Source of the DNA: Polytrichum commune
Lineage: Eukaryota; Streptophyta; Polytrichopsida; Polytrichales; Polytrichaceae
Length of the DNA: 64,000 nt
Reading direction: 5' to 3'
Assembly: GCA_950295325.1 (NCBI GenBank)
Contig: OX485806.1
Coordinates: 808,001-872,000, forward strand
Each line of letters begins with the position of its first letter. Within the stretch, counting starts at the first letter, position 1. This document shows, one piece after another, positions 1 through 64,000 of this stretch. The notes under the pieces are model-generated. The model saw nothing but the letters and a program-made list of their open reading frames with translations. It was not told the origin of the DNA and did not search any database. The translations under genes were made by a program, and so were the position numbers.

Positions 1-225
1 AATGGAAGTTTTAGATAGTTGAAAATTTCTTTCAAGTTGTTTCATAGAGGGGGCATGCATAGTTCCCCGAGCTCCAGCCGTGATGACTATGAACGGGTCA
101 ACTTTCCACCCATGGTGACTAAGTTTATTAATTAATGGTTGATATTTTAGGATTTTATTGTTTATTGCGTCATGTGATAACATGTCATTGGTGTATGTGA
201 ATTCGATAAATTGTACTGTGAGGTT

Positions 226-1431
226 TTATGTTGGGTTCAGTGGTGGGATGCTTAGGTATGGGAGTCCTTTAATACATAGTAAGTTAGGTTTGAATCTTGC
301 ATTGCAGTAGCATCTTTGTTGTCCACATGTGCAAGGTAGGAGCCATGGGGGGACTGTATTTTCTTGTGGGTTGTTGTTGAATGTCCCTACATTCATAAGG
401 ATGAACCACCTTGATTTTTGTGATAAGAGGATGAGTTTTCCTAATTCCCACATTGTTTTATTGTGTCTTTTGGTTCTAAGGGGATGTATATGGTGTTGGT
501 TACATTTTAGGAGTACGTGGAGCCATGTGTATGCATTGAGAGAGATTCAGATTGGGCATGTGTTTGATGGGTATCTTTGTATGCCAAAAAATAATTGTTT
601 TCTAGCATTACCCATATATTGGCTAGTGTGAAATTTTAGTATTCTCGTTTTTTGTGAGTTTGTTATTGCAAGGTTAGACCAAAAATTAATGGATAGTTTG
701 TTGTCTATATCGGGGTTCATTGTCCATTTGCATATGTTGGGGAAATGTTGTGCCATTATTTCTAAGTTTTTCTCACTATCGTATTTCTTGATGTATGTTT
801 CTAGACATCTAACAGGGCCTTTGTCGGGTCGTTTTGTGGGTCCTAGCCATTTGTCTTTTTGAAAGTAGTATGGTGTAGTATGTGCAAACTCATATGGTTT
901 GGAGACGATTTTTATTTTTATTTTGGTGCCATTTTTTGCAAGTATGTATGCTTGTACGTTTACGTTAATGTTGGTATGTGCTTTAACTTTGTATATTGTA
1001 GTGGGTTGTGTACAATTTTTTAGCATCTCTAACATAGATGCTAGTATGGTTTTATTAGCATGGTTGTTGTGTTGGGTTGGGTGTTTTATTTGTGTGTTAA
1101 TTACATATAGGCAATTGAGGCGGTCGGTGAATATGCGTGTGGGTTCGTTAGGGTATTTCGTGGTAATTAGTTTTAATGTTTTGGGGATGGCCATTAGTTC
1201 GGCTCTAAAGTTGGTTTGTAATCCAAGTAGTATTTTTGATATTTGTACTTCCCGTTTTGTTGGGTTGTATATCCCGTATCCCACTTTTTCCTTCTTCCAA
1301 TACCCTTCTTCGACTTGTTTAGGTGGGACAAATGATCCATCGGTATAATAATTGTATTGGGGTAGAAACTTTACTATAGTATTTGTTTCCAAATTTAGTA
1401 GGGGTGGTATGTATGCGTTTGCTATGTTCAA
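226..1431 (-). pseudogene. LINE remnant: RNase H domain and C-terminal tail
   Basis: This is the 3' part of a non-LTR retrotransposon, read on the minus strand. An open segment (1431-547) carries a type I RNase H fold: YTDGSF near residue 31, NFRAELMAI with its Glu near residue 78, IFTDRLNCLYVI with Asp near 103, and KVKAHTNI near 148. The fourth active-site position, normally Asp in an AD-L-AK context, reads AYILAK, so the nuclease is probably dead. A second segment in another frame (453-226) continues the protein with a cysteine-rich tail (CTCGQQRCYCNARFKP), so a frameshift lies between 453 and 547. No endonuclease or reverse transcriptase domain is visible upstream. RNase H plus a Cys-rich tail is typical of some plant LINEs. 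The family call is firm; the element boundaries are not. Confidence 0.75.
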
Positions 1432-3760
1432 CTTGGTTTATGGTGGTTAGGGCAATTTGTTCCATTTGGTGTTTTTATTTACGGGTGTGTTGGGGAGTGT
1501 GGGTGGGATTTTTGTATGTAGTATTATGGTATTCGTAGGTATCTGATTGTTGTTCTAAGTGTGTCTATTTGGTTGGGTGTATCAAAGCTTTGGTTTTGGT
1601 GATGAATACATAGGATGTATATTGCTAGTGGTTATGTTCGTGGTTTATTTATGTTTTGAGGGTTTGTTGGTATGTTATGGTATCTGCAACAAAATGGGCA
1701 ATAACATGTGTGTTTCCCAAGTCCCACTTAAGGTCAGCAAGTCCCAACATGGAGGCAAAGTCCCAACTTTTGAGCCTCAAGAAACCATCAATTAAATATG
1801 ATTAATTATCATCAAAGTAGGATTTTGATTCTTTAATGCACAATTGTTTGCGGGACTTTATGTCACGGCGTACGGAGTCGGCGGCCACACCTTATCCGTG
1901 GGGTTTCATCCACTTGGATTTGGATGGATGAATCCTAGGAATTGGAGGGATGCTCTTAAGTGAGGAGCCTCCTTCTTGGCTTGGCATTCTTGCCAAGTCA
2001 AGCCTTGTGAGTGAGTGTGTGGAGAAAACTTGTGTGAGGTGAAGATTACATGTTTTTGCAATAAATCTTGAGTTCTTCTCCCCTTACTTACACATTTGGA
2101 TTTTCTTGTGGTGGAGTGAGAGATAACTTGATTCATTGTGTGCATTTGAAGAGAGAATTAGAGCTCTTGTAAGGGTTTGACTCTCTCTCTTCTCAATTGG
2201 CAATAATCCTTCATTTGTCTTTTTTTCTTCTTCATTCTTGAGATATAACACGCAAGGGAGGCATGAGAACAAGGAATGACGAAGTTGTGGAGTGTCGGAG
2301 CGAAGAACACCGCAGATTTGCGGAGCAACAACAAGAAAAATGTTTGTTTGTGAATGACACATCAAGGTAAACTGTGGTGATGAATTATTGAGTTGTCCAC
2401 GGAATTTCTTGTCATTTGGTCGCTTGCAAGCTTGAATTCATGTCATTGAGTTTTGGAATAACACTCTTAATTCCAACTCAAATACAAAGTCATTAAAAAA
2501 AACGACCTCGGGAGCCGAAGCCCTTGGTCGGCTTCGGCAGCTGAGCTACGGCGGTCGTCTGGCGGCACGCCAACTTGCCCCCCCCCCCCCCCCGTTCCTT
2601 CCTCCTCCCTTCCCTTCCCCTCTAACTCCTAGGCAGCAACTGTGGGGGTTTAGGATTTAGGATTTATACTTATTCTTCTTTCATATCAACTTGGGAGAGG
2701 TACTTAGCATACGAATGGGTTTTCATTTTCTTTTGCTTAAAAAAATAAGGGGAAGACACTTAAACAACCACATACTTGAATTATTGGGGGCAAGTTGACA
2801 ACATTGGAATTCATTTAGATGTATGTGCATGAAATTGCCGAGGAATTACCATTAAGGATACATGGAATTACCATTCGACCTAACAACATAATTGTTGAAG
2901 TCAAATTGTGTTTAGCAACATAATTTCCATAAGAGGAAGATTTTATGTAGTAATGGGGAAATGAGAAATATGCTTATGTGCCAATCTTTTCCACGGCAAC
3001 AAGAATTTCTCATGCTTGACCACTAACGGCAAGCGACTACCGGTTGTATGCGATCAATTTCAATTTTTTCTTAATTATTGTTTAGGAAAGAAGATCCAGT
3101 GCTGCAATTGCATTGTTATATGTATTTTGTTGTAGTACCTTTCCTCGTAGCGGGCTGTGTTGTTGAACGTTGCCAACAATATCCCATTTTGTATTGTGTT
3201 AGTTTGTGATAGGGTATCGTGAGGCTGAGGTTAGACTAATGACAAACGGGATTCTTGTGTCTGTATCAAGTAGGCGGTGTTTGTATTCCCTTATGGTGAG
3301 GTTGGATTGATGACCAACAGACCATAAGGTTGGAGGTGGTTGCAGATGCAATTACCTTTCACATTTTGACCTTTAATCTTAATACTAAATTAATTTAGGT
3401 TGTCGGCTCTAGTGATCGGATTCATTGTGGGTTTAAAGTTACAATTCGGAGCCAACATTGTCGCTTCTCATCTCCGGGAGCATCGGAATGTCGATCCTCT
3501 GACCTCTCACATGTTATACCAGTAATAACACTCGACGAGGCTTTAATGCCTACTTCGGTGTGGGAGACTGCCATTCGGTCTCACATTCTTAAGGTAGGAT
3601 CCTTTGACAATGTGGAGGAGGACACATGAGAAGGAATCTGATACCATTTTTTCAATTAAGCAATGACCGTAACTCTGTAAGTTTAGAAATTTTGGTTTAG
3701 GTTGTGGATGAGGGAGAAGCAGCAATGCAATACCAATTTTTAATGACTGATATGCATTTG
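1432..3760. other. Non-coding stretch with one dispersed repeat and a poly-C tract
   Basis: No convincing gene was found. Positions 1861-1946 match 12096-12172 (see the repeat entry). A 16-base C run lies at 2578-2593 after a short GC-rich patch. The short open frames here have no recognisable domain. Confidence 0.5.
1861..1946. repeat. Dispersed repeat, copy 1 (partner at 12096-12172)
   Basis: The segment around GGGGTTTCATCCACTTGG, followed by a GATTTGGATGGATGAATC motif, recurs almost unchanged at 12123-12160, with weaker similarity upstream in both copies. It is probably a fragment of an unidentified transposable element. Confidence 0.6.
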
Positions 3761-3779
3761 TGTGTTTTCCCCATTATTT

Positions 3780-5400
3780 ATAGCACGAAGCGCTCCACAC
3801 TTATAAGCAGTGGAAGGATGCTCATTGGATGGAGTTTTGTTAGGTGGAGCGGTGCTGGAAGACTCCAGTGGAACTGGTTTCTGCGTTGAAAAAAAATGCG
3901 GCTTCTAGTTCATTGGCCGCTCTTTTGGTTGAAACGGAACAAGCGGAGGGTGTTTTTGTAGTGAATGTGGAGGGTATTTCCTTAATGAACCTAAGGAGAA
4001 GGTTTCTGCTTCCACATCCGTGAGCACGTTGAGCCTGGTCTTTCCATTCTTCTGTTATGCCCAGACTACCAAGACGTCATTGGTTTCTTTAGGGGCTCCG
4101 CCAATTTTTGATCATTTATAGGAATTCTAACTTCATTTAAAGGAGGAATACGAAGGTTTCTATAGGGATCAAATACAACGGATTCAAGAGTTCAGGCAGG
4201 ATAAGGCGCACCTCTCCATGAGGAGTGCTCGAAACACCATGGGCACAAGGGGGATCTCGGAGTGACACCCGGGACTTGTGATGTCGTTGGTAAGAGGGCC
4301 CAAGTGATCCTATTATGGGTGAGGGCCCCCGCCATTGGAAACGCCTTCCACCCACAAAGACAAGAAGACATGAGGGTAAGGCCATGAGCTATGCGTAGCT
4401 TATAGCGTGTAGATTCTAAAATGCTCAGGAACACCTCAATCGGAGGTGTGAGCTGGGAGTTATGGCAATCTAAGTGGAGTGTTGTCATGAGACATCGCCC
4501 TAGTACCGCAGTGGCCCGGGAGTGGCTCCCAGGACTACCAAGGTTTGAACAGGCATAATTTCCTCAATACTTGCTTGAATGGGGCAAGTGAGGCGTTCAA
4601 CAATATCTATGTAAAAGGTAGATGACGATGGAGTGGTTGCTTGTTAGCATGAGACATCATACAAGGAAGTTATGGTGTTCTAAAGCTGCTGGCGGGGGGT
4701 TCCATCCCTAGCGGCTAAAGGAAAATATCTACTTGGCCCCAACTCTTGGTAAAGTGACAAAAGGTTTTTTGATGGTAGGTAGGGCCCTCCCCTAGAGTCC
4801 TAAAGGCTTATATGGATGAGGTGGCATGGCCTCACTCACATGAGGCTGAACAACATAGCCTTCATGGGTTTTGGCCCAATGTGAGGACATAGTTGCTTAG
4901 TATGGTTTGGGTTATTATAGTGTTGCTCTGGCAATGCGATGATCAACATAAAATTGGACTTTCATGGATGGAAGTCCACATCTAAGAATTGGTTACCGAT
5001 TAAGGGGTGAGTCCCGAAAACAAAGTACGAGGGTTGGTTCCCTCTTATGAAGTATAAGGTCTGGGGTAGGAGGAGCTAACCATTAGCATGGCGGAATGCG
5101 AAGGGTTAGCGCTCGTGACCCTTGCTAGAAATGAAAATGGTTAAGATGGTTAAGGGAAATTAGCAAGGGTTGCGACATAGGAGAATGACGATATACCTCA
5201 TACCATGTACACGAGGTTGGCAAGATTTGTCAAAGAATCTGGAGGTGTTTTCGCGGCGAGCCAGTTGGCAAAGGTCTTTTTGTCAAAGATTGACAAATGT
5301 CTCATTGACTTAACGTTACTTATGATCATCATGCATTATGATGGACGGGCAACACTTGCAGAGGCATTCGATCCTTCATCATGCATATGGTGAATGATAT
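3780..5400 (+). pseudogene. gag-like region of the methyltransferase-bearing Ty3/gypsy element
   Basis: Upstream of the protease, a plus-strand frame broken by stops reads HEALHTYKQWKDAH (from about 3787), then LAALLVETEQAEGVFVVNVE, then EEYEGFYRDQIQRIQEF (about 4143-4196). It stops at the solo LTR and resumes at about 5178 with TRLARFVKESGG, followed by ATLAEAF near 5349. The charged, helix-rich composition and the position before the protease fit a capsid polyprotein, but no zinc knuckle is visible. The call rests mainly on location and on continuity across the solo LTR, where the frame appears to rejoin if the LTR is removed. Confidence 0.5.
4202..5177 (-). mobile_element. Solo LTR, related to the LTRs of the 45.5-52.8 kb element
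   Basis: About 976 bp that match, in reverse orientation and with many substitutions, the 977-bp LTRs at 45518-46494 and 51846-52822. The edges agree: it starts near GCGCACCTCTCCATGAGG and ends in GGGTTGCGACA. The flanking pentamers are CAGGA (4197-4201) and TAGGA (5178-5182), a 4-of-5 match consistent with an aged target duplication. No primer-binding site or internal region follows, so this is a solo LTR left by LTR-LTR recombination. It sits inside the gag region of the older element, which makes it a nested, later insertion. Confidence 0.75.
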
Positions 5401-5760
5401 CGGCATTTTGGTGGTTAGTCGGATTCAGGGCAATACTATTCGAGTTGCACCCCAGTGTATGATGATGGATTCGGGGGCATAAATAGTTATGTTCGGCAAA
5501 AAAACTTGTACATTTGACGGCCAACGACTTGGTTCCTTACCCAGTTACCATCGTCACCTTTATTAGCCACGTGGAGCGGGCCATTGGTTACACTCAAGAG
5601 CCCATATAGCTTAGCTTTTGAATGAAGCCTTGAAATCCACCGCACCTCTTTTTCTCAGGTGTGCGATGACAAATGTAACCAACCATAATATTTTAGTTGG
5701 TGAGCAAGCACTCTACCCCTTCTGTTTTGGTTTGGACAACTGGACTGAGAGGTTTGGATC
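5400..5760 (+). pseudogene. Retroviral-type aspartic protease domain (broken)
   Basis: The frame reads MMMDSGA at 5459-5479, matching the D-S/T-G-A active site of retropepsins, then an in-frame stop at 5480. Further on, ILVGEQALYPFCFGLDNW (about 5689-5742) matches the second conserved block of gypsy proteases (I-L-G-x-x-x-L-x-x). In an intact relative this enzyme would cut Gag-Pol. It lies directly between the gag-like region and the methyltransferase. Stops and frameshifts make this copy inactive. Confidence 0.6.
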
Positions 5761-6123
5761 CGACTAGGTTGGTCGATTGGGACGGCCGCAGGGAATTTTT
5801 TCATGTGGCATTCGCGGCAGCTATGACCATAGCACCATTATCCATGGTTTTTGGATGTGGTGCTATTGTAGATACATTGCCATATGGTTCCGCATTTTTG
5901 TAAGAGTCATTGGTTTTCATGGAGAGTATCGAGGATCAACGGGAAATGGCACCTAAGGGTATATTGGTGCGTCATCCCAAGGGTCTTCTTCCTCCCTAGC
6001 GCGATTCCTCCAAGCTATTCTAGAGGTCTGAGGACATTGTCATTTTTCTTGGATCTACAACACTACTCATCTGTGATACCCCCATCGGTATTGGCACATC
6101 CCATTTCATGACGTTCGCCAGAC

Positions 6124-7060
6124 AAAGGGATCATTTTGGTGGAACTATTTGGAGGCATTGGGACATGACTGCCAGTTGTGTTGGAGGTTGGTTTCACAGT
6201 TCAACGATATATCTATGTAGATGATAGTCATATGTTCACCCGTATGGCCCATCATCATTTCCACCAGTTGATGATGTTGTATACACAACAGTTGGATCCA
6301 ACTGCCATTTGTGGGTGTGTTGCACATCTCCCTCATGATGTTACACTTATTAGTGAGGCAAGCTTACGCATATTGGGTCTCATGGATTTTATTATCACAG
6401 GATGGCCATGCCAAGGCCACTCATGTACTGGAGTTGGCCGAGGGTTGGAGGATCCTAGGTCTAGTCTTTTTTGGGACCTCATCCGGCTCATGCAGTGGTG
6501 GTTTGCCCACCAACCTCCGACTCCAGGGTACATATTCAAAAATGTACCTCTGTTAAAGGACTCTCGGGACAAGATGTTGGAAGGCAAGCATTATGTTTGT
6601 CAACACCTTGGTTATTCCATGTTTATGAATGTCATGAGCCTTGGTTCTTATTCCCACAAGCCTCGGTAGCTTTGGACCAACTTCGCACCGTTATTCACTT
6701 TAGCTGCAATATTTTCTACAGTGCCTCTACATTCTGATCAAAAGGTGGATAATATCTTGGATCCACACTAGACCTCTTTTTCCGGTTGTTCGAGATGATT
6801 TACCCCCATTAGCACTAGTCGATAAAGTGGGGGCACCACGGAGGGCCTTCTCCACCTTTGTGACTTTCTCACAGTCATGTACATTCCGCGATCGGGGGTC
6901 TGGCATGGTATGCGATGATCACACCAAAACCCATACCAAACCATTGGTTGATGAACAACGTGCCATGAAATTCTGCATGGGCACCACAGTAGCTTCTAGA
7001 CTTTCTAAGGGCGAACGACGCTTCGTGTTGGGCCAAGCCATATATGGATCTTAATACCAT
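6124..7060 (+). pseudogene. C5-cytosine DNA methyltransferase domain inside the retroelement (inactivated)
   Basis: Motif I reads VELFGGIGT at 6139-6165, directly followed by a TGA stop at 6166-6168, then VVLEVGF and YIYVDDSH. Motif IV is GWPCQGHS, with the catalytic Cys codon at 6409-6411, followed by GRGLEDPRSSLFWDLIRL. Motif VI, normally ENV, reads FKNV, with the catalytic Glu changed to Lys at 6538-6540. Motif VIII-like SYSHKPR and LWTNF follow, with a TAG at 6667-6669. A C-terminal part (6827-7054) holds STFVTFS, TKTHTKP, MKFCMGTT and RRFVLGQA, resembling the target-recognition region and motifs IX-X. The order I-IV-VI-VIII-IX-X is that of C5 methyltransferases, and the layout resembles DNMT3-like enzymes more than DNMT1. 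It lies between protease and reverse transcriptase, so an intact relative would express it as part of the polyprotein. This copy is dead. Confidence 0.85.
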
Positions 7061-7579
7061 AGTGTGGACTGTTAGTTTTGTGTCTTGCATTACAACGACA
7101 TTGTGGTGATCAGTTGTTGTCTTTGGAGGCAAAAGGACTTTGGTCAAGGGGCACTACAATCCACATCCATGAAGGAGGAAATTGAGGCCATGGTTGGAAA
7201 AGCCGAATGAATCTCTCGATTCGAGCAATAGGTGATGAAAGAGCTTTGAGCTCAACGGGTTTATACTACTTTGGTTTCTTCGCCTCTAGTGGTGGCTTCA
7301 TCATCATATGTTGGTGGTGATAACAAAAATGCAAGATTCTATTACTACCATTGAGGTTGAAGGCATGCTTAATGCCCCCCTCTTCTTAGTAGCAGTTAGA
7401 GTATGTGCCAACATCAGGTGGTTCCCCTTTGGTGGAAAGGGAGACCCCAGAGTTTTATGATTGGCCGTTGGAATTAAGCCCTCATCTCAGTAGTGATGAG
7501 GCATAGAAGGTACGAGCATTCATTTGCTTGTACCGTAGGTTTTTGGTTTTTAGCCTTTAGGATCTTGAAGGCAATAAAG

Positions 7580-8153
7580 AAAAATTCATCCACATTCAGC
7601 TGGTGGACAACCATCTTAATTTTCGGAGACCTTATAGGCTTAATGTTTCCAACATGATTAGCGTCCACACTCGTTGCCAAAAGCTCTTGATAGCAAGGTT
7701 TATCAAACTCTCCAAAAGGAAGTATGCTTGTGCTATGGTTATGCCATCAAAAATGATATCTTTGGCAATTGGACAGAGAAGCGGATGTGCGGGGATTACT
7801 GTCCAGTTAACCGGAAGATCAAGTCGGATCGATATCTCATGCCAATCCCAGAGGAGTTGTTCGATGCCATCGTATTTTTTCAAGTCTTTAGCATCCTAGA
7901 CTTAAGATCCAGCTATCACAAGCTCCCATTAATTGCGGGAAATCGAGTGAAAACTGCATTTTGGGGAGTTGATCAGGATGGGAAAGATCAATTATACCAT
8001 TGGAAATTTCTTCCATTTGGCCTCAAGAATACACCTGATGAGTTTCAGAGAATGATGGACCAAGTCCTCTCTAGTTTGCCCTTTGCTTGGTGTTACATTG
8101 ATGATCTGATCATCTCCAAAAAAACACCAACTGAACATGTGAAGCATCTGTGA
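7580..8153 (+). pseudogene. Ty3/gypsy reverse transcriptase domain
   Basis: Best-preserved part of the element. After FRRPYRL (about 7621) the frame shifts, then an open segment from 7674 reads CGDYCPVNRKIKSDRYLMPI, FSILDLRSSYHKLPL (palm, first catalytic Asp in the LDL context), FLPFGLKNTPDEFQRMMD, and CYIDDLIIS with the YIDD catalytic box at 8094-8105. These are the standard Ty3/gypsy blocks in the right order. A stop follows at 8151-8153, and the thumb/connection region continues in other frames. The upstream frameshift and this stop rule out a functional enzyme. Confidence 0.9.
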
Positions 8154-8282
8154 GCCGTTTTTGAACAATTGCGGCGGTAGGGATTGTGCTTGCACCATGG
8201 CAAGTGTAAGTTTTTCCATTATTGACTAGCATATCTAGGTCATATGATTATTCCAGGAGGTCTTAGGGTGTAACAAACTAAG

Positions 8283-8930
8283 ATGGACGTTTTGCAAAAG
8301 ATCCCGACACCAGTTGATGTGCCAAAACTTTGTATTTTCTTGGGCTTGGCAAATTACTACCGTCTATTTGTCAAGAACTTTAGCTTGATCACCAAGCCTC
8401 TCACCATTCTCATGAACAAGGACCAACCTTGGACTTGGGATCATGAACAGCAACATGCATTCGAGACATTGAGGCAGAGACTAGGTGCGGCTCCAAAACT
8501 TCGACATCCGGATGTTTCCAAATCCTTTCAGTTATATACGGACTGGAGTTCGTTGGGCTTGGGAGCAATTCTCTCTTAAAAGGATGACTCTGACTGGGAG
8601 TATGTTGTTACTTATGGTTTACGAAGCAACAACACTACAAAGGCCAATTATCCGTTTTACGAGGGAGAAACATTGGTGGCAGTGTGGGCTATTGTTTATT
8701 TTCGGCCATATCTTTATGGGCAGTGCTTTACTTTGGTGACTGACCATCAGCCTTTACGGTGGCTCATGGAGTCGGATAAGCTTATTGGCAAGCTCGCCAG
8801 GTGGGGTTTATTACTCCAGAATATGATTTTGGGGTGATACACCGTATCGGAATTACCAACTTGGATGGAGATGGACTCTCACGCAATCCAAGTCCTTCGG
8901 ATGAGGACTTGACCGGAGCCAGGTAGCATG
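8283..8930 (+). pseudogene. Ty3/gypsy RT thumb and RNase H domain
   Basis: The frame opens with LGLANYYRLFVKNFS and ITKPLTILMNKDQPWTWDHE, the RT-RNase H linker typical of gypsy elements. RNase H follows: LYTDWSSLGLGAILS with its first Asp, then, after a stop near 8578 and a frame change, NYPFYEGETL, TDHQPLRWLM (about 8740-8768) and IHRIGITNLDGDGLSRNP ending at about 8891. All expected blocks are visible but spread over frames. It follows the YIDD segment directly and precedes the integrase. Confidence 0.85.
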
Positions 8931-9234
8931 GAGATTGTGATCAAGAAGTGGTTCCACGTTGGCACGCAACAACTTACCTCACTTTGTTTTCTGGCACTGT
9001 TGTTGAGGTTTCGATACAAGGCTCAGATGATGAAACTGATCGACCTCAAGTTATTGCAAATATATGGGAGGATCTTCCCGTATTGCATAAGCTTTAGCAG
9101 GGGACCTTTTCATTGTCTATCTCAGCGATGGAAATGGATGAGATTGGACATCGAATAACAAATATCCATTGGGAGAACGGTTTGTTATTTCAATTATGGT
9201 TGAATGGGACAAGGTGTATTGTCCCTAGACCGGA

Positions 9235-11505
9235 TTAGAGGGCGACATGGTTCACGAGGAGCTTGGCCATTTTGGCATACGCATGACACATTCGATATTG
9301 CGTGGCCAATATTGGTGGATTGGCATATATCAGCAGGTGGTTGCTTATGTCGGGAGGTGTGAAGTTTTTGACCATGTCAAATCTAGCTTCAACACCTTGT
9401 CACCTCAATTGCAACCCTTACCTATCATGAGACTGGGTTACCGCTGGTCATTAGACTTTGCAGGACCATTGGTTGTCACACCACTTGGAGCAAAGTACAT
9501 GTTGATGATGGTGGAGCATTTTAGCAAGTGAATTGAGCTTGTTATTCTAACCTAAAACTCTGCAAAATTGGTTGCGGCTATTTTTTTGGATCATGTGTTG
9601 ACACGTTTTGGAGCACCGGTTGAGGTATTGACGGACCAAGGGAGGGAGTTCCTTGGGGTTTTTAAGGAGTTGTGCACTAAGGTTCTCATAGATCACCGCA
9701 CTACCTCTTAGGATCATCAAAAGGCGGATGGCTTGGTTGAACAGGTTGTTCAGACAATCAAGCATGGTTTGAGGAGGTATGGATTACTTCGGAGGAGCCA
9801 CTGGGATTGGGACCTTATGTTGCCTTGGATTGCTATAGGCTATCGATTTAGTAAGAATGCTTCATTGGCATCCTACAACCCGTATCAGTCGTTTTATGGA
9901 CGTTGTTGGGTAGAGAAGGTTCCACCTTGGGAAAACACTGGGCTTTTGGCTGCAACTAGATTTGTTTGTCGGACCATCGAATCTTCTGGCCTTCAAGAGT
10001 CTCAGTCTTCAGTTTCTTCAAATCTTCAAACTCTTTCTCGTCGGCCTATCCTATTGCAGCTCTAAATGGATTAAGGATAAGGGTAGGGTGATAAGAAACC
10101 ACATGCCTCGGACGGGTAAAACGGGACGTCAAAACATGAGTTGACGTCCGAAAGATTGGCTCCTAAACTTTCAAACCCACAGTGACCAGCAATCGTGCTT
10201 CACCAATGGGAACAACAAAAAACAACCTTGTGGGTCATCAATCCCACTTCATTGTCACAAACATGAAATGGGGTTTTTATGGATTCCCACAAAACCCACA
10301 ATAAATTTTACGATGCAAAAAAATCAAATGCGACTAGCCTCCAAATCCGGTTGGGAATCACATAAATGACAACGTACCACAAGCCACAACACACTTGAAT
10401 CTTGAGAAGTCTTCAAGTCTTCAAATCTTCATATGAATGCCAAATTGAGCGAATGAGATCTTTACAAAAGAACTAACAATAAGTACTACACTTCCTCAAA
10501 TTTTCGTTGCAAACAAAAGACATGTCTGTCTTTTATGGTCGGTCGAAGTCTTAGCCTTTCTTTATAAGAGCCAACAGGCCTCCCTCCACTCAAACTAGCA
10601 CAACTTTTAATTGCTAACTTCAAATCAAGCAAGTGAGATCACTCTAGAGAAACAACACCATGAAACATAAGTTCTCCATATTTTATTTTAAAATTCCCAT
10701 TGACTCACACACCATGAGCTTAAAAAAAAAACCCCCCTCTTCTCCATAACAACCTCCCTTTACAACAACCTTTTGTCTACCACCATCTCTTTTCTACCAC
10801 AATCTAATATAAGAGAGATAAAGTCCCCTCTTATCCTCATCACATGGGCTTCTAATCACCCATTGGTCCAAAAGTAAACTAAAAATAAAATTAGAAGTAA
10901 GACTAAAAGGATAAATTAAGAATAAACCAAGAGTAAAACAAAAGATAAGACTAAAAGGGTAAACTAATAATAACTAAGAGTAATAAAAAATATAATCTAT
11001 TTCTATTCCCTTTTACTTTCCTCCAAATCAAATAAACATAATGCAATACTAAATAAGTACACATCTATATAGTGTACGTATTTACATTACGACAACGTGA
11101 GCCTATACTCCCGAGTTCTATTCGGGAAGAACTAGCTTCTGTTGTGGACTTGGGTGACCCAAACATTTGGGCAGAGTGTTTACAAGAGCGGGCTCAATTT
11201 TTTCAGAGGGCCATGCCTATGGCCATGGAAAATTTGTCCATTGCTCAGCAACGTGACACATTGCGTTATGCACACATTTGTAGTAGTGTTTACCAACCTC
11301 AGTTGCGGAGATTCCGACAGGGGATTATATTTATCTCCAACGTGAGGCACCTACGACATTGAATGTCAGGGCGGGGCGCACTATCCTTCGGGTGAAGGAG
11401 GTGTTGCCGAGTGATTTGTTGTTGTTGGAAGGCAAGGATGGCAAGGAATACCGCGAGCATTCCAAAAATTGTGCCCCATGTCATCTACTTATTAAGAGTA
11501 CACAA
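9235..11505 (+). pseudogene. Ty3/gypsy integrase, interrupted by a ~1.2 kb insertion
   Basis: The N-terminal zinc module reads HEELGHFGIRMTHSIL and GRCEVFDHVKSSF; the second Cys of the last pair is Phe here. The catalytic core has WSLDFAGP (Asp codon 9454-9456), LTDQGREF (Asp 9633-9635) and DGLVEQVVQ (Glu 9739-9741), so the DDE triad is still spelled out, though stops occur at about 9529 and 9553. Coding similarity halts after SFYGR at about 9903 and resumes at 11093 with QREPILPSSIREELA, DLGDPNIWAECL, DTLRYAHIC and YQPQLRRFR. After a frame change come RAGRTILRVKEVLPS and EYREHSKNCAPCH. The domain is complete in outline but inactive. Confidence 0.8.
9904..11092. mobile_element. Unidentified ~1.2 kb insertion in the integrase reading frame
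   Basis: Integrase similarity stops at SFYGR and restarts at QREPILP, so about 1.19 kb is foreign. The inserted sequence is AT-rich and non-coding. It begins TGTTGGGTAG, like an LTR start, but I find neither a clean CA end nor a convincing target duplication (ACG occurs at both junctions). It could be a solo LTR of a different family or a non-autonomous DNA element. The inserted nature is clear from the broken frame; the identity is not. Confidence 0.55.
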
Positions 11506-11534
11506 TTCATCCTGAACTGGCCATTGTGCTAGAG

Positions 11535-11690
11535 AGTCTTCCATGTTTTGTATGTGGGAAGAAGAAAATAGCGGCTATTATGCTCTTGTGTGATTAGTGT
11601 CAACGTGGTTGGTACATGGCATGCCTAAAGCCACCCTTGACTTCTCTACCAGCTGGACAGTGGAGTTGTCCTCGTTCTTGAGGATCTTCA
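11535..11690 (+). pseudogene. PHD-type zinc finger at the end of the integrase polyprotein (degenerate)
   Basis: In the frame of CCTGAACTGG (11512) the sequence reads LPCFVCGKKKIAAIMLLCD, a TAG stop, then CQRGWYMACLKPP and GQWSCPRS before a stop. The spacing Cys-x2-Cys, then Cys-Asp-x-Cys, a GW-x-M-x-C segment and a closing W-x-C-P matches the C4HC3 layout of PHD fingers, which usually read histone tails. The expected His is Tyr and the last Cys is Ser here, in addition to the stop. The frame directly follows the integrase C-terminal region after one frameshift. In an intact relative this finger could guide integration to chosen chromatin (inference). Confidence 0.7.
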
Positions 11691-11988
11691 GTACCTGGTG
11701 CTTCCACCAGTCGTACTCAATAATCTTATGTGGATTTCACCGTGTTGTGCTTATTCAAATAGAAAATAAAGAGTTATGGTTTAGAGACGCGTTCAAACGT
11801 GAATGGTGAAATTAATTTTTTAGAATCTGATGGCCAAACATCATAGGTGATTAAGGATGGGGCTCACCCCAACCTACAGTTTTTTGGAATGACATTCACC
11901 ACACTCGTTGGTTGCGGAGCGATTCTTCATTATCCATGCCCTTTGAATTGGCATTGGTCCTAGTTGCTTGGCTAAGGGAGGGGCATGT

Positions 11989-12276
11989 GGAGGCGTGTTG
12001 TTTATGTGTGTCTTTGCTATGTTTTCGTGTTATTTGTTAGTGGTGGTTGGTACTCGAGCTGCAGTGACACACGATCGTTATTTATACGATAGTTGTCACA
12101 GTATGCGGCGTCAGTGGCCACCGTGGGGTTTCATCCACTTGGATTTGGATGGATGAATCTTAGGAGTCGGAGGCGTGTTGTTTATGTGTGAATTTGCTAT
12201 GTGTTAGTGTTATTTGTTAGTGGTGGTTGGTACTCAAGCTGCAGTGATACATGGTCATTATTTACACGACATTTGT
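11989..12276. repeat. Direct repeat, two ~110-bp copies 180 bp apart
   Basis: GGAGGCGTGTTGTTTATGTG through CTGCAGTGA and a TTATTTA-ACGA segment occurs at about 11989-12098 and again at about 12169-12276, with roughly one mismatch in ten. The spacer holds the second copy of the dispersed repeat seen at 1861-1946, so the two features seem to belong to one unidentified element. Confidence 0.7.
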
Positions 12277-12319
12277 GTTGAGAGTTGGGTCTAGTTTTTT
12301 GCCCAACCCAACTCTCAAC
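12277..12319. other. Perfect 14-bp stem hairpin
   Basis: GTTGAGAGTTGGGT (12277-12290) is followed 15 bases later by its exact reverse complement (12306-12319). It is a compact hairpin next to the direct repeat above. There is no T-run, and no function can be assigned. Confidence 0.6.
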
Positions 12320-13437
12320 GTCAAGTCCCAAGCCTCACCTCCAACAAGTGTTGTCATGTAGGCATTCATGTCATACTTGAGACTTAGGACTTGGAGACCT
12401 ATGTGAAGAGGTAAGTCCCAATTTTCACGGGGGCCATTCACAATTGGGGTTCCAAGAATGAGTGTCTAAGGGAAAACATACTAAAGTAAATAATTTTACA
12501 TAGTTGGTGTGCTTAGATATGTCTTATGGGGCATATTTCGGATCATACCTACATTTAATATTTTTTATAATCAGTACAACAACAAAGTTAATTTACAAGG
12601 ATTAGGGTTATCTAAGATATCATTTTGATTTCTTAATTGTTATCTATGGTTGCCGTCATAATTGTTGAACTTAGGATTAAGGAATGATTCGAATGAAAAG
12701 GACAACAAAAATTAAATGAAATGATCCCAATTTTCTTCCTCACACTTATCATTCAATCATGTACCACTAGAATTGAAGACGCTTTGCATACCAATTGTAT
12801 AACTTTACGTATGACACCAAACATGGGCCACATTACACAATAACATGGCTACATGAAAAAAAATGTTTAGAAATAGAATTGGACATAATAAAATATGTGT
12901 ATCGACACATGACACTTACACCAAGGTACTAGGATGGAAAGCAAGAAATAATCGACCTCTGATGTATACTTCAATAATGAAATTGCTATTTATGTGGCCC
13001 AAACAAGTCCTTCAACCACTATACAAGTCCTATGACCTATCTACTCATTTCATAGAGGATTTATCTATTATTGGTTATAATTTAATAATATCAAATGTAT
13101 ATTTTGATAAGCCCTATGACCTATCTACTTATCTATTTAAAACATATTAATCAAATAATAATAAATCATAATAAAACGTTGAGATCCAATGCGACATAGT
13201 CCTTGGTTCCTTTGTCCCAAAAGTAGTACCCCAATCGTGAATGGATCCCATGCTCTCAGTGATTGAGATTGCACGGATTGACCCCAATTGACTTGAGACT
13301 CTATGCGAACCAACCCTAAGATAAGCTTTCATGTTTTTGCATCTTGGAGGAATCCCTTGAAAAATGCCCTTGGGATGTGTAGGGTGACTCATTCCCTTCA
13401 CAACTTATACAATAACATTCTCAAAAGAACATAACGG
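12320..13437. other. AT-rich non-coding stretch
   Basis: No gene or domain is recognised. The phrase CCTATGACCTATCTACT recurs at about 13028 and 13113, a short local duplication. Nothing else stands out. Confidence 0.4.
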
Positions 13438-13920
13438 TACTACACCGTTTATGGTGTTTAGTGTCACGTACACTATTAGCGAACGGGCCTAAACTAGGTG
13501 CCTAGAAGTCTCAAAGTGTCACACCCGCTAATTGCCAATATGATCCCATTCATCAACATAAGTAACCTCTTTAATTGAGAAAATATATACATTATGACAT
13601 TTAGAATAGCACATTGAGAAAGTTCAGATGATTATCTTGTGTTTTAATATGCAAGGGGAAGATATATTTGAGCATACTAATGGCAAGTGTCATTTGCGTG
13701 AACTTTAGTCAACTTGTAGACCATTGTGTAACATATGCATCTCATAACACTATTGACCATACTCGTGCCAAGATGTTAATAAGCGCAGTTGAACGCCAAG
13801 TGTCATGAAATGACATTAATGATGAAGTTGTTGGTCATTAGTGTGAACCAACATACACCTCAAAATAGGGTAAGTGACACCATTACACATGTGACACTAA
13901 ATATATTAAACAGTGCACTA
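13438..13920. mobile_element. MITE with ~28-bp terminal inverted repeats (CACTA-like), copy 1
   Basis: The left end reads TACTACACCGTTTATGG then TGTTTAGTGTCAC. The reverse complement of the right end reads TAGTGCACTGTTTAATATA then TTTAGTGTCAC. The same ends occur at 33458-33684. The CACTACACCG-type terminus at one end of copy 2 suggests the CACTA superfamily, but a target duplication is not clear. The interior is non-coding, so the element is non-autonomous. Confidence 0.55.
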
Positions 13921-14448
13921 CATGAGCACTTCTGAAGTGAAACATAAACTTCAAACAAGAGAATTAGCAGGAGTGCATGATTTCCAAAATATCTGGCCAT
14001 ATATATTCATCTTTGCCTACCTTTACAGACGTAGCCACCTCACTTTTTTGCAGCACAGTCAATCCACAAGACTTTTGTGCATGACTTCCTGGTTCAGAAT
14101 CGCACGTGCTGTGGCAAATCTGCTGCTGAGGTAGAGGCCGTCCAAAAACTAACCTTATGCTTATCCTCTTGCAAACTTTAGAGCCACATGTCTTTTTGGT
14201 ATCCGTTCTTGGAGTGACGTCAAATCACATACCACTCAATCGTAGGTGTCCAATTAAGATAAATGTTAACCGAAGTAGGCACGTTTACCTTAAGTATCAC
14301 CTCGTGTGGTATCTCTTTATATTGGACACCTATATTAACACACAAAAATATGTCATGATGACATTGGCCTCATATGTGCTCCAAATATAGTAAGAATTTA
14401 TATATAAATTCAAGGTTCAATTTTTACATTGACAATTATGAGGACTTA
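13921..14448. other. Non-coding stretch between two foldback elements
   Basis: Two short open frames (13913-14134 and 14157-14390) have no recognisable domain and no codon bias. I see no gene. Confidence 0.4.
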
Positions 14449-14594
14449 CATAACATCATACAGTTCCATAATAATGTTATTTGAAACTGACAATATTCTG
14501 CGGAACGTTATCACATTCAGACTGAATGTGGGGAATATTCCACATAATATTGTCAGTCCCACAAAATATTATTATGGGTCTAAGTAATGTTATG
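14449..14594. mobile_element. Near-perfect foldback MITE (146 bp) with almost no loop
   Basis: The two halves are near-exact reverse complements and meet at CACATTCAG/ACTGAATGTG. Outer arms begin CATAACAT and end ATGTTATG; inner arms share ACTGACAATATT against AATATTGTCAGT. TA precedes and follows the element, compatible with a Tc1/mariner (Stowaway-like) duplication, although TA is common by chance here. If transcribed, it would form a long hairpin RNA. Confidence 0.65.
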
Positions 14595-15147
14595 TATCCA
14601 AACACTTCTACAAAGAAAAGAAATTTCATCTTGTCCTCTTATAACTTTTGCATTTCAAACCTATCTGTCCAATTTCAAAACTTCAAGTGACAATCGTCAT
14701 GATCTGGAACTCATAACTAAATGAGTCAATTGTCGAGTTGATTCAAAGGTCATATTTGGACGTGGAACAAATGCGTGCTCGTAGTGGACATGCCTTACAA
14801 GTGAGAAACAATGAAACTTCTTTCCTTTGTTGTCACATAGAAACAATTCTGGTTGTGTGAAAAGCCCTTGACAAAAAAGATAGAAATTTATGCACACCCT
14901 ACACTAGGTACCGTACCAATACATAGGCAATTGTGATGGTTCTAATTTTTTTATTATCAAAATGCAGGTTTTTTAAGAAAACATAATAATCTAGAAAAAA
15001 AATTAAAAAAATTGCATACTATTGGGATTTTATGAAATTCTGAAGATGCTGAATAATACTCGGCACGGTGATGTGCACATAGAACTTGCCCATGTAGGTA
15101 GTAATTGGGTAGGGTATTTGGAATACATACACTTGTGGCTAAACAAG

Positions 15148-16387
15148 GGCGGACGTTAAACCTCCCCCTACAAACTTTCAAGTGGAGATGGATAGGGGTC
15201 AGGGCCCACAATCTGGCACCTCCAGGTAGCTCCCACAAAACAAATCTAAAATTTTCATATCTCAACCGAAAAGTGTTGTCCACTCCGCCCGACTTCAAAA
15301 AATTATATTGTCCTTGCATTCTTGAAGGCCGTTTGTTCATGTAACTCACAGTGAGTGCGCTTTGTCTTCAAGGTCCAAAATCCAATATATATGTTCACTT
15401 CCATTGAGTAAAAAAGCAATTGATTGGGATTTCATTTTCAAAGCGAAACCATCAGTAAAGCATGTAATTAAGTTGGAAGTCAAAAAACTTACAAAACCTT
15501 CAGTAGCACTGAGATTAAAATTTTGTGACTTACCATTGAAAGCGTCTTTGTCTTTCTAAGATGGAACTAAAGTTAGTGTTTTATTTTAGTATGTTTATTT
15601 TAGAATAGTTCAGTTAATACCTTCTACTTTCACAAAGTATTCATACACATTCAAACTAATTAAGCGTAATTAGATGTAAATGCTTACCAAATTAATTAAG
15701 CCTAAAATTTAATTATAAAATGTACTTACTGGAATTAATCCTGATTTAAATGGAATTAACTCCAGTAAATATAATATTTGATTAATTAGGTTTAATTAAT
15801 TTGGTAAGCATCTTTTCTGATTTAATTGGGCTTAAATAGGATTAATTAGGATTAATCATAAATTATTAGACTTAGTTGCATTCAATCTTACTTAACTAGT
15901 TTAAATACGTATGAAAACTTTGTGATAGTAGAAGGTATTAAACATATATTATATATTATATTAAACTATTCAAAATAAAAAATAAATCATTAATTTTAGT
16001 TTCATTTTAGAATGACAAAGTCCCTTTCAACTGTAAGTGACAAAAATTATAACCTCAGTGCTAATGAGGATTTTGTAATATTTTTGACTTCCAAGTTAAT
16101 TACATGCTTTATTGGCGGTTTCACTTTGAAAATGAAATCTATCAATTGCTTATTTATTCAATGGAAGTGAACATATATATTGGATTTGAGACCTTGAAAA
16201 TGAAGTGCACTCAATATGGGATTTGTGGACAAGTAGCCTTCAAAAATGTAAGTACAATAGTTTTTTCAAAGTCGGGCGGGCGGGCATCAGTTTTCGGTCG
16301 GGTGCAAAAAAATTGACGGGCGACTGCCCTGATAGAATATTCCCCCCCCCCAAAGTTCGAGGGGGGGGGGGGTGATTAGTGTGACGC
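15148..16387. mobile_element. Long-TIR foldback element, Mutator-like, copy 1 (~1240 bp)
   Basis: First of three copies (others at 22855-24039 and 36055-37374). It begins GGCGGACGTTAAACC, and the right end reads back as GCGTCACACTAATCACC. The arms are hundreds of bases long and inverted: the left passes ACTCCGCCCGACTTC and CCATTGAGTAAA; the right passes the complements at 16150-16280. The middle is AT-rich, full of TTAATTAA words and itself palindromic. Flanking 9-mers CTAAACAAG (15139) and CTAAGAATG (16388) match 6 of 9. There is no coding capacity. Short open frames inside it are artefacts of the arms. Confidence 0.65.
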
Positions 16388-17175
16388 CTAAGAATGGGGC
16401 TTGCACCCCTGGATTCTCTCCCCCAGCTGCCAGAGTCCGGGGAGATTTTTGGGCATAATCAGTCAAAATCCTAAAGTTTCCAAGCCCAACCAGTTATGCA
16501 TACATGTTGACATCTTTCGGTTTTTCTTCATGAATTTGAGGCATATTCTATAAATTCGTCTTAAAATGATGGACAATTCTCCTGATGTCTTGAGAGTCAA
16601 CCGGTCATTTCTCAAACTCAACCGGTTCAAACGTAATTAGCTGTCGATTCTCTCGTTCATTCTGTTCATTGCACCCAGCCGATATTGAAGCACGAGAATC
16701 TGCTGTGTCATCGACTGGCAACTTACAAGCACCAATGTAGTACATGACTTACTTACATGAACAACTACTGTATGCAATCCCCATGCTCTCGATCAATAGA
16801 CAGGGAGAACTGACTGCCAGTTACAGATGAACCAGTTCAAGTTCACTGACTTCAGGAAAATAATCGATCGTTTCAGAGGAATGCGTAGAATATACCTCAA
16901 AATGGTAAAGTAAAACCAATAGATGTAACCGGTTGGACTTGGAAACACTAGGCTTTTGACCGATCACGCCCAAAATTCTCCCCCAGACACTGCTCCCAAT
17001 CCCCCCCCCCCCCACCCACCACTCTACTTAAGTTGCTAGAGCATTTACAACACATGTTTGTGGATTAGCAAGACTTCAAGAAGAGGAGTAAAAACGCTTT
17101 GTCGAAGTTCTGCTTCAGAATTCACGGATCCATGTCACCCCTGCGGAGCCAGTAATTTTGGAGTGGAGGTGTCAT
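16388..17175. other. Non-coding stretch with homopolymer tracts
   Basis: Contains several CCGGTT words and a poly-C tract near 17000-17011. A 64-residue open frame on the minus strand overlaps the tract and has no domain. No gene is supported. Confidence 0.4.
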
Positions 17176-17413
17176 GGGAGAGAGAGAATTATCGCACCTC
17201 TCATTCATCCAACATCAAAGCCCTGAAATAGTAGTATGCAGCTCGAAGGTTATTATGTTTAGTTGATATGTCACCATAATTAGCTTTGAAGACCCTGGAC
17301 CAGTCTAGTTCATGCCATTTGATATGAATTGACCACAACCCTATAAGGGGGGTCAAAATTTGATGTTTGATGGATGAGAGGTACGCTCGTATGTGATAAT
17401 TTCCCCTCTCTTG
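17176..17413. mobile_element. Small inverted-repeat element (MITE candidate)
   Basis: The left end GGGAGAGAGAGAATTATC with ACCTCTCATTCATCCAAC is matched in reverse by the right end, whose complement reads GAGAGGGGAAATTATC and ACCTCTCATCCATCAAAC. Related ends recur near 24126-24155 (GAGGTACGCTCGTAT) and near 63517-63560, so this is a dispersed family. The short minus-strand frame across it is not a gene. Confidence 0.5.
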
Positions 17414-17658
17414 GTACACTCCCCTTCTTTGCGGCCGGGGATTCGTGGCACTCACTTAGAATCATCCGTGCGGATGAAAAAAACACAGGAATCATCTAAA
17501 TGGCTATTTTTGGGAAATTTGATTCCGGAAATAGAGTCAAAGGCCCCGAATTAGTCTACTGACGTCACATTCGAATGAATCGGCCCTCAACCCCATAGGG
17601 GGGCTTTTTTTTATTGGAGCCACTTCATCCACGATATCTTGGATGGATGATTCTAAGT

Positions 17659-17826
17659 GAGTGCCACGAATCCCCAGCCATTCTTTGCAATACCTTGCAC
17701 TTTGCATGTCGCAAGATAAATACTCGGGGTGAGTACTATGTTTTGCCAGGCTCGTGACAACACTATACTCTCTGAAAAACGATGCAATTTCATCCTCGTG
17801 CTTCGTATAACTTATGGGCGCACTTC
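17659..17826. repeat. 168-bp direct repeat flanking ankyrin-PGG copy A, left copy
   Basis: Starts GAGTGCCACGAATCCCC and ends TATGGGCGCACTTC. The partner at 19919-20086 has exactly the same length with only a handful of substitutions. The two lie on either side of the ankyrin-PGG copy A gene in the same orientation, like short LTRs or the footprints of a duplication. Confidence 0.8.
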
Positions 17827-18135
17827 GAAATATTTTGGGTTTGCGCAGAATGTTCTTTTCGCGCTCGTGCCGTGTTGGAGGTATTTGTGACTTGATCTGT
17901 TTAGGAGATGCTGAAAGCACGTTTGTGATGAGTTGCAGGTTTTGTTCAGGAGGGGCTCGTGCAAGGGTAATTCGGATTCAACCTCGGACGGTAGACATGA
18001 AAATCTTGTGATGTCGTTGCCTGACGCTGAATCCTCGTGAAGACTGTTCTTAGAACCCTGGAGGGCAGGAGGTCACCGTCGTAGCGGGCACCGTTGCTTT
18101 GGTTGTCAGATGATGGTAGTGCGGATCTGAAGGAA

Positions 18136-19595
18136 ATGTCAATGAACGCGGCAACGAATGGTACAGTACACACTCCTTTGCACCAAGTCATTATTGCTAA
18201 TGACGTAGTGGAGGTGCAGAGGCTGTTTACTACAGGAGGCATAGATGTGAATGCCGTGGGGGAGTATGAGAAGAGGCCGTTGCACGTCGCCGCCGAAATT
18301 GGAAACTTAGACATTGTTCGGGCGTTGCTGGCGTACAAAGCAACAAATGGAAATCATCTTGTTGGGGTTGACGTCAACGCTGCAGACACCAGGGGGAGCA
18401 CGCCCCTTCACTATGCTGTTGAGAAAGGGCACGAGGCTGTGGTGAGGGAGCTCTTGGCTGGAGAAGAAATTAACCCTAATGCCACTGCGGAGCATAACGA
18501 CAGGAAGACGCCGTTGCTCATCGCAGCCGAAAAGGGAAGATTGGGCATTGTAAAAGCGTTGTTGAATTCAGGGCACACGATTCACGTCAACACTGGAGAT
18601 AGCTTGGGCAGCACAGCGCTTCATCAGGCTGCAGTTGGCGAGAGTGAGGAGGTGGTGGAGGAGCTCTTGAGTTATTGCAAGTTACACAACTTGGATAATG
18701 CGCCCATAAACAAAAGACGAGCCTCACCTCTGCATTTGGCTGCGTTGTTCGGAATGCACAAAATAGTCAGAAAGCTACTGGCTGCCGGGTTGCCAGTGAA
18801 CCAACCCGCGCTTGGGAGGCTGACTCCTCTCCACTTCGCTGTCCAGTCAGGCTCCTCGGAAACTGTGAAGGTGTTGCTCCGGGAAAGTGAGGATCTGAAA
18901 GTGAGTGAGGCGGATTGGAAGGGCCTCACACCTGTGGAGTATGCCAAGCGGGCATACAAGACAAACAAAAACGGGTTCAGACCGGAATCCCTTCCACCAC
19001 AGAAAAGCCCTCGAGAAGATGCTCAAAGAATGATGCAGATGTTGGAGCAATTTGATGTGGAAGGCTTGCGAAATGAGCGGCAGTCTTGCGTAGACGCAGC
19101 CAATGCCATTCTCGTGGGCGCTGCATTGATTGCCAGCATTGCGTTCGCATCGTGGTTGCAGCCTCCCCTTGGGTTTCAACTACCTACAGCAGTCAATTCT
19201 TGGAGCTGAGCCCCGCCGCTCCACCGAACACTTATAGCCCCTTTGTGTATTTTCATAGTAATGCTATGAAAGCATTTTGGATTTTCAACAGTATGTCCTT
19301 CTTTTTCGCAGTCGGGAGTTTCCTCTTGGGTGCTGCTGTGGGTTTTCCCAAAAGATTTGGGGACCAGGTGACAACAAATCATCTTATGTTCCTTGCTGTT
19401 ACTAGAGCCTCATATTTCTTAATTGTCGCAGTCGCCTGCATAGTTGGGGCGTTTATTTGTGCCGGTTTCGCAGACTTACCCTCAATACCCCAGGATTGGG
19501 GGTACATGCTAGCTACTGCGGTGGCTGGAGCATTTCCTTGCGTGTTTGGCATAGGAATATACTATCGGGAGATCCGTGTTGGACGACACTTATGA
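18136..19595 (+). pseudogene. Ankyrin-repeat PGG-domain protein, copy A (frameshifted)
   Basis: Plant-type ankyrin protein that would sit in a membrane through its C-terminal PGG domain; relatives act in defence and stress signalling. Ankyrin cores are visible as TPLHQV, RPLHVAAEIGNLDIV, TPLHYAVEKGHEAVV, TPLLIAAEKGRLGIV, TALHQAA, SPLHLAALFG and TPLHFAVQSG. The PGG start is NAILVGAALIASIAFASW. Compared with copy C (GGTTTCAACCTACC), this copy reads GGTTTCAACTACC near 19180, a one-base deletion. The long frame then ends at 19209, and the remaining PGG helices (FWIFNSMSFFFAVGSFLL, FLIVAVACIVGAFICAGF) continue in another frame to 19595. The first ATG in frame is at 18136. No splice site rescues the break, so it is called a pseudogene. 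Confidence 0.85.
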
Positions 19596-19918
19596 GACTA
19601 AAACTACGTGCATTTGCGTTGGAGATTGGAGTGGTGTCAATGGTTGCTTCAAGTACGCTTCACATTCATGGGTGGGATGTCTTTGAGGTAAGCTATTTCT
19701 TTTTCCGTGAGGTACAAAGAAAATAGGCTTAGAGCATCCAAGGCCACATCATTGCCCCTTGCCAACTAATTGATATTTACAAAATAACTAGTAATTCACA
19801 ATAGCTATAAATGAGAAAATAGGTCTTACATGCCAACTCGGAGGTGTTTCACTAAAGTAAGCTCCATCCGAACTTCTTGATGGACTCATCCAATTTTTGT
19901 TACCGGATGACTTTACTT

Positions 19919-20086
19919 GAGTGCCATGAATCCCCGGCCCTTCTTTGCAGTACCTTGCACTTTGCATGTCGCAAGATAAATACTCGGGGTGAGTACTATG
20001 TTTTGCCAAGCTCGTGACAACAATATACTCTCTGCAAAACGATGCAATTTCATCCTCGTGCTTCGTATAACTTATGGGCGCACTTC
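19919..20086. repeat. 168-bp direct repeat flanking ankyrin-PGG copy A, right copy
   Basis: Same orientation and length as 17659-17826, from GAGTGCCATGAATCCCC to TATGGGCGCACTTC. It lies about 320 bp beyond the end of the copy A coding region. A similar segment is not seen next to copies B or C. Confidence 0.8.
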
Positions 20087-20317
20087 TGTGCATGATTGGA
20101 GCATTTAACAACGTTGTTATGTGCGATTAGGTTGCCTTTGTGAGTATGTTGCCTCTTCATCCATGCATATTACCTCGGATCGAGAGCAAATCACATGCAT
20201 CCGTATCACAATCACAGTCGAAAAATAGTTGTTGTATTTTGTTACTGCTGTAGTACATATTCAACATAGCGTGGATTGTCAATATATTAGTGTGGGCCAT
20301 CTTAATTGCACATATTA

Positions 20318-20838
20318 TGCCCCCTTCCCACCTGACCTTAGCTAAGACTAAAAGTTAGTTCTAACAACCCGGCCTTCACACCATCGACATTATCTAGTGC
20401 CGAGCCTAGTTGGCAAATGATGTGGCATGGCTTAAAAGTGGAGGATTTAAGCCTCAAGCACCGACCCTCCCATTGGTACCTAAACATGAGGCAAGAATAT
20501 AGGACCTTTAAAAGTGTCGCCTCCCGCCCTTGTGATTGGTTGCTTTTTAGTCTTAGCTATGAGGGCACAAGGAGCTTCATTAACAAAAACCGATGGTAAG
20601 ATAGATGAGTAGTAAGGCATTTGGGGATGGGACAAAAACTACCCAACATTCATTGCTTGATAGATAAAACCATGAACATGTGTGAAAGCTACTAAACTAA
20701 AACCTACTTGAAAATCTCCGGAGCAAGTTATTGTAGGTGCATTGGGATAGCCGGATGCATCCCCTATAACTGAGGGTGCTTTACCCAATTTTTAGGAAAT
20801 ACTTTTAATCTTAGCTAAAGTCAGGTGGGAAGGTGGCA
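20318..20838. mobile_element. PIF/Harbinger-like MITE with TTA target duplication
   Basis: Starts TGCCCCCTTCCCACCTGACC and ends with the complement of TGCCACCTTCCCACCTGAC, continuing inward with TTAGCTAAGACTAAAAGT. TTA flanks it on both sides (20315-20317 and 20839-20841). The ~520-bp interior is non-coding. The trinucleotide duplication fits PIF/Harbinger (Tourist-type) elements. Confidence 0.75.
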
Positions 20839-20885
20839 TTAGTGTAGTATATGTGCAAGGTTTGCAGACTTACTTATTAGTGTAA

Positions 20886-21395
20886 GGGCCAAGTTCCATG
20901 TGCCGGTCCCGGTCCATTTTTTAAATGGGTGAGAAACGGGTGACATCATCCAAAAAATGGGTGATGTCACCCATTTTATGGAGGGGTACTTCTATGTGGG
21001 GTGCCGGTTTTTTTTCGATTTCCTACTTTCTAACTAAATTTGGTGAGTGACAAGACATGACACTTTATGAAGGTCACCTAGATTCTAAAAACATCATAAA
21101 TACATGTTCCCTAGGAGTACTCCTCAAAAGAAGGGATTAGAAGAACAAAGTGGCATAGGTGACCGGACGATCCGGTCACCAGAGCTTTCTAACCGGCACA
21201 TGTCCTTCTCGTTACCATTAGGACCGCTAGTCCTTTGGCACCCATTCTTGCACAACACAAAATGTGGGACACCCATCCATGGGGGGCACCGGTCCTTGGG
21301 TGAGAAGGATGGGCACATGGCACCACCCTCTTTTCACCGGCCCACCCATTTATTTTGGAAAAAACGGACTGGGACCGGCACATGGAACTTGGCCC
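20886..21395. mobile_element. PIF/Harbinger-like MITE with TAA target duplication
   Basis: Ends GGGCCAAGTTCCATGTGCCG and its reverse complement, with matching inner GTCCCGGTCC/GGACTGGGAC. TAA flanks both sides (20883-20885 and 21396-21398). It is about 510 bp and non-coding; the overlapping open frames on both strands (21104-21458) are chance frames inside it. It lies 45 bp from the previous MITE but has different ends, so it is a separate family. Confidence 0.75.
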
Positions 21396-21398
21396 TAA

Positions 21399-22854
21399 TA
21401 GCCTACATAGCAAGAGGGAAGTGGAGGGGAAGTGTCTACATGTAAGTGTACTTCTCATTCATCCAAACAAAGAGAAAATATGAAAGAAGGACAACTTTGA
21501 CCTTTTTGATATGTTGTGTATAGAGTGAGAGAAACAAGGACACTAAAGGTTGAGGCATCTATAATTGATAAAATAAGAGAATTAGAATATGTTTAGAGGA
21601 GTAATACCTAGGAATTGTTTTTCTTGCGAAGAGAAACAAACTCTATGAAGAATGCAATTTTTTTTATATAATTCATGAATATGGAAATTGTTATAAATAT
21701 TGAAGCGGTAAAACTGATTGGAACACACAAATAATCTATAGGTTAACCCATAACCTCTCATCTAAATTTTAATTCTTGGCTATGACAATTATCAAAACTT
21801 TTATGAGGGTAGGCAATCACAAGATGCCACCACATGAACTTTAACTCCATTGACCTAAAAAATATAGATATCATTCATGTTAGCATTACATGTATCTCAG
21901 TGAGTTGTTAAATGGACTTGATTGATTATGGATGCCTCGACCTTACTTAACATTGATCTTTCACATGTAGGAGGCATCTCTATATTTTTGTTGAAATAGT
22001 TTTTATTTTTATTTTTATTTTTATTTTTATTGCAATGTATTTTATGAAAATGAATTGAGATACAATAATAAAATTTAAAAAAATAAGTACAACAAAAAAA
22101 TTGTACACAAATAATATCATATGATATGACTTTATTGCTTGTTGTGACTCTATACGGAAACATCTTGGTGACTTAAGTTGATTGGATGAAAAAGAAAGAC
22201 CTAATTCCACCAAACCAAATAATACTTTTCATTAAATTATAAAATGGGACCATGTGGAGCTTACCCAAACATCCACCTCATGCCAACATGCACTCACCCA
22301 TTTGTTGGCCATCGCCAAAACATTACACCAAGGTGGATGAGGGTGTTAGGGTTTCACCTCATCCCAAAATCCAAGCCCTTGATTTCATCCAATTCAAATG
22401 TGGATGGTGGAGTAGTGGCATTCAATGGTTGGTGGTCGCCATGTGAACCAACCTTGACCCTAAAACCTCATTCAACCACATCTAAGTGTTAGCCGTGCAT
22501 AATTTTAAGGGTATCACACCAATAATTGAAGATGGCACGTTAAATTTGTCATTGTTAACACATACTACTACTACTCCCATGTCCACACCACAATGCCTTG
22601 ATTGGTTGTTTTTTGGACATGTAAAATACCACTTGGTTTTGAGCTAAGACTTGAGACTTAATAGTAAGAGCTAAGTGAATGATTACTTAACACAACGTGA
22701 TAATATATTATCATTTTGCTTATCATCATATGCCAAATAAGATTTGATGAAAAGAGGGAAATATCACACTTGAACGTAAAAACTTGACCCCCTATAGGTT
22801 TGTTGCGGATTCATCTCACATGACATCAATTCGGAGTCTTTAAAGCTAATTTCA
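21399..22854. other. AT-rich non-coding stretch with a (TTTTTA)n microsatellite
   Basis: A TTTTTA microsatellite of about five units lies at 22001-22030. Two overlapping frames at 22244-22492 have no domain. No gene is supported. Confidence 0.45.
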
Positions 22855-24039
22855 AGGATGACGTTAAACACCCCCCCCCCAATGAACTTTCAGGGGGTGT
22901 CAGATCCAGGTTGGGGCAGCTCCGCAAAGTTTTTTTTCTCAAAATTTATGAACCCGACCGAAAATTGTTGCCCGCCCTCGCCCGACTTCGAAAAAACCAT
23001 TGCTCTCTCATTCTTGAAGGTCACTTATCCACAAATCCCATATTGAGTGCACTTCACCTTCAAGGTTCAAAATCCAATAAATATGATCACTTCCATTGAG
23101 TAAATAAGTAATTGATTGAGATTTCATTTTAAAAGTGAAATCATCAATAAAGCATGTAATTAATTTGAAGGTAATAAATATTACAAAATCCTCATTAAAA
23201 TTAAGGTTATTTTTTGTGACTTATAATTTGAAATTGTCTTTGTCATTCTAAAATTGAAACTTAAATTAGTGTGCTGATTTAGAATGTAGATTTTATAATA
23301 TTTCCGATAATGCCTTCTACCTCCAGAAGTATTCATATGCATTCAAACTGATTAAGTGTGATTGAATGTAATTAAGTATAATTAATCTTGATTAATCCTA
23401 ATTAAGCCCAATCCAGTCAGGAAGTATGTTTACCAAATTAATCAATCCTAATTAATTATAAATACACTTACTGGAATTAGTCATGATTTACTGGAATTAA
23501 TTCCAGTAATTATATTTTATAACTAATTAGGCTTGATTACATATAATCACGCTTAATTGTTTGAGTGCGTATGAATACTTCTGAAGGTAGAAGGCATTAT
23601 CTAAAATATTACAAAATAAACATACTAAATTAACACACTAATTTTAAGTTTCATTCTAGAATGAAAAAGACAATTTCAAATTACAAGTAAAAAAAAGTTA
23701 CCTTAATTTTAATGAGGGTTTTGTAATATTTTTGACCTTCAAATTAATTACACATTTTATTGATGATTTCACTTTTAAAATGAAATCTCAGTCAATTGTT
23801 AATTTACTCAATGAAAATGATCATATATATTGGATTTTGAACCTTGGAGATGAAGTGCACTCAATATGGGATTTGTGGATAAGTGACCTTCAAAAATGCA
23901 AGAGCAATGATTTTTTCGGAGTCGGGCGGGACGGGCAGCAGTTTTCGGTCGGGTTCAGAAAATTTAAAAAAACTCTGAGGAGCTGCCCCAGCCCGGATCT
24001 GACACCCCTGAAAGTTCGTGGGGGGTGTTTAACGTCCTC
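22855..24039. mobile_element. Long-TIR foldback element, Mutator-like, copy 2 (~1185 bp)
   Basis: The left end carries GACGTTAAACACC followed by a C-run, then GAACTTTCAGGGGGTG; the right end is the mirror (CCCCTGAAAGTTC, G-run, GGTGTTTAACGTC). Inside, ACCCGACCGAAAATTGTTGC and CCATTGAGTAAA recur in reverse near the right end. Flanking 9-mers are CTAATTTCA (22846-22854) and CTAATGTCG (24040-24048), 7 of 9 identical, consistent with an aged Mutator-type duplication. It is non-coding. Confidence 0.7.
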
Positions 24040-25980
24040 CTAATGTCGATGTCCAATCAACTAAAGAAAGCCAACCTCGGGCCTACATGGTACTATTTCA
24101 GTGCTTATATGGTAAAGGAATCAGAGGTACGCTCGTATACGAGAATTCCCTCTCTCCAGATTTGACGCGGACTAGTCCCGCTGTGAGCCTTCTTACCGTG
24201 TGAGTTGAAAACAATTCACCCGCTGTTTGTTGCCGAGTTGAAACATTTACCGACAATCCAGCTCAAACGTGCAACTTGACGTAAAGATGCCTCACGTGTA
24301 CTTACACCGAGCACCTAGCTGGAGATGCCGGTGCGGGATCACATCCATTGCTGGTGGCCATTGTTGACCTACGAGAGTAGAGTTAGAAACACCGATTGCA
24401 GGCTGATACTATCCAAGAAGTGGTTGTAGCAGGAGGTAGATTGGTGGTAGGTGTGTGACGAATGCTACGGTGGGTAAGTGGCGTCAGGATTCATCAATAT
24501 CAACACTCGCATACGTCCTCGGTTTCGACCGAAGGCAGGTGCAAGCTTTTTGTGGGGTGGAGTTGGGGTTTAGGATCAACACTTTGTGGTTTATGAAGGC
24601 GTTGGGAGAGTCCGGACCATACCTCTAACCAAGCGGGGCACTGGTGGCTTTGAGCTTGGAGATTGGGGAGGTGTTATGTGGGAGAGTTCGTGAGGGGTAG
24701 CGTGAGGATTTGACATCAACACATCTTGGGTTTCGAAGGCAGGTGCAAGCTTCTTGTGGGTAGATTTTGGGATTTGAGGGTTTTGATTCTTACTGTTTTC
24801 GAAGACATGTGCAAGCTTCCTGTGGGTAGATTTGGGCATTGAAGGAGCCGCAACACTTAGTGGTTTATGACGGCAGTGGCAGATGCCGGGCCATCCCTCT
24901 AATCTAGTGTTCACTGGTGTCAACTCGGAGATTGGAGAGATGTTATGCTGTAGGGACGTTTTTGTGGGAGGTGTAAGCTCTGCGGAGTAGGTTTGGGATT
25001 TAGGAGCAACACTTAATAAGTACCGTGTGCTGGAAAACCGGGTGCTTCATCTAGGTCCAAGAGCTGATTTGGATCGTGCAGCCGGTGCGAATCTATTGAC
25101 TTCGAGGGGTTGAGGCCTGAGGCGCCCGGGCCACTTTCGCAGGAAAGCTTGCAAAATCTGCGATCTGGAGGTTAATACCTTCATATTCGAGTTGGGGGAA
25201 GAGAACTTCGGGGTGACGTTGCTGGAGCACTGGATTCTCATTGGGGATTTGCAGTTTGATAACGAGCCGGGACAGGTAGTGCCCATTTCGAGTAAACTTC
25301 TGAGGGAGAAGTGCATAGATGGCAGGTGAGTTGGAAAGTGAGTTGGGTGGTGTTGCCATGAACTCCGGTGGGTTATCGAGCGATGTTGGTGTTCGGGGTT
25401 TAAACCTAGAAAACTTGAACTGTGACCCCCTCTTATGCGCAAAAGTTGATGGCGAATACTTGAAAGTTCGAGTTTCTGAGTGGGATCATTGAATCGTGTG
25501 ACATATCTGGAAGACTTGTTTGCACATATTTGACATGCTATCAGTTTGCAATGGTTTAGTACAACCTCAGACTAATAGACTATTTTCATGTCTCTGAGAA
25601 TCTAGCTAAGCGGAGATTGTGCTCACTGCAAGCAGCAGGAAGTATATAATAGGTCAGAGTATTTCGTCACCAAAATCTGCATAGGGGATATAGGTCAGAT
25701 AAACATACTTAATCTGTGATGAGCAAGCATGTTTGGAGAATGTCGGCCCATTTAAAATGGGACTGTCAGAGTTTCTGGTAACAAGATTGCTGTGAGTTCC
25801 AGGTTAAGAGTACCGACTTAATATGGCTAATCCATGTGCTTAGAAATTGCTTAATGATGAAATTTCCTTTCATTGTAAAGCGAGTTAGTGAAACTATTAT
25901 AAAATGAATATGACCCCAATTCTGAGAATTTGAAATTTGAGGAAACCTTCCAGAGGATGTGCATTGACAAGCTTGTACTT
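24040..25980. other. Non-coding stretch with imperfect direct repeats at about 24510-25010
   Basis: A phrase around GGTGCAAGCTTCTTGTGGG occurs at about 24537, 24742 and 24808, with flanking ACACTT-GTGGTTTATGA and GGAGATTGG-GAGGTGTTATG segments also duplicated. It looks like a decayed tandem duplication of about 200-300 bp. Minus-strand frames at 24591-24923 and 25047-25442 are Ser/Pro-rich by composition only, with no domain; I do not call them genes. Confidence 0.45.
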
Positions 25981-26306
25981 TGAGAATTTGTGCTGCAAGC
26001 AGAACTCGACTTGGGGTTTGCGCAGAATGATCTTTTCGCGCCGTGTTGGAGGTATTTGTGACTTGATCTGTTCAGGAGATGCTGAAAGCACGTTTGTGAT
26101 GAGTCGCAGGTTGTGTTCAGGAGGGGCTCGTGCAAGGGTAATTCGGATTCAACCTCGGACGGTAGACGTGAGAATCTTGTGATGTCGTTGCCTGAAGCTG
26201 AATCTTTGTAAAGACTGTTCTTAGAACCCTGGAGGGCAGGAGGTTACCGTCGCAGCGGGCACCGTTGCTTCGGTTGTCAGATGATGGTAGTGCGGATCTG
26301 AAGGAA

Positions 26307-27776
26307 ATGACAATGAACGCGGCAACGAATGGTACAGTACACACTCCTTTGCACCAAGCCATTATTGCTAATGACGTCGTGGAGGTGGAGAGGCTGTTGA
26401 CTACAGGAGGCATAGATGTGAATGCCGTGGGGGAGTATGAGAAGAGGCCGTTGCACGTCGCCGCCGAAATTGGAAACTTAGAGATTGTTCGGGTGTTGCT
26501 GGCGTATAAAGCAACAGATGGAAATCGTCTTGTTGGGGTTGACATCAACGCTGCAGACACCATGGGGAGCACGCCCCTTCACTATGCTGTTGAGAAAGGG
26601 CATGAGGCTGTGGTGAGGGAGCTCTTGGATGGAGAAGAAATTAACCCTAATGCCACTGCGGAGCATAACGACAGCAAGACGCCGTTGCACATCGCAGCCG
26701 AAAAGGGAAGATTGGGAATTGTCCAAGCGTTGTTGAATTCAAGGCACATGATTAACGTCAACGCTGGAGATAGGTTGGGCAGCACAGCGCTTCATCACGC
26801 TGCGGTTGGCGAGAGTGAGGAGGTGGTGGAGGAGCTCTTGAGTTATTGCAAGTTACACGACTTGGATAATGCACCCAAAAACAAAAGACGAGCCTCACCT
26901 CTGCATTTGGCTGCGTTGTTCGGAAGGCACAAAATAGTCAGCAAGCTAATGGCTGCCGGGTTGCCAGTGAACAAAACCGCGCTTTCGAGGCACACTCCTC
27001 TCCACTTCGCTGTCCAGTCAGGCTCCTGGGAAACTGTGAGGGTGTTGCTCAAGGAAAGTGAGGATCTGAAAGTGAGTGAGGCGGATTGGAAGGGCCTCAC
27101 ACCTGTGGAGTATGCCAGGCAAGCATGCAAGACAAACAAAAACGGGTTCAGACCGGAATCCCTTCCACCACAGAAAAGCCCTCAAGAAGATGCTCAAAGA
27201 ATGATGCAGATGTTGGAGGGATTTGATGTGGAAGGCTTGCGAAATGACCGGCGGTCTTACATAGACTCTGCAAATGCCATTCTCGTGGGCGCTGCATTGA
27301 TCGCCAGCATTGCCTTCACATCGTGGTTGCAGCCTCCTCTAGGTTTCCAATTAGAAAATACTCTTCCCTATTCCAATGTGTATTTATATGGAGCGGCTAT
27401 GAAATCATTCTGGATCTTCAACAGTCTCTCCTTTTTCTTTGCAATTTCGAGCTTCGTCACTGGAGCGGATGCAGCCTTACCACAAAGATTTGGGGGACAG
27501 GTGGAAGCAGTGACAAAAGTGCGCATTGATGTCATTAGAGCCTCCAAATTCTTGTTTGTGGCAGTTGTGTGCATAATACTAGCATTCATATGTGCTGGAT
27601 TTGCCGACTTACAAGCACTTCCCAAGAGCTCAATAGGGTACATGATTGCCCCTGGGGTGGTCGGAGGACTTCTGTGTGGCTATGTTCTGCGTCTATACAT
27701 TCTCAAAATCCGAGATGCCCAAGATTCAAATTCAAACGGACCAGGATCAGTGTACAAATTAGTGCCACTGACCTAG
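26307..27776 (+). CDS. Ankyrin-repeat PGG-domain membrane protein, copy B (intact)
   Basis: An open frame of 489 residues from the first in-frame ATG (MTMNAATNG); the frame is open 42 bases further upstream but without an ATG. Eight ankyrin cores follow: TPLHQA (~14), RPLHVAAEIGNLEIV (~48), TPLHYAVEKGHEAVV (~94), TPLHIAAEKGRLGIV (~130), TALHHAA (~167), SPLHLAALFGRHKIV (~200), TPLHFAVQSG (~235) and TPVEYA (~275). Then comes a PGG domain with NAILVGAALIASIAFTSW at ~330 and three more hydrophobic helices (FWIFNSLSFFFAISSFV, FLFVAVVCIILAFICAGF, YMIAPGVVGGLLCGYVL). The plan is that of plant ankyrin-PGG proteins (ACD6-like), with cytosolic ankyrins that bind partners and a four-helix membrane anchor. 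It is the only copy of the three without a break. Its ankyrin half is nearly identical to copies A and C, but its last ~130 residues are clearly different. Expression is unknown. Confidence 0.9.
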   Translation: MTMNAATNGTVHTPLHQAIIANDVVEVERLLTTGGIDVNAVGEYEKRPLHVAAEIGNLEIVRVLLAYKATDGNRLVGVDINAADTMGSTPLHYAVEKGHEAVVRELLDGEEINPNATAEHNDSKTPLHIAAEKGRLGIVQALLNSRHMINVNAGDRLGSTALHHAAVGESEEVVEELLSYCKLHDLDNAPKNKRRASPLHLAALFGRHKIVSKLMAAGLPVNKTALSRHTPLHFAVQSGSWETVRVLLKESEDLKVSEADWKGLTPVEYARQACKTNKNGFRPESLPPQKSPQEDAQRMMQMLEGFDVEGLRNDRRSYIDSANAILVGAALIASIAFTSWLQPPLGFQLENTLPYSNVYLYGAAMKSFWIFNSLSFFFAISSFVTGADAALPQRFGGQVEAVTKVRIDVIRASKFLFVAVVCIILAFICAGFADLQALPKSSIGYMIAPGVVGGLLCGYVLRLYILKIRDAQDSNSNGPGSVYKLVPLT

Positions 27777-27789
27777 ACTCCAGCATGAA

Positions 27790-30270
27790 TTTAATCTAGC
27801 TCCTGATTAGGCCAGGCAACTATCCACATGTGGGTTCAAGTCCACCTTCAAAGTGGTACGGCCTTACCGTGGTTCGCATGGTTAAATGAACCGATGACCA
27901 ACAGGAAATCATTTTCTTTTCTTCCTCTGTTATCTAATAATGGCCAGAAATTTAGACTAGGAGACCGCTAATTTCTCGTCATCCTGTGGGGGGAACGCTT
28001 CAGGTTGGCCTCTGCAGCATGTGAAGAATCTGTTGCATCGTTTACAACAGATCGGTTATCAGAAGCTGCACAATATCGACTATTGGGGTATGCCACATTA
28101 CCATTAAGTGCATATGGATAGTCTTTCAGTGCGGCTGTCTCAGGAGGTTTTGAAAGCCAGTGCTGATGTGATTTTGTAGAGTTCATTTAATTATCTAGAT
28201 TCATGTCGTTGAGAGTTCCATTTTCCGACTCATATAAGATGGTATACACATTCTACAAGCACCTGCACTTAGTTTAGCACACATTTGTAGCAGACCTGAA
28301 GTCCGTGTGCACTCTTGCTCCGTGTGGTATGTGAAACCAAGCCTTCAGCCAGTCTAGTGTAGCAGACGCGTGAGGTATTAAATACCAAACATGTCGTCCA
28401 CTGTAACCTAAGATGAGAGGACATCCTACATTGTTTCAGAATTGCATATTAGAATCATTGTTAGTTTAAATGATTAGCATTGTAGAAGAACTTAGAAGCT
28501 AAGTTATAAAACTATCTTGGAAGGATGAATGTTCACTCAGAGGGTGAATGTACCCAAAGGAGCCGTCTCTCCCGATGATACAACCCTTGTGGAAGATTAG
28601 CAACTACACTTCTGTCTGTAGAGTTTCCATGTATGCAAGTTGCTAATTACTCGATGATGAAGTGTAGAGTTTAAAGATCATGGCGTATATCAATGTGTAA
28701 ATTGTATGTGAGCTTCTCTGGTTCTATGAAACAATAAGAATGAATAAAGAACTTACATTTTGGTCCTGCTGGTGAACTTTTGGTTTAAGATACATCGACA
28801 TGATATGTGTCTGTAATCTTCAAGGAAGACTTGCCATCACTATCACAACTGAAACAGACGGTTGTCTCCCACTCCACAGTACATTACTCAATTTGTTTTT
28901 ATGTGTGTCTTTCAAGGGAGTGTGAACTCTAGCAAATTTCACTGTGCCTCGTCGCTGTCATGACTCATCACATTAATTCTATTGTATATTGATTGGTAGC
29001 TGGGCCAAGAAATCATGGCACTCATGAAAGTTGAAAACATTGAGAACTCCTTAAGCTCATATTTCTTTCTTAACGATTCGACCCTCAACTTAGCATCGAA
29101 GACCGCGAATTAATCTAGTGAGTTTAAGTTGAGACGATTTAACCACAAACTTGTGATAGACATGTTTTCTACCCCCTTGCTATGGGTGCCACGAATTAAG
29201 TCTAGAAGTTGCATAGAACACTTCTTCAAATTCCACATGTTTAATATCAAATTCATTTTTATTTCCGTTCAAGTTAGCACCATTAGTGTAAATCAACTTG
29301 TATCCACTATGCTATATTGGGCATGTTATTCTAGGACCCTTTTTCCATCCATGCCTCGAATCCCAAGCCCTTAACAAATATCTTATGTGTAGTGTGAAAA
29401 ACAATTTCTATGTTGCATGCACTTAAGCTAACTATAAGTGTCGGGATTTGAATGAGAGCGCTTGCCACTTGCAAGCTTCAATGGTGCTACGGAAAGTCAT
29501 TTTTTTATAAGAACAGCAGTCCAAATTGTCGCCAATTGAAACAAACCAAAAGTACTTGTAAACCTCAATGATCGTGTTCTACAACTTTCCTTACATCATT
29601 GTAGCCTGATATTTGCATGGTGCAGAGGTTGATCTAAAATGGATCTAAAATGTAAGAGTAGATGTCGTCGTCTACGTCATGGAAGACATCAAGGAGTTTG
29701 GTGGTTTAGTCAGATGCATGTCCTCTCTACAACACAAAGTGTTTCTTCTTGAAAGAATGGTCTCTATGTAAAGTCCAAGCTCGCTTACAAAGGAATTCAA
29801 CCAATCTCAAGAAATTCCTCCGATCACAACAATGATGACTAGTGATCTTGTACAAAAGGTAGTTTAAGCTAAAACAATAGACATATGCCCATACTAAGCA
29901 AGGGTTGCCTGAGAGGAATACCTTGTCCTTAAACCAATGTTGTAAGATGAATACCTTGCCCTCCGGGTTTACGGTGCACTGATGATCTTGGGAGGTGATT
30001 TGAAAAACTATCATTTTGGAAGGTTTTTGAGAAGGGCATTTGAGAAGGGTACAAAGAAGATAAATACAATATTTCATTCAAGTGTGTTTTTGACAATCTA
30101 CCATATATTGTTGGCTAAATTTGGTGAACCTCCCGTGGAATTATATGCACTTAAGCTAGGGTTTCCAACAACGAGTTGCCCACCTACCTTTCTCACCTAC
30201 CCTCCTCTTGGTTCGTCAATCAAGAAACCTTACTTTCTTGACACATGGTTGAACAAGGATTTGACACTTG
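27790..30270. other. Non-coding stretch downstream of copy B
   Basis: No domain is visible in any frame. A 116-residue minus-strand frame at 29727-30077 and a 99-residue plus-strand frame at 29982-30281 overlap each other and resemble no known family. Copy B untranslated sequence probably occupies the first part. Confidence 0.4.
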
Positions 30271-30282
30271 AAACAAAATAAC

Positions 30283-31019
30283 CCGGGGGGTGGACTCTTC
30301 ATTGGGAACCTAAATAACATACGTGGGTCACTATGAAATTAAACCCCGTTAGATACGAAAAGTTTAGAGAAAAAAAATGGTATACGTTCTACCATCATAA
30401 TAGAAAATGGACTCATGTTTTATACTAAGCTTTTCAATCTAATGTCATGAATGCCTCCACTACATATACAAAGTCTAAATCATGAACCAAATAGGCCTTT
30501 CATAACATATATAATCCACTTTCAATTCCCAATGAAAAAGTCATTGAACATTTTTCCATCCATAGTATGTAACTCAATGATTGCATCAAAACAAACAAAG
30601 ACAACAACACAATAACTTAGCCACAATCCGAAACAAAACAAAAAAAGCTCAAGGGAGCCCATGAGAGCTCTAAGAGCCTCCAACTTGTAACAACCTAGAA
30701 CCCCAAATGCAATACCATAACAAGAATGGACAACCATAACATTGTGAACTATTACCATATGACAACAATGAATAAAAACAAAAATTGGATGAACCTTACA
30801 CATCTAATATCAATTTTTTTTCTTTTCTTTAAACCTTAGAGCCCCCTTTTACACATCCCCCTCTTTACTTCGAAATTCTTAATAGCCTTTCTAAATGTAC
30901 ACACTTGAGAAAAAGAATAGCTCTCCCTTATGTATACTATGTAAGCTAATGCCTCAAAAAATTCCCCTTCTTACACTCACGTTAGTTTGTAGTGGTATGA
31001 AGAGTCCACCCCTAGTAGG
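30283..31019. mobile_element. Mutator-like MITE with a perfect 9-bp target duplication
   Basis: The 9-mer CAAAATAAC occurs immediately before (30274-30282) and after (31020-31028) the element. The ends share GGGGTGGACTCTTCAT as inverted repeats: near 30287-30302 on the plus strand, and as ATGAAGAGTCCACCCC near 30998-31013. The interior is AT-rich and non-coding. A 9-bp duplication points to the Mutator superfamily (MULE-MITE). Confidence 0.75.
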
Positions 31020-31280
31020 CAAAATAACAACCATGTGGAAGGCATCATGAGGTCTACCTCAATGGGGAACCCAGGACATCCCAACTTCACCAAAAATTGC
31101 ATTTGATGCTCTCAAAAGGCGCCTTTCTTGCTAAAGAGTGGAACTCTTTGTACCTCACGGAAAAAGAAATAGCTTACCTCAAAGACATCCCACCCATGAA
31201 TGTGAAGCGTACTTGAAGCAACCATTGACACCACTCCAGTCTCCAACGCAAATTCATGTACTTTTAGTCTCATGTTGTCG

Positions 31281-32703
31281 TCAAGCACGGATCTCCCGAT
31301 AGTATATTCTCATGCCAAACACGCAAGGAAATGCTCCAGCCACCGCAGTAGCTAGCATGTACCCCCAATCCTGGGGTATTGAGGGTAAGTCTGCGAAACC
31401 GGCACAAATAAACGCCACAACTATGCAAGCGACTGCGACAATTAAGAAGTATGAGGCTCTAGTAACAGCAAGGAACATAAGATGATTTGTTTCCACCTGG
31501 TCCTTAAATCTTTTGGGAAAACCCACAGCAGCTCCCAAGAGAAAACTTCCGATTGCGAAAAAGAAGGACATACTGTTAAAAACCCAAAATGCTTTCATAG
31601 CATTACTATGAAAATACGCAAAGGGGCTATAAGTGTTCGGTGGAGCGGCGGGGCTCAGATCCAAGAATTGACTGCTGTAGGTAGGTTGAAACCCAAGGGG
31701 AGGCTGCAACCACGATGCGAACGCAATGCTGGCAATCAATGCAGCGCCCACGAGAATGGCATTGGCTGCGTCTACGCTAGACTGCCGGTCATTTCGCAAG
31801 CCTTCCACATCAAATCGATGCAACAACTGCATAATTTTTTGAGCATTTATATGTCGTGGAAGGGATCTGAACCCGTTTCCGTTTATCATGTATAACTCCC
31901 TGGCATACTCCACAGGTGTGCAGCCCTTCCAATCCACTTCACTCACTTTCAGATCCTCACTTTCCTGGAGCAACACCCTCACAGTTTCGCAGGAGCCTGA
32001 CATGACAGCGTAGTGGAGAGGAGTGAACCTCGGACGCGCGGTTTGGTTCACTGGCAACCCGGCAGCCACTAGCTTGCTGACTATTTTGTGCCTTCCGAAC
32101 AACGCAGCCAAATGCAGAGGTGAGGCTCGTCTTTTGTTTTTGGGTGCATTATCCAAGTCGTGTAACTTGCAATAACTCGAGCTCCTCCACCACCTCCTCA
32201 CTCTCGCCAACCGCAGCGTGATGAAGCGCTGTGCTGCCCGACCTATCTCCAGCGTTGACGTGAATCATGTGCCCTAATTTCAACAACGCTTGGACAATGC
32301 CCAATCTTCCCTTTTCGGCTGCGATGTGCAACGGCGTCTTGCCGTCGTTATGCTCCGCAATGGCATTAGGGTTGATGTCTACTCTAGCCAAGAGCTTCGT
32401 CACCACAGCCTCGTGCCCTTTTTCAACAGCATAGTGAAGGGGCGTGCTCCCCATGGTGTCTGCAGCGTTGACATCAACCCCAACAAGATGATTTCCATCT
32501 GTTGCTTTATACGCCAGCAACGCCCGAACAATCTCTAAGTTTCCAATTTCGGCGGCGACGTGCAACGGCCTCTTCTCATACTCCCCCACGGCATTCACAT
32601 CTATGCCTCCTGTAGTCAACAGCCTCTCCACCTCCACGACGTCATTAGCAATAATGGCTTGGTGCAAAGAAGTGTGTACTGTACCATTCGTTGCCGCGTC
32701 CAT
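31281..32703 (-). pseudogene. Ankyrin-repeat PGG-domain protein, copy C (frameshifted)
   Basis: Minus-strand paralogue of copies A and B. From the ATG at 32703 (MDAATNG) the ankyrin cores run as TSLHQA, RPLHVAAEIGNLEIV, TPLHYAVEKGHEAVV, TPLHIAAEKGRLGIV and TALHHAA. At about 32178 this copy reads GAGCTCGAGTTATTG where A and B read GAGCTCTTGAGTTATTG, a two-base loss. The frame then stops at 32149, while the rest continues in another frame from about 32170 (SPLHLAALFG, TPLHYAVMSG) to a PGG domain (NAILVGAALIASIAFASW and helices close to those of copy A), ending at 31281. Similarity to copy A continues about 130 bp past the stop, to about 31146. This break is independent of the one in copy A. Confidence 0.85.
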
Positions 32704-33457
32704 TGTCACTTCCTTCAGATCCGCACTACCATCATCTGACAACCGAAGCAACGGTGCCCGCTGCGACGGTAATCTCCTGCCCTCCAAGGTTCTAAGAACA
32801 GTCTTCACGAGGATTCAGCGTCCGCCGACGACATCACAAGATTCTCACGTCTACCATCCGAGGTTGAATCGGAATTACCCTTGCACAAGCCCCTCCTGAA
32901 CACAACCTGCGACTCATCACAAACGTGCTTTCAGCATCTCCTGAACATATCAAGTCACAATACCTCCAACACGGCGCGAAAAGATCATTCTGCGCAAACT
33001 CCAAGTCGAGTTCTCCTTGTAGCACAATTCATCTCAGCTTACATAGCACAAGTCTGTCAGCGCAATTCCTCTGGGAGATTCCCTGAAGTGCTAAAATGCT
33101 CAGATTTCAATCACTCCAACGCCATTCACATCTGATCATTGCGTTCATGGTCACTTTCTATGTTGAATCCCTACTGCGTCGCTGCTCCTTAGGTTAGGCT
33201 GTGTAGCTTGACTTGAAAGAATTCAAAGCCCCAAAGTTCACAAAGATGTGCCGAGTTTAGTAAGTATACCTGGCAGATTGCTTCAAGCTCCCCTGACAAC
33301 GAGAAGCCGAGGCATTTTGTCGGTAAAGTATGAAGACCCATTTGATTGCTGCCATTATGCCATACCGTGACACAACTAATTTTGAATCTACTGGCTGACA
33401 ATTATTTTGAGGACTGATGCCCTCGCAGAGTTTCAGAGGTCTTTTTACGGTCGATGC

Positions 33458-33684
33458 CATTACACTATTTCTGGTATTTAGTGTCACTTACTATTCGGAG
33501 TTACATTGTACTATGACTTTTAATTATAGATCTTATTCTTTATCAACAAAGGTCAAATTGGTTGTTTGGAAACTATAGAACATTAACATCTTTACTTGGT
33601 AAAAAATTATGCTAACAATAAATTGTTATACATATGCGTAACTTCGAATCGTGAGTGACACTAAATAACATAAACGGTGTAGTG
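33458..33684. mobile_element. MITE with CACTA-like ends, copy 2
   Basis: The left end is CATTACACTATTTCTGG with TATTTAGTGTCAC; the right end, reversed, is CACTACACCGTTTATG with TTATTTAGTGTCAC. The ends match those at 13438-13920, but the interior is shorter (227 bp in total). No clear target duplication was found. Confidence 0.6.
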
Positions 33685-33790
33685 AGAAAAGCAAGGTCAT
33701 ACTTCCACGGAAATCGGCACTAAAAATGTGAAATTATTGTAAACTAACATGTGTAAGGTTCCAAGGACTCGAAGTTGCCAGGCAAGGTTA

Positions 33791-34185
33791 GAGCATCCTC
33801 AGTCGGTCTAGGTAAAGCTCACTGCAAACCAAGACCTATCTTGCTTAAAATTGCTCAAAATTTAGAGGGAGTGCACCAAATCTTGCTTAAAAATGGACAA
33901 ATCCTCCCACACTCCCTCTAAATGTCAAAAATTTGGAGGGAGTGTGGGAGGATCTTTCCATTTTAAAGCAAGATTTGGTGCACTCCCTCTAAAATTTGAA
34001 AATGTGGTGTTTTCAATGAGGGATTTCACCTACGTCAAATTTTTACAATTCTTTTTTCTTGAAAAATATCTCACGTTTATTTAGGTGTGCTTCTAATGAT
34101 GGTAATTTCAGTTTCTAATTTTAGGTCAGTCAAAAGATAGGTTTTGGTTTGCAGTGAGCTTTACCTAGACCGACTGAGGATGCTC
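33791..34185. mobile_element. PIF/Harbinger-like MITE with ~40-bp terminal inverted repeats
   Basis: Starts GAGCATCCTCAGTCGGTCTA then GGTAAAGCTCACTGCAAACC and ends with the exact complement. TTA occurs on both sides (33788-33790, 34186-34188). A second, inner inverted repeat (GGAGTGTGGGAGGAT and GGTGCACTCCCTCTAAA, each with its complement) makes the whole 395 bp fold on itself. It is non-coding. The ends look well preserved, so the insertion is fairly young. Confidence 0.85.
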
Positions 34186-34461
34186 TTAGATACCCACCTC
34201 TTTGAGTTGGGGCCCTACCGTTATTGGCCGAGGTGAAAAAACAAGTTGGATTTTACCATGTAGGTTTTCCTTTGTGGATAATTTGACCTTGATATTAGCA
34301 TCAGAGGTTCTCAATAATTATTCTAGTGAGATCCACTTGAGGTAAAACAACCACAACCTTGTGGACTCATGTTTTTGCTAGACCTCCTTTACCTTGGTAA
34401 TAACCTTTACGGTGGGGCCCAACTCAAAGAGATGGGTGTCTACAGTTTATGTACTTTGAAG

Positions 34462-34709
34462 ATTACATTGTTTTGTCTAATTAGTGTGAGCTACACTAAT
34501 TCCCAATTACCCACACTATTTTATTTTTATTATAATTTGAAGTGGTCCACTATAATTTCCAATGTGAAAAATTAGTGGGGGTTTTTTCGTGTGCTTATTT
34601 GGATGAAAATTCAAGACAAGGCAAGTATTGTAAAATTAACATGGGCCACACTAAATTCCAACCCACATGAATTTCCCACCCATACTAATTAGACAAAACA
34701 ATGTAGTTA
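34462..34709. mobile_element. Inverted-repeat element of about 248 bp (MITE candidate)
   Basis: The left end ATTACATTGTTTTGTCTAAT is repeated in reverse at the right end (CTAATTAGACAAAACAATGT). TGAAG flanks it on both sides (34457-34461, 34710-34714). A 5-bp duplication does not single out a superfamily. It is non-coding. Confidence 0.55.
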
Positions 34710-34714
34710 TGAAG

Positions 34715-36045
34715 TGGGAACTGTAGTCCTGGCCGGAGTTGGCGTGATTCATGTGGGTTTGCATGTTATTTTGGGCATTCCATTTGACAAGGGCTTAGCT
34801 GTGTGGATCTATTGGCATAAACCGCAAAGAAAACAAAGAAACTAATTGAATAGAAAATGAACTTTGGCAGTTTGTGTCGACTTACCTGAGAGCACATTTG
34901 GCTTGTAATTGTCGGATGGGTTTACCACATACGACTTGATAAAGGTACTTATCGATTTGGGGGGGGGGGATATAAACCACAATACCAAGTGAGAAGAAAT
35001 AATTAAAAGTAGACGTGCCTAAATCCAACACAACAATAATGTGGACAACCCTTGAGAAATATATCTGTGAGTATATATGTCTTACTTTGCTATATATGAA
35101 TTATTCCCCTCGCTATTAATTTACACTATATAACTATTATTTGCACCAAAATCCATGAAACTTATACTATGATGATGTGAATTTATGACCTCTACTCTAA
35201 GTGACAATGTTCGAGGGGGAGAGTGAGCCAATGCTAGATAGTGTTGGATAGTGGGTAAATGCAAAGAGTGATTGAGAGTGAGCCTCGCTAATTTAATTAT
35301 CCAAATTGATTCACATATAAGGCTTTCATTAAGGTGGCAAGGAGTTATATTGATGAGTCTCAAAAAGAAAAAGAAAAAGAAAGGATACTTAAGAATATGT
35401 TTGTTGAGTCATTGCTATTCATTTTATCAATGTTTATTTCTTACCTTAGTTTCCCTTCTTATGACTTTCATTCTTGTGATTGCAAGTACTATTCACTTGG
35501 TTTGATGCATATTCCAATAAGATATTTCAAGTGCAAGTTATCACTAGATATTTGTGTAAGCCTTTAGTTTAGTTTTGAGTTTGAGAAGGGCTAAATGTGA
35601 ATGTTTGCACAAGTACAAAATCCTCCCTATTTCTTTTGTAATTGTAGATCATCGTCTCAAGAGGTCGTAACGCTTGGCATTGATGAAGATAAAAGTATCA
35701 TCAACTCCTTAAAGGCCCAGTATTGGCAGTCATGCATTCAACACACAATCAAGGCTTGATGTTTGCATAAATGGTCGACTAAAGCATTAACATCTACCAA
35801 GTAATAAAGATGCTAGAAAGTTGGTGTGTCGATTGACGTGTTTTTCGTTTTCTTTTTTTCTTTTTTCTTTTGAGTTTTTGCGTGGGGGGTCGTGGTCTCA
35901 ACTATTATTGGACTACTACAGTTTTTGTGATCCTACATGGGTTGTGGAATTGGATATTATATGCTCCAAGTGAGTTCACGAATATTCGGGTCGAGGAATT
36001 ACCTTAAAATGGCCCAAACAAAGGGATCCCAATGTCAGCTTGGGC
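34715..36045. other. AT-rich non-coding stretch
   Basis: Holds a short AAAGAAAAAG-type repeat near 35361-35382 and a G-run near 34960. Two overlapping plus-strand frames at 35272-35567 are low-complexity or hydrophobic and have no domain. Confidence 0.4.
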
Positions 36046-36054
36046 CTCTTGCAC

Positions 36055-37374
36055 GGGAGACGTTAAATACCCCCCCCCCCCCCCATGAACTTTCCGGGGG
36101 GGATACCGTATTCTATCAAGGGCAGTCGCCCGTCCATTTTTCTGCACCCGACCGAAAATTGTTGCCCGCCCGCCCGACTTCCAAAAAACTATTGTACTTG
36201 CATTTTTGAAGGCTACTTGTCCACAAATCCCATATTGAGTGCACTTCATTTTCAAGGTCTCAAATCCAATATATATATATGTTCACTTCCATTGAGTAAA
36301 TAAGCAATTAACTAGATTTGATTTTCAAAGTGAAACCGCCAATAAAGCATGTAATTAACTTGGAAGTCACAAATATTACAAAATCCTCATTAGCACTAAG
36401 GTTATAATTTTTGTCACTTACAATTGAAAGGGACTTTGTCATTCTAAAATGAAACTAAAATTAATTTAAAAAAATTAATATTTTAATATAACATGTATAT
36501 AATATAATGTAATGTAATGTAATACCTTCTACTATCACAAAGTTTTCATACGCATTTAAACTAGTTAAGTAAGATTGAATGCAACTAAGTCTAATAATTT
36601 CTGATTAATCCTAATTAATCCCGATTAAATCAGAAAATATGGTTACCAAATTAATTAAACCTAATTAATCATATCTTATATTTACTGGATTTAGTGCCAT
36701 TATAAAATGCACTTACTGGAATTAATCATGATTTAAATGGAATTAACTCCAGTAAATATAATTTATGATTAATTAGGCTTAATTAATTTGGTAACCATAT
36801 TTTCTGATTTAATTGGGATTAATTAGGATTAATCAGAAATTATTAGACTTAGTTGCATTCAATCTTACTTAACTAGTTTAAATGCGTATGAAAACTTTGT
36901 GATAGAAGGTATTAAATATATATGAAATATTATATGATATTAGATATTATTTTATATTATTTTAAAATTTTAAAATTTTAATTCATTTTAGTTTCATTTT
37001 AGAATGACAAAGTCCCTTTCAATTGTAAGTGACAAAAATTATAACCTTAGTGCTAATGAGGATTTTGTAATATTTGTGACTTCCAAGTTAATTACATGCT
37101 TTATTGGTGGTTTCACTTTGAAAATGAAATCTAGTCAATTGCTTATTTACTCAATGGAAGTGAACATATATATTGGATTTGAGACCTTGAAAATGAAGTG
37201 CACTCAATATGGGATTTGTGGACAAGTAGCTTTCAAAAATGCAAGTACAATAGTTTTTTCGAAGTTGAGCGGGCGGACAATAGTTTTCAGTTGGGTGCAG
37301 AAAAATGGACGGGCGGTTGCCCCTAACAGAATATTCCCCCCCCAAAAGTTCGTGGGGGGGTATTTAACGCCCCC
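36055..37374. mobile_element. Long-TIR foldback element, Mutator-like, copy 3 (1320 bp, perfect 9-bp duplication)
   Basis: The 9-mer CTCTTGCAC lies directly before (36046-36054) and after (37375-37383) the element. The left end is GGGAGACGTTAAATACCCC and the right end, reversed, GGGGCGTTAAATACCCC. Each end then has a C-run, a GAACTTT word and a G-run that form a small inner hairpin. The arms extend several hundred bases, with GAAAATTGTTGCCCGCCCG and CCATTGAGTAAATAAGCAAT on the left and their complements on the right, around an AT-rich palindromic core. The 9-bp duplication assigns the family of three to Mutator-like elements. The frames inside are not genes. Confidence 0.85.
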
Positions 37375-37699
37375 CTCTTGCACCTCCTTGCCCCACTTCG
37401 GAATTCAACGTATGCTAAAATCATGTTGGCTCCTCTCTATTGTGACTACTTCCTAGCAATTGCACAAGACAAAGATTATCACGTCAAGTTTGCTAATTGT
37501 TGAACCTCAAACAATTATATTGTTTCCAGTTATAGGTGTTTGATTACGGGGAGCGCACATACCTTAGGTGTGCACAACAATTGCCGTTTTTTTTTTTGGT
37601 ACAAGTTGAACAATTTGAAGAAGAAAAAAGAAAAAGAAAACACAACAACAACAATATACATTGCGAACATGTGAGCAATGTCATTGGATCACATGTAAG

Positions 37700-37860
37700 T
37701 TATGGGTGCAAGCATGCCCAAGTGGACTAAACAAGTGCTCCGGTAACCTATGATTTTCGACGTAGATTTCATGACCTTAACTATTTTGAAGTTCGATTTT
37801 GTTTCGTATTCCTTGAATTCATTATCTACTTCAAGGCATCATCACAAAACTTTGTGGAAA
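37700..37860. repeat. Dispersed repeat, copy 1 (partner at about 41050-41350)
   Basis: The sequence from AAGCATGCCCAAGTGGAC through GTGCTCC, ATTTCATGACCTTAA, TATTTTGAA and CCTTGAATTCATTAT recurs in the same order at 41050-41350, with internal gaps. It is probably part of an unidentified repeat family. Confidence 0.5.
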
Positions 37861-40150
37861 ATCATAAATTTAATGTAAATTTATTGTATTTTCAACAAAT
37901 TTCATACAATCAGTTCTCCAATATCACCTACTTACACACCACTTGCACCGTCTTCAAAAATATATAGACTTTTCTTGGAATTTTTCTGGTCATCATAAAT
38001 TTATCGGCTTTATAAATCAACATGTTATTAAAATATCTCTTATTTTTTTCTCTAAAAAACTCAAAGCTAGTATATAAAATTGAATCACTTTCACTTAACA
38101 CTAGGCAGGGATTAGGAGTTGTCCGATTTACAAATATTATCAAAAACATGTCAAATATCTTAGATGAGTGTTTATCAATCCCTATGGCAACCCCAACAAA
38201 AACAAACTTTCTTATATTTGTTACTATGGTGACAAAAATGCACACAAAACATAGTGTGGAATGTTGAACAATTAGCGTTGGCCCACCTAATCGCACAATT
38301 TCAATGTAGTCCTCAATTTGCTTTCGTTACCATTGAATTGTGTAGGCCATGCGGCAGGAATCGGCGGATAGGCACTTATGGTGACGTCAGCTAATGGCTT
38401 TTATTGCCACAAGCAATTGGCCAATGGTTGCACTCCCTTACACCGACGAAATACCGGTAAGTACAATCTAACTTACTCTTGCCATTATAATTTTCTGCAC
38501 TTTATCTCCTTCCGTGTTGTTCACATGATGTCAAAAGTCTTAAAAAAAACTATTGAGGGTTTTATTGCAACTGTTTTTTGTGAAGGTAAGGCTTAGCATG
38601 TCTTATATGAACAGTTTTAGCTCTCGTAGGATATGAAACACGAAGTCAATGCAAGATGATTAGCAAATCAAATTTATGCACTTCGCCATTTTCCTCATGT
38701 GAATCTCTTATTCATTATCAAAGCGAAGACTCTCTATGTCATTAAATGATCATATATCCTCTTTTAGTTACAAGCAAATTTTGAGGCCTAGCTTTCAACT
38801 CCTCTAGAAGAGAATCAACAGTCAATACCTCACAATCTTTGACTTAGTGTTTTTGTTGATGAAGTTGGTGTCGAATGCTCTACCATATATGCTTATGTCC
38901 GCACATCATAGATTTGGGATATTAGAACATTTAATATATTTGAGGTTGTTGACAATATAGTTTCGGGCATCTTCATGTTGTTTGATCCATATATTAATTT
39001 GAGACTAGAGAAAGTCTCAATTTAATGAATATAGTGTTACTAAATAGAATCTTACATTCAACTACTTCTATTGTTCAGTCTTCTTTGTTGCAAGGTGTTA
39101 AGTTCATTGTGAGACCCACAATTTATGAAGCTCATACAAAGTGGATATGTGGGACATGTAATGAGACTACTCCGGACTCCTCCAAAATAATGTTACTCGG
39201 TTTAGCACCCCTTTGTGTTTGCATTTGGTGGACAACGTGTGAAAATGCCCTTTGATCCACAGTTAACCCATACACCATGGACAGATAAATTAGTAATAAT
39301 TGTGCCTTTGGTTTACAAAATATACATAAGGCTCGGTTTTATTTTTTTATTCACAATGGGTTTACTATGCCATATGAAACATTGGACCCATATGTAAATT
39401 CGCAGCAATGGCATACATACATAGTACATACATAGGAGATTGTAGAAAGCTAAATAAGGCTTAAAGGTGGAAACATATATATAACATCTTCATATGTGCA
39501 TCCAATCTATGGATGGCTCATCCACCATCATCAAGCATCACCAATCCAATACCGTAGGGTTTGGGGATTGGTATCAAGATGTCGGGGGGTTTAACCCCCC
39601 ACTGTTTAAGCCTATGAAATAGTTGTTTTGAGTGCATTTCATTGAATGATACATGTGGAATATTCATAGCCAAATTGTGATCACTAATGTAACATGACCA
39701 CAAATGGACCCACACTAAGGTCCATAACCTTAAAAAAAAATGAAGAATTCTTGAAAACACCCTCTCAGTTGCGAAGATTCAAAGTTCCATAATTGGAGTT
39801 GAGTAGCAAAAGGTATAAGATGTCAAAGTGAGGTTTATGTTTCTCCGTAATTATAAATTAGTAAATCCTTTGAGACTAGTATTGTGTGAACAAATGGTCT
39901 CAACCAATCTTGGATTGGTACCCAAGATGTGGAGTCTTCATACCACGTCACATGAACGTATCTGGTGTCAAAAGGGGTATTATTTGAGGCATAGGCCTTA
40001 CTTATGTTGGAGCTGTCACTCACTTACTTATGTCTCGGTATGGTATATGGTGGACTTGCCATGTGTGCACGTAGGTCATGCTATGCCTCCACTTATTGTG
40101 TTAATTTTTATGAACATTTAACATATGCTTCGTATCTATCGTACCCTTAA
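37861..40150. other. AT-rich non-coding stretch
   Basis: The largest frame, minus strand 37928-38296, is a composition-driven frame without a domain. No gene is supported. Position 39584-39600 has a short G-run/C-run hairpin (GGGGGGTTTAACCCCCC). Confidence 0.4.
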
Positions 40151-40153
40151 ATG

Positions 40154-40245
40154 TGTCCACAATAGGTCACAAATTGATATAGGTCCACAATAGGTCACAA
40201 ATTGATATAGGTCCACAATAGGTCACAAATTAATAAAGGTCCACC
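40154..40245. repeat. 28-bp tandem repeat, three copies plus a partial
   Basis: TCCACAATAGGTCACAAATT recurs with starts at 40156, 40184 and 40212, and a truncated fourth start at 40240, giving an exact 28-bp period. The third copy has two substitutions. Confidence 0.9.
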
Positions 40246-43200
40246 CAAGGGGAGTTCACTGGCAATTATGTAGAAATGACATACGTGAAAAAGTAGGGCA
40301 TAATACATTCAAAGACATAAATGTTATATTTTGTTTACATCGTCATTAGGTTCCACTATATATCCATTCGTAAATTGTATATAACATACGGTTCTATGAA
40401 TTGTGCTAATTTACTTCTATTTTTTGAATGAGTAATTTTTTTTGGAAGATAAATACATTTAGAGGGTAAATTAAGTTACATTATGTTAAAGACATAGTGG
40501 AGTTTTTTTTGAAAATATGATTGGAATTTGAATCATTATAGATGAAATTTGGTTCAATATGGATGAAACAAGAAGAAAAATTATTTTTGAGGTCTGGAAG
40601 CATGTTGAGCTAATTTTCTCTTTTCATTGTTCATTTTGCACAACTCCCACAACTGCATAATCATGCCATGTTCAAATTGTTAAGACATTTGGTCATTTTG
40701 CTATATTTCCTTATGTCATTAGACATCAAACAAAAGAATGAGCTCTACTCCAATACCATGAGGGAAAAAATAAAACCCCAATCTTCTAATAAATAGAGTA
40801 GGGTGAAGTTTATTGCACAATTATGGATTTTATAATTACCTATCGATGGGAGGAAAATGGTGAAAGTAGGACTTTTTATAGTTAAAGGGTCCAAAAAAAC
40901 TCAAAGACTAAGATAACTAGCCCCTAAACAAGTACTTGGTTCTTGCATGTGTATGCCAATTTTCTATAGAGGTGCCTTCCCCAGGTCCACCTATCTTATA
41001 GCTAGTATATTGAAAGGCTTTTGTGAGGATGAAGATGAGGTTTTGGATGCAAGCATGGCAAAGTGGACCAAAAAGTGCTCCAATATACTAAAACCATTTA
41101 ATTGCTCTGGTCAAACGGCTAAAAGTAGTGGATAAACCATATTTAAATTGGATTTTTTTCACAATGCTCTTTACTTTTGTATTAAGTACTGAAATAGAAA
41201 ATGAAGATGATATTTTCAACAAAATCATTAAAAGTAACGCTCAATAGCAACTAGATAACTCTAGTTTTGGATGTAAATTTCATGACCTTAAATATTTTGA
41301 ACTTCAAATTTATGTTAACAATCCTTGAATTCATTATTGAGGGAATTAACAATATTATATAGAAAAGCATCAATTTATTGTAATTTCATGAAAGCTTTGT
41401 TTTGAACAAAATTTTGTGGACAAACCTAGTCGCCAATTGATTTACCGGTGCTTGACGTAAACAAACTGTGGCAATTTGGGATTTATATTTTGAGCACATA
41501 CTCCAACCATATCATAACACACGTATGTTTGGCTTCTTCTCAACAACGAGCCTTGCCATATACTAATCGTAGGTAAAATTTGTTCAACCTTTCAAACCCT
41601 ACTTTAATATAGGTTGCAATTACGATGAGTGACCACATAGGGCCCACGTACCTTATGATGTGAAAAATGTATTATGGACTTCCATGTGATGTTGTAAGGT
41701 GCTTATTGGTTCATGTCTTTAGATACTAGATTAAACCTCCACGTGTGGCTGAAATGCAAATTTCCAAGAACAATTGTTCATAACAAAAGCCAAAACATGA
41801 ATCACTGTACAAACTGCAATAGTCAACAACTTCTTTAACATCATTCAGTACATGTTTATGTGGGAATCAAGGTATGTGGATGTTGTTTGCTTCTTTCCTC
41901 ATGTTCTCGCACTTTACCATATTAGATCCACACAACAAAAACCTGACAGTGTTGCATTAGCAAATTTACAATGAAACATCAACGATTAAATCAAGCTGAA
42001 TATTTCACACCCTAACTATGATCGGTCACATTTTGTTCAGGCAACACCACAAACAAAAAAATGGGTGCCTCAGTTCCACTTGCAGTTTGTGTAGAGGACA
42101 TACATGAGACACACAAACATGCTCCAATGGATGTGGATATGATTTTGGGGCAGGCAATGCATGATGTTGTATAAATTTCAACAAGTTTTAGAGCACCATT
42201 AGATGTCATCCACCATTCTCTTTGAAGGCGGAAGTCTGTTTAGAAAAAATGACCAGCCGGTGAAATGTGAACTCCAACAATTTCATCTACACCCTTTCAG
42301 TCGGACATGTCCAATATGGTGAACCTGGATGAAAGCTCATGCCATAGAACTCCACCGTAGAGAATGAGATTTCTAGTTCATCCTTCAGTGCAGCCAACTT
42401 CGATAATCTCAAATCCTCCAAGTTCGCCCAAAGTATCTTTTGAGAAACCCATGTATTGATGTGCTGGCTCTTGAGAGAACCACCTCATGTTTTCTTGAAA
42501 TTGAGTGACGATGTTGTATTCGTGTGTTTTCCACCTCCTTGTGAAATCGTAGGGCCACATCGCGCAATCGTACTTGACCAAGCATAGAGCATTGTACTTG
42601 GCACTTTTGTCCATTGTAGTTTTCCATACTTTGCAAGAAAGCGCCAAGTTATGCATTACTTGCAAACACAACAGGATGTCCACTGCCATTTCTGCACCCA
42701 TATCCACCTTCGTGGCACCCACCAACATGTTTGGAACAAACACCTCCAACTGCACATCTTGGTCCAAGTCCAATACAAATGGCTCCATCACATGGGATTG
42801 GCTAGATCTCTCCCACCTTGCTACGCCAAACCCAACCAACCACAATATCTTCCAACAGTTTAATGCTCATGAATGTTTGCAAAACCAAAACTACTACATT
42901 CTATTTTCTTGCATGCATGCTCTCAACAGTCACCTCATCTTTTGCTGAAAAACTTGGATATCATGAATCTGGATATGCATGAGTGGGGAAATCTATAACT
43001 AGCTAGCATTTACATAAAATGAGAGAATCCCCACAAAAAATACAAATATAACATTTTTGTGGGTCCCAGTTTGCATGTGCCCCAATTCCACCAAGATTGT
43101 GTTGCACCTAGCAAGAGAACTACAAACTTTTGCGGGATAGGAGGAGCAATTTGTGTGGTTGTATGGTTTATGTTAAGGTTATCACATATATTTTTGGTTG

Positions 43201-43390
43201 TGTCCATTTGTTCTATGGTACCGAAGTTGTTGTTTTGGTGGTAACACTATATTCGTTAAATTGAGACTTTTTGGGCATTTTGAGACATTCACAAAAATAA
43301 GAACAAGGATAAATGGAACACATATTGGAGAAAGTTGTAAGATGCGAACACTTTGAAGCGGGTGTTTAGAACAAGAACCCCATTAATAAC
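40246..43390. other. AT-rich non-coding stretch
   Basis: Includes the second copy of the dispersed repeat at about 41050-41350. A 155-residue minus-strand frame at 42378-42845 overlaps a plus-strand frame at 42574-42948. Neither shows a domain, but the minus one is long for this composition and could be a decayed exon or element fragment. Confidence 0.4.
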
Positions 43391-43400
43391 TCATATTTGG

Positions 43401-43680
43401 GATTGTTTAGGGTGGGCAATCCAAACCTTAGGCCAAGTTGAAGGGGAAATCTTAAAACATTCATATTATCGCACAAAAACTTGTATGAATATGGTTTAGG
43501 TAGGGCAATCCAAACCATAGATCATATTGAAGGGGAAATATGTGAACCAATATAATATAACATACAAAATATTCCAAACTCATATTTGTGATGGTTTAGG
43601 TAGGGCAATCCAAACCTTAGACCATATGGAAGGGGAAATCATGTGACACTTATATTATTGCAAAAAAAACATACAAAGTG
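43401..43680. repeat. Tandem repeat of ~90-100 bp, three copies
   Basis: GGTTTAGGTAGGGCAATCC with CAAACC-TAGA-CATATTGAAG and GGGGAAAT recurs with starts near 43411, 43499 and 43599. A related single copy (GGTTTAGGTAGGACGACCC) lies near 63069. The two later units are closest to each other. Confidence 0.8.
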
Positions 43681-43817
43681 TGGCATGTAAAATGCATAGC
43701 ATGCTAACACCACACATCCATTGGAAAGTGCAACCCAAAATGTTCTTGCCTATGGCCCACAACCCTACGCCTACTATGGCCTATCTAGCCTCGGAAACTA
43801 CCTCTTTTTCTTTTGCT

Positions 43818-44578
43818 TCATTTTCTTTTGTTTTTTTGTTTTTTTGCCTCTTTTTCTTTTGCTGCGGCTTCTTTTGCTCGCATTGCTTCAACATTCCTGA
43901 AAATCTCCGCCCCGCGACTATAGCCATTCTTGGGGTGACAGCCAACAATAACACATTTTGGATTCCGTCGGCCGCCCGAATTATACGACGAAGAATTCGA
44001 ATACGATGAAGTGGACTGTCTTGCATTTCTGGTCATGGAGTAGAAACGCTCCAACTCGACGGACGGATCATCCCGCATAGGTTTACGGGCGGGAGCAACC
44101 TGCAACGCGTGAATGCAAGAACACACGTATTAGTTAAGGGAGGAAGACCCAAACGTGTCACACGTTCATTTTTTTAAGTGCGGGATGATTGTAATGCGTG
44201 GTTAACCATGTTTTTTTGGAGGGGGGGGGGGTTCACCTTGTCACCGGGGGCGTTCCCGTCGGAGTTGGCGAGGAGGGGCAAGGCGTCCCGCAAAGGGATA
44301 GGAAGGGTGCCACTCTTCGTGGGCCGAGCGTCCATCCGCAGCCGCCGTTGAGGTGTAATACTGCCGCCGGGCCGAGAGGGGGACGTCCGGACGCATTTGC
44401 GATTTATGCCCTTGAGCGGCGACGGGGACGGAGATGGCCAGAAGATTTGCTTGGGTGGGGGGCTATCGACGACGCCGGCGTCGATAGGCTCCTTGGAGTA
44501 GTCGATGGTGGACGCGGCATCGTAGAAGAAGCTCCCCAAGTTTGATTCGCTGACGATCTCAATCGAGGGCTCCAAACG
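43818..44578 (-). CDS. Two GC-rich exons of an unidentified gene (Ser/Pro-rich, then charged Lys/Glu-rich)
   Basis: Two minus-strand segments with matching splice signals. The first exon starts after a T-rich stretch ending in GCGCCAG (44579) and ends at 44237 with CAAG before GTGAAC. The next starts at 44099 after TTGCAG and ends at a stop at 43818. Both junctions are in phase 0 and the frame is open throughout. The first exon reads EPSIEIVSESNLGSFFYD, then a Pro/Ser-rich region (PSPSPSPLKG) and Arg-rich patches. The second reads VAPARKPMRDDPSVELERFY, a Ser-rich stretch (RQSTSSYSNSSSYNSGG) and a charged helix (EAMRAKEAAAKEKEAKKQ). No family is recognised. GC content is far above the surroundings. 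The exons lie just downstream of the FCP1-like exon on the same strand and could be part of that gene or a separate one. Confidence 0.5.
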
Positions 44579-44689
44579 CTGGCGCAAAAAAGGAAACAAA
44601 ACAAAATCCAAGGGGAGGGGGGAGCATGTGAAAATCGATATACAATTGAGGCATAATATATCACACACAATGGCACACCATGTAGTATC

Positions 44690-45517
44690 TCAAATGAGTT
44701 TATTATATTTCGCGTGAGCGTACAACTCTCTGTACATATAGTCCTTCGGATCCATGTATCTTTCGCCTATCGGATTACAACTAAGGAACCGGGGCACGGG
44801 TAGTCCGCTCCCCACGAGCGTTTGAATGTACTTAAGTAGGTCTAACAAAAAGCGGTCTCGGACCTTCTCGACCGTCCACGTGGGGCAAACTATGAAGTTC
44901 GAGGTCGGGTTCAAAATGTTTTTGGAAGCGATGTCGTCCACCATCAACGTGTTGTCACGGGTGGGGCGAACGTCATAGGGACAGCCGACCATGGTCGGAC
45001 GCTGGTCCCATACGACTGGCTTCAAGACCTTAAGAAATTGGTTTACGGCGGGGTTGTTGGGCTTCTTCACAACCCTGCCCTCGGGGGTGTATAACGATCT
45101 ACAAGAATCCTGTCCTAGGACCAAGCACGGGGGTTGGAGTCCCTTGAAGATGAACTCCACGACGGCCTGGGTATTCTCGGACTTCATGGAACTCCAAATG
45201 ATCACCCACCATTTGGATAGGGCGACCTGCAGGAAGCGCCGAAGCCACGGGCGGAGGTACACTAGCTTGCTTTTGATGTACACGGGGGGACCATCGTAGT
45301 TGGCATCCTCGGGCTTGCAGAAAGGGACCGTTGGGACCCTCGGACAATGCACGCACTGGACAAGGACCCCGTTCAGGTCTAGCACGAGGAACCGGGTTTT
45401 GGGAGGCGAAGGTGGCGAGGGCAAAATCGGGGGGACCACCGCGCTGTCCTCCACACTCCTCGGAGAGGATCGGTGGGGAGCCGCGACGCTATGCTCCGAA
45501 CCCTGCAGCGACGAGCG
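44690..45517 (-). pseudogene. FCP1/NIF-type HAD phosphatase-like protein, 5' end cut by a retrotransposon
   Basis: A minus-strand frame open from the retrotransposon edge (45517) to a TGA at 44690. It matches the FCP1/NLI-interacting-factor phosphatase fold: FLVLDLNGVLVQC holds the first HAD motif, VYLRPWLRRFLQ and WWVIIWSSMKSENTQAVVEF the second block, KPNNPAVNQFLKVLKPVVWD the middle block, and NTLMVDDIASKNILNPTSNF the VDD motif. The first motif reads DLNG rather than the DxDx(T/V) needed for phosphoryl transfer, so catalysis is doubtful. Plant relatives with the same change are known and their role is unclear. No ATG lies in frame inside this segment. The frame continues upstream across the insertion site at 52828, for about ten codons to a stop or possible splice acceptor. 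The retrotransposon thus sits in or next to the first coding exon, and the copy is probably disrupted. Confidence 0.7.
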
Positions 45518-46494
45518 TGTCGCAACCCTTGCTAGCCCCCCCCCTTGACCATCTTGCCAATTTTCAATTCTAGCAAAGGTTACGAGTGGCTAACCCTTCG
45601 CATACCGCCATGCTAATGGTTAGCTCCTCTAACCCCGGACCAATAGTTCATAGGAGGGAACCAACCCTCCTACTTTGCTTTCGGAACTCACCCCTTAATC
45701 GGTAACCCATTTCCCCAATGTGGACTTCCATCCATGGAAGTCCACTCCTATGTTGATCATCGCGTTGCCGGAGCAACACTACAACAACCCGAACCATACT
45801 AGGCAACTATGGCCTCACAATAGGCCAAAGCCCATGGAGGCCTTGCCGTTCGGCCTCGGGTGGGTGAGGCCACGCCACCTCACCCATATAAGCCTCTAGG
45901 ACTTCACGCGGGGCCCCTACCCCACCGTCAACCAACCTCTTGTCTCTCTACCAAGAGTTGGGGCCAAGTGGACATTTTCCTTTAGCTGCTGGGCCTAGAA
46001 CCCCCCAGCAGCTTCAGACCATCATAACTTCCTGGTATGATGTCTGATCATAACAACCAACCACGCCATCCTCATCTACGCTTCACGTAGATGCCGATGG
46101 ACTCCTCACTTGCTCCATTCGAGCAAGTCTTGAGGAAGTTATGCCTGTTTGAACCTTGGCAGTCCCGGGAATCCCTCCCAGGCACTGCTGTACCAGGGCG
46201 CTGTCCCGGGACAGCGCCCCACTCAAATGGCCATAACTCCTAGCTCACACCTCCGATTGAGGTGATCTTGAGCATTCTAGAATCACCACGCCATGAGCTA
46301 CGCATAGCTCATGGCCTTACCCTCATGCCTCCTAGTCTCCGTGGGTGGGAGGCGTTCCCAACGCCCGGGGCCCTCACCCACACTAGGATCACTTGGGCCC
46401 TCTCACCAATGGCGCCACAAGTCCCGGGTGTCACTCCGGGGTCCCCCTTGTGCCCATGGTGTTTCGGGCACTCCTCATGGAGAGGTGCGCGACA
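45518..46494 (-). repeat. 3' LTR of the 7.3-kb retrotransposon
   Basis: 977 bp, starting TGTCGCAACCC and ending GTGCGCGACA on the plus strand. Same length as the partner at 51846-52822, with no difference noticed by eye. It contains a small palindrome CGCTGTCCCGGGACAGCG near 46199-46216 and a GAGCTACGCATAGCTC palindrome near 46297. Confidence 0.95.
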
Positions 46495-46510
46495 CTCACC
46501 CCCACCAAAC
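46495..46510 (-). promoter_or_regulatory. Polypurine tract for plus-strand priming
   Basis: On the minus strand, GTTTGGTGGGGGTGAG lies directly upstream of the 3' LTR. It is purine-rich and in the expected place for second-strand priming. Confidence 0.7.
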
Positions 46511-47299
46511 GGAGTCGATGCCCTCATCGACTATACTCGTAGTCGGCACACCAATTCTCAAGTTGCCATCCTCTATGGTGCGGCATTGTGTTTACCTTAG
46601 GGCGCGACCCCCACAATGCATCTTCAAATTTGGCATAGTCCCAAAGGTGTCGTTACTAGGTGGTCCGTTAGCGACCTTGGAACTCCTCCAAGGACCTAAC
46701 CTACAATAGACCCACCTACTTTGAGACTCACTTGGGTTGCCCCTCCTTTGGGGCCTCCCCCGTTAGGCTCCACTAGCCTAACATGACACATCTAGGCGAG
46801 ACCTCAACGCTTCCACTAAGTTGTCTCGGTTGCAACTCCGAGATGGCTTTCCATTGTTAAGCCACGCCTCGATCGCACGGGGGTGATGCCAAGTCCCGCC
46901 CGACTCGGTTCCCACTTTGCTCTTTCGAGACATGGGTTCATGACTCCCATGCGCCAACTCTCGTTAGCTCGCGGGTAGCACTTTTATGAGCACGCGCCAT
47001 CACCTTGTCCCCGCCCGGACAAGCCCACAACTAAGAAGTTTCTTGGTTTTATCCAAGGCCCCTCCAAGTCATGGCCCCAATTACTCGGCTTACCCAACCT
47101 AGTTTGGCATGTCTATTCCCCCTCTTCCATTAACCAAGCACAAGTACAAGACTAGGACCTCATCTCATACTTTTCTCTTTGCACCACTAAAGTTTGGACT
47201 TTATTCCCTCAAGCCAAAGAACAAGTGCATGTTGTGGAGCAATTAACCTCGAAGCTATGTTTGCTACTAGAGTCTCTCCCCCACTAAAGGAGATTGATG

Positions 47300-47600
47300 T
47301 CCTCATCAATGCCTACGCTTCTTTTTATTGGAATGTCTAGCCTTAGTTTCTTCAAAGTGCTTCACCAATTCATTGGTGTTGACCATGTCTCTTGCCGCCA
47401 CCCAAGCGGTTTCTTTCTCATGGTATCCTCACCATTTCACCAAGTATTCCTTTGTACATTTTCTTTCCTTTTCACTTGGGCTTCCTACACTTGAGGATGC
47501 CCTCTTACCTCATGTTCCAAATGACGTCCACAAGGTCGGGAGGTGGCCTAATCACTTGCTTGTGATCGGGCCACAAGGTGTCGTCCTAAAATGACTTTCG
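47300..47600 (-). pseudogene. Chromodomain at the integrase C-terminus (broken)
   Basis: On the minus strand, TLWPDHKQVIRPPPDLVD is followed, after a stop, by EGILKCRKPK, another stop, and in a shifted frame KEYLVKW, a stop, GYHEKETAWVAARDMVN and TNELVKHFEE, then a basic tail (NKKKRRH). The pattern EgIL...YLVKW.GY...TW......N matches a chromodomain, the module by which chromoviruses bind modified histones. Three in-frame stops and one frameshift make it inactive. Confidence 0.75.
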
Positions 47601-47735
47601 TAATGAGACATGAAATGTCGGATGCACTTTGATCTCCGGCGGTAATTCCAACTTATATATGTCCTTGACCACTTGTTCCACAATGGGAAACGGAGCTCCA
47701 ATTTTGGACATGAACTTTGGAGTGAGGCCTTCCGG

Positions 47736-48723
47736 CTAAGTGAAGTTGTTCACATTCAACAACGCCTTTTGGCCCACCTCATTCTCCACTTCGCGTCTTC
47801 CGGCATTGACTTGCACTCCGTAGCACCTTCGGGCTTTCTCCACCAACAACTTGGTCATCTCCAAGACTTGTTCACGCTTCTTGGCCAAGTCCTCACCATC
47901 TTGGTTGAACTCTAGTGTTGAATGTGCCCCCTCGAGAGCTAGGTTAATAGGTTGGAGCGCATCCACTCCATAAGCCACCACCAAAGACCACCCCTTGGTA
48001 GCCAAGTGCGTGGCTACATTGCAATTACACTCCGCTCGACCCACATAGTCCGCCCAATCTCCTTGGTCCGCCCCCACCAAGTTCCTCAAGTATTGCTTCA
48101 AGACTCCATTCACACGCTCCGATTTCCCATTCATTTGGGAATGCAAGGTCGTGCTAAACCTTAGTTTCATTCCGACCTCCTTAGAGAAATGCATTGAAAA
48201 TGCACTTGTGAACTTTGGATCTTGATCCCACACAATCACTCTTGGCAACCCGTGGTGCCTCAACCATCCTTTGAGAAAAGACTATGCGGTCTCCAACACG
48301 GTGGCGGTTCCCACAATCGGCACCATGTGTGCCCACTTGGCAAACCGCTCTACCATCAACAAGATGGCATCATACCCATGTGACTCCGGCAAACTTGTGA
48401 TCAAGTCCATGCACATACCATGCCATGGCGCCAACGGGATAGGCAACGGTTACAAGAAGCCGCCTTGCTTTTGGTAAGAGGCTCGGTTCACTTGGCACTT
48501 TGATTCAAGCCTTCACAAAGTGGGTTATATCTTCCTTTATGCACCGCCAATGGTACCTCTTTGACACCATTCTATGGCGGCTTTTTCTTTCTCCTCTATG
48601 GCCGGCAATAGGACTATAATATTCCTCCTTCAAAACCGATAGCCTCAACTTGCCTTGTGGCACATATACCCGACTTTGTTTGCACTTGAACAATCCGTCC
48701 ACCAACTTAACCTCTTTGAGCAC
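47736..48723 (-). pseudogene. Integrase domain of the 7.3-kb retrotransposon (broken)
   Basis: The zinc module side reads QGKLRLSVLKEEYYSPIAGH and WRCIKEDITHFVKA (48723-48505). The core side reads LPRVIVWDQDPKFTSAFSMH (Asp in the WDQDP context), then LRFSTTLHSQMNGKSERVNG with the catalytic Glu, RNLVGADQGDWADYVGRAEC, and REQVLEMTKLLVEKARR (48263-47736). The part of the core carrying the first catalytic Asp is not open in the same frame. The order and blocks are those of gypsy integrases. The following segment leads to the chromodomain. Confidence 0.8.
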
Positions 48724-49119
48724 CTTGCTCTTGCGAAGCTCACCTAAAAGCTTTTGTGCTTTGGGGTAGTTAATTTACCCCTACCGTATCTTGCATCACA
48801 AGTTTCCTTTGCCGGCACACATTAGCCACAAGGTTTGGATGGTTCTCATTGCTTGGAACTCTTCCGGTCTACTTCGCGCATCCGGCACCACATTTCCACG
48901 GTCCGGTTTGTGGATCAAATCCACCTTCATAAGCGCCAAACTATCATGCCTCCGCAATGACTTGGCGTTCACTTACGCTTGTATGTCAAAATACTTTTAG
49001 GACACATTGTCCATGTAGACCTTTGCTTTGTGCGACCCCACATAATGTCGCCACATCTTCAAGCAATGCACTATGGCAAAGAAGTTCTTTGTCATGAGTT
49101 GGTTGTCTTCTTTGACAAC

Positions 49120-50010
49120 CATCGAGCTTTATGCTCCCATATGCAATGGCCATCCATCTTACACATAATCCACCATTGGCAAAGGCACTCACCCCCGTAT
49201 GCACCTCGAAAGGTTTGTCAAGCTCCGCGAACTTGAGCACGGGCGGCGAAGAAAACTTGGTGTTAAGCTCCCCAAAGACTCGTGACAAACATCATCCCAC
49301 TCTTGGGATAGCCATTTCTTCCACAAGTCGCACAAGGTGGGACAACCATCGAGCTTCATGCTCTCATATGCCATGGCCATCCATCTTACCTCAACATCCG
49401 CCAATGGTAAAGTCACTCGCCCCCGTATGCACCTCAAAAGGTTTGTCAAAGTCCGCGAACTTGAGCATGGGCGGCGAAGAGAACTTGCTCTTAAGCTTCT
49501 CAAAGACTTGGTGGCAAGGCTCATCCCACTCTTGGGATAGCCATTTCTTTCACAAGTCGCACAAGGTTTGACAACCTTTAAGCTTAATGCTCCCATATGC
49601 AATGGGCATCCATCTTGGATCAACATCCGCCAATGGTAAAGTTACTCGCCCCCGTATGCACCTCAAAAGGTTTGTCAAATTTCGCAAACTTGAGCACGGG
49701 CGGTGAAGAAAACTTGGTCTTAAGCTCCTTAAAGACTTGGTGGCAAAGCTCATCCCACTTTTGGGATAGCCATTTCTTGCATAAGTTGGACAAGGTCGGA
49801 CAACCATCGAGATTCATGCTCTTATATGCAATGGCCATCCATTTTGCCTCAACATCCACCAATGCTAAAGTCACTCGCCCCCGTATGCACCTCAAAAGGT
49901 TTGTCAAAGTCCGCGAACTTAAGCACGGGCGGCGAAGAGAACTTGTTTTTGAGCCCTCCAAAGGCTTGGTGACAAAGCTCATCCCACTCTTGGGATAGCC
50001 ATTTTCCTCA
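49120..50010 (-). repeat. 228-bp tandem repeat, four copies, within the RT/RNase H junction
   Basis: A block around ATGCAATGGCCATCCATCTT starts near 49131, 49360, 49588 and 49817, so the period is 228-229 bp, equal to 76 codons. Each unit encodes on the minus strand TKFSSPPVLKFA-FDKPFEVHTG, the start of gypsy RNase H, plus the preceding NGYPK-G linker. The units differ at several percent of positions. An intact element has this segment once. The extra copies would insert about 230 residues and are incompatible with a normal enzyme. Confidence 0.85.
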
Positions 50011-50620
50011 ATAAGTTGAATAAGGTCCTAGCAACCTTAGAAAACTCTCGAATGAAGTTGTGGTACTAATTGGCTAGGCCAACAAATGACCTAAGCCCTT
50101 TTGAATCAAGGGCCAATTCTCCTTTTGGATTGCCTTGACATTCTTCATGTTCGTCCACCAACTTCCTTTGTCACCACATACCTCAAGAACTCAATCTCTC
50201 GTTGAGCAAAGTTATTTTTCACTCCTTGGCGGTAATTTTTTTTTTGGGCAACACATTGGTGAATACATCCTTGTATCTCACCAACATCACACCAATGTTG
50301 TTTGGGGGAGGCCCATCTTTCCTAGCCTCCCCATACATTCCTTGGAGTTGCTCCAATTGAACCACGACCATTATGTTTTTTTTTTTTTTTTTTTTTTTTC
50401 ATTCGGTCCATTAAGACCAAATTCAACTTAGGTCCTCCTACCATAGGAGTCATTGTTAATTTGAACTTCAATTCTTTGCCATTATGACACATCATAATGC
50501 ACGGCAAGCACACCGGCTTGCACCTCACATCTATCATGTGAGTTTCAAAGAAGGCGGCCTTCACAATGACATGCATTTTATCTATTTCACTTGGTGTGAA
50601 ATTTTGACAAAAATCCAATG
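50010..50620 (-). pseudogene. Protease-RT spacer and RT tail with the RT catalytic core deleted
   Basis: On the minus strand the spacer reads KELKFKLTMTPMVGGPKLNL then VLMDRM, a Lys run from the T24 tract (50376-50399), QLEQLQGMYGEARKDGPPPN, YKDVFTNVLPKK, and then at once VKNNFAQREIEFLRYVVTK, followed by LRSFVGLANYYHNFIREFSK. In gypsy RTs roughly 200 residues, including the LDL and YxDD boxes, lie between the first LPKK-type block and the FAQREIEFL block. They are absent here. The flanking blocks are normal, so this is an internal deletion. The element cannot make a working RT. Confidence 0.75.
50376..50399. repeat. T24 homopolymer tract
   Basis: An uninterrupted run of 24 T on the plus strand, inside the protease-RT spacer of the retrotransposon. 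On the coding strand it gives eight lysines. Confidence 0.95.
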
Positions 50621-51831
50621 TCCCACATCAAAAGGTTACATGCATCGCCGCCTCCTTTGCTTCATGCGGTTCGCCCTTTGCAAACCGTACTTTGGTGGGC
50701 TTGCCGGCTCTACCCGTCCGCGAGCCCCAACCCCCTTGTGAGCTTTCGGCTCATGAAAGAGTCCGTTGCCTCTTTGACAACTCATGAGACATATCTCCCA
50801 TTCATTTGAGCCTCAAGGTATACATGACTTGGCCTTGGCTTAAGGCTACTAGCCTTGGCCACAAAGCCACCATCTAATTCTCCCTCCACCGCAACAATAT
50901 GTTTTGGCTCGGTCCGCAAAGCCAACTTTTAACATTTCGTCCGTGGGCCGAGTTGGTTTAGTGCCACAAAAGCAATTTCCAATAATTTGTCCACAAAACA
51001 AACATGTTTTCCCTTGATAGCACAAAACCACCTTCCCACACTCCGTATGCGGCACGAACATGAATTGCCTTGGTAGGACAAACCCACCTTCCAACATTCC
51101 GTCCGCGGCATGAGTATGATTTGCCTTGGAAGCATAAAGCCACCTTTCAACATTCTGTTAGCGGCACCAACATATTTTGCCTAAGTAAAATGAACCAAAC
51201 AATTTGCACTCATTTCTTTGGGACCAACTTTGGCTAAAGCCACTTGTGGTGATGCGCCGCCAAACTTTTCTTCGGGACCATCGGATTCAATGATCTTGCA
51301 AACTTGATGATCCCCACCATGTCCTCAAGAAGCCTTGGGGACTTAAACAAGGCATCCACCACCCGCTTTTAAAACCCCACCTAAAACGATGCATTTCTTA
51401 GAAAGCTCGTCCGTTTTAGGTGTATCCTTCATTTGTGCGTTTGAATAGCGCACATAGGCCTTAAGAGGCCCCGGGTGCCTCATTAGCACCAAGTTCATTT
51501 CAACATCCGAACCTTCGAAGCATTTCGAATTGAAATTTCAATCCAACATTAACACCCTCCAAGGTTTTGGGTGCATTCGGTATTCTAGGCCCCAAATACT
51601 ATTTGAGGTTTGCGGGAGCCCTTTCAAAGGACACCTCCATTTTCCTCACCGAATCCACCCTCATGCCCACCATTACCATTAAAATCAATGGTATGGTCAA
51701 ACTCCATTTGCACATGATCCTTGTTCCAATTTGAGCCTCACAACCTTTTGGAAACCCCGGGCTCACCATCATAACCCGCATTTTTGATACCCATGTTTCC
51801 CTCAAAGTGCGAGCTCAAAACTTGGAACCCT
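50620..51831 (-). pseudogene. Decayed gag/protease region of the 7.3-kb retrotransposon, with ~60-bp repeats
   Basis: No clean capsid or protease motif is visible. Between about 50890 and 51180 a unit of roughly 60 bp recurs four or five times: CACCTTCCAACATTCCGT is seen near 51087, with variants near 51028, 51147 and 50931. On the minus strand the units give Cys-rich pieces such as ECGKVVLCYQGKTCLFCG, which may be remnants of repeated zinc-knuckle-like segments. Assignment as gag rests on position between the primer-binding site and the RT spacer. Confidence 0.4.
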
Positions 51832-51843
51832 GCTCTGATACCA
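51832..51843 (-). promoter_or_regulatory. Primer-binding site, initiator tRNA-Met
   Basis: On the minus strand TGGTATCAGAGC lies two bases inside the 5' LTR. It is complementary to the 3' end of plant initiator tRNA-Met, the usual primer of chromoviruses. Confidence 0.92.
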
Positions 51844-51845
51844 AG

Positions 51846-52822
51846 TGTCGCAACCCTTGCTAGCCCCCCCCCTTGACCATCTTGCCAATTTTCAATTCTA
51901 GCAAAGGTTACGAGTGGCTAACCCTTCGCATACCGCCATGCTAATGGTTAGCTCCTCTAACCCCGGACCAATAGTTCATAGGAGGGAACCAACCCTCCTA
52001 CTTTGCTTTCGGAACTCACCCCTTAATCGGTAACCCATTTCCCCAATGTGGACTTCCATCCATGGAAGTCCACTCCTATGTTGATCATCGCGTTGCCGGA
52101 GCAACACTACAACAACCCGAACCATACTAGGCAACTATGGCCTCACAATAGGCCAAAGCCCATGGAGGCCTTGCCGTTCGGCCTCGGGTGGGTGAGGCCA
52201 CGCCACCTCACCCATATAAGCCTCTAGGACTTCACGCGGGGCCCCTACCCCACCGTCAACCAACCTCTTGTCTCTCTACCAAGAGTTGGGGCCAAGTGGA
52301 CATTTTCCTTTAGCTGCTGGGCCTAGAACCCCCCAGCAGCTTCAGACCATCATAACTTCCTGGTATGATGTCTGATCATAACAACCAACCACGCCATCCT
52401 CATCTACGCTTCACGTAGATGCCGATGGACTCCTCACTTGCTCCATTCGAGCAAGTCTTGAGGAAGTTATGCCTGTTTGAACCTTGGCAGTCCCGGGAAT
52501 CCCTCCCAGGCACTGCTGTACCAGGGCGCTGTCCCGGGACAGCGCCCCACTCAAATGGCCATAACTCCTAGCTCACACCTCCGATTGAGGTGATCTTGAG
52601 CATTCTAGAATCACCACGCCATGAGCTACGCATAGCTCATGGCCTTACCCTCATGCCTCCTAGTCTCCGTGGGTGGGAGGCGTTCCCAACGCCCGGGGCC
52701 CTCACCCACACTAGGATCACTTGGGCCCTCTCACCAATGGCGCCACAAGTCCCGGGTGTCACTCCGGGGTCCCCCTTGTGCCCATGGTGTTTCGGGCACT
52801 CCTCATGGAGAGGTGCGCGACA
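51846..52822 (-). repeat. 5' LTR of the 7.3-kb retrotransposon
   Basis: 977 bp, the pair of 45518-46494. Next to it are the primer-binding site (inner side) and the GAGCG duplication (outer side, 52823-52827). Confidence 0.95.
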
Positions 52823-52827
52823 GAGCG

Positions 52828-54340
52828 AGAGAAGGCGGCGAGGACTATGTTATGCTATGTCCATCTCAAGCAGAACGGAAATTTTAATTTGTGCAAACAC
52901 AAGAAGAATTGGACCATTGGTGGCAACAAAAACATACAAGGCGAACAACATACATTGGGACACGGATGCAAACATATGGGCGCCAAAAATAATAATTTTA
53001 TTTTTACAAATCTCTATGTACAATTTGATTGGGGGGGGGGGGGGGGACCGCGGTGAACGAGGGCATTCACACTATCCTAATTCTACATCTACAAAATTGG
53101 TTGCGCGCCGCCAAGGTCGAGCGTAGTCGAGTGCAGGTGTGTGAGCCCAAAAGGGTGCCCACATTTAGTCTTAGACCCTTGAAACGTTAGTTGATGCACT
53201 TTGAAGTAGCATGTTACTTCACAAAAATATAAAAAGAGTGAAATGTTAGTTTTAGAAGTACCATGTTGTAAGAGGCTAGGATGTGAGTTGTTATTGTGTT
53301 TTTACCTTCGGAAGGATTTGAGTGAATGAGGATAGGTAAGGAGAACTTGGATTGAGTAGTTAGTGAGTAGGCTAGTACAAATGGATGGAGACAACCAAAG
53401 TGACTCAAGAGGCAAGTGCATTCGAATTGGGATGAATGGAGGATCACATGGAGCGCACAAGTGGACCACCTCATCATGGCCACTTAATGGGGAAGGCCCA
53501 AGGAAGAATGCAAGGTGGAGGATAAGCAAATTCTCAAAGCACCAATCAAATCATGAGTTAAGCATCGTGGTTTGAATTAAGTGGTGAGCGACGATTTGGG
53601 AAAGTAAGGGGAGAAAGTTATGGCGGCGGAAAGCGAAGGAGGCTAAGTTTGGGTTGAAGCATCCCAAGTTTGGTAAAGTGTGGTAGGTAGAAAGCCAAGG
53701 CTAGTTAAATGTTCGAATTAGGATCCTTGTTGATCATTTGAGGGAGGAAGGCTTAGAAGATAGGATTGGCGCCTACTAAGTAGGAGGAAATCTCAAGGGC
53801 TTATCGTGAGCCTTGAGGGTGCTCACCCCCTCAAGCTTACTATATAATCCCTCATTCTTCCCTCACTCATCCTCTCTTTCCTTTGTGCTCCAAGGCACCC
53901 CACGAGTTATAAGTGTGGGTGTGGGAAGCCATATTGGAGCACATGTGTGTGCTTAGTTTTTAGTTTGAGAGCCAAGGCTTGTTAGCCTTGAAGAGGGCTT
54001 GACCTCTTGGTAGAATTAGTGTTGACGTGAAGGATTTTAAAGTTAATTCATGATTCCAATTTGTGGTACTTTAAGTTCGTGTTTTGAATACACGTGGTTG
54101 CAAGTTCCATGTTTAAGAGTTGAGCACTTGATGTTGTGATGAGTGCAAAAATATACTTGTGTGGATTAGTTAGTCTTAGTGAAGTTAGGAAATTCTCTCT
54201 CCCCCTCTCCTCTCTAGGATTTTAGGATTTTAGGATTAGAGAAGAATTGTGTGATTAGAAAGGGGTTGTTAGTAGAATTAGGGAAATTAGGTAGGAAAAT
54301 TAGTTAAGGGCTTGAATAATTAGTGAGGTAGTTGGGAATT
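52828..54340. other. Stretch upstream of the FCP1-like exon, no gene recognised
   Basis: The first ~30 bases continue the FCP1-like reading frame on the minus strand up to a TAG, which may mark a splice acceptor region. A G16 run lies at 53031-53046. A TATA-like CTATATAA near 53839 (plus) precedes a CT-rich stretch, but no gene follows it, so it is not called as a promoter. Confidence 0.4.
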
Positions 54341-54354
54341 ACAACTACAAAGTT

Positions 54355-54610
54355 GTGGGTTCATGAAGGAGCTGGGTTTATGAAGGAGTTGGGTTTGTTT
54401 AGTTAGAAAGTAAAGAGCTGGGTTTATGAAGGACCTGGGTTTGTTTAGTTAGAAGCTAAGGAGCTGGGTTCATGAAGGAGCTGGGTTTATGAAGGAGCTG
54501 GGTTTGTTTAGTTAGAAGCTAAGGAGCTGGGTTTATGAAGGAGCTAGGTTTATGAAGGAGCTAGGTTTATGTAATTAGAAAGTAAAGAGATGGGTTCATG
54601 AAGGAGCTTA
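54355..54610. repeat. Minisatellite with a GAGCTGGGTTTATGAAG-type unit
   Basis: Short units of about 15-17 bp (GGAGCTGGGTTTATGAA) alternate with a longer unit that includes TTTGTTTAGTTAGAAGCTAA. At least eight short units are present, some with CTGGG changed to CTAGG near the right end. Confidence 0.85.
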
Positions 54611-55102
54611 GTAGATAGCCTACCTAATTAGCTCATAGACAAGTAGTTAGTTACATTATGCTAGTTAGTGTTATGTGTGGCTTTCACAAGTAAATGTATT
54701 TGAGATTGACTATAGAGAATAGTGTTTTTTTTAACACTTGCATCATCTCTTTAAAAATAAACCACGTGCACAACTTAATGGAGAATGTGGAGCACTCTCG
54801 CGATGGCAAGACAAAGGAAGCAAAGACCAAAGTTAAATCCAAGACCACTTGAAGGGTGAACCTTGCACTGTGGACTCATCCAAGTCCAAATCCAATACCG
54901 CGGAGGAATGTGAGCCCAAACCCACTACTCGGACTACGGACGCTTAAGGGTGGGGGGTTTGGCCTCACAAGGTGAGACGAAGGGGATCGCGGGGGGCACG
55001 TTGGGGGAGGGGGAGCAAGTGCAGAGCATGGGAGGGCAGGGGGTGTGCATTTCCTCCTAGCAAGGGGGACACGACCACGCCAACAAGACAATGACCCAGG
55101 AA

Positions 55103-55124
55103 GTTTGGGTCGGTCGACCCAAAC
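55103..55124. repeat. 22-bp palindrome of the GTTTGGGTCGA family, downstream flank copy
   Basis: GTTTGGGTCGG followed by TCGACCCAAAC, differing from a perfect palindrome at one central base. It is the leftmost copy of the family found throughout the ParB-like gene. Confidence 0.9.
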
Positions 55125-55687
55125 TGGGGAGGGCTCAGTGTATTACCTCGCCCTGGTCATGTCTCGACGATGTGGAAGCCTCCACCGTCCCCGCTGCCCC
55201 GCCTCTCTCGCCACCGCCTTCTCCGACGACATCAGGAACCTTCTCCTGCAAACGATCGGCATCAGGCCCTTGTCCTAAACCAATCTCCAATTTTCGTATT
55301 TTACCTTGCTTATATGAGGATAATAAGGTCTATTAGGACAAAATTAATGGTACTAGGAAATAGAGCAGTCTAACCCCGCCTTGTGCGGTAAAACGACTCT
55401 AAATAAGTACTATGACCGGTCCGTCAAATAGGATGGGCGGACCATGTAATCATGGTCCAAACCCTTGGTCCGGACCAAGTGACGGACGCGCCAAGATTAC
55501 CCAACGGCCCGGAAGTGGCGGTTACAACGGGCCTTATGGCGGTTGGGGGAAAAGAGAGCCGTTGGTGAAAATGTTAGTAAAACCGTTGGTGGGAACCGCC
55601 GGAAAACGGTTGGTAACCGTTTTCCGTTAAACCGAACGGTAACAGGGGAAGGAAGGAGTAGGAAGTCCGAATAGGACAAAGGAGAGG

Positions 55688-56247
55688 AAACCCGGATTAG
55701 ATCCGGTTGCAAGCCTAGGGATCCTTTTTGAGTGTAGTGGGAAGGAAACCTCACTATTCCGGATGTTTGGGTAACGTCCGGGTGGGATAGCCGCTGGTAG
55801 GACTGGGTAAAATCCGGAAGGGATCCGGATTTACGCCATCCGATCTTTTGAGAGGTCTCACCGCCCTCGGACGGAACAATCCGGAAAGTGGTACGGATCG
55901 CCCAGTTATCTCAGATTTAGTAGAGCCCCAGGCAGTTGTATACCGGATCCGTCCGCCGGAAGGGGAGACCCGGATCAGATCACTAGTCATTACCTTTCGG
56001 AACCTTTCCGGGTGTAGTGGGAGGGAAACCTCATTTTCCCGGCTGGTCGGGAAACGTCTAGGTGGGATAGCCGCTGGGAGGATTGGGTGAAGTCCGGGAG
56101 GGATCCGGATTCATGCCATCCGAGCTTCTGAAGAGGTCCCACCGCCTTTAGACGGACCAATCCGGAAAATGGTACGGATCGCCTAGTTAGCCCGGATTCA
56201 GTAGAGCCAAAGGTAGTACTAGCCGGATGAGATCCGGAGAAGTACAG
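55688..56247. repeat. 280-bp tandem duplication, rich in TCCGGA/ATCCGG words
   Basis: Two units offset by exactly 280 bp, aligned for example at GTGTAGTGGGA (55733 and 56013), GGGATAGCCGCTGG and GGTACGGATCGCC. Divergence is roughly one base in six or seven. The whole region from about 55640 to 56800 is unusually dense in TCCGG words. Open frames here in several frames have no domain. It is possibly part of an LTR or a decayed satellite. Confidence 0.8.
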
Positions 56248-56737
56248 GAGTAAGTTAGGATTCCGGATGAGGGGATACAGATCCGGAGGAAGGGGGAAGG
56301 AGACACCATCGATCCGGATATCCGAGTAGCGTAGAGACAAGATATTCCGGAACGTGGTACGGATCACTCTTTCACTCTGTTGAGTTTACCCCCCTTCGTG
56401 GAATCCGGCACCCTCCTGTCGTTGTAGTCCTAGGAGGTAATCCGGACTCCCTGTGTGACCTGCCAATCCGGACCTGATCAATCCGGCTTGGTTGTGAGGG
56501 AAGATCCGGACCCCCTGCTAGAGAAGGACGTCTTCACCGGAAAATACCCATCATTAAGGGAGGATAGAACGTAGTACAAAGATATTTTAGGGAGGAAACA
56601 ATCCGTCTGGGACTTAGGAGTCAAATCCGGAAGAGGAAGTTCCGGATACAGGAGGACTTCAAAAAGGCCGGAAACTAGGATTTCCGGAAAATATAAAAGA
56701 AGAGGGGAAACAAACAGTTCCGGAAAGTCTCTACCTC

Positions 56738-57901
56738 CTACACTTCACAGAATCCCTGGACGATACTAAGGTCACCCGGAAATATCCGGATTTGGCACAA
56801 AAACCCGCCAATCCGGAACTTTTGGTGTTTGTGGGTTCCCACAGGAGGGCCCAAAGGGGAGGAAGCTCCAGAGACGCGCCAGATGTTGGGGTCGTCCACT
56901 TGCTGGACCGGCGCGTACGGAACTTGGTGGGGCCGCATCAAGTGCTGGAAGCTGAAAGACGATTGCGGCATAGGCTGCTGAGGGATGCTCTGCGCAGGGA
57001 AGCCGGGGGGCAAGTGCGGGAAGGAGCTGGAGGGAGCCACCACCAAACCTTGCGCCCACATTCCTTGTATCACTTGTGATATCAATTCGGCGTGGGACGG
57101 AGGTTGGGCCATCGCCCTCTGTCGCTCCTGCTCCAACAGGAGAGCCCTCAGCTCTGCTACCTTGTTCCGCACCGAGGGTTCTTCAGCGGCAGCCTTCTGC
57201 AGACGGACGCGTTGCTCCTCGTCCCTCCGCATCTTCTCGTTCGCCTCATCCACCGTGAGGACTTCGGGTTTCACCCTGACCATGCCAGCGAACGCTGTCG
57301 GGGAGGGGGGATCCGATCTGAGCCGTTTGGCGAGCTCAATATCATCGTCGTCCTCGTTGCTTATGGCAATGGTCTCCTCCACGGAGTAGTCGCCATACAG
57401 CTTCTTCCCCTTCATCTTCCTCCTCTCCCTGAACGTGGCGGTCGCGTCCCTGGAGTACATGTCCCGTGCATCGTCCACCGTCAGGACGGGCACGAGCTTA
57501 CTCTGCGGGGTTGCCGCCCGCATCGCCTTCTTCCGTTGAGGGGCTTCGGATTGTTGCGTGAAGCCCGTTGCCCCTTCCTCGACGTCGCCTTCCTTCTCCG
57601 CCTCATCGTGTTCCTCTTCTTCCTCCTCCTCCTCAACCTTGCCACCTTCTGTGCGGGATGGATTGCCCGGATGCAATCCGACCAGAGGTTCGGGTACTTG
57701 GGTCGTGGCCCTCATGGCCATTTCCTCTGGGTTGATGCACCTCACCCTATCAAGAGGGTTTTCGCCCCCCTGAACAACCTCGTCGACGTAGCTACCCGGG
57801 ATCCAATCGAGGATGTCCATTTTCTTCGCCAGCGATTTCTGCACCCTGTAAAATGGCAGATCGCCATCCTCTATGTAGGAGTATATATTCAGCCCCGACA
57901 T
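56738..57901 (-). CDS. ParB-like/methyltransferase-like gene, third recognised exon: acidic and coiled, Pro/Gln-rich tail
   Basis: This exon starts right after a TGTAG acceptor (57903-57902) and is in phase with the preceding exon. Its first residues, MSGLNIYSYIEDGDLPFYRV, follow on from the glycine-rich motif of the previous exon. They occupy the place where methyltransferases have a beta strand ending in an acidic residue that binds the cofactor ribose. Next come an acidic run (VEEEEEEEEHDEAEKEGD), two copies of a VLTVD-(D/E)A segment about 90 residues apart, a charged coiled-coil-like region (KMRRDEEQRVRLQKAAAEE), and a Pro/Gln-rich tail. The annotated end (56738) is simply the stop of the frame. 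The last ~50 residues may be intron or element sequence, because the minus strand there reads CCCCAACA then TCTGGCGCG, like an LTR end plus primer site. Confidence 0.6.
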   Translation of the reverse strand: MSGLNIYSYIEDGDLPFYRVQKSLAKKMDILDWIPGSYVDEVVQGGENPLDRVRCINPEEMAMRATTQVPEPLVGLHPGNPSRTEGGKVEEEEEEEEHDEAEKEGDVEEGATGFTQQSEAPQRKKAMRAATPQSKLVPVLTVDDARDMYSRDATATFRERRKMKGKKLYGDYSVEETIAISNEDDDDIELAKRLRSDPPSPTAFAGMVRVKPEVLTVDEANEKMRRDEEQRVRLQKAAAEEPSVRNKVAELRALLLEQERQRAMAQPPSHAELISQVIQGMWAQGLVVAPSSSFPHLPPGFPAQSIPQQPMPQSSFSFQHLMRPHQVPYAPVQQVDDPNIWRVSGASSPLGPPVGTHKHQKFRIGGFLCQIRIFPGDLSIVQGFCEV

Positions 57902-57975
57902 CTACACAATCCAAGTTATAGGGAAATTAGAATTTGTCGAGGCAATCACATAAACAAGACTAAGTACAATGTGTA

Positions 57976-58105
57976 GTTTGGGTCGGTCGACCCAAACCTG
58001 CAAAGAGCCTAGTTTGGGTCGATCGACCCAAACCTGCAAAGAGCCTAGTTTAGGTCGATCGACCCAAACCTGCAAAGAGACTAGTTTGGGTCGATCGACC
58101 CAAAC
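57976..58105. repeat. Four 22-bp palindromes at exact 36-bp spacing in an intron
   Basis: Starts at 57976, 58012, 58048 and 58084. Each is GTTTGGGTCGA followed by its reverse complement, with one central change in the first and GTTTAGG in the third. The 14-base spacers are nearly identical to each other (CTGCAAAGAGCCTA). The array lies within the intron between the second and third recognised exons of the ParB-like gene (58133-57902). Constant spacers distinguish it from CRISPR. Confidence 0.95.
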
Positions 58106-58133
58106 TGCTTACGAGCTAGAGAAAGTCACTTAC

Positions 58134-59410
58134 CATAGCAGTATAGACAGGTTTTGAGCCTCCGAAGACGTTGAAGATGCAGTCCCCTCTCCTCGTCAGC
58201 GTCCTCATCATTCTCATGTAAAATTCCATCCGCAGCTCATCTGCAGGATAGTTCGCGTATTTAGCCTCGTCGTAGAGGCACTTGTTGGCACCCAACCCTT
58301 CTGGAACTTGGAAGAGTTTGTCCATCCGGGATATAGGGTGGTTCGGCACCTTCAGCAACTCCGCTTTGTACACGAAGTACAAACACAAGACGTTGACGAA
58401 CTTGGTCTTCTTGTCCTTCAACGTCGTGTAAGCCCCCTCCGCCGGTGCGGCGATGTAGTGAGACTTGGACACTGCATACTCCGGCTGCAGTTTCCGGACA
58501 AGCTCGTACACCTGCTCCGCCCTCCTATCCTTGACTATCCAAAGCCAGATATCTACCTCCCTGAACTTAGGGCTTGCATAATCGACGAACTTAGTTAAGA
58601 AGGGGTCGTAGAAGAGGGTGCTCATCGTGCCCTCAAATGAGCTTCCAGGTCTGTTTCTAAAATCAATCATCCCAAAAGGAAAGCGGTCCTTTGCTTTCGT
58701 CCTTATCGCCATTCTGGCGTCTTGACCTGGCCAGCCCTGAATTTTCAAAGGCTCGAAGGTGACAAGGTTGAAGTAAGCGTCCCCTTCAAACTGGACAATC
58801 TTCTTCTCCTTGATGAAGTTCGAGAACGCACGCGCTGTGTGATCCGGAAGCGCCCGGTTCTTCCCACCCTTCACCATCTTGGCCCGCAAAAAGTCGTCCC
58901 CCGCTTCCCTTATTAGAGCCGCCATGGACGCACTGGTGAACTTATATTCATCTTTGAATGCTCTCCAGTTAGCCTTATGAACCTCGCCGTCCACGACAAT
59001 ATTCCTCTCTAGTACGAATTTATGCAGCTCCTGCACGATAGTCGTCTTCTTTTTCTTGTTCTCCATCCATTCCTTCATGGTGTAGCATGAAGGAACGAAG
59101 GATTTGGGCTTTACGAAGATAATCTTTGGGTGCACCCAGCACCTCTTGGCCGTGGGTGCCACGTGCAGGATGTACGATGCCGCCTTCTCCACCTCCGTCT
59201 CTGACAGCCCTTGAAGAGTTCTAAAGAACTCTCTCACGAGAGGCTTCATCTGCTTGAAGCGCGAGGCCAGGCTGAAGAAAGCGCCAGTGTCGGGGTCGAT
59301 CAAATCCCCCGTCTTGTGTTTTTCAAACACGGTTTTCCACTTCCTCCAAACTGAGTCCGATGTTGTAATCAAGTAAATCTCCCCCTTGAGGTCGCTGTAT
59401 TTCTTCTGCT
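58134..59410 (-). CDS. ParB-like/methyltransferase-like gene, second recognised exon: methyltransferase-like region
   Basis: The exon ends at a clear donor (GCTATG before GTAAGT, 58133-58132), phase 0. The start is uncertain. The frame is open to 59525, but an acceptor CACAAGCAG just upstream of KKYSDLKGEIYLI is more likely. The C-terminal part reads ADELRMEFYMRMMRTLTRRG then GDCIFNVFGGSKPVYTAM. This resembles the GD-VLDPF-GSGTT block (motif I) of amino-type DNA methyltransferases, in which the catalytic D/NPPY box lies upstream. The candidate box FGMIDFRNRPG (about 58680) is far from D/NPPY, and Gly-Ser-Lys replaces Gly-Ser-Gly, so activity is doubtful. The rest (SDSVWRKWKTVFEKHKTGDL, HVAPTAKRCWVHPK, YEL-RKLQPEYAVSKSHY) is not recognised. 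The family assignment is inference from one motif plus the ParB context. Confidence 0.6.
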
Positions 59411-59555
59411 TGTGGCTCGAATTATCAATGGAGGAAAATTTGTTGATCATTTGATATTTGAAATCATGCACGTGAACAAAACAGAACATTTGAATGCGTG
59501 TTAGATAAGTACATGTGATTTCCAAACCATATCATGACCAACATCTACAACAAGA

Positions 59556-59672
59556 GTTTGGGTCGATCGACCCAAACTAAAAAAATCACAAGATTGCAAC
59601 AGTTGTTTGGGTCGATCGACCCAAACTAAATAAACAAGGCTGCACCAGGAGTTTGGGTCGGTCGACCCAAAC
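59556..59672. repeat. Three 22-bp palindromes in the first recognised intron
   Basis: Copies at 59556-59577, 59605-59626 and 59651-59672, spaced 49 and 46 bp, same half-site GTTTGGGTCGA; the third has one central change. They all lie between the donor at 59681 and the following exon. Confidence 0.95.
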
Positions 59673-59681
59673 AATACTCAC

Positions 59682-61005
59682 CTCCCACTTGGGATTCTTG
59701 TCCTTCGCATTCTCCCTCCTTGGGAGGCCTACCATAGAACTCCCACACCTCCCGCGAGGCTATGATATTCCTTATCCAGAAAGCTTGGTAGGCCCTTTTC
59801 TTATTCCCCATGTTGAAGTAACGGGAGATGTCGCTCAGTCGGGTCTCATCATCAGACCACACCACCAGTGCCTTCCACACCTTCAACTTCTCCTTCTGAT
59901 TGTTGGGATCATCCCACTCATTCATGAGTTGGATTTTCTTGCATGCCTCCACGCTGTGTTGGCCGTCTATCAGCCAAAAATCGCCCTTCTGAATTGTTGG
60001 CCACATTTCAGGTGTAGGCATTTTCTTGAGACCCTGTGGCATCACTACAATCGTTTGCCTGCCGTCTTTAAACTGCTCGCAAACGATCTGCGCGATTATC
60101 CAGTCAACGTAGGCGTCCTCCTTTGTCCGGACACACTTCTCCGGTGGCGCTAGATGGCACTGGCTGATGTTCACGTCGAACTTGAAATCCCTGCCCATGA
60201 AAAAACAGTGGAAGCATTTCGTCGTGAAATTGTTCACGATTTTCTGCAGCTCCCCTGCATCCACCTCTTCGCCGGGCTTCGGCATGCGCAACTCCGGTGA
60301 GACTGGCTCGTCAGTCATCACAGATGACTCTCTCGCCCTCTTGGATGGAGTTGTTTGACGGCTCCCAGAAGGTGTAGGAGCCTCACTATTCGTAGGTGTT
60401 TGGGATGGAGTGGTCCTCCGTGAGTCAGCCGGTACTGGTCGCGGCATCCTCACCGTTTGATGTCTTGACGACCCTGCTCCTTCCTCTGTGGGAGCTTTCC
60501 GCCTCACAGCTTGCTGTGATTTGGTTTTGCTTTGCACGTCCTTGTTCAGCACGGTTATTGCATGTTTTAGTTTTGTGAACCGGCTTGAGACCTTGGTATT
60601 CGATGTACTGTTATCGATGAATATAGACTCCGGTTTGATGACGTCGGGTTCTACACATGTTTCTTTTGCATAGATAGCGTCAAAGGGTTCGGAGAACTGG
60701 TGCATAAACATATGCGCGTTCTGGACAGCCGAGTTCTCGAGGATGACGTCGGTATAGTCTCCAAGAGACTGTACCGATGCGACCTCCCATCCCGTAAGAG
60801 TCGCCCAGGTGTGCTTCTCCACGGTTCCCACCTTGACAACAAAAATCATTTTGTATGTTGAGGCTTTGACTACTTGAATTGACCAAGCGAGGACAAGCCC
60901 GTCCTTAGGGGAATAGGAGTCTTCCTGCGGGGTTTCGTGCTCCTGCCACAACATGTCCGGCGCAGGCATGAACCACCTTTCGCCTGGTCGTTTCTTTGGG
61001 GCTAT
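59682..61005 (-). CDS. ParB-like/methyltransferase-like gene, first recognised exon: ParB/Srx-fold domain
   Basis: Bounded by an acceptor TTTCTTTCCTTGCAG (ending 61006) and a donor GGGAG before GTGAGT (59681). The first part reads KKRPGERWFMPAPDMLWQEH and ATLTGWEVASV. The middle is Ser/Thr/Pro-rich and basic (RTTPSQTPTNSEAPTPSGSR), probably disordered. The last third is a ParB N-terminal-like domain: KFDVNISQCHLAPPEKC, IVVMPQGLKKMPTPEMW, FWLIDGQHSVEACKKI with DGQH at 59967-59956, KALVVWSDDETRLSDISRYF and NMGNKKRAYQAFW. ParB proteins have a GxxR loop that binds CTP; the DGQHR variant occurs in related modification enzymes. Here Ser stands where Arg is expected. Earlier exons must exist, because there is no ATG in phase near the acceptor, but I could not find them. 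Confidence 0.7.
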
Positions 61006-61031
61006 CTGCAAGGAAAGAAACCCCAATGTTA

Positions 61032-61053
61032 GTTTCGGTCGTTCGACCCAAAC
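61032..61053. repeat. 22-bp palindrome copy upstream of the ParB-like exon
   Basis: GTTTCGGTCGT then TCGACCCAAAC, with two changes from the consensus. It lies 27 bp upstream of the ParB-like exon acceptor, thus within the intron. Confidence 0.85.
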
Positions 61054-61249
61054 TTCTTCAAAATGAATAGAAGTCACGTGATGTAATTGAAATGTAATAA
61101 ATTGCCGCATGTATTTTGGTGGTTTGTGTATTGTTATATGTGAACATCATTTAATGGTGATATTGTATTTTTATTTTTGGGTGGACTTGCATTTTATATT
61201 GTATCTAACATCATGGATTTCTTTATGAGATTAGGGTTTAGAAGACTGT

Positions 61250-61430
61250 GTTTGGGTCGAGCGACCCAAACATCAGCCTTTGATTGGGTTTAGGGTTTCA
61301 AACAGCAGCCTTTGTTTGGGTTTAGGGTTTCAAACAGCAGCCTTTGTTTGGGTCGAGCGACCCAAACAACAGCCTTTGTTTGGGTCGATCGACCCAAACA
61401 ACAGTCCTTGTTTGGGTCGTCTCCCCAAAG
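61250..61430. repeat. Cluster of 22-bp palindromes with TTTAGGGTTTC repeats, 5' flank
   Basis: Palindromes at 61250-61271, 61346-61367 and 61378-61399, plus a degenerate one at 61410-61430. Between them a unit containing AACAGCAGCCTTTG and GGGTTTAGGGTTTCAAAC is repeated. Two copies have GCGC-type centres (GGTCGAGCGACC) instead of GGTCGATCGACC. Confidence 0.9.
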
Positions 61431-61593
61431 TGTTTTTTATTAATATATTTTAAAAATTTGCACGTAGCATAAACAATGCTTATGCGTTGTGTATGCTACA
61501 ACACTAAGAATTAAGAAACATAACACAATACCTTTGAAATTTGTTGTGCAAACACTTTGGAGTAGATGATGTCTCTTTCCAATAACCCTCAAT

Positions 61594-61890
61594 AACAACT
61601 CTGGAATCTCTGAAACAACTATTCAATCTCAAACAACTCTGGAATCCCTCAAACAACTCTGGAATCTCTGAAACAACTATTCAATCTCAAACAACTCTGG
61701 AATCCCTCAAACAACTCTGAAATCTCTTAAACAACTCTGAAATCTCACAAACAACTCTGAAATCTCTCAAACAAATACTGGATCTCTCAAAAGACTTCTG
61801 AATCTCTCAAACGACTTCTAAATGTCTCAAGCAACTCCTGAATCTATCACAAAATTACAGAATCGCTCAAACGACTTTGAAATCTCTCAA
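61594..61890. repeat. ~21-bp minisatellite, about 13 imperfect units
   Basis: Units of the type ACAACTCTGGAATCTCTCAA. The left half includes a larger duplication (GAAACAACTATTCAATCTC occurs twice, about 60 bp apart); units drift toward the right (ACGACTTCTAAATGTCTCAA). Confidence 0.9.
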
Positions 61891-62468
61891 ACTACACAAG
61901 AACTCCTGATACTCACAAGCACAATCTCAACCTCCTACACGATGTTCTCCTAACTTCTTGCCGCACTCTTCAACACTCTGCAACACTCTTGAACAACACT
62001 CTTGAAAACTCATCTACTAAGTTCCTCTACCCTCACGCACTAAACCTTTCCTCCGCAAGTTTCTGTGCTTTTCAAGACTCTTCCTAAAACCTAAGATTGG
62101 ATAAGAGTTATGCAAGAGCAAGAGCAAGAGCAAGAGTGAAAAGACAAATAATGAAGAAGAAGCAGAATGGTGGGAATACCGCGCCTGAATCGCCGCGGCG
62201 CTTCAGGAGAGGCGGCGCTTCCAAGCGAGGCGCGGAGGGAATGCTTGGCGCGGAGAGAGAGAGAAGGAATTCGAAAAGGTGACGTTTGGGGTTTTGATCG
62301 CCTCGGGAATTGGCCCCACCCCCGCCAATAGGCGGCCCACAGGATTAGGGTACCCACGTAATTAGGATTTCGGGGAACCCTAAATCCTAAAGCCTAACTC
62401 TAAACCCTTAGCGGGTATAACTTATTTCAATGAACTAAGGTGCTACATGAAATATACTAAGGTGCGGT
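61891..62468. other. Stretch with an AGAGCA microsatellite and a GC-rich patch
   Basis: An (AAGAGC)n run lies at about 62112-62135. The frames over it (Arg/Ala or Ser/Cys repeats) are artefacts. A telomere-like patch AACCCTAAATCCTAAAGCC lies near 62377. No gene is supported. Confidence 0.45.
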
Positions 62469-62669
62469 GCCAATGCATTCTTGCAACAAAACTTTATGCC
62501 AAAGCTTATACTTAACCCCTACTTACATGACACCATACACTAAACTTTCCAAACAAGTTGAAGTCGTTGGTTTCTCTTTTGTTTGAGCATGTTAGAAAAA
62601 TAATACAATTTCGTGACATATAACGATGTAATCATTGACATTTAGACTTTCCCAATGATGCCAACAACT
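62469..62669. repeat. 201-bp direct repeat, left copy (partner 63662-63862)
   Basis: From GCCAATGCATTCTTGCAAC to GATGCCAACAACT. The partner has the same length, about 10% different, in the same orientation 1,193 bp away. It could be a short LTR pair or a segmental duplication. The interval between them is non-coding. Confidence 0.8.
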
Positions 62670-63527
62670 ATGCCTTTCACCACGTTTGAAGGCCAAGGAT
62701 TAACCAATTGTTTTTTAAAGCGTTGATTATAAGTTATGAAAGGTTGCTAAAATTCAAATGAGTTTAAGGGTGAAAGTCCTCACCATCTTCTGATTCAACC
62801 TCTACTCTTCCTGCAAGATATAGCCTAAAGATATGTACTTAGGCCAACTAATTTCCCAATTTGAAGAAGGATGAATGGCTAAAATCCTCTCTTTTAAAAA
62901 TTTTGTAGGTAAAATTTCCTACATGTTTTTTATCACATACTAGGTTGATATCTTATGTTCTTAAATTGTGCATAGGCTCTTTGTCCTACACTCTCAAAAT
63001 TTTATATGCTAAGTCACTTATTTTTTAGGCTGCATTTGTATTAATCACTATATTCGTTAATTTGGGATGGTTTAGGTAGGACGACCCAAACATTAGACTA
63101 TGTTGTTGTGGTCCTGCTTTAAAATGGTTCTAAGCCCTTGAAATAATTGGATGACTTTATGGTCATATTTTCAAACCTAAGTTTGATCCAAGACTTCATG
63201 TATAACTCTACTATGATGTATAAAATGCCCCCCACCCCCACCTCGCACCCCACCAAAGCTTTTGTACAAGTTTCTCAAGTTTTCAATCCCTTGTGCTTGT
63301 GATCAATTCCTAATCCACTAGACTATTTTCTCTAATTAGTGTGGCATAACATTCGGAGTTACACATTTCTGTAACATTTAATAGAAAGTATTTTTTCATC
63401 CAAATAACATAAGTAGGTAGTATGCACACGAAAAATTATGATATGACTTAGTTCGTAAAAAACGATAATGTCAGTAAAAAGTTATAGCAAGACATAATTC
63501 TGAAGTGCACAAGTGCACCTCTCGTTC
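62670..63527. other. AT-rich non-coding stretch between the direct repeats
   Basis: No gene is seen. A single copy of the GGTTTAGGTAGGACGACCC motif (near 63069) relates to the tandem units at 43401-43680. Confidence 0.4.
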
Positions 63528-63593
63528 ATCCAACATAAAGCCCTTAAATAGTATGTATATAGTATCCAACATAAAGCCCTTAAATAGTATGTA
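63528..63593. repeat. 36-bp tandem duplication
   Basis: ATCCAACATAAAGCCCTTAA with AATAGTATGTA occurs twice, starts 36 bp apart (63528 and 63564). The flanking ACCTCTCGTTCATCC relates it to the small element at 17176-17413. Confidence 0.9.
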
Positions 63594-63661
63594 CCTTGAA
63601 CTCTGGAGTACACTAAGGTGGTACATAAAATGTGTTATTCTACTAAACTAACCATTTATAT

Positions 63662-63862
63662 AGCCAATGCATTCTTACAACAAAACTTTATGCTAAACGA
63701 ATACTTAACCCTTACTTACATGACACCATACCCTAAATTTTCCAAACACATTGAGGGCATTGGTTTCTCTTTTGTTCGAGCATGTTAGGAAAACCATACA
63801 ATTGCGTGATATTTAACGATGTAATCATTGACATCTAGACTTTACCAATGATGCCAACAACT
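63662..63862. repeat. 201-bp direct repeat, right copy
   Basis: See 62469-62669. It ends with the same ATGCCAACAACT. The rest of the window, to 64000, shows nothing recognisable. Confidence 0.8.
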
Positions 63863-64000
63863 CACACGATATTGAATGAATAAAAAAGATTACCCACACC
63901 CCCCAACATGTGGAACAATTTAGAATATTTGAGTGTGGAGCCTATTAAATGAATACATTCCCCAACTGCATTTTGTAAGGGTTTTCAAATGCATGAGCCT

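Follow-up and report, generated by a model that had tools for sequence, protein, structure and literature searches.

The window, by which we mean the whole 64,000-nucleotide stretch of Polytrichum commune DNA that was analysed, harbors on its minus strand the three coding blocks of a gene with a ParB-like segment and a methyltransferase-like region (hereafter, the accessory gene), surrounded and interrupted by copies of a palindrome (Table 1). The unit that carries this gene is a large, many-copy, cut-and-paste DNA transposon of approximately 16-19 kb when nested insertions are left out. The preliminary description had credited the gene with three exons with good splice signals. The three coding blocks hold up and are conserved in other copies, but the gene in the window is not intact, because exon 1 has lost its start codon and contains a one-base frame break near its end, the acceptor of exon 2 is altered, and the end of exon 3, past approximately residue 348 (the last ~35 residues), has no match in relatives. 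In those relatives, exon 2 seems to begin ~60 bases farther upstream, and its true start probably lies near position 59,465; the false end of exon 3 is contained in the 1.6-kb stretch listed in Table 1.

Table 1. Features of the transposon copy in the window (positions are those of the window)
Feature	Positions	Strand	Basis
Transposon part within the window; 3' end (gene orientation) at 43,243	43243..64000	-	AACACTATA... repeat, block alignment with copy A along the entire element, 4-bp duplication at the flank
3' terminal inverted repeat, AACACTATATTCGTTAAATTGAGAC...	43243..43286	+	42-mer search
Second cargo gene, NIF/FCP1-type phosphatase	44690..45516	-	PF03031, E 1.4e-12
Nested LTR retrotransposon, its direct repeats identical over 978 bp, foreign to the element and without the palindrome	45517..52822	.	
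Nested insertion, missing between matching blocks of six copies	53139..54970	.	copies L018, L019, L022, L023, L025, L027
Palindrome, 3' flank of accessory gene	55103..55124	.	pattern search
1.6-kb stretch, versus ~0.3 kb in L018, L019, L022, L025, L027	55288..56844	.	
Exon 3, remaining methyltransferase-like region and low-complexity tail	56738..57901	-	comparison with relatives
Four palindromes, 36-bp period, intron 2	57976..58105	.	pattern search
Exon 2, includes beta-class methyltransferase-like region ending at FGGSK	58134..59405	-	comparison with relatives
Three palindromes, intron 1	59556..59672	.	pattern search
Exon 1, N-terminal part and ParB-like DGQHS segment	59682..61005	-	comparison with relatives
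Palindrome, one arm mismatch, immediately upstream of exon 1	61032..61053	.	pattern search
Three palindromes (61250, 61346, 61378), 32-bp units, upstream region / probable 5' intron	61250..61399	.	pattern search
Palindrome, two arm mismatches, farther upstream	63070..63091	.	pattern search

The accessory gene is represented by at least 99 copies at 90% identity or more, the window copy included (99 copies scored of 1,207 first-look candidates in the exon-2 search), and in 77 of these 99, exon 2 is free of internal stops. The median dN/dS of exon 2 is 0.08 over 28 pairs, in a set with stops in 3/8 exon-2 and 3/11 exon-1 sequences; exon 2 is under purifying selection.

The ends of the transposon, AACACTATA...TATAGTGTT, are terminal inverted repeats and are flanked by an exact 4-bp target duplication in all 12 copies examined, namely, copy A, the window copy and 10 pairs from contig C1 that were picked for zero-mismatch ends pairable at 16-18 kb. 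The 5' end was found at 555 places genome-wide, and the 3' end, searched as the 42-mer from position 43,245 on both strands with at most 3 mismatches, at 517; the reversed control yielded 0 places in each case. The window copy, which continues beyond the window to C4:888,373 (extended coordinate 80,373), is damaged and broken up by nested insertions, one of which, the LTR element, sits at the upstream end of the NIF/FCP1-type phosphatase gene; a relative of the insertion at 53139..54970 was found in L030. The element carries at least three genes, with a DUF7869 gene on one strand and the accessory gene and the phosphatase on the other. In copy A, the DUF7869 (PF25273) match has an E-value of 5.6e-24 and the phosphatase match (PF03031) one of 1.3e-13; the DUF7869 gene probably encodes the transposase. 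Transposons of the Sola superfamily produce a 4-bp target duplication, and the duplication observed here matches that rule for length. Elements of the EnSpm/CACTA group produce a 3-bp target duplication and have terminal inverted repeats that begin with CACTA. The inverted repeat described here contains CACTA as well, but starts with AACACTA, that is, two bases before it, and an EnSpm/CACTA identity was rejected because the target duplication is 4 bp, not 3 bp.

Search of the window for the pattern GTTTGGGTCG-NN-CGACCCAAAC, with at most 3 mismatches allowed, detected 13 sites between positions 55,103 and 63,091, each with 10-bp arms and a variable 2-bp centre (the mean in 100 shuffled controls was 0.00 sites). 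None of the 13 lies within the coding exons of the accessory gene of the window copy, and 12 fall between 55.1 and 61.4 kb, where eleven or twelve had been reported originally. Across the 408-Mb genome, the exact 22-mer occurs 1,591 times (reversed control, 0). The accessory gene, whole or in part, is present in 13 of 14 palindrome clusters, these being the first in contig order on C1 rather than a random draw, with several copies cut by the 10-kb stretches used. The exception, L029, is a bare palindrome array without the gene and with no recognisable element around it within 10 kb; this array speaks against the binding-site reading set out below. In the two copies with mapped ends, 26 sites lie inside copy A and 25 inside the window copy, and there are 0 in the surrounding stretches of 50 kb and 84 kb, so we discarded the idea that each palindrome is a mobile insertion in its own right. 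An even spread of the palindrome without link to the gene family is likewise excluded in the sample examined. The earlier suggestion that the palindromes are marks of a mobile unit carrying the gene has thus been borne out by the clusters, by the confinement of the sites to the inside of the two copies, and by the terminal inverted repeats with their 4-bp duplications. The pattern is absent from the viral and prokaryote contig collections searched, and the intron-2 array has no match among plasmids.

Across copies, palindromes occur all along the non-coding parts of the element, accessory-gene introns among them; they avoid the exons of that gene and persist while the intron sequence around them diverges. 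The accessory-gene exons make up 27.6% of the DNA compared, yet are touched by 0 of 251 sites; these exons were defined as tblastn matches to the three exons of the window copy, which means that sites in exon parts lacking such a match would have escaped notice. The DUF7869 and NIF reading frames of copy A contain no palindrome either. A site is kept in intron 1 in 14/14 copies, in intron 2 in 10/10 and upstream of exon 1 in 13/13, and the 12 copies with a full flank have 4-9 sites within 600 bp upstream of the gene. Between subfamilies, the intron spacers (which include a few codons of the adjoining exon) are 62-81% identical and the palindrome arms 93-100%. Over the 251 sites, differences occur at 83 of 5,020 arm positions (1.7%) and at 203 of 502 centre positions (40%), so that they are ~24-fold commoner in the centres; the sites scored were those with three or fewer mismatches in the arms (189 sites have none), so the arm values are biased low. 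The tandem arrays have periods that include 32, 36, 46, 64 and 78 bp, and their linkers vary from array to array while the arms are the same. Such arrays can stay uniform through slippage and conversion without function.

The ParB-like motif DGQH, which had been noticed by eye, is indeed present in exon 1, but its profile support is weak and limited to this short motif. Pfam profiles searched at a limit of E 10, with HMMER filters removing most matches above ~0.1, gave no match to either the ParB-like or the methyltransferase-like region; searches with PHROGs, NCBIfam and PADLOC profiles returned nothing significant for ParB or methyltransferase, nor did sequence searches of the PDB. The ParB match is a segment of 21-24 residues (phrog_1033, E 0.023), for which hhalign against the phage profile gave P 0.005 (0.0095 for exon 1) and probabilities of 7.3% and 4.3%, respectively; 29 of 2,000 shuffles scored as high for the segment and 30 of 2,000 for exon 1. 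Profile against profile, the region scored E 0.02 with a probability of 2.3%, and the unrelated family MPN396 matched the same region about equally well (E 0.028). In ParB proteins, as described in PMC12704722, the arginine of the P-motif (Box II) is needed for nucleotide binding. This arginine, at the position set by the alignment, is present in 9 of 11 phage relatives but absent from the 8 aligned copies of the accessory gene, which have DGQHS, DGQHN or DSQHS instead. No protein relatives were found in the viral and prokaryote collections, the phage collection giving a single chance-level protein match per search (E 2 and 0.9), and single-sequence structure predictions had a mean pLDDT of 34.7 for exon 2 and 39.1 for the ParB-like segment.

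The methyltransferase motif I fared similarly: the motif I-like block is visible by eye, but the match is weak and short, and, as for ParB, profile statistics do not establish the assignment. It is weaker than the ParB match, with 145 of 2,000 shuffles matching the phage profile as well; for the longer sequences, 387 and 399 of 2,000 shuffles were as good, and a further comparison gave E 0.098. The profile of the N6/N4 DNA methyltransferases (PF01555) did not match at the limit of E 10. Motif IV of these enzymes has the form (D/N/S)PP(Y/F/W). The DPPY sequence is invariant among the 11 phage relatives, and a catalytic motif of this type is missing from all five aligned exon-2 copies, which makes DNA methylation by the accessory protein doubtful.

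The window contains a damaged copy of a multi-copy DNA transposon, and we consider it rather likely that its palindromes serve a protein encoded by the element for self-recognition of the family. Under this scenario, this protein, for which the ParB-like accessory protein is the foremost candidate, would bind the palindromes and thereby recognise every copy of its own transposon family, and the regulation or chromatin state of these copies would be changed, either by self-directed anti-silencing, as VANC proteins do for VANDAL elements, or by autoregulation. The view of the palindromes as putative binding sites of the encoded protein, which goes back to the preliminary description, fits the pattern of conservation in arms and centres, the exclusion from exons and the hypothesis published for related algal proteins. 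The parS sites of ParB systems are short palindromes. Conceivably, although we can propose this only tentatively, the element possesses a eukaryotic ParB-parS-like system in which a ParB-derived protein loads at the palindrome, spreads or bridges over all copies and sets their chromatin or DNA-modification state, with a methyltransferase half that would be non-catalytic or altered.

The palindromes might instead be bound by the DUF7869 protein or by a factor of the host. It appears unlikely, however, that these are sites of the element's own transposase (the DUF7869 protein), in effect internal transposition repeats to which the accessory gene would be unrelated. Clustered transposase-binding repeats do occur in many DNA transposons, the element does carry the DUF7869 gene, and copy A has an array well upstream of the accessory gene, ~5.6-6.4 kb from its 5' end, but the sites extend along the middle part of the element and occur in both introns of the accessory gene as well as in its 3' flank, and in copy A they span positions 5,560-15,912 of 18.6 kb, with none less than 2.5 kb from either end.

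The dense upstream sites would suit a regulatory role, and L029 is an array without the gene, as could be expected if the palindromes were read by a host silencing or transcription factor, or kept as a promoter, enhancer or insulator, with no element protein binding them. We deem this quite improbable: where the element ends were mapped, in two copies, the surrounding DNA is free of sites, searches of the prokaryote and viral collections did not detect the palindrome, and a motif bound by the host would be expected at host genes too, a prediction that could be examined among the first places listed genome-wide. Tandem arrays with such a range of periods are also what a passive minisatellite, spreading within the element through slippage and conversion, would produce; this explanation, or one by intronic RNA hairpins only, seems very improbable, given that the linkers differ between arrays and the arms do not, that the centres differ so much more often than the arms, that the arms conserve the sequence itself, beyond pairing, that accessory-gene exons lack any site, and that RNA hairpins leave unexplained the arrays kilobases upstream of the gene.

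The genome described here contains a candidate site in far more than a thousand copies, which, in the sample examined, are linked to a single family of ParB/methyltransferase-like accessory genes. The published proposal that accessory proteins bind and modify their own elements hence becomes a simple test of binding and methylation, and whether such elements rely on a protein that they encode to find and mark their own copies can now be tested. A parS-like means of addressing DNA within a eukaryotic nucleus thereby becomes a possibility.

A gene of this kind, which the preliminary description did not recognise, is not without published counterparts. Ectocarpus has Sola1-1_Ec32, a 21.5-kb DNA transposon with an accessory protein of 1,104 aa that is described as ParB-like with an N4/N6 methyltransferase, and its authors, who refer to Iyer 2011 and Petroll 2025 on transposons of green and red algae, suggested that proteins of this sort may bind the transposon that encodes them and modify it epigenetically (PMC12477816). 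No binding site is named in the passages considered here, and 'palindrom' is absent from the main text of that paper. Compared by description, both are large DNA transposons with the accessory gene on the strand opposite the transposase, a putative one in the moss; the moss element differs in the weak profile support for both domains, the lack of the catalytic motif and the presence of a candidate recognition site. Phage ParB_N and N6_N4_Mtase fusions (L002-L012; PMC12704722) share the domain order, the FGGS motif I and the position of the DGxH-type motif, and the likeness to ParB-parS extends to the use of short palindromes as sites. In contrast to these systems, we are dealing here with a eukaryotic element, introns, a much longer protein, a replaced P-motif arginine and no DPPY, and the sequence similarity to the phage fusions is not significant. 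The palindrome-studded element is also a parallel to the VANC systems. In Arabidopsis, VANC proteins counteract the silencing of VANDAL transposons; their binding has been demonstrated together with a loss of methylation, and in VANDAL21 the motif arrays occupy non-coding DNA and introns (PMC5735166). The VANC21 motif, as given there, is a 9-base, non-palindromic sequence, whereas the sites described here are palindromes with 10-bp arms, and the VANC protein family and transposon superfamily are presumably different from those in the moss. What the two have in common is the arrangement, with family-specific motif arrays located in the non-coding DNA of the element (0/251 sites in accessory-gene exons; 13/14 clusters with this gene or part of it).

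When copies of the palindrome-bearing region were compared, and likewise two extended copies, they revealed the ends of an element, AACACTATA...TATAGTGTT, with an exact 4-bp flanking repeat in each of the 12 copies examined and all 12 repeats different from one another; the element is a cut-and-paste transposon. Its 5' end sequence is present at 555 places and the 3' end sequence at 517 (at most three mismatches; none for the reversed controls). The exact 22-bp palindrome occurs 1,591 times in the same genome (408 Mb, 64 contigs) and its reversed control is absent. Of the 14 clusters studied, namely those that hold the 22-mer places listed, all on contig C1, 13 contain the accessory gene, whole or in part, at 67-97% identity per aligned piece. 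In the sample examined, the palindrome is tied to a mobile unit that carries the gene, which is one of the options that the preliminary description had offered. In the remaining cluster, at L029:4680-4958 (L numbers denote the stretches around the palindrome clusters), there is a bare palindrome array without the accessory gene, the resemblance to the element being confined to the array.

Features of the transposon, its accessory gene and the window (positions without prefix are window positions; copy A is one of the two delimited copies; C1 and C4 are contigs of the same genome)
Feature	Position	Strand	Remarks
Copy A of the transposon	C1:1,174,918-1,193,533		18.6 kb
Window copy of the transposon	43,243 to C4:888,373		37 kb including nested insertions
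NIF/FCP1-type phosphatase, second cargo gene	44,690-45,589		E 1.4e-12; also in copy A
Nested LTR retrotransposon	45,517-52,822		978-bp direct repeats, 100% identical
Accessory gene, coding block 1	61,005-59,682	-	exon 1
Accessory gene, coding block 2	59,405-58,134	-	exon 2
Accessory gene, coding block 3	57,901-56,738	-	exon 3
C5 cytosine methyltransferase fragment	6169-6669	+	PF00145, E 5.9e-11
Reverse transcriptase	7662-8153	+	PF00078, E 1.2e-12; 1 kb downstream of the PF00145 fragment
Ankyrin-repeat paralogues (three)	17834-19720, 25918-27672, 31145-33107		DNA identity 87-92%
Scanned ankyrin paralogue	18085-19206		Ank repeats, plus a weak PGG match that falls short of its cut-off

In copy A, a DUF7869 gene (E 5.6e-24), whose product we infer to be the transposase, lies near the 5' end on the strand opposite to the accessory gene, and the NIF-type phosphatase gene (E 1.3e-13) lies downstream of the accessory gene on the same strand. 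The LTR retrotransposon nested in the window copy is probably a recent insertion and contains no palindromes; an inverted relative of its 978-bp repeat (84%) is located at 4206-5177. Sequences resembling the terminal repeat, with 7-8 substitutions, are found inside the element at L019:8252-8293, L025:1579-1620 and L027:8538-8579 (forward coordinates for L019 and L027) and could represent an older nested element or a rearranged end. Elsewhere in the window, the PF00145 and PF00078 pair at 6169-8153 is possibly a retrotransposon carrying a DNA methyltransferase (DNMT), such as has been reported in the charophyte Klebsormidium (PMC5890265).

The three exons previously proposed correspond to coding blocks on the minus strand but the window copy is not intact: it lacks the start methionine that is present in all seven other aligned exon-1 copies, contains a one-base frame break at the end of exon 1, differs from its relatives at the exon 2 acceptor, and has an exon 3 tail that shows no match among the relatives compared. 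Stop-free copies do exist, with no internal stop in exon 2 in 77 of the 99 copies scored. Exon 2 is under purifying selection, with a median dN/dS of 0.08 (range 0.04-0.54, 28 pairs); among the pairs listed, the highest values (0.32-0.54) are those of the window against close copies, and dS exceeds 1 between subfamilies. For exon 1, dN/dS is 0.11-0.21 between the window and four close copies, no median being given because dS is saturated in many of the 55 pairs.

Comparison with profiles built from 11 phage ParB-methyltransferase proteins (one of which, when checked, matched PF01555 at 9.4e-28 and also PF02195, though there the value of 8.9e-05 fell short of the cut-off) placed the best window match to the ParB profile exactly on DGQHS, with an hhalign P of 0.005 and a probability of 7.3%; 29 of 2,000 shuffled sequences did equally well. 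The best match to the methyltransferase profile falls exactly on the FGGSK segment, and was equalled by 145 of 2,000 shuffles, or by 387 and 399 when longer sequences were used. Alignments used as queries brought no gain (E 0.02 for ParB with eight copies, E 0.098 for methyltransferase with five) because the copies are close to each other, and the ParB-like region is also matched by an unrelated NCBIfam family (E 0.028). Thus, the motifs recognized in the preliminary description are right in place and order but statistically weak. The P-motif arginine is absent from eight aligned exon-1 copies and DPPY from five aligned exon-2 copies. In our judgment, the accessory protein is likely to have a ParB fold and, somewhat less so, a methyltransferase-derived fold, and is unlikely to be an active methyltransferase. 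According to a survey of the ParB-CTPase fold, sulfiredoxin is its commonest eukaryotic representative (PMC12704722).

The window contains 13 matches to GTTTGGGTCG-NN-CGACCCAAAC, all within 55,103-63,091, and the shuffled window none (at most three mismatches in each case); 12 lie at 55.1-61.4 kb, where eleven or twelve had been noted, and the coding blocks are free of them, as originally perceived. Across the 14 loci and the final 12 kb of the window, 152 kb in all, none of the 251 sites overlaps accessory-gene exon matches, although these make up 27.6% of the sequence; a simple probability would overstate this avoidance because the sites are clustered. At least one site is present in intron 1 in 14 of 14 copies, in intron 2 in 10 of 10 and 5' of exon 1 in 13 of 13. 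Copy A and the window copy hold 26 and 25 sites, respectively, with none in the flanks examined around them and, in copy A, none in the DUF7869 or NIF frames. Departures from the AT-centred form amount to 83 of 5,020 arm positions and 203 of 502 centre bases; the centre being variable, the GATC of the AT-centred form is not the conserved feature; conservation falls instead on the two arm CpGs. Between subfamilies, the arms are 93-100% identical, compared to 62-81%, with gaps, for the intron spacers. Within the upstream array, two units at 61282-61335 keep their outer ends and carry a plant-telomere-like TTTAGGG stretch in place of the palindrome centre; a 20-bp/58-bp tandem repeat at 61594-61892 lies in what is probably the promoter or 5' untranslated region.

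The best reading of the palindromes is that they are binding sites of some protein of the element, which we regard as reasonably likely; for the accessory protein itself as the binder, the chances appear evenly balanced. Binding could conceivably result in anti-silencing, autoregulation or modification. Within the literature covered, which leaves out most subscription journals, no paper was found on palindromic sites of a eukaryotic ParB-like transposon protein. The closest functional parallel is VANC21, which binds a 9-base motif arrayed in the non-coding parts and introns of VANDAL21, with targets that evolve via tandem repeats (PMC5735166).
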